Assembly: GCA_948567375.1 (NCBI GenBank)
Contig: OX419757.1
Location: 73,539,836 to 73,603,835, forward strand
DNA: 64,000 bases
DNA from: Lunularia cruciata
Lineage: Eukaryota; Streptophyta; Marchantiopsida; Lunulariales; Lunulariaceae
Reading direction: 5' to 3'
Part shown: one piece after another, positions 1 to 64,000 of the stretch
How positions within the stretch are numbered: position 1 is the first letter of the stretch
How the letters are laid out: the number at the start of each line of letters is the position of its first letter
Made by a program: the position numbers and the translations under genes
Notes under the pieces: model-generated
Told to the model about the DNA's origin: nothing
The model's database searches: none
The model's input: only the letters and a program-made list of their open reading frames with translations

Positions 1-357
1 AGATATAGAGCATTGTGTGATTGCTAGAGCAGTTGTTTGCTCCACAAGACCTTCATATTTCATACTGATCTCTTCTGGAAGAAGAACAATGACATCAGAG
101 AGATGTAGTGCCTTCTGTATTCTCAATGATTGCAGAAAATACTTGAAACTAGAAGGTATAAAATTATTCAAACGGAGATTAGCTTGCCAGTCATCAATTG
201 GGTTGTTCACCGCCGCCAATTGGGTGAGGATTCCACAAAAGTTGATAATGGGTTTCGCTACATTGGTGCCTTTATGCTTCTTCAAATTCATCAACGTGTC
301 CAATAGATACATGAGTGTGATGTCATCAGTACTTTCATATATAGTAGTTAAATCTAT
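1..357 (-). mobile_element. Copia-type gag fragment, open to the window edge
   Basis: The minus strand stays open from about 357 down to base 1, more than 110 codons, with a possible Met at 310-312. The translation resembles the Copia-type gag polypeptide (UBN2-like): a leucine-rich segment (DTLMNLKKHKG), an 'LTQLAAVNNPIDDW' stretch, then 'PSSFKYFLQSLRI' and 'VIVLLPEEISMKYE', in the order usual for that family. Copia gag forms the virus-like particle. No zinc knuckle is seen; it would lie beyond the edge. Identification rests on remembered family pattern, so confidence is moderate. Confidence 0.55.
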
Positions 358-504
358 CTATGCTTCACTTGCCAATGTGGGTGTGAATTTGTGTGCTCCA
401 GGTCGAACGTGCACTGTGAGGAAGCGAGGCATTGAGAAGAAGCGACTGTGAGGAAACGATTAACTTGTGTAATCCCTTAGACAGGGATTATATAGGAACA
501 GTGC

Positions 505-580
505 TGAGAGGACTCTCGAGCATACTTAGTGAAGCACAATGGACTTGATGGACCACTAACTATGCTCGAGAGCCCTCTCA
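505..580. repeat. 76-nt near-perfect foldback (possible small-RNA precursor)
   Basis: Left arm 505-531 and right arm 554-580 are reverse complements over 27 nt with two mismatches, around a 22-nt loop. Both arms contain CTCGAGCATA or its complement. Size and pairing suit a compact microRNA-like precursor or the collapsed ends of a small inverted-repeat transposon. No promoter or expression evidence is visible. Confidence 0.6.
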
Positions 581-1020
581 ACCAAAGTTTCCGCCATATC
601 ACATGAGCATGTCCCGTGAAGCATAAGATCCCTCGTGCCACTTACCTTTTTGTTGCCAGATGAACGCAACTGAAATGCTATTTTCTAATCAAATGCATCA
701 TCTGTGTGGCACACTACGCTCACTAATCTTTCAATGATTGCTGTTAGACTTATAATGGGATATATTAGTTACTATTCATTTGAGAGCATTATTCATGCGC
801 GAGCACTATCATATCCAGCACTGTTCATGGTCACTGTTCACATGAGTTACATGTGAACACATTAGAGTGCTGTTCCACATGAGTTACATGTGGAACATGT
901 TAGCACACCCTTCATGTATTTTGAGTCTGATCTCTGCATATATATATTCCCAGTCCAAGGGGTTCTTCAAGGTTAATCTATTTCATACTACTCATTTCAT
1001 TTTCTCACAATTGCAACCAG

Positions 1021-2798
1021 CCCGCAAAGCATGCACACTTCTTATCCTTCATGGTTTTCTCGGAAATAAAGATGACTGGCTTCCGATCATGGATGCCTTA
1101 TCTGTCAATTTCCGATGTATATCAGTGGATCTTCCGTGCCATGGTCACACCAGACTGGCGGAGAGTACAGGACTTTCCGCACTTGGACTTCGGAGCGATA
1201 TTGACGGAGGAAAAGGTGCTTGGTCGATGCAAGGATTCGCAGCAGCCTTGTCAGAACTCATTAATACACTTGGTGAAGAAAACGTGATACTTGTAGGCTA
1301 CTCGATGGGAGCAAGACTTGCCCTTCATATGGCTTTGAAAATAATCACCAGGTAGACCCGAATGTATTGACTAATGAAGTCTATTGTATTTGCAAATATG
1401 GAGGATAGCGTCTCTACTCTACTGCCATAAACGTAATATGTGAGCAATTCCGAGATGCCAAGTTTTGACTTGTTTCTACATCTATTGTTAAATGTTTTTG
1501 TCAATCTGTTATTCAGTCGGTTACCAGACAAATGTTAGACCCTCTAGTAATGGAGGTGTTTTGCTTGATTCTGTAAGTTGCTGCAGCCGTTATTGTGTCA
1601 GGGAGCCCAGGCTTGCATGATACTGCTGCACAAGAGTTGAGAGCTCCTCACGATGATGCTCTTGTTGCATCGATGTGTGAAGGCGATATGCAGTCTTTTG
1701 TCGACTCGTGGTACAGTCATTCAATGTGGAAGAGGTACAGAGATTCGGGATCTTTGTTCCGATGTTTTTGCTTATTTTGGAGCACATACTTATCACCGTG
1801 GTTTTCTTCTAGCTAAGCAATAATTTGCACTGAGATTTGCGTGTTTTTTGCGTTCCCAGCTTGCGAGTGCATCCTGACTTTGAACTAATCCAACAAACAC
1901 GTCGGGAGCACCAAGATATTCGTGCTTTGGCGAAGTCATTGTCTTCTTTCAGCACTGGTCGACAAAGGTGATTTCGGAGCTCTTATCAATGCAAAGTACT
2001 TGAGAATGTCTGATTTGAACTATGTTGTTAGCTGCATGAAAGTGAGATGTGCATTTGTGCTTCCCTTCAGGCCTTGTGATGATCATTTGGATCCTCACTA
2101 AAGGGTCAGTTTATCTGTTGTGGAGCTAGGCCATTCACAGCTTGAAATGTTTGCTTGCTGGTTGCGGGAGTCTTTTGAATCAAAGCAGCGTGAAAGTATC
2201 GCATTCTCAGAGATCCTCCAATGAACCATATCTGGTATTAATGTCGTTTGCTGCTGACTCCTACTATGTGGCCATAGAAACGGCCTTTATAGAAACGTGT
2301 TGGCTCTTTTAACTCTAAGTTGAGGAGAGATGATTTGGCAGTTTAGCGTGCTTGATTCAAGTTAAACTTGTCTAGATTGTCATTCAAGTTGTAATATATT
2401 TGTATGCTTGTCTTTATTCACGTCATACTTATCATTACTTTTGGCTTGTGGTTTATCCTAGATCCTTGTGGGAGGATCTCTCAGAGGGCGACGTACCACT
2501 CCTGCTTGTGGTGTGGAAAGAGGACACGAAGTTTGTGGAGATTGCTCATGAAATGCGTAAGTCTCGTGACCCAGCGACACCTCGTGAAGAGAACAGCCCA
2601 CTCGGGTCATGTGTAGCCCAAATCGATGAAGAGACCTCGTTCCCTGTGGACTTAGACGCGGAAGTTAAGGAGTCATGAGTTGAAAATGCGCCCCAAAGTA
2701 CTCGAGGTGGAACGGTGTGGCCTATTGAAAACCCCATGCTGCTAGTGAAGGCCATCCGGGAGTTCGTCGCGAGTGTAGGGTGTAGCAATGCAGAATAG
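1021..2798 (+). pseudogene. PHYLLO: PHYLLO C-terminal (MenH, SHCHC synthase-like) exons, apparently decayed
   Basis: Exons read as about 1021-1351, 1587-1734, 1860-1967 and 2462-2556, plus a tail ending at the TAG at 2796-2798. The product matches the alpha/beta-hydrolase MenH domain that ends plant PHYLLO, the fused phylloquinone-synthesis protein of plastids: 'LLILHGFLGNKDDW', 'CISVDLPCHGH', the nucleophile elbow GYSMGA (Ser at 1302-1304), 'VSGSPGL', 'SLWEDL' and a final 'ENPMLLVKAIREFV'. Junctions 2/3 and 3/4 are in phase. Two faults are seen. The exon 1 donor (phase 2) does not fit either nearby exon 2 acceptor. Near 2720, where the family has G-H-A-V-H with the catalytic His, there is either GTVWP in one frame or a roughly 10-nt deletion after 'EVERCG' in another. 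The MenF, MenD and MenC parts are not seen upstream; a Copia fragment lies there instead. Best read as a relic, though a missed intron could rescue the first fault. Confidence 0.68.
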
Positions 2799-4578
2799 CT
2801 CCCATATTCGGGCTCATTACATCCATATTCTCTGTACATAACTGATAAGCTGGAGGATAAGGTCTTGCCAGCCTCTTGCTCATCAGCTGAATGCGTGCAC
2901 TATCTGCATGCAATTATCATAGGAAAATTTTAATCTGGTGTCATCGCAGTTTGGCCTTTACTCGACCGAGAAGGCGAGCGATGGTCTCTGACCAATTCCA
3001 TGAAAGAAGACATGGATTTACGCGTTCTACAGTTTCTCAAGTTTAAAACTGGCCTTTACCAAACAATGTCTTAATAGGGGAGTATTCTCTTGATTCAGTA
3101 GTTGGGAGGATCATTGATTGCATTCGTGTTTGGATGCATAGCAGACGTGTAAGCTAATGAGCTTACATTTTTCACAGCAATAAGCGTGTGCCAAATTAGG
3201 GACTGGGTTGAATTCCAAGGTCCCAGATTCTGCCCCGGATTATAGAAATCAAAACTGTACATTTCCAAGTTTAAACATCAACTGAACTGCCAAAATGCTT
3301 CTAGTTGACTTTCTACGTTGGCTGGTCATCTATCAATCTACTGCAGTTCACGAAAAAGCAGGAATGGCTCTACACGCTGTCTAAGAACGTTAGCCTGTAT
3401 CGTGATAATCCCTGGAAACTATGTCCCTCAGATGAACCCCGGCTGGATTTTAGCGTACGCCCGTCCTGATGCAAAGCTCATGTGTTCGTCGCTCTTGCAA
3501 TCTAAGCAATAAGCGTATTAACCTTTGTTCAAGTGTAAGTAATTTTCACCTGTAGCCCCTCCCAACACTGCCCATGTTTCGGCATCATTATCTTTTTCTG
3601 CCATGGGCTTTACTGCCGAGAAGTCGAAAGTTTGAACACCCATTCATCTTCTACGAAAGGCGTTCAGGAAACATGCTGTTATGCCCAAGAACGGAACACG
3701 TTCATCAAGGGCCAAATGTCCAGGTTGTCTGATCGATCGAGATAACATTCACACAACATCCCCATTCACAAGTATGTTGTAGGTGTTAATCATGTCGCGC
3801 AAGCTATTATGGGCTCATGGAATACCCGGCACTGCCAGTAAGAACTGGAAAATACCAAGGGCATTGTTCCTGCTAAGAAGAGTAAAGTAAAGGTTTGGCC
3901 AGTCGCAATCGCAGCTTGTCTTCGTTCATTAAAGTCGAGTCATTTATTGTAGGATACGTGGACCAAACAGTACAACTGCAGCAGCCTCTCTCACGTTTCT
4001 CTCGTTCATCGATCTCCCCATGAAACTACAGTAATGCACTATTTTCTGCTCTCAAGCGCCCATTCTACACACGTCCTGGCTGATCCAAGACTATTGTAGC
4101 TGAGGAACGCGGACACTGATCTCTATTGATCTCTATCTGATAGTTCTTTGTTGTAATCTTTGAAGTAAAGGAAGCATATCGTTGCCAAGCTGCCGTCTGA
4201 GCGAACTGCGATGGCTGGATTTCCTCGGATGTTACTGCGGTATTGTTGAATTTTAGTGGACTCTTGTTGCTGTTAAGCGTTGGAATGCCGGTAGTGGTGA
4301 TGCAGGTATGATTACCTGCTCGAGGCGCCCAAATTCGCAGACACCAAGCGCCAAGTGGGTTCTTTCGTGTGATCTCTAAGTCTCTGTCACATGCTTAAAG
4401 AGAGATAGTGGGCTACAATTTCGGATCAGGTATTTGCTATTGGATACCAGAAGCAAATACAGGCCGAAATCCAGGTCGTTCTGCAGACAGCATCGGTGTT
4501 CAAGCTTAAAGTATGTGTGCAGATGACGTTACCACCATTTTTTTCTGATAGTTCCTCTTTGGAATCTTAAGGTCTTAA
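2799..4578. other. Intergenic, no gene recognised
   Basis: Only short open frames on both strands, none with a recognisable domain or consistent splice signals. The 3' half must hold the promoter and 5' UTR of the LRR gene at 4579, but I see no clear TATA box. Confidence 0.5.
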
Positions 4579-6894
4579 ATGCAATACATTACAGGCAGGG
4601 GAAAGATGTGCTCTCTGGATGGAGGAAGCCGATGTAGACGATTGCTGAGGTGTGGGGGTACTACTGCGTTACTCTTGGGATTAGCAGCTTTGTTTCTGGG
4701 TGGATGTGTTCCAGCGTATTCCTCAGATGAATCCACAGCTCTGCTCGCCTTCAAGGCCAGAGTTACCTCAGACCCTGCATCCGTTCTTACAACGTGGGAA
4801 CTTGGGTCGTCTGATTGCTGCAAGTGGAATGGAATAACATGTGATATGACCACTGGGGCTGTCAAAACACTTGGGTTAGCAGAAGCGCAACTGGAAGGTG
4901 TTTTAAGCCCCGACTTGGGACGCCTGCATCACTTGACCGAAATCGACTTGGGAGGAAACAGCTTTGAAGGCGGTATTCCTGCAGAGTGGTCCTCACTTAC
5001 TAAGCTTAAAACCCTCCTTCTTTCGGATAACAGCTTATCTGGAACCTTCCCTGCAGCAGATCTCGCAAAATTATCTAGTCTGGAAGAGCTGTCCTTGCGT
5101 GGGAATGAGCTAACTGGTTCTTTGCTAGAAGATATCTGCAATTTGACCAATCTCCAGTTGCTGGATCTAGGGCTGAATTTCATGGAGGGAGACTTCCCAG
5201 CGTGTATCGGTAATAGCTTGACCAATTTGCAGTACCTTGATCTTTCTTATTACACGACTACAGCGGGCACAGTGATTCCTGAGACAATTAGTGGGCTCTC
5301 AGAGTTGGCACTCCTGAATTTCAATGGTATGTTCTTCTCTGGGTCTATACCAGAATGGATTGGGTCTCTGTCGAAGTTGAAGTATTTGGATCTTGGGTGG
5401 AACTCCTTCACTGATGAGATCCCCTCTTCCATTACCCTATTGAAAGAGTTGACACGTCTTGAGCTGGGATCAAATCTGGTGAGTGGAGAAATACCCGAGT
5501 CTATTGGCACCATGACGAAGTTAAGCCAGCTTGGACTCGGAAATAATGCACTAACTGGACAGATTCCAGCTGCTTTGGGGAACCTGCTCAATTTGACCAA
5601 CCTGAAACTTCAACTGAATCAGCTTGAGGGAAGCATACCGGAGGCGATATGGAAGCTGCCTCAGATGACATATTTGACCCTGGGCATGAACAAGCTTGAG
5701 GGGGGAATTTCTGAATCTCTGTGTTCGCTGCTGAAATTAGAGTACTTGGATCTTAAGTCAAATGCACTCACCGGCCCAATTCCTGGATGTATTGGGAATC
5801 TGACCCAGTTGAGTACGTTATATCTCTCTAAAAACCAAATTAGTGGCAGTATTCCTACAGCCCTTGGCAACTTGACCCGACTAACCCATCTTTACTTGAA
5901 TAACAATAAGCTTGCAGGGAGCATACCGGCAAGTTTGGGTGGTGATGATTCAGACGATAGCTCCATTTGGATTGGTTTAAGAAGTGTGCTTTACCTTGAC
6001 CTTCGAGCTAACCTTCTTACTGGAGAGATTCCGGCGAGCCTAGGTAATCTGTCAAAGCTGGATACCCTGTTCCTGGCACAGAACAAACTTGGAGGAGAAG
6101 TGCCCGAGTCTCTTGGTAGATTATCTGATCTTTTTCATCTAGATGTGAGCTTCAATCGCTTCGACTCGCTTCCAACTTGTCTACCGGGGAATTTGTCCTC
6201 GATCATATCTCTTAAGTTGCAGTCAAATCTATTCACTGGACCCCTTCCTAGTGGACTGGGTGAGTTAGTACAATTGCGAGACTTGGATCTTAGTGCCAAT
6301 CTGTTTACAGGGTCTGTTGCATCTTTAGGCCTTGGGATTTCGTCTACAGTCTCGTATCTGAACCTATCTTCCAACATGATCATAGGAGGTATCCCATCGG
6401 CTATTGGGGAGATGCCAAAGCTGGCTACTCTGGATCTCTCAGGAAACGACCTTAGTGGGGAAGTTCCTGTGTCTCTGGGAACTGTAGTCACGCTGGGCCA
6501 TCTGAGTCTAAATGCAGCGGGCCTCGCCGGGCTCATTCCGTCATCTCTTGGTAGTCTATTGTCACTGAAGCACTTATCAATGTCCAGAAACCTGCTTTCC
6601 GGCCCGATCCCTGTCGCACTTTCGAGCCTTACCAAACTTGAGGTTCTGGATTTATCTCTCAACAATCTAATTGGGGAAATTCCACCCCAGCTAGCTCTAT
6701 CACTGACTTCTCTCTCTTACCTCAACGTATCTCACAACCATTTAGCGGGCCCAATTCCACAAGGGTCTAAGTTTTCGTGTTTCCCCACATCATCTTTTGA
6801 AGGAAATCCAGGGCTTTGTGGTCGTCCCTTGCCGGAGTGTCATCTGTCCCAAGTGCATTTCACTGACGACCTTGAGGTGGTAAAACCATCGTGA
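4579..6894 (+). CDS. Secreted leucine-rich-repeat protein (LRR receptor-like protein/DRT100-like)
   Basis: Intronless 771-residue frame. A second Met at codon 10 (4606) may be the true start and leaves a better signal peptide; the hydrophobic core is about residues 28-43 (ALLLGLAALFLGG). Next comes an LRRNT_2 cap (about 49-90: 'STALLAFKARV', paired Cys in DCCKWNGITCD), then more than 20 plant-type repeats of about 24 residues following LxxLxLxxNxLxGxIPxxLGxL (about 95-715), then the C-terminal cap NPGLCGRPLPEC (about 745-756) and a short acidic tail. There is no transmembrane helix and no kinase, so it should be an apoplastic or wall protein rather than a receptor kinase. Such LRR proteins bind peptides, polysaccharides or partner receptors; its ligand cannot be told. 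The frame is clean, with no stops or frameshifts. A downstream exon adding a membrane anchor is not seen but cannot be excluded. Confidence 0.9.
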   Translation: MQYITGRGKMCSLDGGSRCRRLLRCGGTTALLLGLAALFLGGCVPAYSSDESTALLAFKARVTSDPASVLTTWELGSSDCCKWNGITCDMTTGAVKTLGLAEAQLEGVLSPDLGRLHHLTEIDLGGNSFEGGIPAEWSSLTKLKTLLLSDNSLSGTFPAADLAKLSSLEELSLRGNELTGSLLEDICNLTNLQLLDLGLNFMEGDFPACIGNSLTNLQYLDLSYYTTTAGTVIPETISGLSELALLNFNGMFFSGSIPEWIGSLSKLKYLDLGWNSFTDEIPSSITLLKELTRLELGSNLVSGEIPESIGTMTKLSQLGLGNNALTGQIPAALGNLLNLTNLKLQLNQLEGSIPEAIWKLPQMTYLTLGMNKLEGGISESLCSLLKLEYLDLKSNALTGPIPGCIGNLTQLSTLYLSKNQISGSIPTALGNLTRLTHLYLNNNKLAGSIPASLGGDDSDDSSIWIGLRSVLYLDLRANLLTGEIPASLGNLSKLDTLFLAQNKLGGEVPESLGRLSDLFHLDVSFNRFDSLPTCLPGNLSSIISLKLQSNLFTGPLPSGLGELVQLRDLDLSANLFTGSVASLGLGISSTVSYLNLSSNMIIGGIPSAIGEMPKLATLDLSGNDLSGEVPVSLGTVVTLGHLSLNAAGLAGLIPSSLGSLLSLKHLSMSRNLLSGPIPVALSSLTKLEVLDLSLNNLIGEIPPQLALSLTSLSYLNVSHNHLAGPIPQGSKFSCFPTSSFEGNPGLCGRPLPECHLSQVHFTDDLEVVKPS

Positions 6895-9567
6895 ATTGGG
6901 CACTGGAATATTTGTTCTGCTTTGCATGGCTTCGCCGCAGAGGTTTGGGGCAATCTGTACAGTTCTGAGCATATGTGGATGGTAAAAGACCGCAAATCTC
7001 TGGAGTCACTGGAAACAGATCTCTCTCTCTCCCTGGAAACAGATCAAGCGAAAGCGGACTGCTGGAATTTGAGCCAGTTGGTCTTGCGGAGTATTTGGAG
7101 TCTAGTAAGTGCCCACAAGTGAGCCCTAGGAACATTTGTGTCCATTACGGAATGAGGACTTTGTCTCAATTCGAGTGGTTTATGCATAGAAAGTTTACAG
7201 CTTCTTGCTATACCAGGATATTTTCTGACAATTTCGTGGATGAATCCTTCAGTTGAACTTGATAGTTTATGGAGTATTTGTTGGAGGTCCAGATCAGAGT
7301 AAAGGACTGGGAGTCTGACAGTAGCGATGCTGAAGGTCTTAAGTCACCATTGTTCTTGTATACTTGCCAAAAACCGTCGCCACGAAATGGTGACGTTTCT
7401 AGACATGGTGTATGATCTGAGAAATCAATCTCACTACGAAACCCTTTCAGTTAGATGAATGAGAATGTAACTACCTCCATTTGTCACAGCCAACATGGTT
7501 ATCATCAGGGGAGGTGAACAGACAGAGAGCAGCACAAGTCATTAGCTATATGTTTTCTGTTATCGCAACACAATAGTCGTTTCAGCTCTCACCACAAGGA
7601 ACAAAGTTGGTCCTCCTATGCTGTGCAGAATGGATTTATCCTTACCCAACAAGTGCCATCTTCTTGCGCATGCAAGAGTAATCCATTTCAGAGAACCAAT
7701 GCATTTTGAGCTCTTGAAAGTTTCCATGTCGAGAGGTTCTAAGTCGGTGACTTCTAATTATTGAAAGACTAACTACACTAAACAATGTAGTTAGGTGTCC
7801 AAGTACATTCACTATATATTTGTGCTCTAACAGCGGGCAGAGAGATCAAAGGTATGGGGTGAGGGTCTGGCACGTTAATAGACATGGAAGAGACAGTCTG
7901 TCCTGATGGACAAGAGGAGAATGACAACACTACACCGATGTCGATATATAACAACAGCTGAAGTGACTTGAGTGAGTTGAATCATGTAATCCAATTCACT
8001 TTGAGAATGTGAATGTTGAGAATATTGTCGGGCCACACATGATGCATATGGGAAAGCACAACACGCACCTGACGCATATGTGAACGTAGCTAGTTAAACA
8101 CCCTATGATCGTAGCTGACAGTGCTAAACGACACAGATAGTCTTCTTCCCTCGCTAAATTATCCTAATCGCTAATTGTCCTCCCTAGTTAATTGCTAGTT
8201 AAATACTTGTAAACATCTGTTCTGTTCTGTGCTGATTCTTCTGAAGAGGAAAGGCAGTTCATGGATACGGATTTGGTCACCAGATGTGAAGTGGTCCTTT
8301 AGATCTGGCTATCTATCGTTGTTCCAACATCATATGATATAGAGATGATGGTTTCAGTGTAATTTTCATGTGCAAATTTATGTTCGAACTTGAGCAACAT
8401 ACCTATACTAAATCAGGTATTCGATGGATCTCACTGATCGACTGGCAAGTCCGCTATGATAACACGTAACTAGATTGTACCGAAGTAGAATCCGTCGTGC
8501 ATAACCGACAAAACTGTGAAACAAGAGACCATCGTGTACTATAGACGAGGTTCACGTATCAAGGAATATAATCCATCCATCACCTACTGCATTTGGACAA
8601 TGGAAGGTAAAGCTTTGGTGGTGAAAATGCTGTAATATAGTCTACCGGCATCTTGCATCTGGAGGTCCTCCGAGAATTATCTCGATGAGGGCCGACATTT
8701 CGATACTTTGTTCCGTGGTTTGGTTTTAGAGCAACCATTTATGTATCAATTGTTGCGAGCGTTGAGAACCCCCCGAGGTCTTGATGTAAATCAATAGAAA
8801 GAAAAGCCTGATCGACCTTGGCCTACAAGGATGGTGTTCACTTAAAACCCTGTTTGACAAGTACCAAGGACTGCAGAATCTTGTTACAATTGATGTGAGG
8901 CATTGAAAGTATTGCTGCACTGAGGGCATGGCCTAACAAACATGTTACAACATAGTGCACGGCATGCCCTAGATACTGAATTGGTCAAACGTTTCATAGA
9001 TTCATATTGGGAAGTTCGTGATGAAGTTTTCATCTCAACGTCTAGAATTCCAAGCATCAACTTCACAGGCATTTCAGTTCCAAGGTGATGCCCTACGAAG
9101 TCTCCTCCACGCTTGCAGGGAGTCCGCGCTCAAATTTTCGTTTACACCGTCTTTACACTTGTTAACTGATTGCAGGCAAAATTTGGGAGACAAAAGAACA
9201 ATAGAGTCGAGTTTCTCTAGTGATACAAATGGAGCACTTGGACTGACTGCAAATGAATCAGTACATGCAAATTGGACAAGAAAATAGCCGCAGATGTAGA
9301 AATCATACCGGCACGAGTAGAGGACTAGTGCAATGAAGTACTGTACAACGGACACAGCCTTCCAGGCCGGTATCCAATCCAAGATAACTCAGCAATCACG
9401 ATCTGGTCACTCAAGTACTTGATTCAATCCGAAGGTTTAATAAACTCATTTCACCCAGGCTACAAGGCCGAAAGGGCGGGGGGGAGAAATTTTGCAGTGT
9501 TTGCATAAAAATGAATAGGGCTAACCAAGCTAGCACGGAAACCTAACCAGACTCACTATTGGTGGTG
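6895..9567. other. Intergenic between LRR gene and ProRS
   Basis: No recognisable gene. Short frames near 8.9-9.4 kb on both strands contradict each other and match nothing I know. One unassigned plus-strand open segment, about 8950-9095, reads ELVKRFIDSYWEVRDEVF; it could be an exon remnant. The 3' UTRs of the LRR gene and of the minus-strand ProRS gene must lie at the two ends. Confidence 0.45.
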
Positions 9568-12500
9568 TCAGTAACTTCTCCCCCACAATGCCCACTTCTT
9601 CGCTGGCTTGCCAGAACTGAAGCAGATTGCCCCTGCACACGAGAGCGACAAACAATGCAGTGTTGTCAATTTCAGCGTGCTTCAAGAACAATAATCACTC
9701 TTTGGTACCAAGGTTAATCCAAGTCGCGCTACTTTCTATGGGAACTTGACGTTTTGGACGCTTTTAACGCGGTGCGTACACTCTGTGCTTGGATCATTTT
9801 GCAATGAAGAATAACACATCACTTCACTATGACATGTCTTACTCGATCGACTTCCCAAGTCATTATGAAACGCACCTTCAGGCAACTCAGGCTGCTCAAA
9901 AGGCATGCATAAAGTCTTTGCAGCGCCAGCTAAGTCAGTTTTTGTCCGCTCTTTTACGCTTTCCTCCACCTCCTGCGAATTGCAGGCACGAAATGTGAAT
10001 GCCACATCAGATAGCGTACACCAGAAATTCTATTTACACTAATTATACACACAATTCTCTTGAAAGCAAGTAGATAAAACGACCAATGACGAAGAAAACC
10101 ACCAGCGTAGTAATTTAGAATCGCTCTCACCTTCTCATCACACCAAGGTGCTAGCACCATTTTCTTGCTGTTCAAAGCAGCCATAAATTCGTCCCAGTTG
10201 CTGGCTCTAACAATACATGAATCTCTCTGCACCCTAGCTTTCTCAAAAAGATTTTTCTGAATGTCGTCCAGAAGATCTGTAACTTTGGCCCCAGTACTCT
10301 CTGACGAAAGAAAAGCTTTCTCACCGGTGTCACGACGAACTACTTTGACCTGCATAAATTGCAAACAAAGACGTGAGTTGAACTTGATACCAAAATCTGC
10401 ATCACACTCTGCATTAAGCAGACAAGTTTCATTTAGGCCGGATCTGAGACCTTTTTAGAGGAAAAATGCAATATGGGTAGATACAAATCTGACGATGTGG
10501 CCATAAAGCCTGCACCAAGGTATCAACAACTCATTGAAGGAAACGGTTATTACCTGCTTGCTAGCAATGTCTTTGGGTCCGATCTCAACTCGCAGAGGAA
10601 CACCCTTCATCTCCCAATCACAAAACTTCCAGGCAGGGCCATAGTTATCCCGAGTATCGACCTCCACCCTGACACCGGCATCTCGCAATCCCTTGGCTGT
10701 TTCTTCGCAGGCTTCTATAAGTATATTAGTGTCAAAATCCTTATTAGGAATGTGAATGATAACTACTTGAATCGGAGCTACTCTGGGAGGTAAAACCAAT
10801 CCCTTGTCATCACCATGGACCATGACCATGACTCCGATCTGCAAAGAATTCGAGGTTCCGAGAAAAGGAACAATTAGACAGTGAACTATTGAGAAGATTG
10901 GATAACACACATATATCCACAGCGCCTACGCATCGTCTAATTAGATTTAAATTCAACAATAAAACTGCAGCAAGGGCTAAAAGTGCTAGTATACCGTCCG
11001 TGTCGTAAGTCCCCAAGAATTTTGCCAGACCATCTTCCGTTCTCGGTCTTTGTCCAGGTAAAGAATCTCAAACATTTTCGCAAAATTCTGGCCCAGACAG
11101 TGAGAAGTAGCTCCCTGAATTCCTCTGCCTGTGTTGGGAATAAAAGCCTGCGGAAAGGATCCAGATAAAAGTAAGCACTCCAATTTCCTTCAGCAAACTA
11201 GAAGTCTCTGATTGATCTAACCTGGGAATCGAGTTAATATCGAGTTTGTCCCTCACATAGGCATAAGCATAGTACAATTTAAAACCACCTCCATGACGTG
11301 CATAATCTCTCTTCCTTGTCACCATATCCAGAGCGACCTTTCAACACCAATTCAAATTATATTCAGGTCTTAAGTCTTCATGACTCTGTAAGGACTGGCA
11401 CCAGTGGAAACCACAAAAAGCAACAGTCGAAAGTAGCTTCATAATCGAGAGCCTTACCTCAACTGTAGTTGTGTACAGTCCACCTGCAAACCTCTCCAGC
11501 TCACTCTTTATGCCCTTGATGACCGGCACTGCAAGAATATCTTCATATACTCTCCGGTACAAGTCCAGAACAGCGAGCACCTACATCTACAATGAATCTC
11601 TTTAGTTCCATGCATTGTTCTGTCAAAATCCAGAGCACACTAGGTTGAGAAGCACTAAATGTCACATGATCCACTTTTGCAGTGCCAGTTGTTCACAAGA
11701 GCATAGATAACGTGCGTGACCACCGACAGCTAAAGCTAGTAACACATAGGTGTCAAGAGGGCTTGGATATCTTGCAAATTGCGAAGACTTGCCCAATTTG
11801 CATACTGAGGACAATGGAGTACGACCTTACAAATCTTTGCAAAAATGGCTTTTTAAGAGTCCCGCAAAGTAAACGCGGCCCCATAATGTGGACCCTGACA
11901 AAGGACGAATGACAAGCTCATACCTCCTCGTCAGCCTCTTCCTTCGTAGCGAAAGCCGTGTGCCCTTCCTGCCATAAAAATTCTCGGCTCCTGCGAACAG
12001 AGAAATTGATTTAACATGATGAAAAGAAAAGGCTGAGCGAAACAAACATCAGGATACTAAGGAAGATTTCAGCTCACCTGATGAAAGGTGTTGGATCTTT
12101 GAATTCCCAGCGGACGATATTGCACCACTGATTTACTTTCAATGGAAGATCACGATGACTCCTAATCCACTTAGAAAAAATCGGGTACATCACGGTCTCA
12201 CTCGTAGGACGGACAGCTATGGGTTCATCCAGATCTGAATTGCCAGATCTTGTGACCCAGGCCACCTACAGGCGCAAGCAGACACAAGCTATTATTTCCC
12301 TAGGAGACCACAACAGAGCAAGGATTGAGCTGGCTGCTCCGATATCGAAGTCGAAATTTCACGTGGACATTGAATCTAGTAAACATGAATTTACCAACAG
12401 TGGGCGTACCTCAGGTGCAAAGCCTTCGACGTGATCTTTCTCCTTTATCAGAGCTTTTTCAGAAACGAAAAGAGGAAAATAGGCATTCTTCACCCCAAGC

Positions 12501-13251
12501 TTTTTAATCTCCCCGTCAAGAAACTCCTGGAAGAGGAAACGATTCCAGAAAATAAGTCACTGAAAAGCTATCTGTAATGCAGCATTTGGCGAAAAATATA
12601 TAGAGATATCCGGACATTGACAGCTCTTGCAGAAATTAACACTTCCAATTTTCGAGCCTAATTGCTGAAGAAAACGCACCTGGATCATCTCCCACATCGA
12701 ATACGACCAGGGCCGCAGAATGTAGCACCCAGAGATGTCATAGTACTCGATCATTTCAGCTTGTTTAACAACCTGAGTATAAGACAACAAGAAATGTTCT
12801 TCAGAAAAATCTTCTGAACAAAGGAGTGAAGCGAAAGCCCTTAAGAAATTCACTTCAAATTGACAGCCCATATTCAAATTTCGAACCCTTGGTTGCGGTA
12901 GCCGACAGATATATCACTCCTAAACACACCTGTGAGTACCATGAGCCGAAATCTACATCTTTTTTGATGGAAATTCCAAGCTGAGTCTCTTTCTTCACCT
13001 CCTTGCCTCCACCTCCCTTGCCTGAGGACATCGAGATTGTAAATACGAAAAAACGAAACTTCATCTCACTGTGATGGAGTACTATAAGTCTTCACCACCC
13101 ATTGAATTCAAGTACCTGGTCCTTGGGGCGCCTTCTCCTTCTTTGGTGCTTTCTCCTTCTTCGGCTTCTCCTTCTTCACGACTGCAGGCTTCGCTTCTCC
13201 TGCTGCCGGTGTCAGGGCAACTTCAGCAACCTTAGACTCCACCTCCTCCAT
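9568..13251 (-). CDS. Prolyl-tRNA synthetase, cytosolic type (12 exons)
   Basis: Class II aminoacyl-tRNA synthetase charging tRNA-Pro with proline. Exons, high to low: 13251-13116, 13021-12930, 12772-12680, 12526-12410, 12265-12078, 11990-11924, 11580-11458, 11147-10995, 10838-10554, 10349-10131, 9972-9876, 9632-9568. All introns are GT-AG, the phases agree, and the total of 1635 nt gives 544 aa, about normal for the eukaryotic/archaeal-type enzyme. A Lys/Glu-rich N-terminal tail (residues about 20-45) has no evident transit peptide, so the enzyme is probably cytosolic. Motif 1 lies in '[17 protein letters not shown]', motif 2 in '[19 protein letters not shown]', motif 3 around '[15 protein letters not shown]' and 'NSWGLTTRT'. 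The anticodon-binding domain begins at [14 protein letters not shown]. The C-terminal domain ends with the conserved '[15 protein letters not shown]' and a final Tyr. It looks intact and functional. The start is the first Met after a stop-containing leader. Confidence 0.95.
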
Positions 13252-13620
13252 AATCAAAAAATGTGAGGCACAAGGAGATGGGAGCCGATTTCCAACACAA
13301 ATCCAAATCGGATTCCTCGCTTCCTATTGCAGTCTTCGACCTAAGCCCCCCTGCTTCCTACCCAACTCCTGGTCTGTTTCTTCGAAGCAATCCACGTCCC
13401 TCACACTCGACGGCTCTCTCTGCTCAACTATTTGTTTAACATTTTGGTATGAATCCCTCACAACCCTAAATCCAGTCAAACGACGGAAATTAGCATCTAT
13501 TGCTGCTGCGGCTCTTTTCGCGTTTGCGTTGGGACTCCCTGCAACTATTTCCATCCGCGTTGACTGCTCTTCCACCGACAGCGATTATCTCTAAAACGTG
13601 GTGCGCCATTCGTGCGTAGT
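13252..13620 (-). promoter_or_regulatory. 5' leader/upstream region of ProRS with a possible upstream ORF
   Basis: Upstream of the ProRS start, an 83-codon minus-strand frame (13575 to 13324) starts ATG and ends before the main ATG in a relatively GC-rich stretch. If transcribed it would be an upstream ORF. It has no recognised domain, and I cannot place the transcription start, so this is tentative. Confidence 0.3.
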
Positions 13621-14780
13621 TCGTGTGTTCTCGAATGTTATGTATTTGGTAATTACGGCACTTATTTATACAATGGGCGATTCAAATGAGGGGTTTTGGG
13701 GTCCGGTATTAAATTTGTAACTCTTTTATGGTCAGTGGGGAAAATTTTCATGGCAGGTGGTAGAGGTATACACGAAGTTTTTACCATGCCCGGACCACAA
13801 CCTTCACAAATTCCTGCAGGTCAAGAAAAAGGTGATTCGTTATATTTTAGGTAAGTCAAGATTTATTGATGATATGTAAGTTTTTAGGTTTTAGTTAGAG
13901 GTAATTGAATGAATGCTATTAAATATAAATTTGGGTTAAGAACAAAGAGACTCATTATATTTTATGGTAAATTTAGATTTATACATATACATAATATTTT
14001 ATTAAAGATAATGAATATTACTAAATATGAAATTCATAATGTGATGTGACCAAGGCACTTGAGTTTGAAACAGAGCACATGATTTTGAAATGAGGTCAAG
14101 TGGTATACCTCAATGACAAAGACAATTGTTTTGTAATTGCATCTTTGATCAGTGTTCAAATGTTACTACTTGATGATTACATGAATAGCAAGAATGTTAT
14201 CCGTCACTAATTGGTGTTTGAATGTTTCTCCTTGCTCTATGATTAGTGATTGCTCTTCTTAGTTGATTACTACTCAAATGTAGCTCCTCACTCTTGAGAA
14301 AACATCAATGGATAGAGCTTTGCGATACCAAATAAATTCGATGAAGGAGGATGATTGCTCCCCCTCACGAAGTAGTGTTCAATGTCTATATGGATGCTGA
14401 GCTCATGCCATGATATGACTTGTTTGTGGAATCTCCATTATGGTTGGATGTGAATCAAAGAGGTGCATTAAACTACTTTGATAACAACCAATACTTCCTT
14501 GGGGATTCATGCTACTCACCTATGTACCATTTGGTGCAATCCTTCAAAATTGCATGCACCATCAACAAACACTACTTGGTGTTGTGTGCACTTGAGTAAT
14601 GAATGAGCATTGCATATGAGTTCTCAAAGGCTAGGTGGTCTTATTGAAAATAATTGAGAGTGCAATTGAACAACAAGTCTAGAAATGCTTATCTCATGAA
14701 ATGGATTAGCACTTGCATAATTATACATAACTTTTTGATAAGTAGATCCAACGCATGAGAAAAATGTGATTGCAGATGAA
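13621..14780. other. AT-rich intergenic sequence, probably old transposon debris
   Basis: No gene is visible. The sequence becomes AT-rich upstream of the repeat and LTR remnants at 14.78-15.0 kb and looks like decayed retroelement. I could not identify a domain. Confidence 0.4.
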
Positions 14781-14784
14781 AACA

Positions 14785-14870
14785 AGAAGGATAAGAAGAT
14801 CTCATCAAGCCATACAAGGAAAACACAAAGAGTGCAAAATGGAGATAAGCCCCAATAGTATCAATAAGAA
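14785..14870 (+). repeat. Dispersed repeat family R, diverged copy
   Basis: Shares an ordered series of words with copies at 37.65, 49.16 and 61.4 kb: a GAAGGATxxGAAGA start, CTCATCAAGCC, TACAAGG, then TAAGCCCCAATAG. This copy lacks the GGGCGACCGC head. Confidence 0.55.
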
Positions 14871-14948
14871 GAATCATCCAATGCATGGGAAGGTGATTCA
14901 ATTGATCTCCAAGATGGCTACACAACTAAGCACCAAGAGAGAGATCAT

Positions 14949-15075
14949 TTAAGAGGGAGTGTCATGGGAGATGTCTAGAGTTCAACCAATGACCAAGAGA
15001 GTCCTTGAATTGTTGATAATAAAATCTACTTTTTTACCTCCTAAAATGTTTCATTCATGTCATGCCTTGTTAGAC
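14949..15075 (+). mobile_element. Possible polypurine tract plus truncated LTR start
   Basis: AAGAGGGAG at 14951-14959 is followed directly by TGTCATGGGAGATG, the usual look of a polypurine tract joined to a 3' LTR that begins with TG. The LTR is cut off by the 5' end of the Ty3/gypsy element downstream. No partner LTR was found in the window. Confidence 0.35.
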
Positions 15076-15130
15076 ACTCAAGGTGCACAATGTAGAATAT
15101 ATGCATGGCATGCCTTCTTATATACTCTAT

Positions 15131-15559
15131 GTGCAATGTGTCACGCTATTTGTAGTGTCGCATCTAGATTGCTCGTACACTGGAGTTGCAGTGATAGTAG
15201 TTAGAGTTATTTCAGCAGTTTCTCAGAGACTACTTTCTGACAGTCAGATTTCGTGTTTGGGGTATTGACTTCACGGTAGAGCCCACCATCACTTTGCACC
15301 GTCGAGTGTGCCGTCAGTGGGACCATTAGGGTTCAGACCTAGCTTGAGTCTAGGGGCATACTTTCGAAGTGCAGCTCTAGAGAGCTCAGTTCTCTGATGT
15401 TGAGCCTTCGAGTTCTTGGCTATGGTGGACAGAGGCCGGCGAGCGTCACCTAGATTCTCTATGCTTGAGTGGGTGTGACTTGAATGTAATCAGTGCCTAG
15501 TTGTTGATAGTTTATAGAGTGACAGATCAAGTACTGATCTGAGTTGAGAGTGGTAAACA
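15131..15559 (+). repeat. Outer Ty3/gypsy 5' LTR (truncated at its start)
   Basis: Aligns with 32550-33002 from a shared 'CATCTAGATTGCTC' through 'TTAGAGTTATTTCAGCA', 'CATTAGGGTTCAGACCTAGC' and 'ATCAGTGCCTAGTTGTTG' to GTAAACA. About 100 bp at the LTR start, present in the 3' copy, is missing or replaced. Divergence between the two copies is clearly higher than between the LTRs of the inner element, so the outer insertion is older. Confidence 0.8.
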
Positions 15560-15798
15560 ATTTGATACATCAGGGAAGTGAAGTCAGGGGGAAATCTAGT
15601 GCAGGAACTTTGAGTGTTGGTGGTATCTCCAAGCTCGGCGGATCGTTGGTAGCTCGATTCAAGTTCAACTTTTCCCTAGTGTGCAGAAGCTCATTCAATT
15701 GATGCAAATTTGGTAGTTAGGCAGACGGTGTGCGGAAACGCTGGCCAATTTTTGAGTACAAAAGGAGCAAATTTTGACCAGTGGTTGTGATTTTGAGC

Positions 15799-16376
15799 TC
15801 AGGAGGTGAAGGCAGGACCTATTTGTTACGAGTTGGGCTCAAAAAGTCAAATTGAAGGTGGAGTAGGGAAGCTATTCTCATGAATTTGTGATTTGGAGAA
15901 ACCCATGTTGTCAATTTGGCTCGAGTGGAAAGTTAACATGGGATTTGGCAGACAACCAAATTTAGAGTTTACATCAGATTTTGGCCAGATTTGGAGGACT
16001 TTTGCTAGTTTGGAGGATGTTTGCAAGTTTGGAGAAGTTTTGCCAATTTTGGAGGAGGTTCGAAGTGGCAAGAAGAAAAGGAGGTGAAGGTAAGACCAAT
16101 TTGCTACGAGTTAGGCTCAGAAAGTCAAATTGAAGGTGGAGTTGGGAAGCTATTCTCATGAATTTGTGATTTAGAGAAACCCGTGTTGTCAATTTGGCTC
16201 GAGTGGAAAGTTAACGAGGGATTTGGCGAACAACCAACTTTAGGGTTTTATGTCAGATTTTGGCTAGATTTTATGTTAGATTTGGCCAGATTTGGAGGAC
16301 TTTTGCTAGTTTGGACGACTTTTGCAAGTTTGGAGAAGTTTTGGCAATTTTGGAGGAGGTTCGAAGTGGTAAGAAG
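15799..16376 (+). repeat. Two-copy tandem duplication in the leader of the outer element
   Basis: Two units (about 15799-16077 and 16079-16376) begin GGTGAAGG and end near GAGGTTCGAAGTGG. Inside each, an approximately 22-bp motif (TTTGGAGGACTTTTGCTAGT and variants) repeats four to five times. The second unit also has a short internal duplication of 'AGATTTTGGC'-like sequence. This lies between LTR and gag, where packaging or dimerisation signals normally sit. Confidence 0.75.
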
Positions 16377-17394
16377 AAATGCTTCATTTGGCTGAATTTT
16401 GGCGTTTAGAGGCTTCGAGGCATAGGGCTGTGGGCTATGAGAGGCTACAAAGGCCTAGAAGGGCCAACTTGCTGGCATGAGGCTAGCTAGTTTAGAGTAG
16501 ATCTTGGTCATTGGTTGGCAAAATCTGCTTTTCTTGCTAGATTGTGCGTAACAAGGTTTGACCCCTAGATCTCTTGTTCCTAGATTGATGCCCTAGCCAA
16601 CCGGTCCACCCTCTCTTGTTGTCCTAGTGACTGTGCCATTGTTATCTATACATATGTAGCTTTGGCTAAGAGAGGCAATTTGATCCCATTCTTGGTGATC
16701 TTGGTAGCTTAGGACTTAGATACAAACTTCTCTTATATCAAATGCCAAATGCCAAATGGTGGCAGAGTCAGTCCCATGTTGTTTTATGAGATGGGAGGTT
16801 TTTGTTTAGATTTCTTGTGATTGGACCTCCTCCATTCTCTGCTTCCTAATTGTGCACCACGTTTGTGTGAGGTGCCCTGACTTTTGAGCGTTGGTGCTCT
16901 AGTGTGCTCTTAGTAGTGAGGCTAGAGTGATGACCAGTCAGACTACCTTTGTTTCTCTCTGGTGAGGCAAGAAGTGATGACCTGCAGACCGTGAGAGGGC
17001 GTGTTATGATGGCAAGTTACAAGTTGCAATTTCTCCTAGTGTAGTTATCTCGGTTAGAGTTACATTAGTGGGTGGTGCTTAGTTGGTATTGGCACTTGGT
17101 GGTGTTGGCACTTGGTGGAGTACTTGTGATTGTGACTTGCGGTTGCAGTTTGTGGTTCCAGGTTGCAATTGCAGTTGTGGTTACTTTGTCACCACGGAGT
17201 TCATTAGGGATTCTAGAGGAGACAACCCTACAATACATAGTGGGTTTACTCGGAGTGGCATTCGATATCAGCCTGTATCTTAGGTCCTAGTGAGGGAGGA
17301 GATTGACTCTGAGTTGGAGTTTGACACAAGAGCTGATTCAGTTGAGAGTGCACTTAGTGTGTCCGCACCGTTGTTGTGGGACATGGATGAGATT

Positions 17395-18850
17395 TATGGG
17401 GCCTCTAAAGGCCTAGGCGTTACTTTGGTACAAGGGGTACCATTGAGTTGGATGACTTCATCCAAGAGTTTGATAGTTGGTGTGATCTGCAGTAGATGTG
17501 GAACCCGACTTTGTTTACACCCTTCATGGCGTGGAAGGGGTTGTTTTAGCTTCTGGAGGGTCCGTCGATGGACGACTACCATGAGTTCAAGAGAGCTCAT
17601 TTGGAGGAGATCAAGTTATGGAGACAATATTGGTCTCCGAACTATGTCTCTATCACTTCAGGTTTGGTGGCCATGAGTAGATTGGCTGTACCTACAAGTT
17701 CTAGCTCAAGTAGTGTTGGTGGAGCTAGTGGAGGTGCACTAGCTGGAGATAGTGCTACTACGAGTGGAGGTACCACTACAAGAGGTGGTGTGGTACCAAG
17801 GTTTAACCCCATGGTAGAGTTCTTGTTGTGTTTGAGGCAGAACTACCAAGGAGTGCGGACTAACAAGCTGAGGAGCTTGCAAGAGTTCCAACGGAAGGTT
17901 GGAGAGAGCCTATGTGAGGCATACATTTGCATGAGGCGGCTGATCAATTTCACCTAGGGAGTTATTGAGGCCCAGGCAGTCCAGTTTTGGTATGGGATAC
18001 TGGATAAGGAGTTACGACATAGAGTTTGTGATGCTACATTGTTGCAGACTACTTTGCCCACTTTGGCTGTTGTCTTTGGTTTGGCTAAGTGTATTGAGCT
18101 CAACATGGTGGAGGAGAGAGTGGTGACATCTGGATTTGGTAGGGAGATCTCATCCACGGCTGTAACTTCTTCTAGAGTGCAGTAGAGTGCACCACCCCCA
18201 GTTGGTTTTTGAGGATAGGGTGGACAACCCATATCCTATGGAGCGAGTGGAGGGCCTAGTGGAGTTAGACCCTTATCTTCATTTTTGGGTCAGTAGTAGT
18301 CCGTGAGTAGTGGTGTTGCTTGTTGGACTCGTGGTGGACCTCACCATTGGAGAGAGTGTACTCAAGGTAGTGGACTTGATACCTCGGGTGCATCATAGCC
18401 AGCATAGAGGCAGTGGGAGCATTGCCATAGATTTGGTCATACTAGTGACCGGTGTTTTGACCTACACCCGGAGTTACGGAGTCGTAGGGCTGCTATGGTA
18501 TGTAGTAGAGGAGCTCCATTTCATGGAGGACGAGGTGGTAGAGGTGGTGGTAGAGGATCTACACCTAGTAGAGGTGCAGTACTTGCCTTTACTTTGGATA
18601 TAGCTATGGCTACTTGGATTGAGCAGTTGGAGTAGAGATTGGCTAGTATGGCTATTGCTCAGAGGAGATCAGATTTGGGTGCTAAGGCTTCCACCTCATA
18701 TGCTGGTGACAGAGATGCTTTGGACTTCATGTGCAGAGCAGCACAAGTAGATGCATTTGCAATAGTGACTAGGAACGTAGTATGTGCTCCAGAGCCTAGA
18801 GGAGCATCAGTGGAGTTGGACCTACAAAGAGGAGAGGTTGGGAGATAGGT
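17395..18850 (+). pseudogene. Outer element gag (capsid, two zinc knuckles), degenerate
   Basis: The frame containing 17568-17957 reads as a Ty3-type gag: 'MDDYHEFKRAHLEEI', a Ser/Gly/Thr-rich linker, 'LLCLRQNYQG', 'SLQEFQRKVGESLCEAYI', then past a stop at 17955 'AVQFWYGILDKELRHRV'. Two nucleic-acid-binding zinc knuckles follow: 18325-18363 (C-x2-R-x3-H-x4-C, the second Cys changed to Arg) and about 18417-18458 (first Cys changed to Trp, then C-x4-H-x4-C intact). A Gly/Arg-rich stretch (GGRGGRGGGRGS-like) comes after. Multiple in-frame TAG codons show it is dead. Confidence 0.75.
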
Positions 18851-19339
18851 CAGACTTCCCAAATCTTTCACGCTATCTAAGGCATTGCAGATGACATCCA
18901 TGGTTGCTAGACGTCCAATGCAGGTGTGGTAGGTCGTGAGGGAGTCCATGACGGACTACCTACTAGTGAGCCACCTATTATTACACATATTGAGTCTAGC
19001 ATGATGTTGGGGGCGGCTCAGTTGATTATGTGGCATCCTTTGTTTTTGACCAATGATATGTTTACATTAGGAGTTGACCCAGCCTCAATATTCTGGTTGG
19101 TTGCTACGTTGTGTGAGAGTAGGGATGGTGCGGTTCCTACTACTAGAGTAGAGGTGGTTGGTAGTGGAGATGACTTGGTTGAGGAGCATGGGATCCGTTC
19201 AGCGACCAGTGGTTTGTGGCAGGTAGCAACGACTAGACTAGAGGAGTTGCCAGCTAGATCGGTCTTTGAGAGAGCGTGGTTTACACCTGGTGTTGTCTTA
19301 TTGGATAACCAAAGAGGGATTTTCCATTTGGTGGGACCT

Positions 19340-19782
19340 TAAGGGAAGGTCTATATACCATAGAGAGTCTTGTTAGACTCTGGTGCGCAGCCTCTTATGT
19401 TGGGGAAGGCTGCAATTGTTGGTCAAGAGATACGGAAGATCGATGTGAAGAGGTGTCCATTTTAGATCCAAACATCTCTAGGTGGTGGTTTGACACAATA
19501 CATCACACATCGGGAGCTTGTTGTCCAGGTTCAGCCTGGTCATCTGATTGAAAGCTTGGTGGTGAGAGCTCAGGCTATTGCGACAATTGTTGAGTCATAT
19601 GATGTGCTAGTTGGGGGAGTAGTGTTATACCCCATGGGTTTCAGCATTGACTATTGGGATGAGACAGCCTCTTATAGACCTAGTTGGCAGTTTGGTGAGG
19701 GACGGGTATGTTGCCTACCAGTATGCTTCAGTAGTAGCAGTCTTGGCTCACTATGATACGGGACCATGGTCCTGGACAGGCT
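19340..19782 (+). pseudogene. Outer element aspartic protease (retropepsin), interrupted
   Basis: About 19373-19410 reads 'RVLLDSGAQPLMLGKAA', with the D-S-G-A catalytic signature of retroviral-type proteases that cut the Gag-Pol polyprotein. Downstream 'YDVLVGGVVLYPMGFSIDYW' fits the region after the catalytic site. Stops occur just upstream (19340-19375) and at 19463. The inner retrotransposon begins at 19783, so the polyprotein is cut here and resumes at 27567. Confidence 0.7.
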
Positions 19783-20472
19783 TGTGAGCCGGCCTATCTC
19801 TCACTCAGGATAAACCTCTGATGGCTATTATGGTAGCGCACCATGGACTAAGAAGGCAAAGAACTCAAACTCCATCATACTCCTCCAAGGTTAACACTCC
19901 AAGACTCAAGACATTGCTCACAAGAGAACTCAATGAGAGAGATAGTTGCAAATGAAAGGATGATGAGTACCTCCTCACCCCTTGTTTATATACTTGTGAA
20001 ATAGTTACGTACTAAAGTTACTAATTACCGTAGTAACTCAAGTTACTAGACTAAAAGTCAAGTAAAGTCAAAAAGTAGAAAGGAATATTCATTCACATGG
20101 GCATATTCCCCTAAGCATGTGGTCCTATCTTGACCCAACCACTAAGTCAAGGATTCCTTCACATGGGCTATCCTTGGACTAAAGAAGAATCCAAAACAAA
20201 AAGGCTTGCGGGCCCAAGAGTCTTCAACTCTTTCCTCAAAGCCAAACACCTAGGAATAATACCAAGTCAACACACTAAAATCCAAAATAGTGGTGCTCAT
20301 CTTTTCTACTTCCTCTAAAGTAAGGTCCCCTCTATCCTAGCTATGACTAACTTTAGCTAACCATGACTAATATAGAACCATCCTTTATCTTTATATAAAT
20401 AATATCTCTTAAGTACTTGTAATACCAAGGTAAATATCACAATACCACACACATGCACATATGGGTGTTACA
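19783..20472 (-). repeat. Inner element 3' LTR (element orientation)
   Basis: Starts TGTGAGCC and ends GTGTTACA on the plus strand. The internal side is flanked by TTTACCCCCG (20473-20482), the complement of a polypurine tract CGGGGGTAAA. Confidence 0.92.
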
Positions 20473-20676
20473 TTTACCCCCGGACTAAGTTTTCACTTTG
20501 TCCTCAAAGTGAAGGTCTCTCTACCTTCTATGGTACATCTTCAACTTATCATGGTTGATTCTATTAAAGTGTCTTCCTCCCAACTCCTTGAGATCATAGG
20601 TGTAATTGCCCCACACCTTCTCCACTATGAAAGGTCCAAAGTACTTAGGCAAAAACTTCTTTTGCACTCTCTTGAA

Positions 20677-21960
20677 TCAAATGGAATCAAACAACATTAC
20701 CCAATCACCTTCTTTGAAAGTCTCCACCTTCTTCTTGCCTTGCCTCTTGTCATAGCTCTCCTTTTGTTTCCTTTGGGCTTGCTCCACTCGAACCATAGCA
20801 ATTGCTCTTGCCTCTTCTAACTCCATGAGTTGATCCTTCCTTGACTTCTCTGCATCACCTCCTTGTGCTTTCTTCAATCTCCTATGAATGCTTTGGAAGG
20901 TAGGAAGATCAAAGTGAATAGGTAAGGTAGACTCAATACCATACACCAATTGAAATGGAGAATATCCGGTGGAAGTCTTCATGGTTGTCCTATACTCCCA
21001 CAAAACTGCATGAATCCTCTTGTCCCAATGATGTTTAGCCCCCTCCATTTCTGCATCTTTGGCCAACATCATGCACAAGGTCTTATTGGTTCTCTCTGCC
21101 AAGCTATTGGAATTTGGCTTATAGGATGTAGTTACTCTATGTGTGATAGAGAAATGTCGTAGCATGGCTGTAGTAATGCTTCCTCTAAACTCTCCTCCTC
21201 TATCAGAAACCAACTCCAAAGGGCATCCAAACCTAGTGATAATGCTTTCATAAAGAAATCTACCCACTTCATCTTCATTATTGTCCCTCAATGGTCTAGC
21301 CTCAGCCCACTTGGTAAGGTAATCAATAACTACCACAATGTACCAATTGTTCCTTGGGGTTCTATTGAGAGGACCTACAAAATCAATTCCCCACTTCTCA
21401 AAAGGTCCTAGTAATGGAATTGATCTAAGTGGTGGAGTGGATGTAGACTTTCTAGCAAAAGCTTGACAAACATGACAAGTTTTGCAATAATCAAGACAAT
21501 CCTTGAAAATCCCTCTCCAATGGTAACCTGCATCTAGAATCTTGAAAGTAGTCACCTTTCCTGCAAAGTGTCCTCCACATACTAAACCTTCATGAAACTC
21601 CTTTATGAGTAGGATAGACTCTTCCTTACCCACTGCTCTTTGAAGTAGACCATCTGCTCCTTGGTGAAAAAGAATATCCTTTACCATTATGTAAGGTCTA
21701 GATCTTGCTGCAAGGGCCTTCCTCTCCCTAGCATGCATCCCTTCTGGATAGTTACCTCTTGTCACAAAATCCACAATCTCCTTGTACTCCATTGGAACCT
21801 CTTGAGTGACTGAGATTGTCATGAGCTCCTCATCCGAGAAGGAATCATCCATTGGCTCATCTCCATCATGATCATAGGCTCTAGATAACAAATCAGCATT
21901 TGCATGTTTCTTTCCTGGCCTATCCACAATGGTGTAGTCATACTCAGACAAGAGTTTCAT
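20677..21960 (-). pseudogene. Inner element RNase H end and integrase
   Basis: 427-residue frame. It opens with the end of RNase H (VDRPGKKHANADLLSRAYDH). Integrase follows with an HHCC zinc domain (H and H in 'FHEGLVCGGHFAG', then C-x2-C in 'CKTCHVC') and the catalytic triad D (GIDFVGPL), D (LVSDRGGEF) and E (SLAERTNK). It ends with a Lys-rich, GPY/F-like tail and no chromodomain. The integrase itself has no internal stop. It is separated from RT-RNase H only by a TAG at 21961-21963, where the family has Trp. Confidence 0.88.
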
Positions 21961-23022
21961 CTACCTTGCTAGTCTCCCTTCAACATTAGGCTTGTTGAAG
22001 ATGTACTTCAAAGCCTTGTGATCCGTGACAATGGTGGCTTTCCCTCCAATCAAGTAGTGTCTAAACTTCTTAAGACCAAAGATCACTGCCAACCCTTTTC
22101 TCTCTGTGACAGAGTAGTTCTTCTCTGTTGAAACCATCTGCCTACTAGCATAAGCTATTGGATGATCATGCGCATCTTGGTCTAATTGACTAAGAATGCA
22201 TCCTATAGCTACATTAGAAGCATCAGTGTAGAGGATGAAAGCCTTACTCCAATCAGGTTTAGCAAGAATTGGAGCTACAACAAGGGATTGCTTGAGCTCC
22301 TCAAAAGCTTTGAGAGCCTCCTTGTCTTCCAAAATCACCATGTAATCTACACCCTTCTTCATGTAGATGGTCAATGCATAAGCCTTGTTGGAAAATGAGA
22401 AGATGAACCTCCTATAGTACCCAACCATCCCCAAGAATTGGTGTAACTTTGTCAAGCTTGAAGGGAATGGAAGGTCTGAGATTTTCCTCACCTTCTCAGG
22501 ATCAACTACTATTCCATCCTTGGAAATGATGTGCCCCAAAAGTAGACCTTCTTCATATCCAAAAATGCACTTCTCTGGGTTTTTTGATACATTTGCCTCA
22601 TCCAAGCATTGGAAGACTTTGATTAGGTGCTCAAAGTGCTCCTCCTTGCTCCCATAGACACAAAAGTCATCAATGAAGTCTCTCACAAATTTCCCAATGA
22701 AAGGTTCAAATACCTTGTTCATGAACCGTTGGAATGTGGCTGGAGCATTGCAAAGCCCAAAAGGCATGACCTTGAAAGCGTAAGTTCCCCAAGGTGTGGT
22801 GAATGTGATGAGTTGTTGATGCTCTGGTGCAATCTTGATTTGGTTGTATCCACTATAACCATCTCCAAAATTGTACCTCTCATGACTTGCAACCTCCTCC
22901 AAGATCTCATCAATGAACGGCAATGGGTAGTAATCCTTCTTGGTAACAACATTGGGCTTCTTGTAATCCACACATACCCAAAGCTTGCCATTCTTTTTCT
23001 TCACAATGACAATTGGAGACAC
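21961..23022 (-). pseudogene. Inner element reverse transcriptase and RNase H
   Basis: Residues 1-180 hold RT: 'SPIVIVKKKNGKLWVCVDY', the first catalytic Asp in GDGYSGYNQ (about 54), 'MPFGLCNAPATFQ', and FIDD (116-119), where most elements have YxDD. Later 'FLGMVGYYRRFI' connects to RNase H with 'LYTDASNVAIG' and 'VTDHKALKYI'. Copies element RNA into DNA. The frame starts just after a TGA (23023-23025) at a position usually Trp in SEWVSPI, so the natural ORF extended upstream. Confidence 0.9.
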
Positions 23023-23587
23023 TCATTCTGAATTCTCCACCTCAAAGATAAATCTAGCCTCCTTGAGCTTATCAATCTCCTCCTTCACAACCAAAGATAT
23101 TGGTGGGCTAATGCAACGTTGCTTTTGGCGGATTGGTCTTGTATGTGACTCCACCTCTATCTTGTGCTCCTCCAAGGTGACTTCCTTCAAATCCTTGTAA
23201 CTAAAAGCAAACACATGGATGAACTTGCGGAAAATCTCCTCAAATCTCACCTTCTCCTCCTTGGTAACATTTGGGCCATACTTGTCTCTCTACCTCCTCA
23301 AGTGTCAATGGTGATTTTTTTGGGTCCTTCAAAACCTCTGGCTTAGGTGCAAAATCCATAGCAGACAAGGGATATACATCTGAATCAGATTTAGATTCAT
23401 CCTCCTCCATGGAAGTCTCCTCCTCCATGCTTGTGTCCACACTTGAAGCTCCTTCTTCAGAATCTGATTCCCAATAATCAGAAGATGGTGTATCTGAATG
23501 TGAAGTGTTGGTGGTGTTAGTCATAGGAATAGTGACTCTATGGTTTGATGGCCCAATCCTCAAGTACCCCTTTGTGCCATCGATCAA
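23023..23587 (-). pseudogene. Inner element protease-RT linker, frame-broken
   Basis: Two overlapping minus-strand frames, 23587-23240 and 23250-23023, continue the polyprotein after protease. The first has an acidic Ser/Glu/Asp-rich linker. The second leads into RT with 'IEVESHTRPIRQKQRC' and 'EIDKLKEARFI'. The frame changes at both overlaps. The breaks could be mutations or frameshift sites; simple decay is more likely given the other lesions. Confidence 0.7.
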
Positions 23588-25334
23588 TTGTGTGTGCTGC
23601 TCTCAACCATGGCCTCCCAAGAAGTAAGTCATAGCTTGAATCCTTCAAGACTTGGAAAGTCATGAGATTTTGAACTCCCATAACTGAATCTACCACCTTA
23701 TCCATCACTCCTACTGGTCGAACTTGTTGCTTGTTTGCCATGCTCACCACAAATGTTGAAGGTCTTGAGGGTATCATACCTAACTTCTTCATCAACCTTT
23801 CTGACATGGCATTCACTGTTGATCCTCCATCAACCAATGCATCCTTGATGTTGTGACCATTCACTCTCACATCAATCTTGGAGGCATATTCACAAGCCTC
23901 CCATGGTGCTGGCTTGGCATCCACCACCCCCATTGATATTGGAACTTTTGCCTTCTTCTTCTTCTTGCTCCTTGTAGAACTCAAACCACCTCTAAGCTCC
24001 TTTCTCAAGGTAGGGTTCAAAGCGATCAATTGGCCCACTGTGATGTTAGCCTTGTGACTACCAACATCCTCCAACACATTGTAGTTCCATTGTTGCTTTG
24101 AGATCAAGAAGTCCTCCATCCCCAACTTCTTCCTTGGAGTTTTTGTTGTTGATGGTGTTGAGGTGCAAGTGCTCTTAGTAGACATAGGAGTATCCTTGCT
24201 TGAAGTAAATCCTTGAGAAGAGTGAACATCCTCTACAAAACAAGCTCTCTTCTTCTCTTGTGCCAAAAGCTCCAAATTAAGACCCTTGGAGTTTGAGCAC
24301 TCTCCCTTCTCATACTTGCTCTCAACCATATCTATGGATGCTATCCCCTTACCTTTGTTGGGATTAGGAGCCACTTGGGTTTCACTACCTCCCTCTTTCT
24401 CTCTATTGGCTCCCTCATAACCCCTTCCTCCATGGTAAGTGGAATTTGGGCAATTCCTTTGGATATAGCCTCTTCCTCCACAACCAAAACAATTTCTATC
24501 ATTGAAATTGTTGGCTGGTTGGCCTCCTCTATATGGATAGTTTCTATAACTCCTAGGCCCTCTCCCTACATTCTGATCCACCTCTCTCTTCTCCCATAGT
24601 TGCACCACATTGATCTTGAGATCTGCAAGTTGTTCTGTGATGGTTTGAAGTGGATCTTTTGGGAGAGGTGCAAGAACTGGAGCAACCACTACTTGTGGTG
24701 CAACCCTTGCCACCAAAGTATCAGAAGTTCCACCATACTTGTAGCCTTGACGAGGATGCACAACCTCCTTCACCACCAAATCACTCTCATCCCCTTCCAA
24801 ACTCTCCTCCATACGAATTGCGATCTTGATAGCTTCAACCTTGGAAGAAGGTTTCTCATATCTCACCTTGCTTCTAATTTTTGATTTCAACCCTCCCACA
24901 AAATTCTTGGTGAGCATGGCCCCTATGCCAATCATTGTAGTCTCCACATCATCCCCACCCTTCCTCAACACTATGCGAAATCTGGACTCCAACTTTTCCA
25001 CTCTTTCCACATAGACTCTCACTTTCTCTCCTTCTCCTTGCTTGAGAAATGTAACCTCACTCATTAATCTCTCATAACTCTCATCATGAAGAAAGTTCTC
25101 AATGAGTGTTGAAGTCAAAGTCTCCCAAGACTCCTCTTCCCCATCTCTCCTCTCTCTCTTTTGGTATTCTGACTCATACCATATAAGTGCTGCATCCTCA
25201 AAGAAATCTGGTAATAATGAGGCCCACTCATTCTTCCTCCTCTCATTGTTTCCTATGCAAGCTCTATTGAAGTCTCTCACAAAGGCTTCCACATCTTCTC
25301 CATCCTTGCCAAAGAAAACCGGAAGTTTCCCCAT
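23538..25334 (-). CDS. Inner element Gag-protease polyprotein
   Basis: 598-residue uninterrupted frame. The N-terminal third is a retrotransposon gag capsid domain ('LPVFFGKDGEDVEAFVRDF', 'WYESEYQKRERRDGEESW'-like, 'FLKQGEGEKVRVYVERVEKL'). A single zinc knuckle CFGCGGRGYIQRNC (about residues 282-295) has Tyr where His is expected, a one-step CAT-to-TAT change. A Ser/Thr/Lys linker follows, then an aspartic protease with 'ALVDGGSTVNAMSE' as catalytic site and 'LLLGRPWLRAAH' as the closing motif. Packages the RNA and processes the polyprotein. Confidence 0.87.
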   Translation of the reverse strand: MGKLPVFFGKDGEDVEAFVRDFNRACIGNNERRKNEWASLLPDFFEDAALIWYESEYQKRERRDGEEESWETLTSTLIENFLHDESYERLMSEVTFLKQGEGEKVRVYVERVEKLESRFRIVLRKGGDDVETTMIGIGAMLTKNFVGGLKSKIRSKVRYEKPSSKVEAIKIAIRMEESLEGDESDLVVKEVVHPRQGYKYGGTSDTLVARVAPQVVVAPVLAPLPKDPLQTITEQLADLKINVVQLWEKREVDQNVGRGPRSYRNYPYRGGQPANNFNDRNCFGCGGRGYIQRNCPNSTYHGGRGYEGANREKEGGSETQVAPNPNKGKGIASIDMVESKYEKGECSNSKGLNLELLAQEKKRACFVEDVHSSQGFTSSKDTPMSTKSTCTSTPSTTKTPRKKLGMEDFLISKQQWNYNVLEDVGSHKANITVGQLIALNPTLRKELRGGLSSTRSKKKKKAKVPISMGVVDAKPAPWEACEYASKIDVRVNGHNIKDALVDGGSTVNAMSERLMKKLGMIPSRPSTFVVSMANKQQVRPVGVMDKVVDSVMGVQNLMTFQVLKDSSYDLLLGRPWLRAAHTIDRWHKGVLEDWAIKP

Positions 25335-25543
25335 CTTAACCTCTCACTATCTTTATTTCTCTCAAATTTTTTTTTCTTTTCTCACTCTATTACTAATAGA
25401 GTATATACATGACTAATCCACTCTAGGGAACACAAAAGGTTCAGGTTACTCCAAGATTTCTATAGCAACATCAAATCCTAGAGTGCATATTAATCTAACT
25501 CTCCTGGATAGTTTATCCATAAGTTGAAAGATTATCTCCATCA

Positions 25544-26017
25544 CTAATCTTGAGAACTAGCTGATGAAGGTGGTAGTATTTTTGTAGCTATACTAAGACT
25601 CTCTCCAAGATCTTTCACCAAAGTCTCCAAAAGTGCTTTTACTCCACTACACTCATGTCCTTTTGGAAGTCTTTCCACCCCACAAACCTCACACAACTCC
25701 TTGGTCTTAGATTTTCTCCTTCCTAATCTTGGTGAAGAAGGTCCAACATGCAAATCCAAGTCAAGTAAGCCTCTCCTTTCCCTCAATCTCTTGCTCTCAA
25801 AGGTCAATGGACATGAACTTGCCTTATGTCCCTTCTCTCCACACAGAAAGCACTTAGACTCACTCTTTCCTCCAAGTGGTGTAGGTTTTTGGATCTTCTC
25901 AATACTCTCTTCAAATTCTATTGTAAACTCTCTTTTCCTCAAATCCACCCCTACAATCACCTCAAACCCTTGGGGAACCTTGCAAAATCTCAATTTCCAC
26001 TCTTGATGACCCTCCAT
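25544..26017 (-). CDS. Extra 157-aa zinc-knuckle ORF upstream of gag in the inner element
   Basis: Lies between the primer site and gag, in the same orientation as the rest. Residues about 56-69 form a CCHC knuckle (CFLCGEKGHKASSC), and a second Cys/His cluster, C-x2-C-x8-H-x-C, sits at about 108-122 (CEVCGVERLPKGHEC). The remainder is Lys/Arg-rich. Just upstream another minus-strand frame (26177-25962) overlaps it and reads as if it were its natural N-terminus, implying a frameshift near 26010. The N-terminal text loosely recalls DUF4283-type zinc-knuckle proteins. Function unknown; nucleic-acid binding is inferred. Confidence 0.6.
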   Translation of the reverse strand: MEGHQEWKLRFCKVPQGFEVIVGVDLRKREFTIEFEESIEKIQKPTPLGGKSESKCFLCGEKGHKASSCPLTFESKRLRERRGLLDLDLHVGPSSPRLGRRKSKTKELCEVCGVERLPKGHECSGVKALLETLVKDLGESLSIATKILPPSSASSQD

Positions 26018-26852
26018 GTTCCCAAGATGAATCTAAACACTCAAACATGCTTTTTGTTGATCTCAAACTCCTCATGCATAAGATCTCCACTCTGCAGAAT
26101 TGACCATTCCTCACAATGTCACTCAAATCGCCCAACCAGTATGTTACAGTCCTCTGAAATTTTTCCCACTTGATCACAACTCTAGGATATCTCTCCTTGC
26201 AAAATTTCAGATCTTTTCATCAAGCCATTTGGCCTAGACACCGTTCTATTCAGCACACAAGTTTCAGATTTGGTCTGAAAACCACCCCCCTTACTTCAAA
26301 AACTTACAACGCCCTGCGCAAAAACTATCTCTCTCTCATTTTTGTGGCAGCAGGTTGGATACAATGCACTGAATTTTCTTGGAAATTTTCAGTACAATTC
26401 ACTAAAAATTGAAGAAATGGAAGACTCTATACAATTTTCCAGAGAGCATGCAGTTGCGGGAGCACTTTACCCTATCAACTTTCAAAAATTCTAGCCTAGT
26501 GCGCATAGTAGCTCTCATAATAATTTCAAGTGTGATAACTGAAAGATAACCCAAGCTATCATGTGTAGAAATTTCAAGTCCAGATCTCAAACTTGAGATT
26601 TTGCCCAAAATCACCTTAATCCCCAAAATCTGCAATCCACCTCACACAATCTCTCCAATTCCTCTCATGTGTACAAGATGTACAAAATCACCTCAAAGAC
26701 ATCATAATGAACTTCAGGGTATACAAATGGATCTTGGTTTCTAACATAAGTTCAGCCCTCTACTCTCCTAATGTTCTCTCCAAGTGAGCTCTCATAGCCT
26801 CCTTCTGCCTAATGTAGAATTGAACGCGGAACATTATCTTGCCTTCTAGAGA

Positions 26853-26871
26853 GGTCCCGGCAACGGAACCA
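26853..26871 (-). promoter_or_regulatory. Inner element primer-binding site
   Basis: Four bases from the LTR, the element strand reads TGGTTCCGTTGCCGGGACC, complementary to a tRNA 3' end finishing in ...CCA. It is close to the tRNA-Asp-type site TGGCGCCGTTGCCGGGGA known from plant Tat/Athila elements but differs at several bases, so the actual primer tRNA is uncertain. Confidence 0.75.
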
Positions 26872-26875
26872 AAAA

Positions 26876-27566
26876 TGTGAGCCGGCCTGTCTCTCACTCA
26901 TGATGAACATCTGATGGCTATTATGGTAGCGCACCATGGACTAAGAAGGCAAAGAACTCGAACTCCATCATACTCCTCCAAGGCTAACACTCCAAGACTC
27001 AAGGCATTGCTCACAAGAGAACTCAATGAGAGAGAGATAGTTGCAAATGAAAGGATGATGAGTACTCCTCACCCCTTGTTTATATACTTGTGAAATAGTT
27101 ACATACCAAAGTTACTAATTACCGTAGTAACTCAAGTTACTAGACTAAAAGTCAAGTAAAGTCAAAAAGTAGAAAGGAATATCCATTCACATGGGCATAT
27201 TCCCCTAAGCATGTGGTCCTATCTTGACCCAACCACTAAGTCAAGGATTCCTTCACATGGGCTATTCTTGGACTAAAGAAGAATCCAAAACAAAAAGGCT
27301 TGCGGGCCCAAGAGTCTTCAACTCTTTCCTCAAAGCCAAACACCTAGGAATAATACCAAGTCAACACACTAAAATCCAAAATAGTGGTGCTCATCTTTTC
27401 TACTTCCTCTAAAGTAAGGTCCCCTCTATCCTAGCTATGACTAACTTTAGCTAACCATGACTAATATAGAACCATCCTTTATCTCTATATAAATAATATC
27501 TCTTAAGTACTTGTAATACTAAGTTAAATATCACAATACCACACACATGCACATATGGGTGTTACA
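26876..27566 (-). repeat. Inner element 5' LTR (element orientation)
   Basis: 691 bp, nearly identical to 19783-20472, with the same TGTGAGCC and GTGTTACA ends on the plus strand. The outer-element sequence resumes at 27567. Confidence 0.92.
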
Positions 27567-27879
27567 AGCCACATCAGTTTTAGCTTTCAATGGTGTAGTT
27601 ACTTGGCCTGGTAACTTGTTGGAGGGGAATGCCTATGGAAAGGATAATCCTATGCTAGAGGAGATCACTTGGCTTTGGAGTATGAGTGGGATTGTTCCAT
27701 CCACCTTGAATGTTCCATTGTGGAGTTCAGAGGAGGCATTGCAATAACATGCAGATTAGTTGGTGCAATAGGCTTGGAGTGGAGCCTTCATACCATCAAA
27801 AGATGAGTGTGAGGATGAGCCGCCAGAGTCACTTACTTTGACACCTTTGGATACCACACTCATTGCTTGGCAGTATCCA

Positions 27880-28921
27880 GTAGAGGAGATATGCCTATTG
27901 GAGTTGTTTGGTGGGATCAGCACCAAACTAGCTACGGTATTACAAGCAAGTATACGAGTACAGAGGTACTTGTATGTAGAAAGAGATGAGATTGCTAGGC
28001 AAGTCTCTCTACATCATGTGACATAGTTGGCCTACTGATATCCGGAGTTATTACTAATATCAGCAGTCAGAGGTTATCAGAAGTCCCTACCAGCAGGCAT
28101 TTCCTTATTGGGGGCGCATGATCTGGAGAGACATGGGCCTATTCACTTGGTGATTTTTGGATGGCCATGTTAGGGACATACACATGCTAGTAGAGGTTTA
28201 GGTCTTTAGGATCCTCATTCTGGTGTGTTTTGGGAGATGTTACGGATACTACCACATCTCCAGGTTTCATCAGTCCATTTCTCCAACTTACCTTTTGGGG
28301 AACGTTTCTTTGATGGGTGATTCTCACACCAGAGTGATGGCAAGTACACATTAGGTCCATTCTTGGATGGGACCTGCTATATTGTTAGATGCACCTAGAG
28401 TGGGATCATGGGCTCATTGTCTTTGTCTTTGGTGGATGAACCTCTTACCCAGAGAGGTTCTACAACGTGCTTATGATGGGATTCAACAACTTGACCACAT
28501 CCTTGTTGATGATATCTTGGATGTTGGGCATCAGTCTCAAACAGTGGTAGTGGTTGATAGGTCACCTATGGCAATGGTGAACCTAGTTGGATAGCCTAGA
28601 GCCGCATTTCCCAAACTCATGAGTTTCCCAAGCTCTCATGCTTTTTGAGAGGGAGGACTTGGACTTGTTTGGGACTCACAGTTACAGCAATTGGTGGAGC
28701 CCAATGCTGATGAGAGAGAGCGGGCGATAGGTTCTCATACCGGTATTACCTTTGTTCTAGCAGTGTTAGAGGCATCTAAGCATCAGGTGTTAGGTCAAGC
28801 TATGGACCTGAATTGTTTGACCTGGATTGTGAGCCTTGGCTTGGCAGAGCAGCGTAAGATGCACTTTATAGGCATCAACACTCGGACACTTGTGAGCCCT
28901 ATGCCTATAGAGACAATTTAG
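27880..28921 (+). pseudogene. C5 cytosine DNA methyltransferase domain captured in the outer Ty3/gypsy pol
   Basis: About 345 codons with methyltransferase motifs in canonical order. Motif I: LELFGGIST at 27898-27924 (SAM binding; family F-x-G-x-G, last Gly changed to Ser), then YVERDEIAR. Motif IV: GWPC at about 28159-28170, catalytic Cys codon 28168-28170, followed at once by TAG where Gln is expected, then RGLGLQDPHSG. Motif VI: LLGNV around 28298-28306 (family ENV; Glu changed to Gly). Motif VIII: 'DAPRVGSWAHCLCLWW' at about 28391-28440, both family Arg now Cys. Motif IX: ERERAIGSHTG near 28706-28740. Motif X: LGQAMDLN at 28790-28813, replacing GNxxP. In-frame stops: 28024, 28036, 28171, 28352, 28592, 28646; one +1 frameshift lies near 28265. 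It has no N-terminal regulatory domains and not the rearranged DRM order. It would add methyl groups to cytosine in DNA, presumably the element's own. Confidence 0.87.
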
Positions 28922-29457
28922 GCACTTGTTGGGGGCAATGGACTGAGTGGACATGGTATTCTTGGGACACATCCAATAGCTACTAGGTAGAGTGGTCTAC
29001 TTGGAGTCCATCCAGGTGAGCGTGGGCTACTTGGATTACACCTTGGTCCACGTGGGATGCAACTAGAGGACGTGTGGAGCTTGCAGCCAGAGTGGAGAGA
29101 GTTTTTCACACAGAGGTTGGGACCTCTAGTGGGCTGGGGCATGATACTATTGCTCCCAAGGGCCCATTGTAGTAGCCAGTCAATACATCTTTTACTCCTA
29201 CTAGAGTTATAGAAAATACTTGGGAGCCAGATCTTGGACCCAAGCTTATTGGAGAAGAAAGACGGAGGATTTGGAGGTTCTTGAGGAGCCACACAAGTTG
29301 TTTTACCTTCAGTATGAAGGATTTGGGTGCTCTAAAAGGACTTGGTATATGGATTGAGCTGACTAGCAATATATCGGTTTTTCGACGTCCTGATTGATAT
29401 ATTGAGATAGAGAGGACATTGATTTAGAGCCGGAGTAGTGACCTTTTTGAAGCTAGT

Positions 29458-30070
29458 TTGGTGGAGATTTCACATGGAGAGTATGCATCATTGATAGTGA
29501 TGCCAGCCAAGAAGGATATGCATGGCAACTACATAGATAGGCGGATGTGTGGAGATTACCATCTTATCAACCGACAGACCAGAGCTGATCGGTATGCCAT
29601 GCTTACACCAGAGGAGATTTTTGATGTGATTGGGTATGCAAAGGTCTTCAGTACTTTGGATCTTCAAGCGGGATATCATCAGTTGCCGATCAAGGAGGAG
29701 GATAAGTCCAAGATAACATTTTGGGCTATTGATCCTCACGGTAAAGATGTGTTATATTAGTGGAGGTTCTTACCATATGGGTTTAAGAACACTCTTGTTG
29801 AGCTCCAAAGGGTCATGGATAGAAACCTAGCTAGATTGGATTTTGCTTGATGCTATATTGATGACATTTTGGTCTATAGCACTATTGTGGAGGAGCATGA
29901 GAGACTATTGTTGGAGGTGTTTGAGAGGTTGAGATCTCATGGACTCAAATTACATCTTGGGAAGTGTAGGTTCTTCCATGAGTAGGTTGAGTATTTGGGT
30001 CACACTATCTACCCTGGAGGACTTTGTTCAGTAGACCAAGGTGGAGGCTATTGCACGTATTCCTCTACCT
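29458..30070 (+). pseudogene. Outer element reverse transcriptase
   Basis: Reads 'YASLIVMPAKKDMHGNY', 'RMCGDYHLINRQT', then the motif A Asp in 'FSTLDLQAGYHQLPI', 'WRFLPYGFKN', and the intact catalytic YIDD at 29854-29865, followed by 'SHGLKLHLGKCRFF' and 'VEYLGH'. Stops at 29758 (TAG), 29848 (TGA, family Arg) and about 29983 (TAG), plus a frame break near 30015, disable it. Confidence 0.85.
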
Positions 30071-30655
30071 ACGGATGTGAGCAAAGTGCAAGCATTCCTT
30101 GGGTTGGCAAACTTCTATTGCTGCTATGTTAGAGGAATTAGTGCCATTGCCAAGGCCTTGACAAAGCTGACCAAGCTTACACAAGAGCGGTGTTGGGAAG
30201 ATGAGTAGGAGAGAGCTTTTGTAGAGCTCAAGGAGAGGTTGACATCTACTCCTATTTTGAGGAGACCGATCAGAGGACGACCATTTCATGTTCATATTGA
30301 TTGGAGTACGTTGGGGCTTGGAGTGGTGCTCACCCAGCATGATGATGAGGCAAAGGAGTTTGTGGTGGCCTATGCTAGTTGCTCCAACAATTCAGCGGAG
30401 GTGAAGTATAGTTCATATGAGGGAGAGTGCTTGGCAGCAGTTTGGGCAGTAGCACATTTTTGATGTTACCTATTTGGTAACCCCTTCACTCTCATCACTA
30501 ATCATCAACCGCTGAAGTGGTTGATGGAGTCTGACAAGCTTTCAGGGAAGCTTGCATGCTGGACTTTGATTTTACAGGAGTATGATTTCACAGTTGTTCA
30601 CATACCTAGAGTGGTGAATCGTGATGCAGATGGGTTGAGTAGAAACCCATGACCC
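30071..30655 (+). pseudogene. Outer element connection and RNase H
   Basis: The connection domain shows 'FLGLANFY' just after 30090, 'IAKALTKLTKL' near 30155-30180 and 'TSTPILRRPI' at 30241. RNase H follows: 'HVHIDWSTLGLGVVLTQ' with the first Asp, 'YSSYEGECLAAVWAV' with the catalytic Glu, 'LITNHQPLKWLM' (family TDHxPLxWL), and 'DFTVVHIPRVVNRDADGLSR' to the end. Stops at about 30208 and 30462. Confidence 0.82.
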
Positions 30656-31019
30656 AACCAGTAGGATCATACCAGAGCACGTTGGCATGGTGAGACAGAT
30701 GAGGAGATGGTGCTAGGTTAGCATGCATCGGCCTTTCTGTGTATATTTTTAGAGGCTTTGGTGGTATCTCTCTCAGCACATACAAGAGGAGTTATTGAGG
30801 TCACAAATCTATAGAGTGAAGATATTGGTACAGTTCAGCGTGACATTCATGATGATGTCTTAGTGATGGACTATCTTTGCACTAGTATTGTGGGTGGCAT
30901 AGTTGGGGCCAAGGAGAGAGACCATGTTCTTCAGCGAGCCAGACAGTCCAAATTGGAGGGTAAACACCTTTTGCGTGTATAGGAGGATGGTAGAGTGCAA
31001 GTAGTACCACTTCCATCTC

Positions 31020-31760
31020 AGAGACCATAGTTGGTCCATCATGCTCATGAGGAGCTAGGACATTTTGGAATAAAGCATACATATAGCTTACTCTAGAGTC
31101 ATTAGTGGTGGCATGGTATGCAGATCGAGGTACTGTAGTTTACTGCCAGATGTGTGGTTTGTGACCAAGTTAGAGCATCAATGCACCTACACCACAGTTA
31201 CACCCATTACCTATCATGGGATTGAGTTACCGTTGGAGTTTGGACTTTGCTGGACTTCTACCGTTAATTTTCAGACATCATCGATATGTTTTGGTGATGG
31301 TGGAGCACTTCTCCAAGTGGATTGAGTTGGTGGCACTTCCTAACAAGTCTAGTGAAGGGATAGCTTACTCGTTCCTAGATCAATTTCTTAGTCATTTTGG
31401 TGCACCAGCTGAGGTTTTGACTGATCAGGGTATAGAGTTCTTGGAGGAGTTTCAAGTCTTGTGTGACAAGGCTTTGATTGATCATCATGCTACATCTTGA
31501 GATCACCTTGAGGCAGATGGCTTAGCAGAGAGAGTGGTTCAGACAATGAAGAGAGGATTGCAAAAGTATGGTTTGCAGAGAGGCCACTTGGGAGATTGGG
31601 ATCTCCAATTACCTTGGTTGGCCATGGGCTATCGGTTGACTAGCAAGCCTCCTTAGCATCCTTCTCTCCATACTTTCTACTCTATGGACGAGATCTAGAT
31701 TTACCTGCAGCCATTTGTCAAGATGCTACTGTAGTTTTGGAGTTGGATGACCTTGATGTA
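31020..31760 (+). pseudogene. Outer element integrase
   Basis: HHCC zinc domain: 'VHHAHEELGHFG' at about 31034-31070 and C-x2-C at 31151-31162. Catalytic core: D in LDFAG (31243-31245), D in LTDQG (31423-31425) and E in GLAERV (31528-31530), with 34 codons between the last two against the usual 35. Several TAG/TGA codons (for example 31498-31500) interrupt it. Integrase joins element cDNA to the chromosome; its C-terminal tail runs toward the PHD finger. Confidence 0.83.
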
Positions 31761-31984
31761 TGGATGAGCGCATGTTTTTAACGGGCAGGGATCTTTTGGA
31801 GAGTGATGTCATTGGCCTTTGAGAACTTAGCAATTGCTTAGCATAGAGATACTTTATGCTATGCTACCATTTGAGGAGGAGGTTTAGACTCTTGATCTGT
31901 TGATTTCATCCAGGCAACTATGTATATCTATAGCAAACAACATCAACGACACTTGACGTTTCGACAAGCTGCACTATCTTAAGA

Positions 31985-32278
31985 GTGCGTGAGGTTTTGC
32001 CATTTGGAGTCCTTGTGTTAGAAGGATGTGATGGTGTTTTTTGGAAGGTTCATGTGCGCAATTGTGCGCCATGCCACCTCCCAAACATTGATGGTACTAT
32101 GGACCCAAGCTTGACACTTGTACGTGAAGGCTTGAGGTGTATGTTATGTGGCTCTTTTGGTGGAGCTGCTACTATGTTAGTGTGTGATAGTTGTTTGAGA
32201 AGATGGCATATGGCATATATGACTCCTCCCCTCATGGTGGTTCCTCAAGGACAGTGGTTATGTCCTAGATGTACTTGA
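31985..32278 (+). CDS. PHD zinc finger at the C-terminus of the outer Ty3/gypsy polyprotein
   Basis: Open frame ending TGA at 32276-32278. After 'FWKVHVRNCAPCHLP' comes a PHD finger, 32138-32272: C-x2-C (32138-32149), then C-x2-C in VCDSC, RRWH (His at 32207-32209), then 'TPPL..VPQGQW' and the closing C-x2-C (32261-32272). This is the Cys4-His-Cys3 zinc layout with the conserved PPL and GxW; the Cys two residues after His is Tyr here (TAT at 32216-32218, a one-base change). PHD fingers read histone H3 tails. Placed after integrase it occupies the position of the chromodomain in chromoviruses, so a role in choosing integration sites is inferred. Confidence 0.85.
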   Translation: MREVLPFGVLVLEGCDGVFWKVHVRNCAPCHLPNIDGTMDPSLTLVREGLRCMLCGSFGGAATMLVCDSCLRRWHMAYMTPPLMVVPQGQWLCPRCT

Positions 32279-32433
32279 CCTATAGCTAGTTCATTCTTTA
32301 TATGGTATAGATTGCAGAGAGGCGACTAAAGATGGGGCTCCATAGCACCCAGCCTCCTAATCTTTGCCCATTATAGGGTATACCCTATACTTAGAGTAGA
32401 TGGCTATCTGGAGTTAGAGGGACCTAACCGCCA

Positions 32434-32447
32434 GCTAGGGAGGCAAT
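32434..32447 (+). promoter_or_regulatory. Outer element polypurine tract
   Basis: AGCTAGGGAGGCAAT directly precedes the LTR start TGTGGCAC at 32448, the normal place for the plus-strand primer. Confidence 0.6.
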
Positions 32448-33002
32448 TGTGGCACTTTAGAGTCTATGTATGACTTATATGTGAGTTATGCTTCTATAGT
32501 GTATGATGTTGACAACAATGTATGTTGTGTAGCGATGTATATACGCACGACAATTGTCATGCCATTAGTAGTGTTACATCTAGATTGCTCAGACACTAGA
32601 GTTGCATTGATAGTAGTTAGAGTTATTTCAGCAATTTCTCAAAGACTACTTTTTGATGATCAGATTTTGTGTTTAGGGTACTGACTTCATGGTGGGGCTC
32701 ACTGTCACTTTGCACCATTTGCACCGTCAAGTGTGCCATCAACAAGACCATTAGGGTTCAGACCTAGCTTGAGTCCAAGGGGTATACTTTCAAAGTGCAG
32801 CTCCAGAGAGCTCACTTCTTTGATGTTGAACCTTTGAGTTCCTGGCTATGGTGGGCAAAGGCCGACGAGCGGCGAGCATCAGCTGGATTCCCTATGCTTG
32901 AGTGGGTGTGGCTTGATTGTAATCAGTGCCTAGTTGTTGGCAGTTTATAAAGTGATAGATCAAGTACTGATCTAAGTTGAGTTGAGTTGAGAGTAGTAAA
33001 CA
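32448..33002 (+). repeat. Outer Ty3/gypsy 3' LTR
   Basis: Begins TGTGGCACTTTAGAG and ends GTAAACA, 555 bp, matching the 5' LTR over its last 450 bp. Confidence 0.8.
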
Positions 33003-33013
33003 ATCTGATTAAT

Positions 33014-33250
33014 TGTGGCACTTTAGAGTCAATGTATGACTTATGTGTGAGTTGTGATTCTATAGTGTATGATGTTGACAACGATGTATGTTGTCAGTGA
33101 TATAAGTTGTGTAGCAATGTATATATGTACAACAAATGTTATGTAGTGTAGAGGATATGAAGGAGTTTGTGCATGACATGCTTGGTTGGAAAATCTAGAT
33201 GCAATGTTATTTCAAGTGCATAATGTAGAGGATATGCAAGAGTTTGTGTA
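33014..33250 (+). repeat. Second, partial LTR start immediately after the 3' LTR
   Basis: 33014-33125 repeats the first 110 bp of the 3' LTR (TGTGGCACTTTAGAGTC..., TGTATGACTTA, GTGTATGATGTTGACAAC). It then diverges into sequence of which a part (33220-33240, ATAATGTAGAGGATATG) recalls 15086-15105. It may be a truncated neighbouring insertion or a recombination product. Confidence 0.7.
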
Positions 33251-33428
33251 GGTTTGGGTTTTCAAGATATGCAAGATTTGTGCATTGATGAGAAACATGC
33301 AAGAGTATGTATTTAGTTTTGAGTTGAAGATATTCAAGATTTTGTGTCCAAAGTTTAGATATATGTTTAGTTTTGAGTGTGTAGTTTCAAAGTGACTATA
33401 GAGGTTATGCATAGAAGCCACAAAAGGG

Positions 33429-33935
33429 CCCAATCAAAGTGTTTCTAGAAAAATAGAATGTAGTAGAGGTTGATGAAGTTGTTTTTGAAACCAATGTACT
33501 CACCAAAATAGAAGGTAAATTAGGGACCGATCAAGTTATTCCCTAAAAATCAAAAGTAAGTAGGAGTTGATCAAGGTATTATAAAGAAGTACTTTCCCAA
33601 CAAGAAGTTATGCAAGGGCTTGATCAAGTTGTTTATTGAAAATAGAAAGTGCATTATGCTTAATCAAGATATTAAAAAAAACTTTCCAATAAATATATGC
33701 AAGGATCTAATCAAGGTATATCTTGAAAATAGAAGGTCTGCATGAGGTTGATCAAGGTATGTATAAGAACAAAGTACTTCCAAAAATAAAAGTATGTTAG
33801 GGTCTACTCAAGGTAGTTTCTAAAAGTAGAAGGTTTATAAGGACCTAAATAAGGAATTTCTAGAAATAGTATGGAGGAGTGGCTTGATCAAGGGGTTTTT
33901 GAAATTGATAGAGTGGTTTTAGTAGTAACAAAGAC
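33429..33935 (+). repeat. Degenerate minisatellite, about 11 units
   Basis: Units begin at a TTGATCAAG-like word and run into AAAATAGAAGGT-like sequence. Unit lengths alternate between about 40 and 47-58 bp, giving a higher-order period near 95 bp through most of the array. Confidence 0.7.
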
Positions 33936-34533
33936 TAAGTAGGGAAGAAATTGAGGAATTTTTACAAATTCCATGAGTATTCAAAGAGTTTTAGGTTTTT
34001 TGATTATCAATCAAAGTGTTAATAGTTTTTGGACTTATTTATAATATGTTGTGCAATAGTCATATAACAAGAAATTTGGAGACACATTGCTTGCACTAGG
34101 CTTTGAAACAATGTTTGTATTGTTGATCTTATTCAGATCCCTCTTCTTAGTCAACTATGCTTTCACTTTCTTGATATTGGTAGAGCAAGGGTTGAGATAA
34201 GAGCCAAATATCCACCAAGAATAGAAGACAAAGAGAGTTCTAGATATATATACATCATCCACTTCAATTGTAGCTATTGATATGGAAAAATATGATAAGG
34301 TGTTTGATGAGGAGAATATTGATATTCTTGAGGAAGGACCTTGCCTAATTAAATTTCATACAATTTTGAACCGCACAACATTTATCAAGTGTGGTTTGTT
34401 GGATAAAATGCAAGATATAGTAGAAGCAATCCAAGGATTGGACTTGAATCTCTATGGCTTGAAGATTAAAATTGGGATGCAATACTTCTGCTCAAAAGTG
34501 AGTTTACACTTCAATTTCCATTGTCTATTAATT

Positions 34534-35311
34534 TGTAATACCAAGGGTTAGCCATATGATCTAGATGTGAAATTTGGTTTGGTAACTTCTAGAATGGTGT
34601 TATACATGATGATCAAAATAGATCAGATAGAAGTATCACCAAAAGAGTACTTCTACTAATAGGGCAGAAACCGAAATAGACTTGAGAACCTTAGAACCAA
34701 TAGCTAGACATGATTTAAAGGTGAGAATTGGTTTGGTAACATCTGGAAGGATGTTACACATGATGGACTAAACAGATCAGAAAGAGGTATCACCAAAAGA
34801 GGACTTCTACAAATAGAGTAGGAACCAAAATATGCCTGAAATCTTTGAAGGCAATTTTGGAGGCCTAAACGGATGAATTAGGCCTTGAAAATGTGCAAAT
34901 TCCCTCCCAATGGATGAGGGGTTGGCCTTCCCTCCCCCCTGCTTTGTCCCGTCGAGAGCTTTCCAATGGTACCTTACCCTCCCCCCTGCTTTGTCTCATC
35001 AAGAGCTTTCCACGGTACCTTACGTGATTCTGAGATTCCTATAGGAAGATTCCCTAAAAGATTCCCTCTGGTCAAAGCTTGTTTGACCAACCAGATAGGA
35101 CCTAGACCAGACAGGTCACCCATCCAAGTAAGTAATCCAAGGGTGGAGCTTGCTGACATGTCACCTATCTGTGTCCCTAATCCTATGGTGGAGCTTCCTT
35201 GGAGGAGATCCTCTTTGTCTATATAATAAAGAGAAGGTGCTTCCTTGGGGCATCGAATGTTTGAGTGTGCAATCTGTGTTTTCTCTCTTCTCTTGTCCTC
35301 GGAGTATTACA
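34534..35311 (+). repeat. 778-bp LTR with TGTAATAC/GTATTACA ends
   Basis: Perfect 8-bp inverted ends: TGTAATAC at 34534 and GTATTACA at 35304-35311. It contains an internal tandem duplication of about 130 bp (about 34555-34680 and 34690-34830, each with TTGGTTTGGTAAC and CACCAAAAGAG). A TATATAATAAAG box lies near 35219, and a tRNA-Met-type primer site follows the LTR. A related, diverged LTR lies at 58209-58792. Confidence 0.82.
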
Positions 35312-35312
35312 A

Positions 35313-35324
35313 TGGTATCAGAGC
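35313..35324 (+). promoter_or_regulatory. Primer-binding site, initiator tRNA-Met type
   Basis: TGGTATCAGAGC, the standard plant LTR-retrotransposon site complementary to the 3' end of initiator tRNA-Met, one base after the LTR. Confidence 0.88.
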
Positions 35325-35892
35325 AAGTGTTCTAGTCCAAGAGAGTGGATCACCCCTCTTGGAATAGCACGAATTACTGAAACTAAGTAATTTGAGGTGG
35401 AGAACATAGAGTAATCGCTAGACTTAGGAAGGGCTTTAGAGAGCGGATGGGATGGATACGCTGGGGGGACAATTTCCCGCACCTAGCTTTCCATTTTCAA
35501 ATCCATTCCACATCAAGGTTATGTACATCCAGCGTGAGCAGATGAGGGTATCGCTAGTTTATCACTTTGGTGTGGAATTCATGGACAGAGTGATGAACTC
35601 ACCAAACCCGGTGATTCTACCTGTGGTGATATATGACAGAGAGTGGGATTTGACGATCTACATTCTATTATGATAATATGGATATGAATGTCCCAAATCC
35701 TCTTCCTTTCAACACTCAAGTAGAAATCCATTATGTAGTGAGGCTGAAAGTGATGTTTAGAGATTTTGTGGTTAGGAATTTTGGTGAGGAGTATTATCAA
35801 CGAGTGATAGCTTCTGAGGTCCCAATACTAGTTTTGATAGTTTGTGCGCCTTCCAGAGTGATTATATTGACTCTGTATTGAAGTAGACTATG
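35325..35892 (+). mobile_element. Truncated internal region of the 34.5-kb LTR element
   Basis: Two short frames (35452-35673 and 35678-35881) begin soon after the primer site. The first starts 'MDTLGGQFPAPSFPF', at the position of gag, but no capsid or zinc-knuckle motif is visible. No pol sequence is present; the element is cut short at the LTR-derived tandem repeats that follow. Confidence 0.5.
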
Positions 35893-36402
35893 TATAGCAA
35901 AGAGTATCCATTCAAAGGGATACTCTTTGCTATATTATAAAGACAAGATGTTCCTTTGGGACATCTAAGTATTGAGGAATGAAAATTTTTGTTTCTCTTG
36001 TATAGCTTCTCTTGTGTGGTTTCTCCTCTCCTTGGAACATTACACATATGGACCACTATTGCATATAGTTGAAACCACACTCACAAGTGAGTAACGAGGA
36101 TGCAAATGGGTGGGCCAAACCTAGGTAGAACCTCATATTGACCATTGAAAAAGACTCGAATGTAGCTCCCTTTGAATGGATACTCTTTGCTATATTATAA
36201 AGACAAGATGTTCCTTTGGGACATCTAAGTATTGAGGAATGAAACTTTGTGTTTCTCTTGTATAACTTTTCTTGTGTGGTTTTCTCCTATCCTTGGAACA
36301 TTACACATATGGACCACTCTTGCATATAGTTGAAACCACACTCACAAGTGAGTAACGAGGATGCAGATGGGTGGGCCAAACCTAGGTAGAACCTCATATG
36401 GA
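35893..36402 (+). repeat. 260-bp tandem duplication derived from LTR 3' ends, opened by a 17-bp palindrome
   Basis: Copies start at 35918 and 36178 (GGATACTCTTTGCTATATTA) and run through TTACACATATGGACCAC to GAACCTCATAT. The TATATTATAAAGACAAG block resembles the TATA region of the LTR at 34534. A perfect 17-bp inverted repeat (35893-35909 with 35918-35934, 8-nt loop) precedes the first copy. Confidence 0.8.
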
Positions 36403-37564
36403 CTATTGAAAAAACTAAATGTACATTCTAATAAATATATGCTCCATATGATAGATTCTTTACTATTCATTATGTTTATTATAGAATGTTCTAATTACAT
36501 TATATCTATACCCAAAGATTGGGTGTGGATATTAATTCCATTAAGCCATGGATGAGAATTTGCTTCTACTTTCCAGAAAATAATATGGAAATCAATTTAA
36601 CATTTTTATATATCTCTATTTTATACTTTATGGATATAAATGTAATATAACCATGAGAATTTTTCACTAGTTAACTTATCTTAAAAAATTTTGGTTAGCA
36701 CTTCCTTTCAAAAAATACATATATTGTTGTTAATAATATAACACACATATATACACCAAATTCTCACTTATTAAGTTACTTTTAGGTTTTTCCTTGATGA
36801 TTCATAATCTATATATTATTCTTATCCTGGATGGTCAGAAATAAGACATATTACATAATACTTTTCCTCCTCAGTAAAGTACGAGCAGTTGTCGTTCAGG
36901 TTGACAAATGACAAATGAAACAAGGAGAGGCACAACATGCGCTTTGACAATAATAAATCCAAAGGAATCGCTCAATCACAATGTGAGGCAAGATATGCAC
37001 TATTAGTTCGTAGTTATATTTCACTCCGTAGTTGTGATTCATAGTTACAGTTGTGGTACCAAAATCCGGAGGCAGTGTGCGCCGCAATCTTCCCAGCTTT
37101 ACACCCAGTTCTCCTGAATCTGACATATTCTGGGTACCCCACTATTGAACGAGCACCGTTATGCACCACCAAATTGCTAATTTCGATGGGTTATATATTG
37201 CACGGAGCTGTATTTCAATTCTTGATATGTAATAGAGTAACTGGAACCGGAAACTCGACTGTTTGCAGTGCGCATTTTCAACCTGAATATGAATCTGGCA
37301 TTAGATATGAAGAAAACAAAACTCTAAGAATGTTGTGTGTATGAACTGGACGTAGCTAACTTGATCGACGGTTAGCTTACTCGGGTGCGAGCATGGTTGA
37401 TCCAATTGATTGAAAACCATTCACTGCGGGATTGATTGTGCTACTCTTGTCATGGATAGCGTTATTCTCTACGTATGAAGCGTGTCTGTTTAGGGCCTCA
37501 GCAATACGAACTGGTTTCTTCATGACCTAATCTACGGTGATAATATTGACATTGTCCATCTATG
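36403..37564. other. AT-rich sequence, nothing recognised
   Basis: No gene, repeat or domain identified. The first part (36.4-36.8 kb) is very AT-rich; base composition becomes more balanced after 36.9 kb, probably leaving the transposon block. Confidence 0.4.
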
Positions 37565-37755
37565 ATCCTTCGTTTTCCCCACGCGGTCGCCTTTCACTCT
37601 ATGAACTTTGCTAATGGAGAACGAACTGTTTTGGTAGCCAATCGATCGCCCTTAAGAGTGATCAAGGGCGACCGCATAGGAAAAGAAGGATGGGAAGACC
37701 CCATCAAGCCGTACAAGGGAGAGACATAAAAATTGGGTTCGCTCGAGTACTTTTC
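37565..37755. repeat. Dispersed repeat family R, head-to-head pair
   Basis: A full-looking plus-strand copy starts at about 37658 (AGGGCGACCGCATAGG) and runs through GATGGGAAGACCCCATCAAG and CGTACAAGGGAGAGACA. About 90 bp upstream, at 37570-37592, a short minus-strand copy of the head (TTTTCCCCACGCGGTCGCC) faces it. Confidence 0.65.
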
Positions 37756-40200
37756 TGACAGAAGTCTCGTTAGGGTTAGCCGTGCTTGGTAGAAGAGCCA
37801 ACGTGCAATGCTCGCCCTTGTTCCTGGACTGCCACTTGCTGGATGGAAAGTGAAAGGGAAAGGTATGGGAGACGAAATGGACAGGGACACCACCGAGGAA
37901 GGGGTCGGAAACATGAGTTAGCCCCAAATCTGTTTGACTGTACAAGATGCGTAGGTGACGAAGAACTCTTTCTAGAGCAGGGGAAGGAGTGGACGAAGAA
38001 TTCTAAGCGACAAATTTGGCTGAGATGGCAGGGAAACTCGCGTCGTTATGGAATCATCCTGCGGGCCCAAAAACAAGTTTGTCTGGTCATCCCTAGTTTT
38101 CTCTCCTTAGCCAGCGTAAATGTGCGTGATTTTCCTTTCCTGTTGGAATCATCAGGAAACGATTACAAGACGAATGACTTACTCAACTTACTTACCCTAA
38201 TTTAGGGCTTGGTGTATTGCAGTCTTTTTTTGGGCTCCTGCAATGAAATGGGGTATTTCCTTTGTCAACATATACGACTTTCAGAAACCTCCTGATCTCA
38301 TATCGCTACCTCAACAAGCAGGTCAGAGTCTAGCTACAATATCGAACCTCCCGTAGTACCAATCAAACCAGGATGGTAACCTTCTTGTGGGACTGTTAGC
38401 CATCCACATGACAACCGTGATGATTTGTAAGAAGAATTGCCGTCATGCTTCAAAGTTCCTGATACTTCGGCATTCGATCGTGTCTTAGAGGGATTATCGA
38501 GAACCGAATCAAAGTAATCGAATCTGGTCTCGCCCTTATTTTCTGAAATCGAAATGACCTTGGGGTTTGGTTTCTGCAGCTCTGATGACTTCCGCAATTA
38601 TCTGGTCTCGATATTCATTGGTGATCATACCGGTACGCGTTTCTAACGAACGACAGTAATATTGTGTCAGCAACATCTCCTTCGCGAGTATGAACTTGAA
38701 CACCAAATTAGTGAAGATGTCCAAATCAATTGTACTTCAGTATTACAACCAGCAATTTCTCTAGACGGACACGGACCCCATCATCTGTATTCTCCCGGCA
38801 CCACTATGATAATTTCTGTTCCTCTCCTTAAATCATATCACAAAGCCTTGATTGACCAGCGCTTACTAAAGCCAATGTTTACATCAAATAAGGCATATCA
38901 TCAATTGGACACAGCAGTTCCAGTCACAATGCAAGTCTCCTTTTGAGATTGCGGGACGGAGGGTGCAGAAAAACTATAACCTGTTCGTAGTGAATATGCT
39001 GATGGCTTCGACCGGGATTTATCAACTTCAGAGGAAAATACGGTGGGGAAGCTGTTATCCATACATCCACATGTTTAAGATCGTAACATGAAAGCTTTCC
39101 GAGTTTTAGTTCACGGAATTCCAACCACTAACATCACAAGTTGTTTCATGAGCTCATAGTAGAGCCATCTTTTCCATCCTCTGCAGACATGATGCTAGCC
39201 AGGAAGGGGGCCCAAAGATCAGGAAGTGACGTCCTCCGTTGGACTACTGCTGCCGTTCATGTCCGAAGTGCGTGATTCACCCTGCTAGCTTGCGGAAGCC
39301 TTTGAAATATTTTTTCTCGTTGGCGTCAAGGATGACATAATGATAATGATAGAGGTGTTTTATAATCGAAGATACTCTGCCGTCTGAATGATGTCGTAAG
39401 TTTTGGGAACACTAGGAGTGTACAACACAACGTTCAGATAAGGACTTCTCAAATGTCCAACTCAGGGGAGTAGTCGAAATGTATAGAGAGCTGAATAGCG
39501 AAATGTATATGGAATAGTTTCAGTCAAGGAAAGAGTGGCCGCTGACACCTACAGTCTTAAGTATGTCTCACGCATGCCTTGAGCTTCTCGACTGCTTGAA
39601 TTAAATGATAATTGGCTGAATTGTATCAGAACTAAAAGCACTCATCCATAATTCGTTAAGCTACCTCCTATTGCGCTAACTTTAATCTCTGTTGGGAACA
39701 ATCCAAGGTTCCTTCAAGAATATGGTGAGCATGCCATGTGTGCCCTTCATTGCTTGTCAGTTGTAATCAGTGTGGATGCAAATACAATCATGCATCGAAG
39801 TAAAGTGAAAGATACTTCTGGTGCTGTTTCTATGAATTTACGTTGGTCAGTGCTCACTACTATATGCGTGGATTGGAATATTGGAATTCGCCCATCACAT
39901 CAGAAGTAGACACTTCGAAAGCATGAGTTAAAATGAAGTGCAGAGAATTTAATATAAGGCGATTTACCTCTCGGAAACTGCTTACCTGCTCACTTGACAG
40001 AATATCTGAAGATCTTTCGAACAGAATTCCGTAGGTGGACATTCGTTCTGATTATCTGTGCAGCTCATTTACAGTGGTTTACGTTACTTTCGAGTGGTTT
40101 TTCTCATCCTCCTAATTTATATTCTCTAAATAACACAGATTTGATGTGTCTACGAGAACGAATTCCTCTCTCCTCTTGCAGTTCTCTTCGTCATGTTGAA
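37756..40200. other. No gene recognised
   Basis: Short conflicting frames only, for example 37786-38205 plus and 37594-37945 minus. None has a domain or supporting splice pattern. Confidence 0.4.
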
Positions 40201-40201
40201 A

Positions 40202-40849
40202 GCATAATCATCGGCATACGAAGGGACGGTTTACACCCCTGTTCAGAATGTTTGAAGCGGAACGACTCAAAAGCATATGGAATACATTGACTGCTCCATT
40301 CCTGTCATGAATATCGATGGAATAGTATCACCAATGGGAACATCCATCATCATCAATCTGAACTGACGTCCAATGAGAATAGCTCCGCTACTCACAGTAT
40401 TAGGGGCCACTGCAAACTACCATAGAGCTCAGTTCTGTCTGCCGTTGACACTAAATCTGATCCCTCCTTCCGAATTACCGTAACCGATGCTGTAAACGCC
40501 CTTATGAGCCCTAATCTTCAGTGAGCATAATAATCGGCATAGGAAGGGATCAAAGATACACATCTGTTCAGAATGTTTACAGCGGAACGACTGAAAAACT
40601 AATATCTATGGAGCATACTGACTGCTTCGTACCTGTCATGAATATCGATGGATTAGTATAACGGATGGGAACATCCATCATCATCAATCTGAATTGACAT
40701 CCAATGAGGATAGCTCTGGTCCGCTTCGCACGGTATTAGGGGCCACTGGACCTTGAGGAGCTCCGTTCTGTCTGCCGTTGAAACTAAACCCGATCCCTCT
40801 TTCCTAATTACCGTAAACGATGCCCTTATTAGCCATAATCTTCAGTGAG
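40202..40849. repeat. Two-copy tandem duplication, period about 323 bp
   Basis: Copies 40202-40524 and 40525-40849 share GCATAAT-ATCGGCATA, TGTTCAGAATGTTT, CCTGTCATGAATATCGATGG, GGGAACATCCATCATCATCA, GTATTAGGGGCCACTG and AATCTTCAGTGAG, with point changes and small indels throughout. Confidence 0.85.
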
Positions 40850-41390
40850 ATTTGTAGCCTTCAGCACCTGCTTACATCTAGATAACTAAAAGTGCATTCG
40901 CACATGTCCTTGACATCACGGGTGGAGTTGAAAGATCCAATGGGCAGGGAGAAGATTCGGACAGTACAGGATAAGAAGAAGTTGAAGTTTGTTCTCTCTT
41001 GATAGCCTGCCTGAGTTGTGTCAATTTCAAACCAACTTGGTGGCCACGGCATAAAGCTAGCAGACGTGTCGACCAGAGGGGAGGCACAAGTGCAGTCATG
41101 CCAAGTGGAAGCAGCAGCCCTGTGGACAGTCCCGAAACCAACTTGTGAAACAGAGACTGAAATCTAAGGACCACGATATCCTGCATGTATCTCATTCAGC
41201 ATGAGATAACTATTTCCCGACACGTGCTCGGGAATCACTGATCGTCTCGTGGTATATGAACCGCAATCTCAGCTCCAATTTCGTAACAAAAATCTGCAAC
41301 ATCTGCGAAATTGATCAAACAACGAACCGTTTCCCATCCCTCTTTGAATTCTAAGAATTTTAGTCGGTGATAACTCGTTTTCGAGGAACA

Positions 41391-42324
41391 ATGGCATCCA
41401 TTAGTGCTTCAGCAGTGCAATTCGGGAGTGTGTGCACGGTCTCGAGGCCCGGTGTCACCACTGCTACGGCTTCTTCAAGTTCTGTGAGTTTCGGATCCAC
41501 TGCGAACCTCAGCAGGAGCCTGCGTCTTACAGCAGGAGCACCTCGATCTCGAGTGACTCGTCCATTCGTGGTCCGGGCAGAAGATGACGGCAGAGGTGTA
41601 GTCGATTCTGTTAAGGAAGGCGCGGACCAGGCTGCACAGAACGTCAAAGCCGGAGTGAACAAGACCGGAGAGGTTATCTCCGATGCTGCCGGTAATGTGA
41701 AGGGAGGAGTTCAGAACGCGGCCGAGACTGTCAAGGATAAGGCTAGCGAAGCCACCGGCCAGGCCAAGAGTGCCGGTCAGGACTTGGGGAACAAAGCCGA
41801 GGAAGCCAAGGTACTTGAAACTACACTCTCATTCTGCGATGAAATCACACTCTGTAGAAATCTTATACCTACAAGCCCTATTCCTGCAGGAGTGGTTTGA
41901 TAGTGGTTCTAGTGTAGGTTGTTGGCTACATGTGAATAACGAAGGATCTTTACTGACAATTATTAGGGCATATGCGACGGAACGGAGGTTAGAAGTTGAT
42001 GCGGTTGTGTATTGATGAGATAATGTTTGTTGATCCTTTTTCCTCAATTCCATGATTAATTCTCAGGACCAAGCAGCGCGTAAAGCCGCGGAGACCAAGG
42101 GCAGCTTGCAAGAAGGAGCGGACAAGGCTGGCAGTAAGGCTCAGGAAGCAGGAAAGGACGTCCAAGCCAAAGCTGATGATGCGACTTCATCAGCCAAGTC
42201 AGGTTTTGATGATGCGGCTAGCAAGACCGAGAATTCTGCAAAGGATGCGTCACGATCTGCTCAGTCCTCTTTCGATGATGCCTCGAGGAAGACAGAGAAC
42301 GCTGCGAAGGACCTGAAAAACTAG
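41391..42324 (+). CDS. Plastid-targeted LEA-like (group 3/LEA_4-type) protein
   Basis: Two exons, 41391-41810 and 42067-42324, joined in phase 0 over a GT-AG intron, give 225 aa. Start: first Met in a good context before a Ser/Thr/Arg-rich, acid-poor N-terminus of about 65 residues ending near 'RPFVVRAEDD', a typical chloroplast transit peptide with a likely cut after VRA. The mature part is an alternating-charge, Ala/Lys/Glu/Asp-rich amphipathic repeat with 11-residue-like periodicity (NVKAGVNKTGE, NAAETVKDKASE, KTENSAKDASRSAQ). Cys is absent after the transit peptide. LEA_4-type proteins are disordered when hydrated and fold on membranes or enzymes during drying, so a stroma or thylakoid protectant role is inferred. 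It could also be annotated simply as a late-embryogenesis-like or cold-regulated plastid protein. Confidence 0.87.
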
Positions 42325-45300
42325 GTCCCGTCACATATTTATCTGTCGAAAACACCATATACTGTACTATAAGTATCTGTAAATGAGCGGACGCTGTGAG
42401 TAGTGTAATCTATTAGCGAATAGTATCTGCTATGGATCCCCTGTCTGTTCAGTTCCCAAAGTGTACGCTGTATGGGGAGCTTGAGCTTGTACACATGTCC
42501 ATTGTTTTAAACTTCTGCAACAAATAAGGTCGCCCTTTTCTTCATGCAACTCGGTTTATCCTGTGACATCCATGTTTTTTTGACTCATCTGTGATGCTTG
42601 AGCTAGAAAATATCTGGAAAAACTCCCATCTTTCCTTCTACGTATTCGACCTTCTTCGCTGGAATCAAGTGATACGCAATTCTCAAAAGGCAGAAACCTT
42701 TATAATTCCAGAAAGCAGACGCTCACCTCCTAGTTTTAAGTTATCGACTGAACTAAATAGTTTTATATATCCAACTAAACAAGTCGACATATAGAGCATG
42801 TGCATTATGACGTGCGAGAGATAGGTAATGAATACTTACTCGCTTTTACCCGTTTTCCACTTTTCACGTTGGTTGATCAACTGTAAGTTGGATCTATGGT
42901 CTGCTACAACAATCAATGTCAAAATCAAGCATGCTCTGTGTTTCTGCTTGAACGATAAGTTTCACCTAATAAGCATAGAATCGACTCTTTCGCGCAACTA
43001 AATTTTTAAACCTTTTTCCATCAAGACACCAAACATAGTATCGTTGATGCAGTAGAAGATAGGTGTGAAGGCCACATGTCCTGCTTCCGGGTGGCTTGTA
43101 GCACTCTAATCTGCCCTTTCCCCTTTTCATAAAATACGAATGGCATTTCTCAGGAGTCTTCTGCCAACACCCCCAAACGAATATCACAGCGGTCGGACGT
43201 CCGTTGATTAAGTGATAACTTTCGATACAGTTGTAAACTGTGAAATTACTTTCACTGTCCAAGAGATAAATATAGCACTTCAAAGACTGCACTTATCATC
43301 GTGAAGCCTCGGACTTGAATGGCCAATGAAATTTAATAGAACAACTTGAAGAGCAGTCAAGATTGGAGCAAGATGTAAACTGAGTACCGCAAAACTATTT
43401 CTGCTGGTAGATAATTTAAAGGGTGAAATAGTAACTGCTGGTATTGAAGGACGTAGAGGGAGCCGCACCTAAGATTCCAGTCAACTATTCTGCTCTTGTG
43501 TCACTGACCGAGAGCAACTGGTCAGACTGTAAAGATTCAGACCTCGTACCACTAATTACTCGTGTTTTGAATCATTTATCTGGTCTATCTAACGTTTTGT
43601 TGCAGGGTAAGCTAGCCATTAGGGCTTTGTTATGCACTCACGTGCTTACTTTACCTGCTACCACCAACAGTGTTTTAAGTGTATGATCTACTCGATGATT
43701 TGAGGAGTTGGTTTCTTATATCCTGCTCCTACTACATTATGTTTCCTTCCTGGTAGAAAAGCTCAATTACCAACACCTTAAAATAATCTCGAAAATGCTT
43801 GATAATATCTTGTCCATACGGAGAAACAATCTCTTCATATGTCACAGTCTGTTCTCATCAGCAACCTGTACATCCCCGCCTCCTAAGCAGACGTACAGTA
43901 CTTACTTTCTGTCGCTGGAAACTGAGAACTGTGTTGCCTAAACACAAGGACGTTGTGTTCAAGCGCATCGCCAGAGGTTGAAATTCAGTTTCCGTACATG
44001 AATTTGATGAAAAAGTAATTGCAAATGTAAATTCGGTATGAACTCATATGCTCCTAAATGGTGGTGGCTGATGAAATGCTACTCCTAACCCTGAGGAGGA
44101 CAGAAGAATGACAGTGAAGGAAAAGAGCATCTTCAATGGACCGCATTGAGGATATTACTGTTGCTTTGCTCGAATATGGGATGGGGTTTCTATTTACTTC
44201 ATCAGAGAACGTCTGACTCTGTTAACGTCAACTAACGAGCTAGATGGTAATCTCGCATACAAGGTGGCCTAGCTTGCTAGTGGCAAGCAGCACTTCCACT
44301 ACAGGCCCAAAGCTTTACGCTAACATCGAAGCCCTGCAGAGGTAAAAGTGAAGTGAAAGCTGTCATGGACAGTGAACAAGAAGAATGCTCAAAACTCCAA
44401 CTTTCTGCTTAATAGTTTTCTTGTGATTACTTACTCGACTTGATAAGTTTTGATGCTATCGATGGAGTATTAGTTGTTGAGATTTGAGACTGAAGGTTGA
44501 TCTGAACTGGTCTACTTAGGCGTTGCACTACACCGATGGAGCACGATATGCTCCTAAAGTCTTACAGTCTTGCCTGGGAAACAAATATCATGGCTGTCTA
44601 CCATTCGGAAGAAAGCATCTTTCTGAAACAAAAAATCTTGAGAGACTGAAGTGGATAAGCGACTGCATTCCTGATGATCTTGTGTCTTGCATCCCTTCTG
44701 TTTAGAAAGACAAAGATGACCTACGGTAGTTTCTGACATAACCTCGGAATCAGAGGACAAACGCTACAGGATTGTACCTCTGATCCGAGTATCACGGTAA
44801 TGTGGTACCATGTTAACGACTCTAAACTTCCTGATGACAGATATAACCTCTGCACGAGGGAGTCGTGAAGAGTCACCAACATGACCACTTTGGAATTGTC
44901 GGCTTGTAACCTATATTATGCTTATCATTTGCCGACAAGAGAACTGCAATGACCTCTTAGTTCTTTCCACAGTACATTTTACAAGCAACAGTAGTGTCTG
45001 TGCTAACAACATGCGGAGTCCTTACGGTCTTGCAAGGATGAAGTGCTAAAGGTCTCCCATTCGAAGAACTAGGTTGTGGAACACAAGAAGGAATCAATCA
45101 GGCAACAGATGGCTGACGTTGCATCAGATTGTTTGAACTGATGTTGCCAAGATGAGAAACACTCCTGTAGCAAACTACGGGAGTTTGCTACAAATTACCA
45201 AAGGGCTGGACCTCAGTTCTACAATGTCGTGCAGTGATGGACTTCGATTGTGTCTATGTATTGCACCGAGGCGAATTAAACCTCCAGTTACACAGGGACA

Positions 45301-47070
45301 GCGAATAATTGCACTCGTGTTATTATCGCATATTACGACCTATGAAGTTGAGCCTGACATTGTGCCTGGTTTTAGGTCTGTGCATTGAACGACTAAAAAA
45401 GTCATGGGCGGGAACTACATGAAAATGGGAACTGCAATGGACAGGCGACAAACAAGATTTAATGTCCCGAGTGCCAAGTCCTTGATCTACATTGAGGGGA
45501 GGACTTATGGTGCAATCGACAGTGCCAAAGTGGAAGGATTCATGTCTTGAACCGTCGACCTGTCGTTGATAGCTAGAAGCCATCAGCTGCGGGGTGTTGT
45601 AATTCTTGTGAGTCACAAGTTACTTCGATGTTGAGCGTGGAAGGAATCTATACAGGTCTGAATTCAACAAACTTTCACTTATGTGCGTGGGAACTTTAAG
45701 GATACGACCGAAAACACTGTTGGAAAGAGACCTACAAACGACGTCGACGCTTGGGAACATGAGCCAAACGAGTGTGCAGTACACAATGATTGACAACAAC
45801 GTCGTCGGACTTGGAGCAAGCAATTGAGTCAGAAGTGTAGCTCACGTCGGCAGCCGCAGGTGAGTGTGACTTCTCGTTTCCTTCTACTCACCATTTACAA
45901 TATTCGTCAGAGAAGTAGTCTGAGGCGATGATGATGATGAAGTACAAAATAGTCGAAAATGTGAAGGTCCAATAACCAAGACAGCAGTTCTTGAAAATTA
46001 AATATGCTCGAAATATGGTTGCTCGTCCATCGAGTTTTACCTTCTGCAAGACTGCAACTAGAGATGCTTTCATTCATACATTTGATCTGTACATATCTAT
46101 GGCACGAATGGAAACATAAACTTCCGGGACTTTTTAACTTGGCATTTGCGTGTACAGCTCTTCTCAGCACGTAGGAAGACCTCCTGGAGAATCATAACTA
46201 CCCCTCTCGTGGATTGCAGGAGCACTTCTCTATGTCCAAAACAGACTTGATTGTGAACACGAGAATCTCGAAGTTCACAAACATAATTCATATTCCGGTT
46301 ATCCAAACACGGACGTTTAAGGTCGATCACTTGGACTCGCACGATGACATGCCCGACTCGTTATTCTGGGTTTTGACGATAAAACACCTCAGAATGGAGC
46401 ACTTCAGGACAAAGAATAGGCCTTAGGTTCTTGAAATTGGATTTATCTACTCAACAGTGTACTTTAAATTAGGAGTTTCTACAGCATTCTTCCGGACAGT
46501 CTTGCTCGGCTTACCAGAATTAGTATTCTTCATTCCTTTATCTAATCACTGTGTCCGAGCGCATGTTTCAAGTGCTTCGAATAGGGGAATAGATACTTGG
46601 CTTCCTCAAGGTCATGGCTACCATGGTAACACTCTATAACTATGATAAGTTGGAGAGCGGTTAAACTTGCTGGTTGTGGAATGCAGAACATAGTCGTCGC
46701 CCCAACACATCGAATGAGAGGGACTCCAGCACAATAAAGTCCACTGGTCAAGAAATCCGAGATTTTTCAGCTGCAGTCAACAACCATCTCTGAATAAGGG
46801 GAGTTCCGCGTCACTGTCTAAATCCTTCCTTCACTTCCCCCATGCTGCTTTACAGCAGACAGTGCATATTCCTGGAAGAAACCAGAAAGACGAGGTTGAC
46901 CATTTACCGAGAGTTGATCATGAGGAGTGCCATTTATCCAAACTTCAAAGAAAATTATTACCTCGTAGCGTATTGGATGTACTGGTTGTAGACTCAATTA
47001 TCAGTAGAGTTTCTGCTGAATCAGGAAATTGATTAGCAAGGACAAGTAGTAGCTAAGTTGGACAACGAAC
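42325..47070. other. Gene-poor stretch, nothing firmly recognised
   Basis: Begins with the 3' UTR of the LEA-like gene. The rest has only short frames broken by stops on every strand. Likely intergenic with unidentifiable transposon decay. Confidence 0.4.
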
Positions 47071-47150
47071 TCTAGGTCACAGAAGTATTACATGCGAAAT
47101 ACGTGCCGGGTCGTGAGAATGTTGTTGACCTTTTCACCGAAAGGGAAATA
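47071..47150 (+). mobile_element. Ty3/gypsy RNase H tail remnant
   Basis: About 47077-47125 reads 'VLHAKYVPGRENVVD', matching the closing motif of Ty3/gypsy RNase H (HxPGxxNxxAD). Only this scrap is recognisable; flanks are decayed. Confidence 0.5.
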
Positions 47151-49159
47151 ACAGATTCTGAACTCAAATTACTGTCCTCAGATGCTTCAATCCTGAACAA
47201 CATTCTGAACAATTAACTGCAAAGATTCGTTCCCCCGAAGTTAGGGGCCAGAGGTCTGAATAGCGGTGTCGCCATAGTCTGTGTGCATAATACACTATTT
47301 TGTGAACATGTTGATCGAGCAAACTACTCGTAGCTAAGTTGGAAACGAACCTCCAATATAATCATGCGTGAGACACGCCTGTCACACGAGTTCGTCCAGA
47401 GAGAGGGGGAGAGAGCGCCTTGCAATTGTCGCAATGTAGTGAATTAAGCTTGTTGTCCAGGCTCTGGCAGTCTTGAAAGTAAGTAAGCTTGTAGTCCAGG
47501 CTCTGGCCATGGCAGCCAGTCTCTCTCGAGCCTTCAACTCTGAGCATAATGTACAACTAAGTACAGACACATAAATGTGTAAGTGCAGACCTGGCATAGA
47601 GCTCACCATTCCCTGGCTCTGGCATAACGGCCATGCAACGATATTTTTGCTTGCTTGACCCAGCTCAGTCTTCTCAGTGAACGATTCCAAATCCCACGGC
47701 AGGCTCTTCTTAGTTAACTAATTTGTTGTCCAGAAGAAGTTCAAGGGATGAATAACCTGCATCTAATCGTGCCGCCAAGGGTTTAATGTGGACATGCGAA
47801 AATTGTTTCTTGTATTATTCTACGCACATGCTCGTCATAACTCCGCCCATTTGTGTACCTCGGAAGCTCGAGGTTCAGCGTGCTGCTGCTGTTCTTGAAA
47901 CAATCATCTCTTTAATTTCCTCCAAGGCTGATGCTGTCTCCGTGTTCGACAGGAATCACTACGTATGCACAAGAATCCCTGGAGATGGGTCCCAAAAACT
48001 CTCCGAAAGAAAAGATCGAAGAGAATAGTGCATATTTTTGCGCAGGTTTAATTGTGATCTTCATGAGTACGGTTGATCCAAAGGCCACAGGTCAAGACAT
48101 CCAATGTGCGAGTATGCTCATGAGGAGTCAAATCTTATCAGGAATCTTATCAAAGTCTTACCATATCTGCGTTGAGTCTATGGACAGACTTTCCAATAGC
48201 TCGAAATCCACGCGAACGCGTTTTTGACCAGTTCTGATTTGTCTCTAGAAAATGTTAGTCTCCACTGGAATGAACAGTGGTTGATGGCCTTTTCTTTCAA
48301 CCATTCTACAATATTCTATATGAGTGTGACCTTTTTACCAACATCGACATGCACAGTTTGACTAATTTGCTAATTATTATCATGACCAGCATAATCAAAT
48401 GCACTTTACGGTTCAGCTCTTTTCTGTGCAACTCATCCTCGGTGCCACTTGCAATTCACCAAGTCAAAACATTCACATCAAAAACTTTAATCATCACTTG
48501 TCGGTACAGTGTTTAAGTATAGCTTGTACCGTCGTAGTTAGAGACTTGTCCTTCTCATAGCATTTGAACTTCGTACAATGCTTGACACTACCATAGTAAC
48601 TTCTTCCTAAACACATCGTTTCCGTCGACAAGGAGATTAGATGTTCTTCTGCAATGCAACGATCTTCCGTTGATGCCTTCTATCGACAAAACCACGAGCA
48701 ACAAGGGAAATGATTTACTGGGCCTTTACAAGATAGTAACAGCGCACATTCTGTACGACCAAGCTCATTTTAAATAGTGGCTATTTTATGATACTGTGTA
48801 GATTACATCTCATTATCTGGAACGAGAATGTGAGATAAAGGCCGGGTCACAGCAGCAGACCATGTTATCAAGACCGGTGCGTCCATAAGAATATCTTGCA
48901 TCGAGTGCCGAAAAGTTTCGTGTTGAACATTGGATCCTTTACTCGAACAATAACTTCGGGAACAAAGTGACCTTCCGTATAACTCGTCAACTGGTTTTGG
49001 TCGATTGGTCCCCCATGTGTAAGTCGTGATTGGCAAGACTAGCTACTCTAGATCAAAGAGAAGATTCGACAGATTTTTCATATAGTTCTCAACCTCAATT
49101 GTGAATCCTTTGTCACGATGCTAGAACATTTCCACTCAAAAGTGTCTATCTATTTAAAA
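47151..49159. other. No gene recognised
   Basis: No domain found. A short imperfect direct repeat (TTGTCCAGGCTCTGGC / TAGTCCAGGCTCTGGC) occurs at 47451-47510. Otherwise nothing is seen. Confidence 0.4.
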
Positions 49160-49250
49160 AGGCGACCGCTTAGGAAAAACGAAGGACGGGAAGACCCCAT
49201 CAAGCCGTACAAGGGAGAGACAATAAAGGTAACATGAGGCTAAGCCCCAA
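49160..49250 (+). repeat. Dispersed repeat family R, plus-strand copy
   Basis: AAGGCGACCGCTTAGGAAAA, then GACGGGAAGACCCCATCAAG and CGTACAAGGGAGAGACAATA, ending in GGCTAAGCCCCAATGTATC. Close to the copy at 37658. Confidence 0.75.
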
Positions 49251-49271
49251 TGTATCTATTTACAGTTTTGG

Positions 49272-49694
49272 TTGCAAGATCTATGTGTTTTCCCTCCAAA
49301 TTCCGACAAGAATAGAATATTTCCTTCTCTAGGTTGGGTAGGCTGGAACCAGTACGCAAGACACACTTGGATGATGCTGGTGAGAACCCAGCAAGTTAGG
49401 TTATTCCAAACAGAAAAGCGAATTACACCATTTTGTGCAGGTATGGTTGCCAACAAAAACAAAACAAGAAAGCAATTCCAAAGGGTATCTGCGGCTGCTG
49501 TAGCTTCCAGCATTGGAGTGTCTCCCAACCAAACTCAAGCAACCTCCTTAAAGTTTGCAAGGATGGGTTATGCTACTGCTGATACTCAGACCAATATACT
49601 GTTGCTCTCGGCAGCCAGTGCGACTTCTAGTGTGTCCACTTCCCAAGCGATAGACGATTTATTGAAAAAGGTGAAAACGGACCTCACGAGTTGA
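49272..49694 (+). other. Unassigned 140-codon open frame
   Basis: Plus-strand frame just after a family R copy. The C-terminal half is Ala/Ser/Thr-rich ('ATSSVSTSQAIDDLLKKVK'). No domain is recognised, and an overlapping minus-strand frame exists. It could be an exon of a small unknown gene, but evidence is weak. Confidence 0.2.
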
Positions 49695-51602
49695 CATTGG
49701 GTGGAAGGAAATGGTTCATCTAGCAATGTCGGATGTAATCGAGACCTGCACGTAACGAGATGCTTATCCTCTGAAGTGCAGGAAATGTGGGAAATCCATT
49801 CCAGGTTGATAAATTAGGATTCTGAAAAGAATTCCGGGGGACCGACCCTAAACAAGAGTTCTGCGTCCAAAGACAAAAATAATGACCAATAATCACCACA
49901 TACAAAGAAACGTGCGCTTCTTTCCAATTCATTGACTGGATGCTTGTGCAGTCAGTTGGAAAGACCAGTAAAATCTAATACATAATCTGCCATGGAAGTC
50001 TCGCCAATTCTCACTTACCATCCCTTCAACATAACCATCGTTCGTATCTTACATCGTATTGATATTTTCAAATACCATACTCTAGGAACACATTACTCCG
50101 AGAATTAAACCATCGTCAACTGGCAGTAAAATTTACGCAACAGCTAGTGTAGAAGAAGTGGTATGTGACTCTATACAATCCTCCTCATTCGCAACTGATG
50201 TTCATTTAATCCGCAAGTGAACAAGAAGGTAGCTACTCTTTCCTTTTGTGATGATATGTCTCGGGGGTATCTTATTAAGAACGAATGTATCTTAAGGGGT
50301 GGTGCACTTACCACAGTAATGTATCAGTGTATTTCCGGAACATCGATGATCGCATGCACTGTATCTTCTCTGCACTCTTAGGGTCACGATTGCTCCCACA
50401 ATTAACATACCACTAACGAAGATTGTATATAGCTCTTATTACATCCATGGGAAGACTGATATTATATCACAAGAGGTTATTACACCAGCAACTTACCTAG
50501 GAGCATGTGCCCTAGTGGTTCTTTTTTGGCAGATAGATTTTTACACAGGGGAATCTGGTTTTATTGGCACCCATCACAACAATTGACTTAGGCATCCATA
50601 CATTCCAAACATCTCTTTGATTGGCTCATGATTTATTGCCAAAATTGGCACATATAACACTTCTTTCTTTGCATACTTTGTATCCTATGAAGACTCTATG
50701 AAGATTCAAGCAAAGCTCAATGAGCATATACACACTCACACCCTTTCTAGCATCTTCATTGACGTGCCTTTACCCGAAGAGCTAAGATCCTCTCTCGCGA
50801 CAAGAAGTACATTGGAGCTTTGCTTCATGCTTCCCTTTTGATGGAGGACTTTTGGTTCATGTCGGAGGAGTGAACCGTAGCCTTTCAACTTTGACTAGGT
50901 CTATAACATCCAACACTCTTAAGCATACCAGCCTAGAGTCCATGCAGTTCTACATTTGAGTGCATTCACAACTTATGATGTGCCATAGGATGAGAGCTTA
51001 CTAGAGTCCACAATAACATTAGAGATGCAATGGTCCAGATCCTTTGATCTATTCACTCATAGATTCAAATTGAGCAATATATGGTCTTACCATACACACC
51101 TCATTGAAAGGTGCAGAGAGATCTTGTCACTTTCAAAGATGACCAATGTACATTGTATGATGTGGTAGTGATGGACCAACTTTGACCAGAGTCCTTGGTA
51201 TGGGCTAGCATCCAGGAAGGAGCCATAACAATCATCACCACTTAGGGGAAGGAGGACCACTATACCCCATGGCTTGCCTCCAACACCTTCATCCCCTTAG
51301 CAATGAAGATTTTTGGCCACCTTCATCATCAATTTGATGGTCTCCTTTGAGAGAGGCAACATGGAGGTCTGTAAAGGAGAAATGCCTTGGCTTTCTCACC
51401 TGCCATGCTTACCTCCTATTTATGGTAGAGGGTTATATCACCGTGTAGAGATCACATGCATTGAGTTTTTGACTTGCATCCATAGTGGGTGCTCCAATTC
51501 CACCAATGGCACTCCACTCACAATTGCCAAACATATCCTTGGAATATCTCTATCACACTTCTCAGTTATAGGTTCTTGGATCGCTCATTTTACATATTTC
51601 CT
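49695..51602. other. No gene recognised; probable transposon debris after 50.6 kb
   Basis: Sequence from about 50.64 to 51.6 kb has the composition of decayed plus-strand transposon coding sequence, but no domain can be named. Confidence 0.35.
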
Positions 51603-51942
51603 GTAGCTTTGTTCTCCATCCCATTGTGTCCCTTTGTTTAGATTTTTGTGCTTATTTATTTATTTAATTTGCACATTTTTAGTGCACTTATATTCCTTTT
51701 CTCCTTGTAGCTTTGTTCTCTATCCCATTGTGTTCCTTTATTTAGATTCTTGTGCTTTTATATTTAATTTGCACATTTTTGGTGCGCTTGTATTCTTTTC
51801 TCCTTACGCATCTTCTGGAACTTACCTGCATAATGCTTTGTTCTTTATCTCTAGATGCCCCTTTCTTTAAATTCTTGTGCTCTTTCTTTTGTATTTTTAT
51901 TTGTACTTTTTCGGTGCAATTGCATTCTTTTTTCCTTCTCCT
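51603..51942 (+). repeat. Three-copy tandem repeat, period about 105-124 bp
   Basis: Units begin (G)TAGCTTTGTTCT at 51604, 51708 and, diverged, near 51829. Each runs through TTTAGATT(T/C)TTGTGCT and TTTGCACATTTTTxGTGC to TTTTCTCCTT. Confidence 0.75.
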
Positions 51943-54900
51943 TGGAGGTATTTTATTGGACTTGTTGGCCTTCCCGCAACTATATTGACCTAGTGGATTA
52001 AGGAACTGATCAAAGTCTTGCCGATTAGAAAACTAATACGCCGAGCATGCTATAGCGATGCACAACCTATTGGCAAACAACAGCGCACGATGTTTGAATC
52101 ATGTAGACATTTCCCTTGAACAGCTAAATTTAGGACAAATGGAGACGGATGTTTAGAAACTACATCATGCACCTCTTTTATAATCTTTTACCTTCCCAGG
52201 GCCAAGCGCTCCAATCGTGTACGAATCATGACATACACATGATCATTCCAGGTTAGTCAGAACGACGCAGTTTACAATTTACTCATGCGCATGCTGACCA
52301 CCATTATAAGAACTGCACAATCGTGCCCTGTACTTGGCTGAAGTTTGATCTCAGAACTCTTTGTTCAAGTTTTCTGAATATTTCATGACCGAAGTAAGTG
52401 TAAGATGGACCCGTCACCCATTGCGTTCTCACCTTTCTGGGAAAAGGCGTTCACCATTCCAAATTTGTTGAAAGGTAATCAGTTCAATTAGATAATTAGA
52501 TGTTAATCTACTGTACCAAAGTCATCAGCAGTTGTACATTATAGTCGGTAGCCTAAACATCACACGAAGAAGGGATCCATCACAAGTTCTGCGTGGATGT
52601 ATTCACTGCGTTATAGTCGGTGTTTTGGCCGACATTGGCATGAGTGTGTCTCAATGATTGGTTGTGATGTACAATAGGAAGGTTATAATAGTATAAGCTT
52701 GTCTTTTCCCAAGTCACTCACCGAGTTGGTCTCAACAATTTCTTATCAACACATATTCTGGTGCTGTACTATAATCATCATGCCAGTCTCTCGCGAAATG
52801 TTCTCCAGCGACGTCTGTTGCACGACTTCTTCTGACACATACCGCACATAAGTAAATTAAATCTGGAATAGATTACCAATCGTACATGAGGAGAGTTGAC
52901 ATTTCAATCCAAGAAGGCGGGTTCGTCCCATAGAATTCAAATTACGTATGCACAGTCTTCACATCGCAATACCGTAGCTGATTTCAAAACGGTATATGTT
53001 TCTCTCATGTTGAAATGGGCTTCCAAGCGCAGTATGTCGAACTCGATAAGGAATAGATGCAAACGAAATTTAGACTGTAGAGTTATATTCTGAAACTTAC
53101 GTCGAATTCGGAGCTTCATGTGTCTTGCGAGATAATGGCTTTTATGTCCATCCGATTCCCGCCTCAAGAATGGAATTGACATTATATATATCATATCACC
53201 ATATCTTCACGCGACAGGCCCGATATGTCACCAGTAAATTCTGAAAGTTTGTTATGGAAGTAAGACAGCAACTCAGGCTAATGTTCCCTGTTGATACTTC
53301 TTCACAGAGCTATAAATTGTTTTATTTTAATGTTTTAGATTGTCTTACTATAGGCATCGTCTCTCTGGCACCCAAAACCTCACTTTCAAGGGCTAGAGAT
53401 AATGAGGAAACTGGATCTACCACCTGATCTGGTCCAAGAATCAACCCAAGAAAGATTGCGATCTAGAACCGATCTTCGTTGTTAGTTGTGCCTTAGCTTC
53501 ACAAGCAAGATGATAAAGTTTCAATTATTGATATGCATCATGCGCAAACTTGAAGATGCGTCTATGACAAGGGAAAGTTGATCACAGCGTGTAAGATAGG
53601 GTCATGTACTCTTTGTCATCAATATTTAAATTTCAGCGATATACTTTGAAACACCTTGCATGATAAGAGACATGGATGTGTAAACCTAAACGAGCAAGGA
53701 AGCAACAGGCGCCATTAATGATCAAGATACAAAGGACAATCGAAGGATACACTGCAGCTTGATCATACCAACTACATCAAAGTGAGATAAAAGTTTTGGT
53801 GTAGAGTTTCTCTTAGCACTTGACTATCTACGACTCTATCAGGTTCAAGTAGATGATGGGGAAGTCTAAACCTACTGACTAAATTCAGAGCAAAGCTTTT
53901 GACCTAAAATATCTTTGAGCAAGGTAGGTCCATCGAGGTACAGGTCTGCCATGGCCGTTCCAAATTTCCTTTCATCCTGTACGATTTATCCACTTACATG
54001 TCCTTTTTCAAGAATTCTCTTAGAATTTGACTACGATCTTGGGGTAGAGAGATCCCGCGAACGTACAGCGAGTACAGTTATAAGGCTCTCGTCTATATAC
54101 CTAACGTGGAAAGGAGATCAAAGGGAATATTGACATCTTTTTTTAACACCACGATCGATACTTCTGCATGAATGAACAACAACTTAAACTGGAATGACAA
54201 CCGATTCTGGTTGATGGTAAATATGGGCAGATTACAATGACTTCTGCTCGCATTAATGCCTCAACCTCTATAGATTGTTATTCCTTTTGTTCATTTCTTC
54301 CTCCCTCCTAGGCAATCACTAAAGTAAATGCTCTTAAGTTGTATGCAGCATACCAGGCTAAGTTAAAACCCACGTTGGCTGATAGATTGCAGATCCCCAA
54401 CTACCCGCGACTATGTACCAGGAGGATGTCTATGACAAACCTTTAAAAAAATTCCAGGGTTAGTCTCTTGCGCTTTACTTTTTTGCATGGGACTCGGCCC
54501 CTTCTTTGTTCAAGTTTAAGGCTAGTACTCTTTTCTTCTCTGCGCTTCTTTCAGGCATTGAATTCTTTTTTCTCTCATTGGTGATATCTTTCTCGACGGT
54601 TCTTTGAAAGTAGAACCGGATTGCATCCTTGAACAAATAATGCTGAGATTTTGGTGTACCTCTTGATCTATCGGCCAACATTTGGAGGGTCCTCCTAAAA
54701 TTCAATTGAGCTGATATCAGGAGTCTTGTACTCCGTTTAGTACAATCTTAGCAATACTGTATTGGATAGTGCATGATCATTCACGCAGACTCTGGAAGAG
54801 GATAAACAAGGCTGCAGTAGCACCGTGTCTACGGTGAAGGTTCTTCAGTATAAACGCAACCAAGTTCGAGGTACTCGTCAGATAGATGTATATCCGTTGG

Positions 54901-56875
54901 AGGACTACCCTTGGTTTTTGGACATACTTTACCCCGAATAGGTTTGTCGGCATGATTGACTTTTCAATTAACAGAACACATGAACTTGACCGAGGTGTCA
55001 GAGTGCTTCCAGTTGCTTTAGTAGGTCAGCTCGTTAGGCGTGATCTGGATTCACCAGAGTAAACCCATTTCGGCCCGAAAAGGACCGTCGCATCTGGCGA
55101 TGTACAGTAGGTTATCGGATCGGCATGACGAATCCACGTTCATACGAATTCACAGACACATGTTGGAAGACACATGAGTTTGTGCGCCGGCAACCAGCAA
55201 CAAAAGCCCACAAGTGTCTCTCATCCGTACCAGTGACCTAATCTCCTAACACCACAGAAGAATAGCAGGTTAGCTGGTCTCGCTTAGACAGCTTCAATCG
55301 AATACTACCTGCCATTTGCGGATCCACTGAAATTGATATCAGGTGTATCTGGTATGTGGCTCTGATCCGTGTCGAGGAATGATCTGGTGACTTAGATCCT
55401 TCACAAATATCTTACAGGTGACTGGGTACAATTGAATTGTACGTATTTTATCGAACAATAGCTCAATCTTGTTTTCTAGCTCATAAAAGGATCTCAAATG
55501 TGTGACACAAACACACCTCTACTTTGAAAGTGCGCTCTGTTCTTCCTCTAGGCAGGAGAAGGAGTTTCAGGACTATGTTGATGAGGTCATTCACCACAAG
55601 GTAACTTTGGGAGGGTTCAAATTGAAACCACTAATGCAGATGATCACGACATTGCCATTGGCTTTTCAAAATATCAGAATCCTTCATAGAATTCGATAAC
55701 CAGAACATCATTTATACGAATGATCACGTGGACGCCACTTCAGGCTTTTGTGATTTGGAGATAGGCCTACGTCTCGTTGATGATATCCTGTAAAAGGATG
55801 GAGGTCTCTTGCTATAAATATGTCCGATGGCTGGACTCTCTGAAAAGGCAACATTCCTAGTTATATTCCTCGTAGAAAGTGCTAGTGCTCTACTGGTCTT
55901 CGTCCTGAACTGCTAGCCAACCCTCTGTGCCAGAATCAATCTCATGTAAATCAGGTAAGTTTTGAACAGTAAAACCCGTTCCAAACAAAATCACAAAAGA
56001 AGAATTTCAGGCAGTGGTTGATTCCTCATCTGTATACTTGGTTGTTATTCACAGTCCCTTGAATTTTATATTCACATGTACGACAATAGATTTTGGAATG
56101 GCATATTTCGACGATCACACCTTTTGTGTGATGCACAATCATTTAAAAGCTCGTACTGTAGCGTATCTGGAAGAAGGATATACCGGTGTTTTATTTTCTA
56201 AGATGAGCTTCGCTTTCTCTTCGAAGAGATACTTCATTTTCCTCGTCTTCCTTCGCATTTAGAGCAGGTACGGTGTGGCGAAGTGAATGTTCCAGCTAAC
56301 CACAAACAGTTCGAATAGGCAAACTGTATTCATATATTCGCTAATATATTATTAGTTTAGGGTATTCGTTGCTTGCTCTGCAGGACTTGCATCTCAAGTT
56401 AACATTGCATTCACTCTACTGGGTCCTGACTACAGTATATGCTGGCACCGAACATCCACCCATATCCAGGACAGTCCAAAGGGCCTACTGAAGGAAGATT
56501 ACCCAGTTCGTACGAGCCTATGGGGTCGCTAATCCCTGGACGTGGAAAGGTCTGTCTGTCAGCTATTTGCTTCGAAATAATCTGCAACAGCAATGTGGTT
56601 AAATCTGCTCTAGTCTGCCCGGTCCACTGTCTTCACATGGCTAGCACAGCAGGTATTTAGTTGGAATTCTGAGCATCTTTTATCCCATTCGAAAGATGAT
56701 CAAACTCCATAGGTCTATATTCTACAGTATTTGATTACCTTAGTAGTTTTATAGAAGGCCCCATACTCACACTTCTGAGATGAGGAGCATGAGTTGTATC
56801 TCAGCGGAATTTGAACCCAGAAATAGAAGCCAGTCATTCTCCTCTCAAGGTTAAGCATTTGGACATGTGGGGTGG
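51943..56875. other. Long stretch with no recognised gene
   Basis: Many short frames, none longer than about 85 codons, on both strands, without domain matches. Sequence around 54.2-55.7 kb may be decayed retroelement, but I could not confirm any motif. Confidence 0.4.
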
Positions 56876-57353
56876 TGTTGAAAACTGCACTGAAATTGAT
56901 GCAAATTTGTAGATCAATTACCAACTGAAATTGATGGAAATTTGTACATCAATTACCAAATATACAGAGTACTAAAAGATACTCAAAATAGTTTAGTAGA
57001 CTTTCTCTTATTCCAGATATAGTTACATGAAATGAGGTATGGATTTCCTACAAGCTAGTATATAGGTTCTAACTAATGTAACATTTGGACTTGCTGCTTG
57101 GCCTTGCCTCTCTTGATTCCTGCTCTCCGGCACTTGTTATCCAACTTTTCTTGACTACACAGCTAGCATCTCAATGGAATTTGGATTATTTTCAATGAAA
57201 GGTAAAACCTATACAAGCACTAAGTGCTCTAACTCTAACTAGTGCTGCCATTATATGCTTTGTGCAAATCTTAACTTCTATAGTATACTGTACTAGCTAT
57301 CCCAAACCTGAAACCACATGCCACATTACTATATTTGAAATTCAATCTCAACA
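56876..57353 (-). repeat. Copia-like LTR, left copy
   Basis: 478 bp. Pairs with 60251-60693 over most of its length with many substitutions, so an old insertion. Confidence 0.7.
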
Positions 57354-57895
57354 CTCACACTCATTGAAGTACACTCTTGTGGAATTCTAGAGTGTACACT
57401 AGCTTGATAACATTTTGATTGTAGTTATATCTTGTACAAATTGGAGTTCCTTGAGTGACATGCTAAGCCATAGTGCCTCATTGAACACTAATCTGAAATC
57501 ACTAAAATAATATCTTGATCATCCTATTGATTTCACACTCATAGGACCACAAATTTTCTTGTGAAACTACTCTCTAACCCTATATTTGCCTTTACTCTCT
57601 CTAGATTTTGCAAAAGATAGCTATGCTGCTTCTTAGAGCGCATACATCACAATAGGAAAACTTTTGATTACTAAGTTCTTTGGTTTCAAATTGAGATCTT
57701 CTACTAGTCTTTCTCTCTCCTAATGTAGGCAACATTGAGATAACAAAGTCTTTGGTGCTAAAGTGCAATATCTAACTTTTGATAATTTTCTTCTTTTCTA
57801 GCTTTTTCTTCTTCCCATTGCTTGCAACATAAGAGTAGCTCAAAAAATGTTAACTATCTTGGTACTTTGATCTGAAGTGTATAGAGCTTTGAATC

Positions 57896-57902
57896 ATATA
57901 TA

Positions 57903-57978
<76 letters not shown>
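57896..57978. repeat. (AT)n microsatellite
   Basis: About 80 bp of near-pure TA dinucleotide repeat, interrupted once near its start by TATCTATA. Confidence 0.97.
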
Positions 57979-57980
<2 letters not shown>

Positions 57981-58208
57981 CATAGCTCCATCTTTCTCCA
58001 TGTAGTAGCCTTCTTTGGTGTAAGTAGATTGGATGCTTTTTTTGTTGCTTAACAAAGGTTGACACAAGTTCTACTTCAACTACACAACATAGAGAATTCC
58101 TTTGATAATTGCTTCTTCTTTCTGGCACCAATCTCACAAAAAATTGGGATATCTCTTACTCTAACAACCTAAATCTTACAATCATCAACAATATAAATTG
58201 ATCACATT

Positions 58209-58792
58209 TTTAATACCAATAGCTAGACATATTATCTAGAGGTGAAAATTGGTTTTGTAACACCTAGAAGGATGTTATATATGATGGGTTAGGTAGATAA
58301 GATAGGTGTCACCAAAGAGTACTTTTACTAATAAGACAAGAGCAAAAACCAACTTAAAAAATTTAGAGCCAATTTTGGAAGTCTAAATGGATGAATTAGA
58401 CCCAAAAATGTGCAGATTCTTCCCCCCAAGGATAGAAGAAGGCTGGCCTTCCCTCCCCTAATTTTCTAGTTAAGAACTTTCCAATGGTACCTCACCCATG
58501 TAATTTTGAGATTCACTAAAGATTTCCTTAGGTCAAAGATTGTTTGACCAACCAGATGGGATCAGAACTGATATGTCACCCATGCATGTAACTAATCTAA
58601 ATGTAGAGTTCACTTACATGTCACCTATCCATGTATCTGATCCAAGGGTGGAGCTTTCTTTGAGGGAATCCTCTTTGCTATATAATAAAGTCAAGGTGCT
58701 CTTTTGAGGCATCGGAGTATTGAGTGTGAAGCTTGGTGTTTCTTCTCCTATGTTTCTCTTAAGGTCTCCTATCATTGGAAGATTGCAACATC
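58209..58792 (+). repeat. Solo-like LTR related to the 34.5-kb LTR
   Basis: Shares TAATACCAAxxxxTAGxCAT, GATTGTTTGACCAACCAGAT, GATCCAAGGGTGGAGCTTxC and the TATATAATAAAG box with 34534-35311. It lacks the internal duplication and has no primer site after it, so it looks like a solo LTR or fragment inside the Copia-like element. Confidence 0.72.
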
Positions 58793-59010
58793 CCTTCTCC
58801 AGTCTTCTTGAAATCTTAGAATCACGCTTGTTTGTTGGTCATGTTCTCTACAACTCCTCCATCAACATACAAAACATCCTTGTTTAGATGCTCAATGAAA
58901 CTTGTGGCAATGCTAGAATTGGTAAGAAATGTAGTACTCTTTCTAATTAAAGCATTCGCTTGACTTTTAGGATTAGTTGCATTGTGGTGCTTTCTTCTTG
59001 GGTTTTGCTT

Positions 59011-59058
59011 ACTTTTGCATGCTCTGGACTAATGCTCCTTCTTTTTGTACTTGTTACA
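59011..59058 (-). pseudogene. Copia gag zinc-knuckle remnant
   Basis: Minus strand reads C-N-K-Y-K-K-K-E-H-stop-S-R-A-C, the CX2CX4HX4C knuckle with the second Cys changed to Tyr and a TAG inside, followed by a Lys/Ser-rich tail. This places gag on the minus strand and supports the element's orientation. Confidence 0.6.
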
Positions 59059-60250
59059 ATTCATCCATTTTACTAGTCAAGAAATCAATCTTCTTCTAAA
59101 TCCGACCAACATAGCTATCTCTATTGCTTCTTCTATCAGCAACTAGAAAGACTCTCTCCCTTGAACTCTCTTCTTTATCTTCTCCACATTTATTCAAGAT
59201 TTCTTCCTAGAGTGGTCTTGATGTGAGTCTCTCAATAGTCTATTGTAATAATATAGAGTTAGCAAAAGCTAAATATAGCTAAAATGTGGTAGGATTAGTA
59301 TATAGCAAGGAAAATTTAAGAATATTCTAGAAGTCTCTAGAGAACTTTGTGGTGAGAAGGTTCTAAGCCATGTCAAAGGGTTGAGTAACTTGAACGCCAA
59401 GTTGATAATTAGCTTAGCTTGCATGCAAAGTAAATGACTAAACTAGCCATTTACATGAGTGAGAGCTATACTAACTTTAAACAACACGTAAGCCACACTC
59501 CAAGTAAGGTGGCTTCTAGAAATAACATTCCTTGGAAGCTTCTTATGAGCCTTGTACCCAGGTTGCCTATAAATACTAACGTCAAGCTCAAGCTAAGCAT
59601 TTGGAATTTTCTTCATTTGAGAGTTCCAATGTGACATTCCAAACTCTTATTTCTCTCCTCAGTCTTTTACAATTGCTCTTCAGGTACATTAGTCCATGCT
59701 GCAATTATATGGAAAATTATAAATAATATAGCTTATGATTGAGGAATAGTCTATCCTTATACAAAGATTACTTAATTTAGTAGTAAGAATTTCTACTTGA
59801 CTAATGAAGTCCCGCTATCTCTTCTTCCAATTTCATTTGCAATTGGAAGGATCTCATTTGTAGAATGTGCTTGTTCTCTAAAGTGGATTTCTCATGTATC
59901 ATAATCAATCTACTGCACATTTGATTTAAATTGATCAATATTTATAAATACTTCTCTTTTATGGCTTTATGAATGTATATTTTTATAATATTTTTTTTTC
60001 TCTGTCAATTTATCTCCTCCATATGTATGGCTTGTTCTATAGTCTCTTGTACTTGAAGAAGATCATCATCTAGAATTCCAGATCAAAAAATTCTCCCCCA
60101 TTGAACCTGGTAATGTGTGCTACATCTCTCGTGTTGCTCCTTGTTCTTAATTTTCAGATCTCTTCTAGCCTCTCAATTTATCTATAAAATAATACACTAA
60201 AAATAATCTTTTACCACTCTTGATGTGTTTAGAAGCTTGGATCCATAACC

Positions 60251-60693
60251 TGATGGAAACTATCATAAAATTGATGCAAACTTGTATATCAGTATTAAAA
60301 CAAAAAGAGCACTAAAAGATACTAAAATCAGTTCAACTGATTTCCTCTTATTAAAGATGTAATCACATAAAATGAGGAATGGATTGTCTAGAGGCTAGTA
60401 TGCAGATTCTAGCTAATGGACTACATTTGGGCTTGCTGCTTAGCCTTACTTCTCCCGGCTGTCACGTCTTTGCTGCTCAACTCTTCTTGACTATGCCACT
60501 AGCATCTCAATAGAGTTGGAACTATTTTCACCAAAGGGTAAGACCTATATATGAGCACTGGGTGCTCTAACTCTAACTAACGTAGTCGTTGGGTGGTTTG
60601 TATAAACTTTGACTACTATAGTATAACATATTAACTATAGGAACCTGAGTTCCCTATAGTGCATGTACTATCATCTGAGATGCAATTTCAACA
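60251..60693 (-). repeat. Copia-like LTR, right copy
   Basis: 443 bp, pairs with 56876-57353. A TATATA box-like word occurs within it on the minus strand (near 60549). Confidence 0.7.
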
Positions 60694-61368
60694 CAAAATT
60701 CATGAAGCAATATAGCTTTGCAAACACTATCATCAATCAAACACCATAACAAAGAACTCTAGATCTGGAGGTAGAAATTTGTCTTGGGAAAAAAATTGTT
60801 TTGATGGAGTTAGAAAGGGAGACAAGATCAGATGTCGTTTAAAGTTAACCATTTAGCCCACTCATTTGTAATCACGTTCATTCCTTTATATCTGCAAGTC
60901 CCACCCCGTGATGTCCAATCATCGCGAGACGAGTTCTGTTCCTAACTTAAACATATACCAATCTCTGTTTTAAGTTGCTGAGACTTAAACTCTGAACTTG
61001 ATTTGTAGTATTGGAAGGTGTAAATGTATCCGCAATAATCGCTCCTAAATGGATCTTTATGCATTGTCAAGATTTTAATTGAAAAATACTGCTTTGCATT
61101 TAAAAGCCCTGGTATCGATCTTCTTGGAAATTTATTTTCCTGTGACCACTTGGGTACTCTGATTTGTGTACTTATCCATGGTGTGCTATGCCGTCATTTA
61201 ACGTTTCTCCCAGGTTTCTTTTTCATCCTTTCCAAACATACGGGTAATTTGAAGGAGATTGTATATGGACCAGACCAATGAACCAAATCTAGCTTGGTAG
61301 CCTACGCCAAGAGCGATCCCCGATAGTCAGTGGATTATTCATTTGGGATAGAAACCACCAGAAGTAAA
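60694..61368. other. No gene recognised
   Basis: No frame, repeat or site of note. Confidence 0.4.
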
Positions 61369-61590
61369 AGGGCGACCGCGTAGGGTAACATGAAGGATGG
61401 AAAGACCATCCCAACGTGGATAAAAGACAACGGGTAAAAATTGGAGCTAAATCCCAATAGGATCCGAATTAGAAAACCACTAAAATATAATGTTGTTATC
61501 TTGTTCGGCTACTAATGGGGCTTAGTTCCATTTTCCCCTTTGTCCTTTATCCTTGTTGGGATGGGGTCTTCCCATCCTTCCCTCACATTT
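61369..61590. repeat. Foldback element containing dispersed repeat family R in inverted pair
   Basis: Left arm 61392-61461 and right arm 61509-61580 are imperfect reverse complements of about 70 nt around a 47-nt spacer, each arm a family R copy (GAAGGATGG-AAGACC... to ...CCCAATAG). The head AGGGCGACCGCGTAGG precedes the left arm at 61369. Confidence 0.78.
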
Positions 61591-64000
61591 AATGTGAGGC
61601 TAAGAGGGCTTCCCACATATCCACTGGAAAAGTTCTATATAGGACATATAATTCCGTCAATGTACACAAGACTATGGTAACCAAAGAAGTGAGATCTTGA
61701 CGAGATCAACCGTGCTACAGTACTCTGTAGCTGACGAAACTACAGGAGTGATCTACAGTAAAGTACCTCATCCATCATCGAGAACAGGCCAAAGCGAAAT
61801 CGTTGGCAACATGCTGTATTCACGGTGGGGGTCCTAATAAGCCGGATGAAACTCGTCCAATGGTTCCCTCGTTTGGAGGAAACGGAAACAGCTATTGTAC
61901 AAAGAACGGAAACGATGGAGCGAGGAGAGCGAGGGAGGAGATTTGGGGCGTATAGTACAGAACCGAATGCAGGATGCCAACGCTCGGGTCTACTTTCGGC
62001 GCCGACGCACTGACAGACTCTTGAGAGCAGGGTGGGTGCTCTGCTCAGCTTTTCGGTGTTAACATCATCCCTCGCTCCTTCTTCCCGAGCTATAGAAGTC
62101 CCAACCACTCGTGACTCTACAGTCTGTGGAACAGAGGAGATTCCAAATCCATCCCTCATCTCCCGAGCAGGGCCCACGCTTAGCTCCGGCGACTTTAACA
62201 CCACCGGACGCTCTGCATTTGCCACACGATTACATCTCATCTCGGTCTCGCGTTTCAAGTAGTCCTACACACAATCTCACAACAGTGGAACGGCCTTCAC
62301 CTCAGACGGTGCCTACTACGGCACTCCTTCGCCGCGTGCGTTTCTTACTAGGGAGCAGGAGCCGAAACTCCACCGTTTTGACCTTCCTCATTCGTTCCCG
62401 TTTTCTAGTGGCAGTTCTCTCCATTCCATTATGGGAGATAACATAATTTACATTTCTTCAAAGGACCATATTGGATATCATTGAGTCTTAACTGCTATGT
62501 TTGTCTCCAGACGGAATGTCCATATCCTCTTTGCTTCGTTTGGAATCAAGCACATAATTCCAATACGCTTGGTTCGAGTTTAGACATCTTTTACGGGACC
62601 ATTTGGGTTGACAAGTATGGCACAAGTGCATTCGTCCACATTATAGCAGATAAGAAACATACGCTGATTTCTCCACCGTTTCCATTGCCCCATGAATATT
62701 AGACACATACTTTATCCACTCCCGGTAAGAGACAATGGAGTGATACATCGAAATGGAGGAAACATGCTCCGGATTTTTGGCCGGCAACTGTGGTCCAGCA
62801 GTGTACCATAGTACTACTGTACTTCCTTGTTGCAAACCAACTACAAAGAAAAACATACAAGAAACTTCGTTGGAAATCATAGATTTTCAAGATAAGGTCG
62901 TCACCTTTGACCAGGATCATGAAACTACGTCTGGCGTATGTTGCGCAGCTTCGTGACCTACATCTCTCCTCGCTTCCCAACATGTAGACTTTGACCCTCT
63001 CGTGTCCCGTCCTCTCTGTCACTTTTTGAAGGACATAGCCTATTCCTCAGTATGGCCGATTCCCCGTAGAATCGGCCATGCTGAGTCTTGACTTTTTTGG
63101 TTCTTCGTCCTTTCCCAGTAACTGGCTTGCAGTGCATTTTCTTCATGCCCTTGCTTTATCTAACTTTCCCACAATAGAAAAGAATGGCCTGCAGTAGTAC
63201 CTTGAGAGATTCAAGTCACGGGACATTAAGACCGTGTAAAGATAAATGCTACATGAATTCCTTTATTGGCTTATTTGGCTGACTATATTATTGCCTCGAC
63301 TGGTGGATAGATTCACACAAGGGATACAGACTCAGGGATGCGGACTACAACCAGTTCCCTTGATAGCAGTCCAGTTCTCTCCCCAATGACTTCTTGCCAT
63401 TCTCGGGAGAATAAGGTAAATGACTTCACTAAGAGCCAAAATGACTAGAGTCTTCAAGGAGAACCAGGTATTTGACATGTATAATAAGGGTTAGAAAGTT
63501 GTTCAACAATCCATATGCGACGTGACCAATATGTAAAGTGGAGCTGTTCTCCGAAGTGTAACAAACGCTTAGCGAAGCTCCTTCTTACATTGTACAAACT
63601 TGGACACATGATATTCAATAATATCCGAAACTGCACATGAAATATCATTTCAGACAAACGATAAGGCCTGTTGCTCGAATTAACATGGTAACTCACTCTG
63701 AAGTAGGGAGAGACACAAAATCTGATGGAGAAAGCTGCATCTAACACGGAAAGCACCACTGCCAAAAATTTTCTTGGACACAACATAGAAGTATAGTAAG
63801 CCGGCGTTGAAGTCATACGACTAGTAGCCGTGCATGATTATAGAGTCCCACCGATGGAAGCAATTTCCAGTTGTCAAGATAGGAAATCAACTAAACTTAC
63901 AAATGAATTCATCTTGAGTCTATCGGGAATCAAGATGAATTATTCTGGGAGTAAGAGTATAAATACTGCTACCAACTAAGAATTAGTAAAATATAGTTAG
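61591..64000. other. No gene firmly recognised; GC-richer island at 61.8-62.45 kb
   Basis: A 172-codon minus frame (62258-61740) overlaps plus frames of 111 and 76 codons (62111-62446, 62032-62262). None shows a domain, and the overlap on both strands suggests base composition rather than coding. The island could be a promoter or 5' leader of a gene outside my recognition. A short hairpin lies at 63046-63085. Confidence 0.35.
63046..63085. repeat. Short strong hairpin
   Basis: CTCAGTATGGCCGATTC and GAATCGGCCATGCTGAG pair over 17 nt with one mismatch (a G-U pair in RNA) around a 6-nt loop CCCGTA. Confidence 0.8.

What the first reader, a model, noticed from the sequence alone, without database searches (positions are those of the whole stretch)
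27880..28921. A cytosine DNA methyltransferase is built into a Ty3/gypsy polyprotein between protease and reverse transcriptase
Seen: six C5-methyltransferase motifs (I, IV, VI, VIII, IX, X) in canonical order and spacing, with the catalytic Pro-Cys intact, lying between a retropepsin and an RT of the same element on the same strand. Known: as I recall, de Mendoza and colleagues (2018) reported methyltransferases acquired by retrotransposons in dinoflagellates and charophyte algae and showed de novo CG methylation by such enzymes. Inference: this element is of that kind, apparently in a plant genome that also holds a land-plant-style gene set, which would extend the range. A retroelement that methylates its own DNA would turn host silencing marks to its own use, perhaps to hide cDNA or limit its copy number.
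Basis: partly seen in the sequence, partly recalled or inferred. Interest (0 to 1): 0.95.

Follow-up and report, generated by a model that had tools for sequence, protein, structure and literature searches.

The report
Plant retrotransposon carrying a DNA methyltransferase
The window holds a dead copy of a jumping gene that carries its own DNA-methylating enzyme; better-preserved copies sit in the same plant genome and relatives occur in liverworts, a moss and green algae, so how a mobile element uses a silencing enzyme could be tested in land plants.

Summary
Positions 15139-33134 hold one decayed Gypsy-type retrotransposon, gag-protease-methyltransferase-RT-RNase H-integrase-PHD finger, split by a younger Gypsy element (19783-27566). 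The methyltransferase is DNMT3-like, unrearranged, broken by a frameshift and stops, and below the Pfam cut-off here; intact copy L009 passes it. The 566-Mb host genome, probably a liverwort, has 1,746 sites with the exact motif-IV codons (reversed control 0). All 43 methyltransferase loci examined also have RT. Fused relatives occur in Marchantia, Sphagnum and Closterium; a partial, profile-only match in Tetraselmis. The domain's distances follow RT's (r = 0.80) and its dN/dS is like RT's. New anatomy: the methyltransferase ends the gag-protease ORF at an in-frame UAG, followed by CARYYA in 41 of 43 copies, so it should be made in Gag-like amounts and pol by readthrough; split direct repeats (A1...B1-A2-B2), TGTC...GACA ends, 4-bp target duplications. 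This is the kind reported as KnitGypsy-Dnmt3 in Klebsormidium (PMC5890265), here in land plants at high copy number; the Klebsormidium enzyme itself could not be compared. Methylation of its own cDNA is the likeliest role but is inferred.

The parts
15135..15138 (.). 4-bp target-site duplication AATG, left
   Evidence: AATG before TGTC at 15139 and AATG after ...ACA at 33134
15139..15548 (+). A1, 5' terminal repeat (recognisable part), starts TGTCACG
   Evidence: 88.6% to the A repeat of copy L021; 52 of 410 sites differ from A2
17412..18902 (+). gag region, broken frames
   Evidence: tblastn of Marchantia P0001 residues 11-488, 52%
18977..19729 (+). protease region with LDSGAQP core, broken
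   Evidence: tblastn of P0001 residues 508-757, 45%; motif read; no Pfam match for 19341-19790
19783..27566 (-). nested younger Gypsy element, LTRs 19783-20472 and 26876-27566, between protease and methyltransferase
   Evidence: LTRs identical at 675 of 689 sites; its flanks map to nearly adjacent bases of three intact copies
27574..28939 (+). DNMT3-like cytosine-C5 methyltransferase region, pseudogene (domain about 27880-28860); frameshift near 28264
   Evidence: tblastn of P0001 773-1005 and 1007-1230, 56% and 58%; pieces 86% and 81% mean identity to 20 host copies
29170..29172 (+). family's in-frame UAG between gag-PR-MTase and pol; the next codon, CAG in copies, reads TAG here
   Evidence: alignment of junctions: TAG in 43 of 43 copies, CARYYA in 41 of 43; window letters
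29221..30024 (+). reverse transcriptase, broken
   Evidence: tblastn of P0009 696-924, 57%; RVT_1 E = 0.011, 15.9 bits, below cut-off 29.6
30026..30976 (+). RNase H region, broken
   Evidence: tblastn of P0009 926-1190, 58%
31174..31641 (+). DDE integrase core, partly open
   Evidence: rve E = 2.1e-12, 47.6 bits; tblastn of P0037
31934..32275 (+). C-terminal open stretch ending in a PHD finger
   Evidence: PF00628 E = 9.9e-8, 32.3 bits, cut-off 24
32447..32552 (+). B1, internal copy of the 3' terminal repeat
   Evidence: repeat of B2; same layout in 18 of 20 host copies
32555..33011 (+). A2, second copy of the 5' terminal repeat
   Evidence: 85% to the A repeat of L021
33012..33134 (+). B2, 3' terminal repeat, ends ...ACAACA (GACA in copies)
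33135..33138 (.). 4-bp target-site duplication AATG, right

Best explanation
The feature is a dead copy of a large Gypsy family, with young copies, of a plant that is probably a liverwort. The family carries a DNMT3-type cytosine methyltransferase as a standing part of its gag-side polyprotein. Shown by sequence: domain order, ORF layout, UAG-CARYYA junction, terminal repeats, 4-bp duplications, copy number, low dN/dS. Inferred mechanism: ribosomes make abundant Gag-PR-MTase and read through the UAG to make less RT-RNase H-integrase-PHD; the protease frees the methyltransferase inside the particle; it puts 5-methylcytosine on the element's own cDNA before integration; the DDE integrase inserts it with a 4-bp duplication, perhaps helped to chromatin by the PHD finger. 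Pre-methylation would make cDNA look like host DNA or limit copy number. The confidence given is for what the element is and how it is laid out; methylation of its own cDNA as the main role is about 0.45, and rivals 1 and 2 concern that role only.
Against: No activity, particle or methylome data exist here. The K. nitens domain was inactive in yeast, judged inconclusive by its authors. Transitions between repeat pairs fall about equally in CG (50), CHG (44) and CHH (47) contexts, which looks like ordinary host methylation rather than a CG-only self-mark. Some relatives have changed motifs: GWEC for GWPC in Closterium P0140 and P0151; no Pro-Cys or ENV found in Tetrabaena P0165, which has no PF00145 match either, nor has Tetraselmis P0159. 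Readthrough is inferred from sequence only; the copies share descent, and among 100 listed junctions 4 are TAA and 3 sense codons. dN/dS was pooled over non-independent pairs of open copies only.
Confidence: 0.85

Rival explanations
1. The methyltransferase acts in trans on the host genome or on rival elements, as a chromatin weapon or a brake on copy number, rather than on the element's own cDNA.
For: A Gag-side enzyme would be abundant and the genome holds 1,746 sites with intact motif-IV codons. PMC5890265 (section 11) raises host-wide effects and slowed retrotransposition.
Against: Gag-side placement suggests packaging in particles. No methylome was available. Transitions in the repeats are not skewed to CG.
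Confidence: 0.25
2. The domain no longer methylates DNA; it is a nucleic-acid binding or RNA-methylating module (tRNA primer, genomic RNA) or a structural part of Gag.
For: Some relatives changed or lost catalytic motifs; the K. nitens domain was silent in yeast.
Against: Host copy L009 and relatives of three groups keep Pro-Cys-Gln, Glu-Asn and the other motif residues; DNMT3 matches better than DNMT2 by sequence profile, and DNMT3 leads the fold matches.
Confidence: 0.2
3. A chance adjacency: an ordinary host DNMT gene fragment lying next to an old retrotransposon.
For: Only the weak PF00145 score of the window copy.
Against: 43 of 43 host loci and proteins of Marchantia, Sphagnum and Closterium show the same fusion; host DNMT3-like genes L001 and L004 lie in separate exon-like frames and group apart from it.
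Confidence: 0.01
4. The domain was captured from a bacterium or phage rather than from a eukaryotic DNMT3.
Against: DNMT3 is the best match in each of these comparisons. One scan of 84,980 prokaryote genomes confirmed no relative, but it used two peptide patterns only (443 stretches matched, none confirmed), so it is a weak test.
Confidence: 0.07

Closest known systems
KnitGypsy-Dnmt3 of Klebsormidium nitens (de Mendoza et al. 2018, PMC5890265)
   Same: Gypsy domain set, intronless unrearranged Dnmt3-type domain, multiple copies, low Ka/Ks, repeats arranged as in DIRS elements (section 9 and Fig. 4 legend)
   Different: Here in land plants with 1,746 motif sites; methyltransferase in the gag-protease ORF before a UAG; PHD finger and 4-bp duplications seen. 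The paper places its domain in 'the Pol polyprotein ORF'; the figure was not seen and the sequence was not retrieved
SymbioDIRS-Dnmt3 of Symbiodinium (same paper)
   Same: Retrotransposon with a Dnmt3-type domain; de novo CG methylation in yeast
   Different: A DIRS element (tyrosine recombinase recalled); the paper finds no relationship to the Gypsy ones
DNMT3A/DNMT3B and plant DNMT3
   Same: Fold and motif order
   Different: No further Pfam domain in L009 ORF1 at E up to 0.01; separate group in the tree
Chromoviruses (Gypsy elements with an integrase chromodomain; recalled)
   Same: A chromatin-reader type of domain at the C-terminal end of pol
   Different: PHD finger instead of a chromodomain in L009; carries a methyltransferase
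PAT-like DIRS elements with split direct repeats (recalled; only the listing was seen)
   Same: A1...B1-A2-B2 repeat layout
   Different: rve DDE integrase and 4-bp target duplications

Membership tests
KnitGypsy-Dnmt3 kind | Gypsy-type RT-RNase H-DDE integrase | tested here: met
   Pfam on L009 ORF2; window integrase
KnitGypsy-Dnmt3 kind | Unrearranged, intronless DNMT3-type domain in the element's coding region | tested here: met
   Open frames through the domain in host copies; order and kinship
KnitGypsy-Dnmt3 kind | Repeats arranged as in DIRS with Gypsy domains | tested here: met
   B1-A2-B2 in 18 of 20 copies and in the window; the paper's figure was not seen, only its legend
KnitGypsy-Dnmt3 kind | Domain within the Pol polyprotein ORF | tested here: inconclusive
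   Here before an in-frame UAG, same frame as pol; exact K. nitens layout not seen
KnitGypsy-Dnmt3 kind | Methyltransferase groups with the K. nitens retroelement enzymes | not testable with these tools
   No K. nitens protein with the domain among the hits; four K. nitens proteins with related RT, P0121, P0152, P0153, P0169, show none
DNMT3 family | Motifs I, IV, VI, VIII, IX, X in unpermuted order with Pro-Cys and ENV | tested here: met
   Intact relatives and copy L009 (motif names by eye); in the window VI is GNV
DNMT3 family | De novo cytosine-C5 methylation of DNA | not testable with these tools
   Needs an enzyme assay
DRM (rearranged methyltransferase) | Permuted motif order | tested here: not met
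   Order I to X; host genes L002 and L034 show the permuted order (read by eye)
DIRS order | Tyrosine recombinase instead of DDE integrase | tested here: not met
   rve present, no recombinase family in L009 ORF1 and ORF2 by Pfam at E up to 0.01
Chromovirus | C-terminal chromodomain | tested here: not met
   PHD finger found, no chromodomain in L009 ORF2, by Pfam at E up to 0.01

The most novel reading that the evidence does not exclude
A lineage of Gypsy elements across green plants (liverworts, a moss, charophytes, perhaps chlorophytes) has carried a DNMT3-type methyltransferase as a particle enzyme for most of its history: made in Gag amounts through a viral-type readthrough switch, co-inherited with RT, moved between two places in the polyprotein, and used to methylate cDNA before a PHD-guided integration.
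Probability: 0.35. Interest if true: 0.9.

Novelty: new member of a known kind. Interest (0 to 1): 0.74.

Why it matters
Host cells use cytosine methylation to silence transposons. An element that encodes such an enzyme, keeps it under selection like its RT and is present in well over a thousand motif-bearing copies turns that idea round. My searches listed no description of such elements in land plants (limits in the full report). Marchantia polymorpha, a genetic model (PMC9516144: start of abstract, passages), has annotated proteins of the family up to 1,333 residues (P0001 = Mp_4g09160, P0005), so self-methylation can be tested in a plant with established genetics. Counts of plant DNA methyltransferases may also need to tell host genes from such domains.

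Tried and rejected
Rejected: chance similarity (homology along the element); a host gene fragment (43 of 43 with RT); chromodomain element (PHD instead); classical two-LTR reading: my first view took the 450-bp repeats for LTRs, and one search showed B1-A2-B2. Prokaryotic capture is disfavoured, on a weak scan.

Led nowhere: two scans of viral contigs; PF00145 on the window pieces (below cut-off); naming the host directly. No chain named DNMT1 or chromomethylase was listed by the sequence comparisons up to E = 1 or 0.01; absence from a list excludes nothing. Counts of copies with a stop at motif IV and of PHD fingers in the genome did not complete.

Selection of rows: the 20 ten-kb copies were chosen for the longest open frames, and the 20 short ones were the next in its list, so statements on intactness do not describe the average copy. 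The 123 scored matches are the best of 2,161 candidates. The junction pattern fixes CARYYA, so its counts say nothing about that motif, only about the codon before it. In the methyltransferase tree eleven Marchantia proteins were left out by hand as near-duplicates or fragments, and rows covering under 230 profile positions were dropped; the RT tree took 81 of 178 proteins, by length, plus two host copies, 50 of 61 proteins were aligned. Both trees are quick searches with flagged long branches. One of 20 copies (L020, frameshifted) aligned badly and lowers the means.

Full report
OBSERVATION. In the + strand of 27.6-28.9 kb the motifs of a cytosine-C5 methyltransferase can be read in the right order, but the gene is dead: two frames, several stops, one of them straight after the catalytic Cys, and motif VI reading GNV. 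PF00145 gives 10.7 bits for the first piece and nothing for the second. A database search with the first piece scored found four proteins: three of Marchantia polymorpha at 65-66% identity and one of Sphagnum fallax at 42%. tblastn of Marchantia P0001 and P0009, Sphagnum P0004 and metagenomic P0037 covers the window in order from gag to PHD finger.

ELEMENT ANATOMY IN THE WINDOW. The element runs from 15139 (TGTCACG) to 33134 and is flanked by AATG on both sides. A minus-strand Gypsy element whose LTRs agree at 675 of 689 sites sits inside it at 19783-27566, between protease and methyltransferase. The outer element's two A repeats differ at 52 of 410 sites, so it is the older of the two.

THE FAMILY IN THE HOST GENOME. 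The window lies in a 565,766,749-base genome of 74 contigs. The eight contigs whose lengths I saw, 60 to 85 Mb each, add up to about 558 Mb. PF00145 had 2,161 candidates, of which 123 were scored, with open frames up to 1,428 residues. An exact degenerate pattern for Gly-Trp-Pro-Cys-Gln-Gly-His found 874 + 872 sites, and 0 when read backwards. I examined 48 loci (8 given, 20 of ten kb, 20 of 3.5 kb): 43 hold the methyltransferase and all 43 also hold RT. The other five are host genes, named by eye except L001: DNMT3-like L001 and L004, DRM L002 and L034, CMT-like L003; an exon of L001 matches DNMT3 chains best. The 20 long copies show PR-MTase-RT-RNaseH-INT-PHD in that order; gag was matched in 19. 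Repeat pairs were found in 16 of 20: 15 are 95.0-99.8% identical, one 89.4%. The window's two methyltransferase pieces are on average 86% and 81% identical to 20 copies.

EXPRESSION LAYOUT. ORF1 (gag-PR-MTase; 1,428 residues open in L009 and L010) ends in a UAG and pol (1,037 residues open in L013 and L014) follows in the same frame. All 43 copies have TAG there; 41 have CARYYA next. In the window 5 of 2,049 TAG triplets on both strands are followed by CARYYA. Genome-wide, 1,453 sites match a junction pattern with a free codon at the stop and CARYYA fixed; of the 100 listed, 93 are TAG, 4 TAA and 3 sense (counted by eye). UAG-CARYYA is the type I readthrough motif of tobamoviruses, benyviruses and pomoviruses (PMC5382211, two passages). 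The first Met after the stop is residue 48 (L013). The copies are related by descent, so this is one layout seen many times. Marchantia P0001 and other ORF1-type proteins also end a short way after the domain, but their DNA could not be read.

TERMINAL REPEATS. In 18 of 20 copies, and in the window, a repeat of about 106 bases (B) precedes and follows the second A repeat, while the 5' end has A alone. The ends are TGTC...GACA. Of ten copies with both ends readable, nine have 4-bp target duplications; L021 does not (read by eye). Split direct repeats are a trait of PAT-like DIRS elements (recalled), yet the integrase is of the DDE type. The Fig. 4 legend of PMC5890265 says the same of the K. 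nitens element: repeats as in DIRS, domains as in Gypsy.

SELECTION AND HISTORY. Among open copies, dN/dS is 0.37 for the methyltransferase (14 copies), 0.40 RT (16), 0.38 integrase (10), 0.28 RNase H (11), 0.30 protease (33), 0.21 gag (12), 0.47 PHD (18); pairs are not independent. Relatives come in two layouts: PR-MTase-RT (host, Marchantia, Sphagnum, Closterium, metagenomes, and a partial Tetraselmis match) and RNaseH-MTase-INT (metagenomes, and a degenerate Tetrabaena match). The Tetraselmis and Tetrabaena domains are found by my own profile only; P0159 and P0165 have no PF00145 match, while Closterium P0140 and P0151 do (31.4 and 24.9 bits). In the RT tree of 83 rows the second layout falls in one group of 25 rows (SH-aLRT 99) that also holds three proteins without a detected domain. 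In the methyltransferase tree of 75 rows it falls in one group of 33 (94), except P0124, which is unresolved; the 71 retroelement domains are split from four DNMT3/DRM references at 100. The reference set is thin and long branches are flagged, so a single capture is suggested, not shown. Pairwise RT and MTase distances correlate (r = 0.80, 0 of 5,000, n = 35). 'No MTase' for an ORF2-only protein need not mean absence, since ORF1 is a separate protein: P0022 and P0064 lie on contigs of the same length, as do P0020 and P0139.

HOST. Nearest named RT relatives are Riccia sorocarpa (83% over 53% of the query), Calypogeia fissa (78% over 75%) and Marchantia (77% over 44%). Lunularia cruciata has a 580-Mb assembly with bursts of Ty3/Gypsy; the word methyltransferase does not occur in that paper's main text (PMC9985172, passages). 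A liverwort is likely, Lunularia possible; neither is proven.

LITERATURE. The eight that bear on retroelement methyltransferases listed 9 of 9, 25 of 29, 9 of 9, 1 of 1, 2 of 2, 15 of 43, 1 of 1 and 20 of 97 papers; by title and start of abstract none of those listed is about such elements in land plants. Papers not listed, subscription journals and preprints outside the library were not seen. PMC12344493 (passages) mentions DNMT3 members in retrotransposons, 'LTR Copia and DIRS', reported earlier in streptophytes and dinoflagellates. PMC5784723 (passages) counts five Marchantia DNA methyltransferases, of MET, CMT and DRM classes. PMC6453930 was seen in two passages.

VERDICT. A real and well-supported member of the Gypsy-Dnmt3 kind, in land plants, at high copy number, with an expression layout that makes a particle role plausible. 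Function is inferred.

Noticed in passing
19783-27566: A younger minus-strand Gypsy element with 98% identical LTRs and long open gag and pol frames nested in the dead element; CpG observed/expected 0.11 at 20271-26876 against 0.26 at 27365-32554.
   Followed up: partly
L001, L004, L002, L034, L003: Host methyltransferase genes: two DNMT3-like genes in exon-like pieces, two DRM, one CMT-like, named by eye (L001). Marchantia is reported with MET, CMT and DRM only (PMC5784723).
   Followed up: partly
P0140, P0151 (Closterium): Retroelement methyltransferases with Glu-Cys in place of Pro-Cys in motif IV.
   Followed up: no
P0165 (Tetrabaena), P0131: Long-branch domains between RNase H and integrase; P0165 shows no Pro-Cys or ENV, possibly a dead module.
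   Followed up: no
P0113, P0116, P0127: Proteins nested in the RNaseH-MTase-INT group without a detected methyltransferase: possible losses.
   Followed up: no
32553-32554 and host copies: A two-base spacer between the end of B1 (GACA) and the start of A2 (TGTC), as if the junction recorded a circular form.
   Followed up: no
15801-16379 and 35907-36413: Direct repeats of 99-170 bases spaced about 260-300 bases apart.
   Followed up: no
P0061: A fragment of the family filed under a Spirochaetia MAG, probably eukaryotic contamination.
   Followed up: no
P0062: A transcriptome-derived pol protein of the family (69% over the whole query), a hint of transcription in some species not named here.
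   Followed up: no
846-1355, 4579-6894, 9954-10925: Host gene pieces that look like a PHYLLO/MenH hydrolase, an LRR protein in one open frame and prolyl-tRNA synthetase (named by eye).
   Followed up: no
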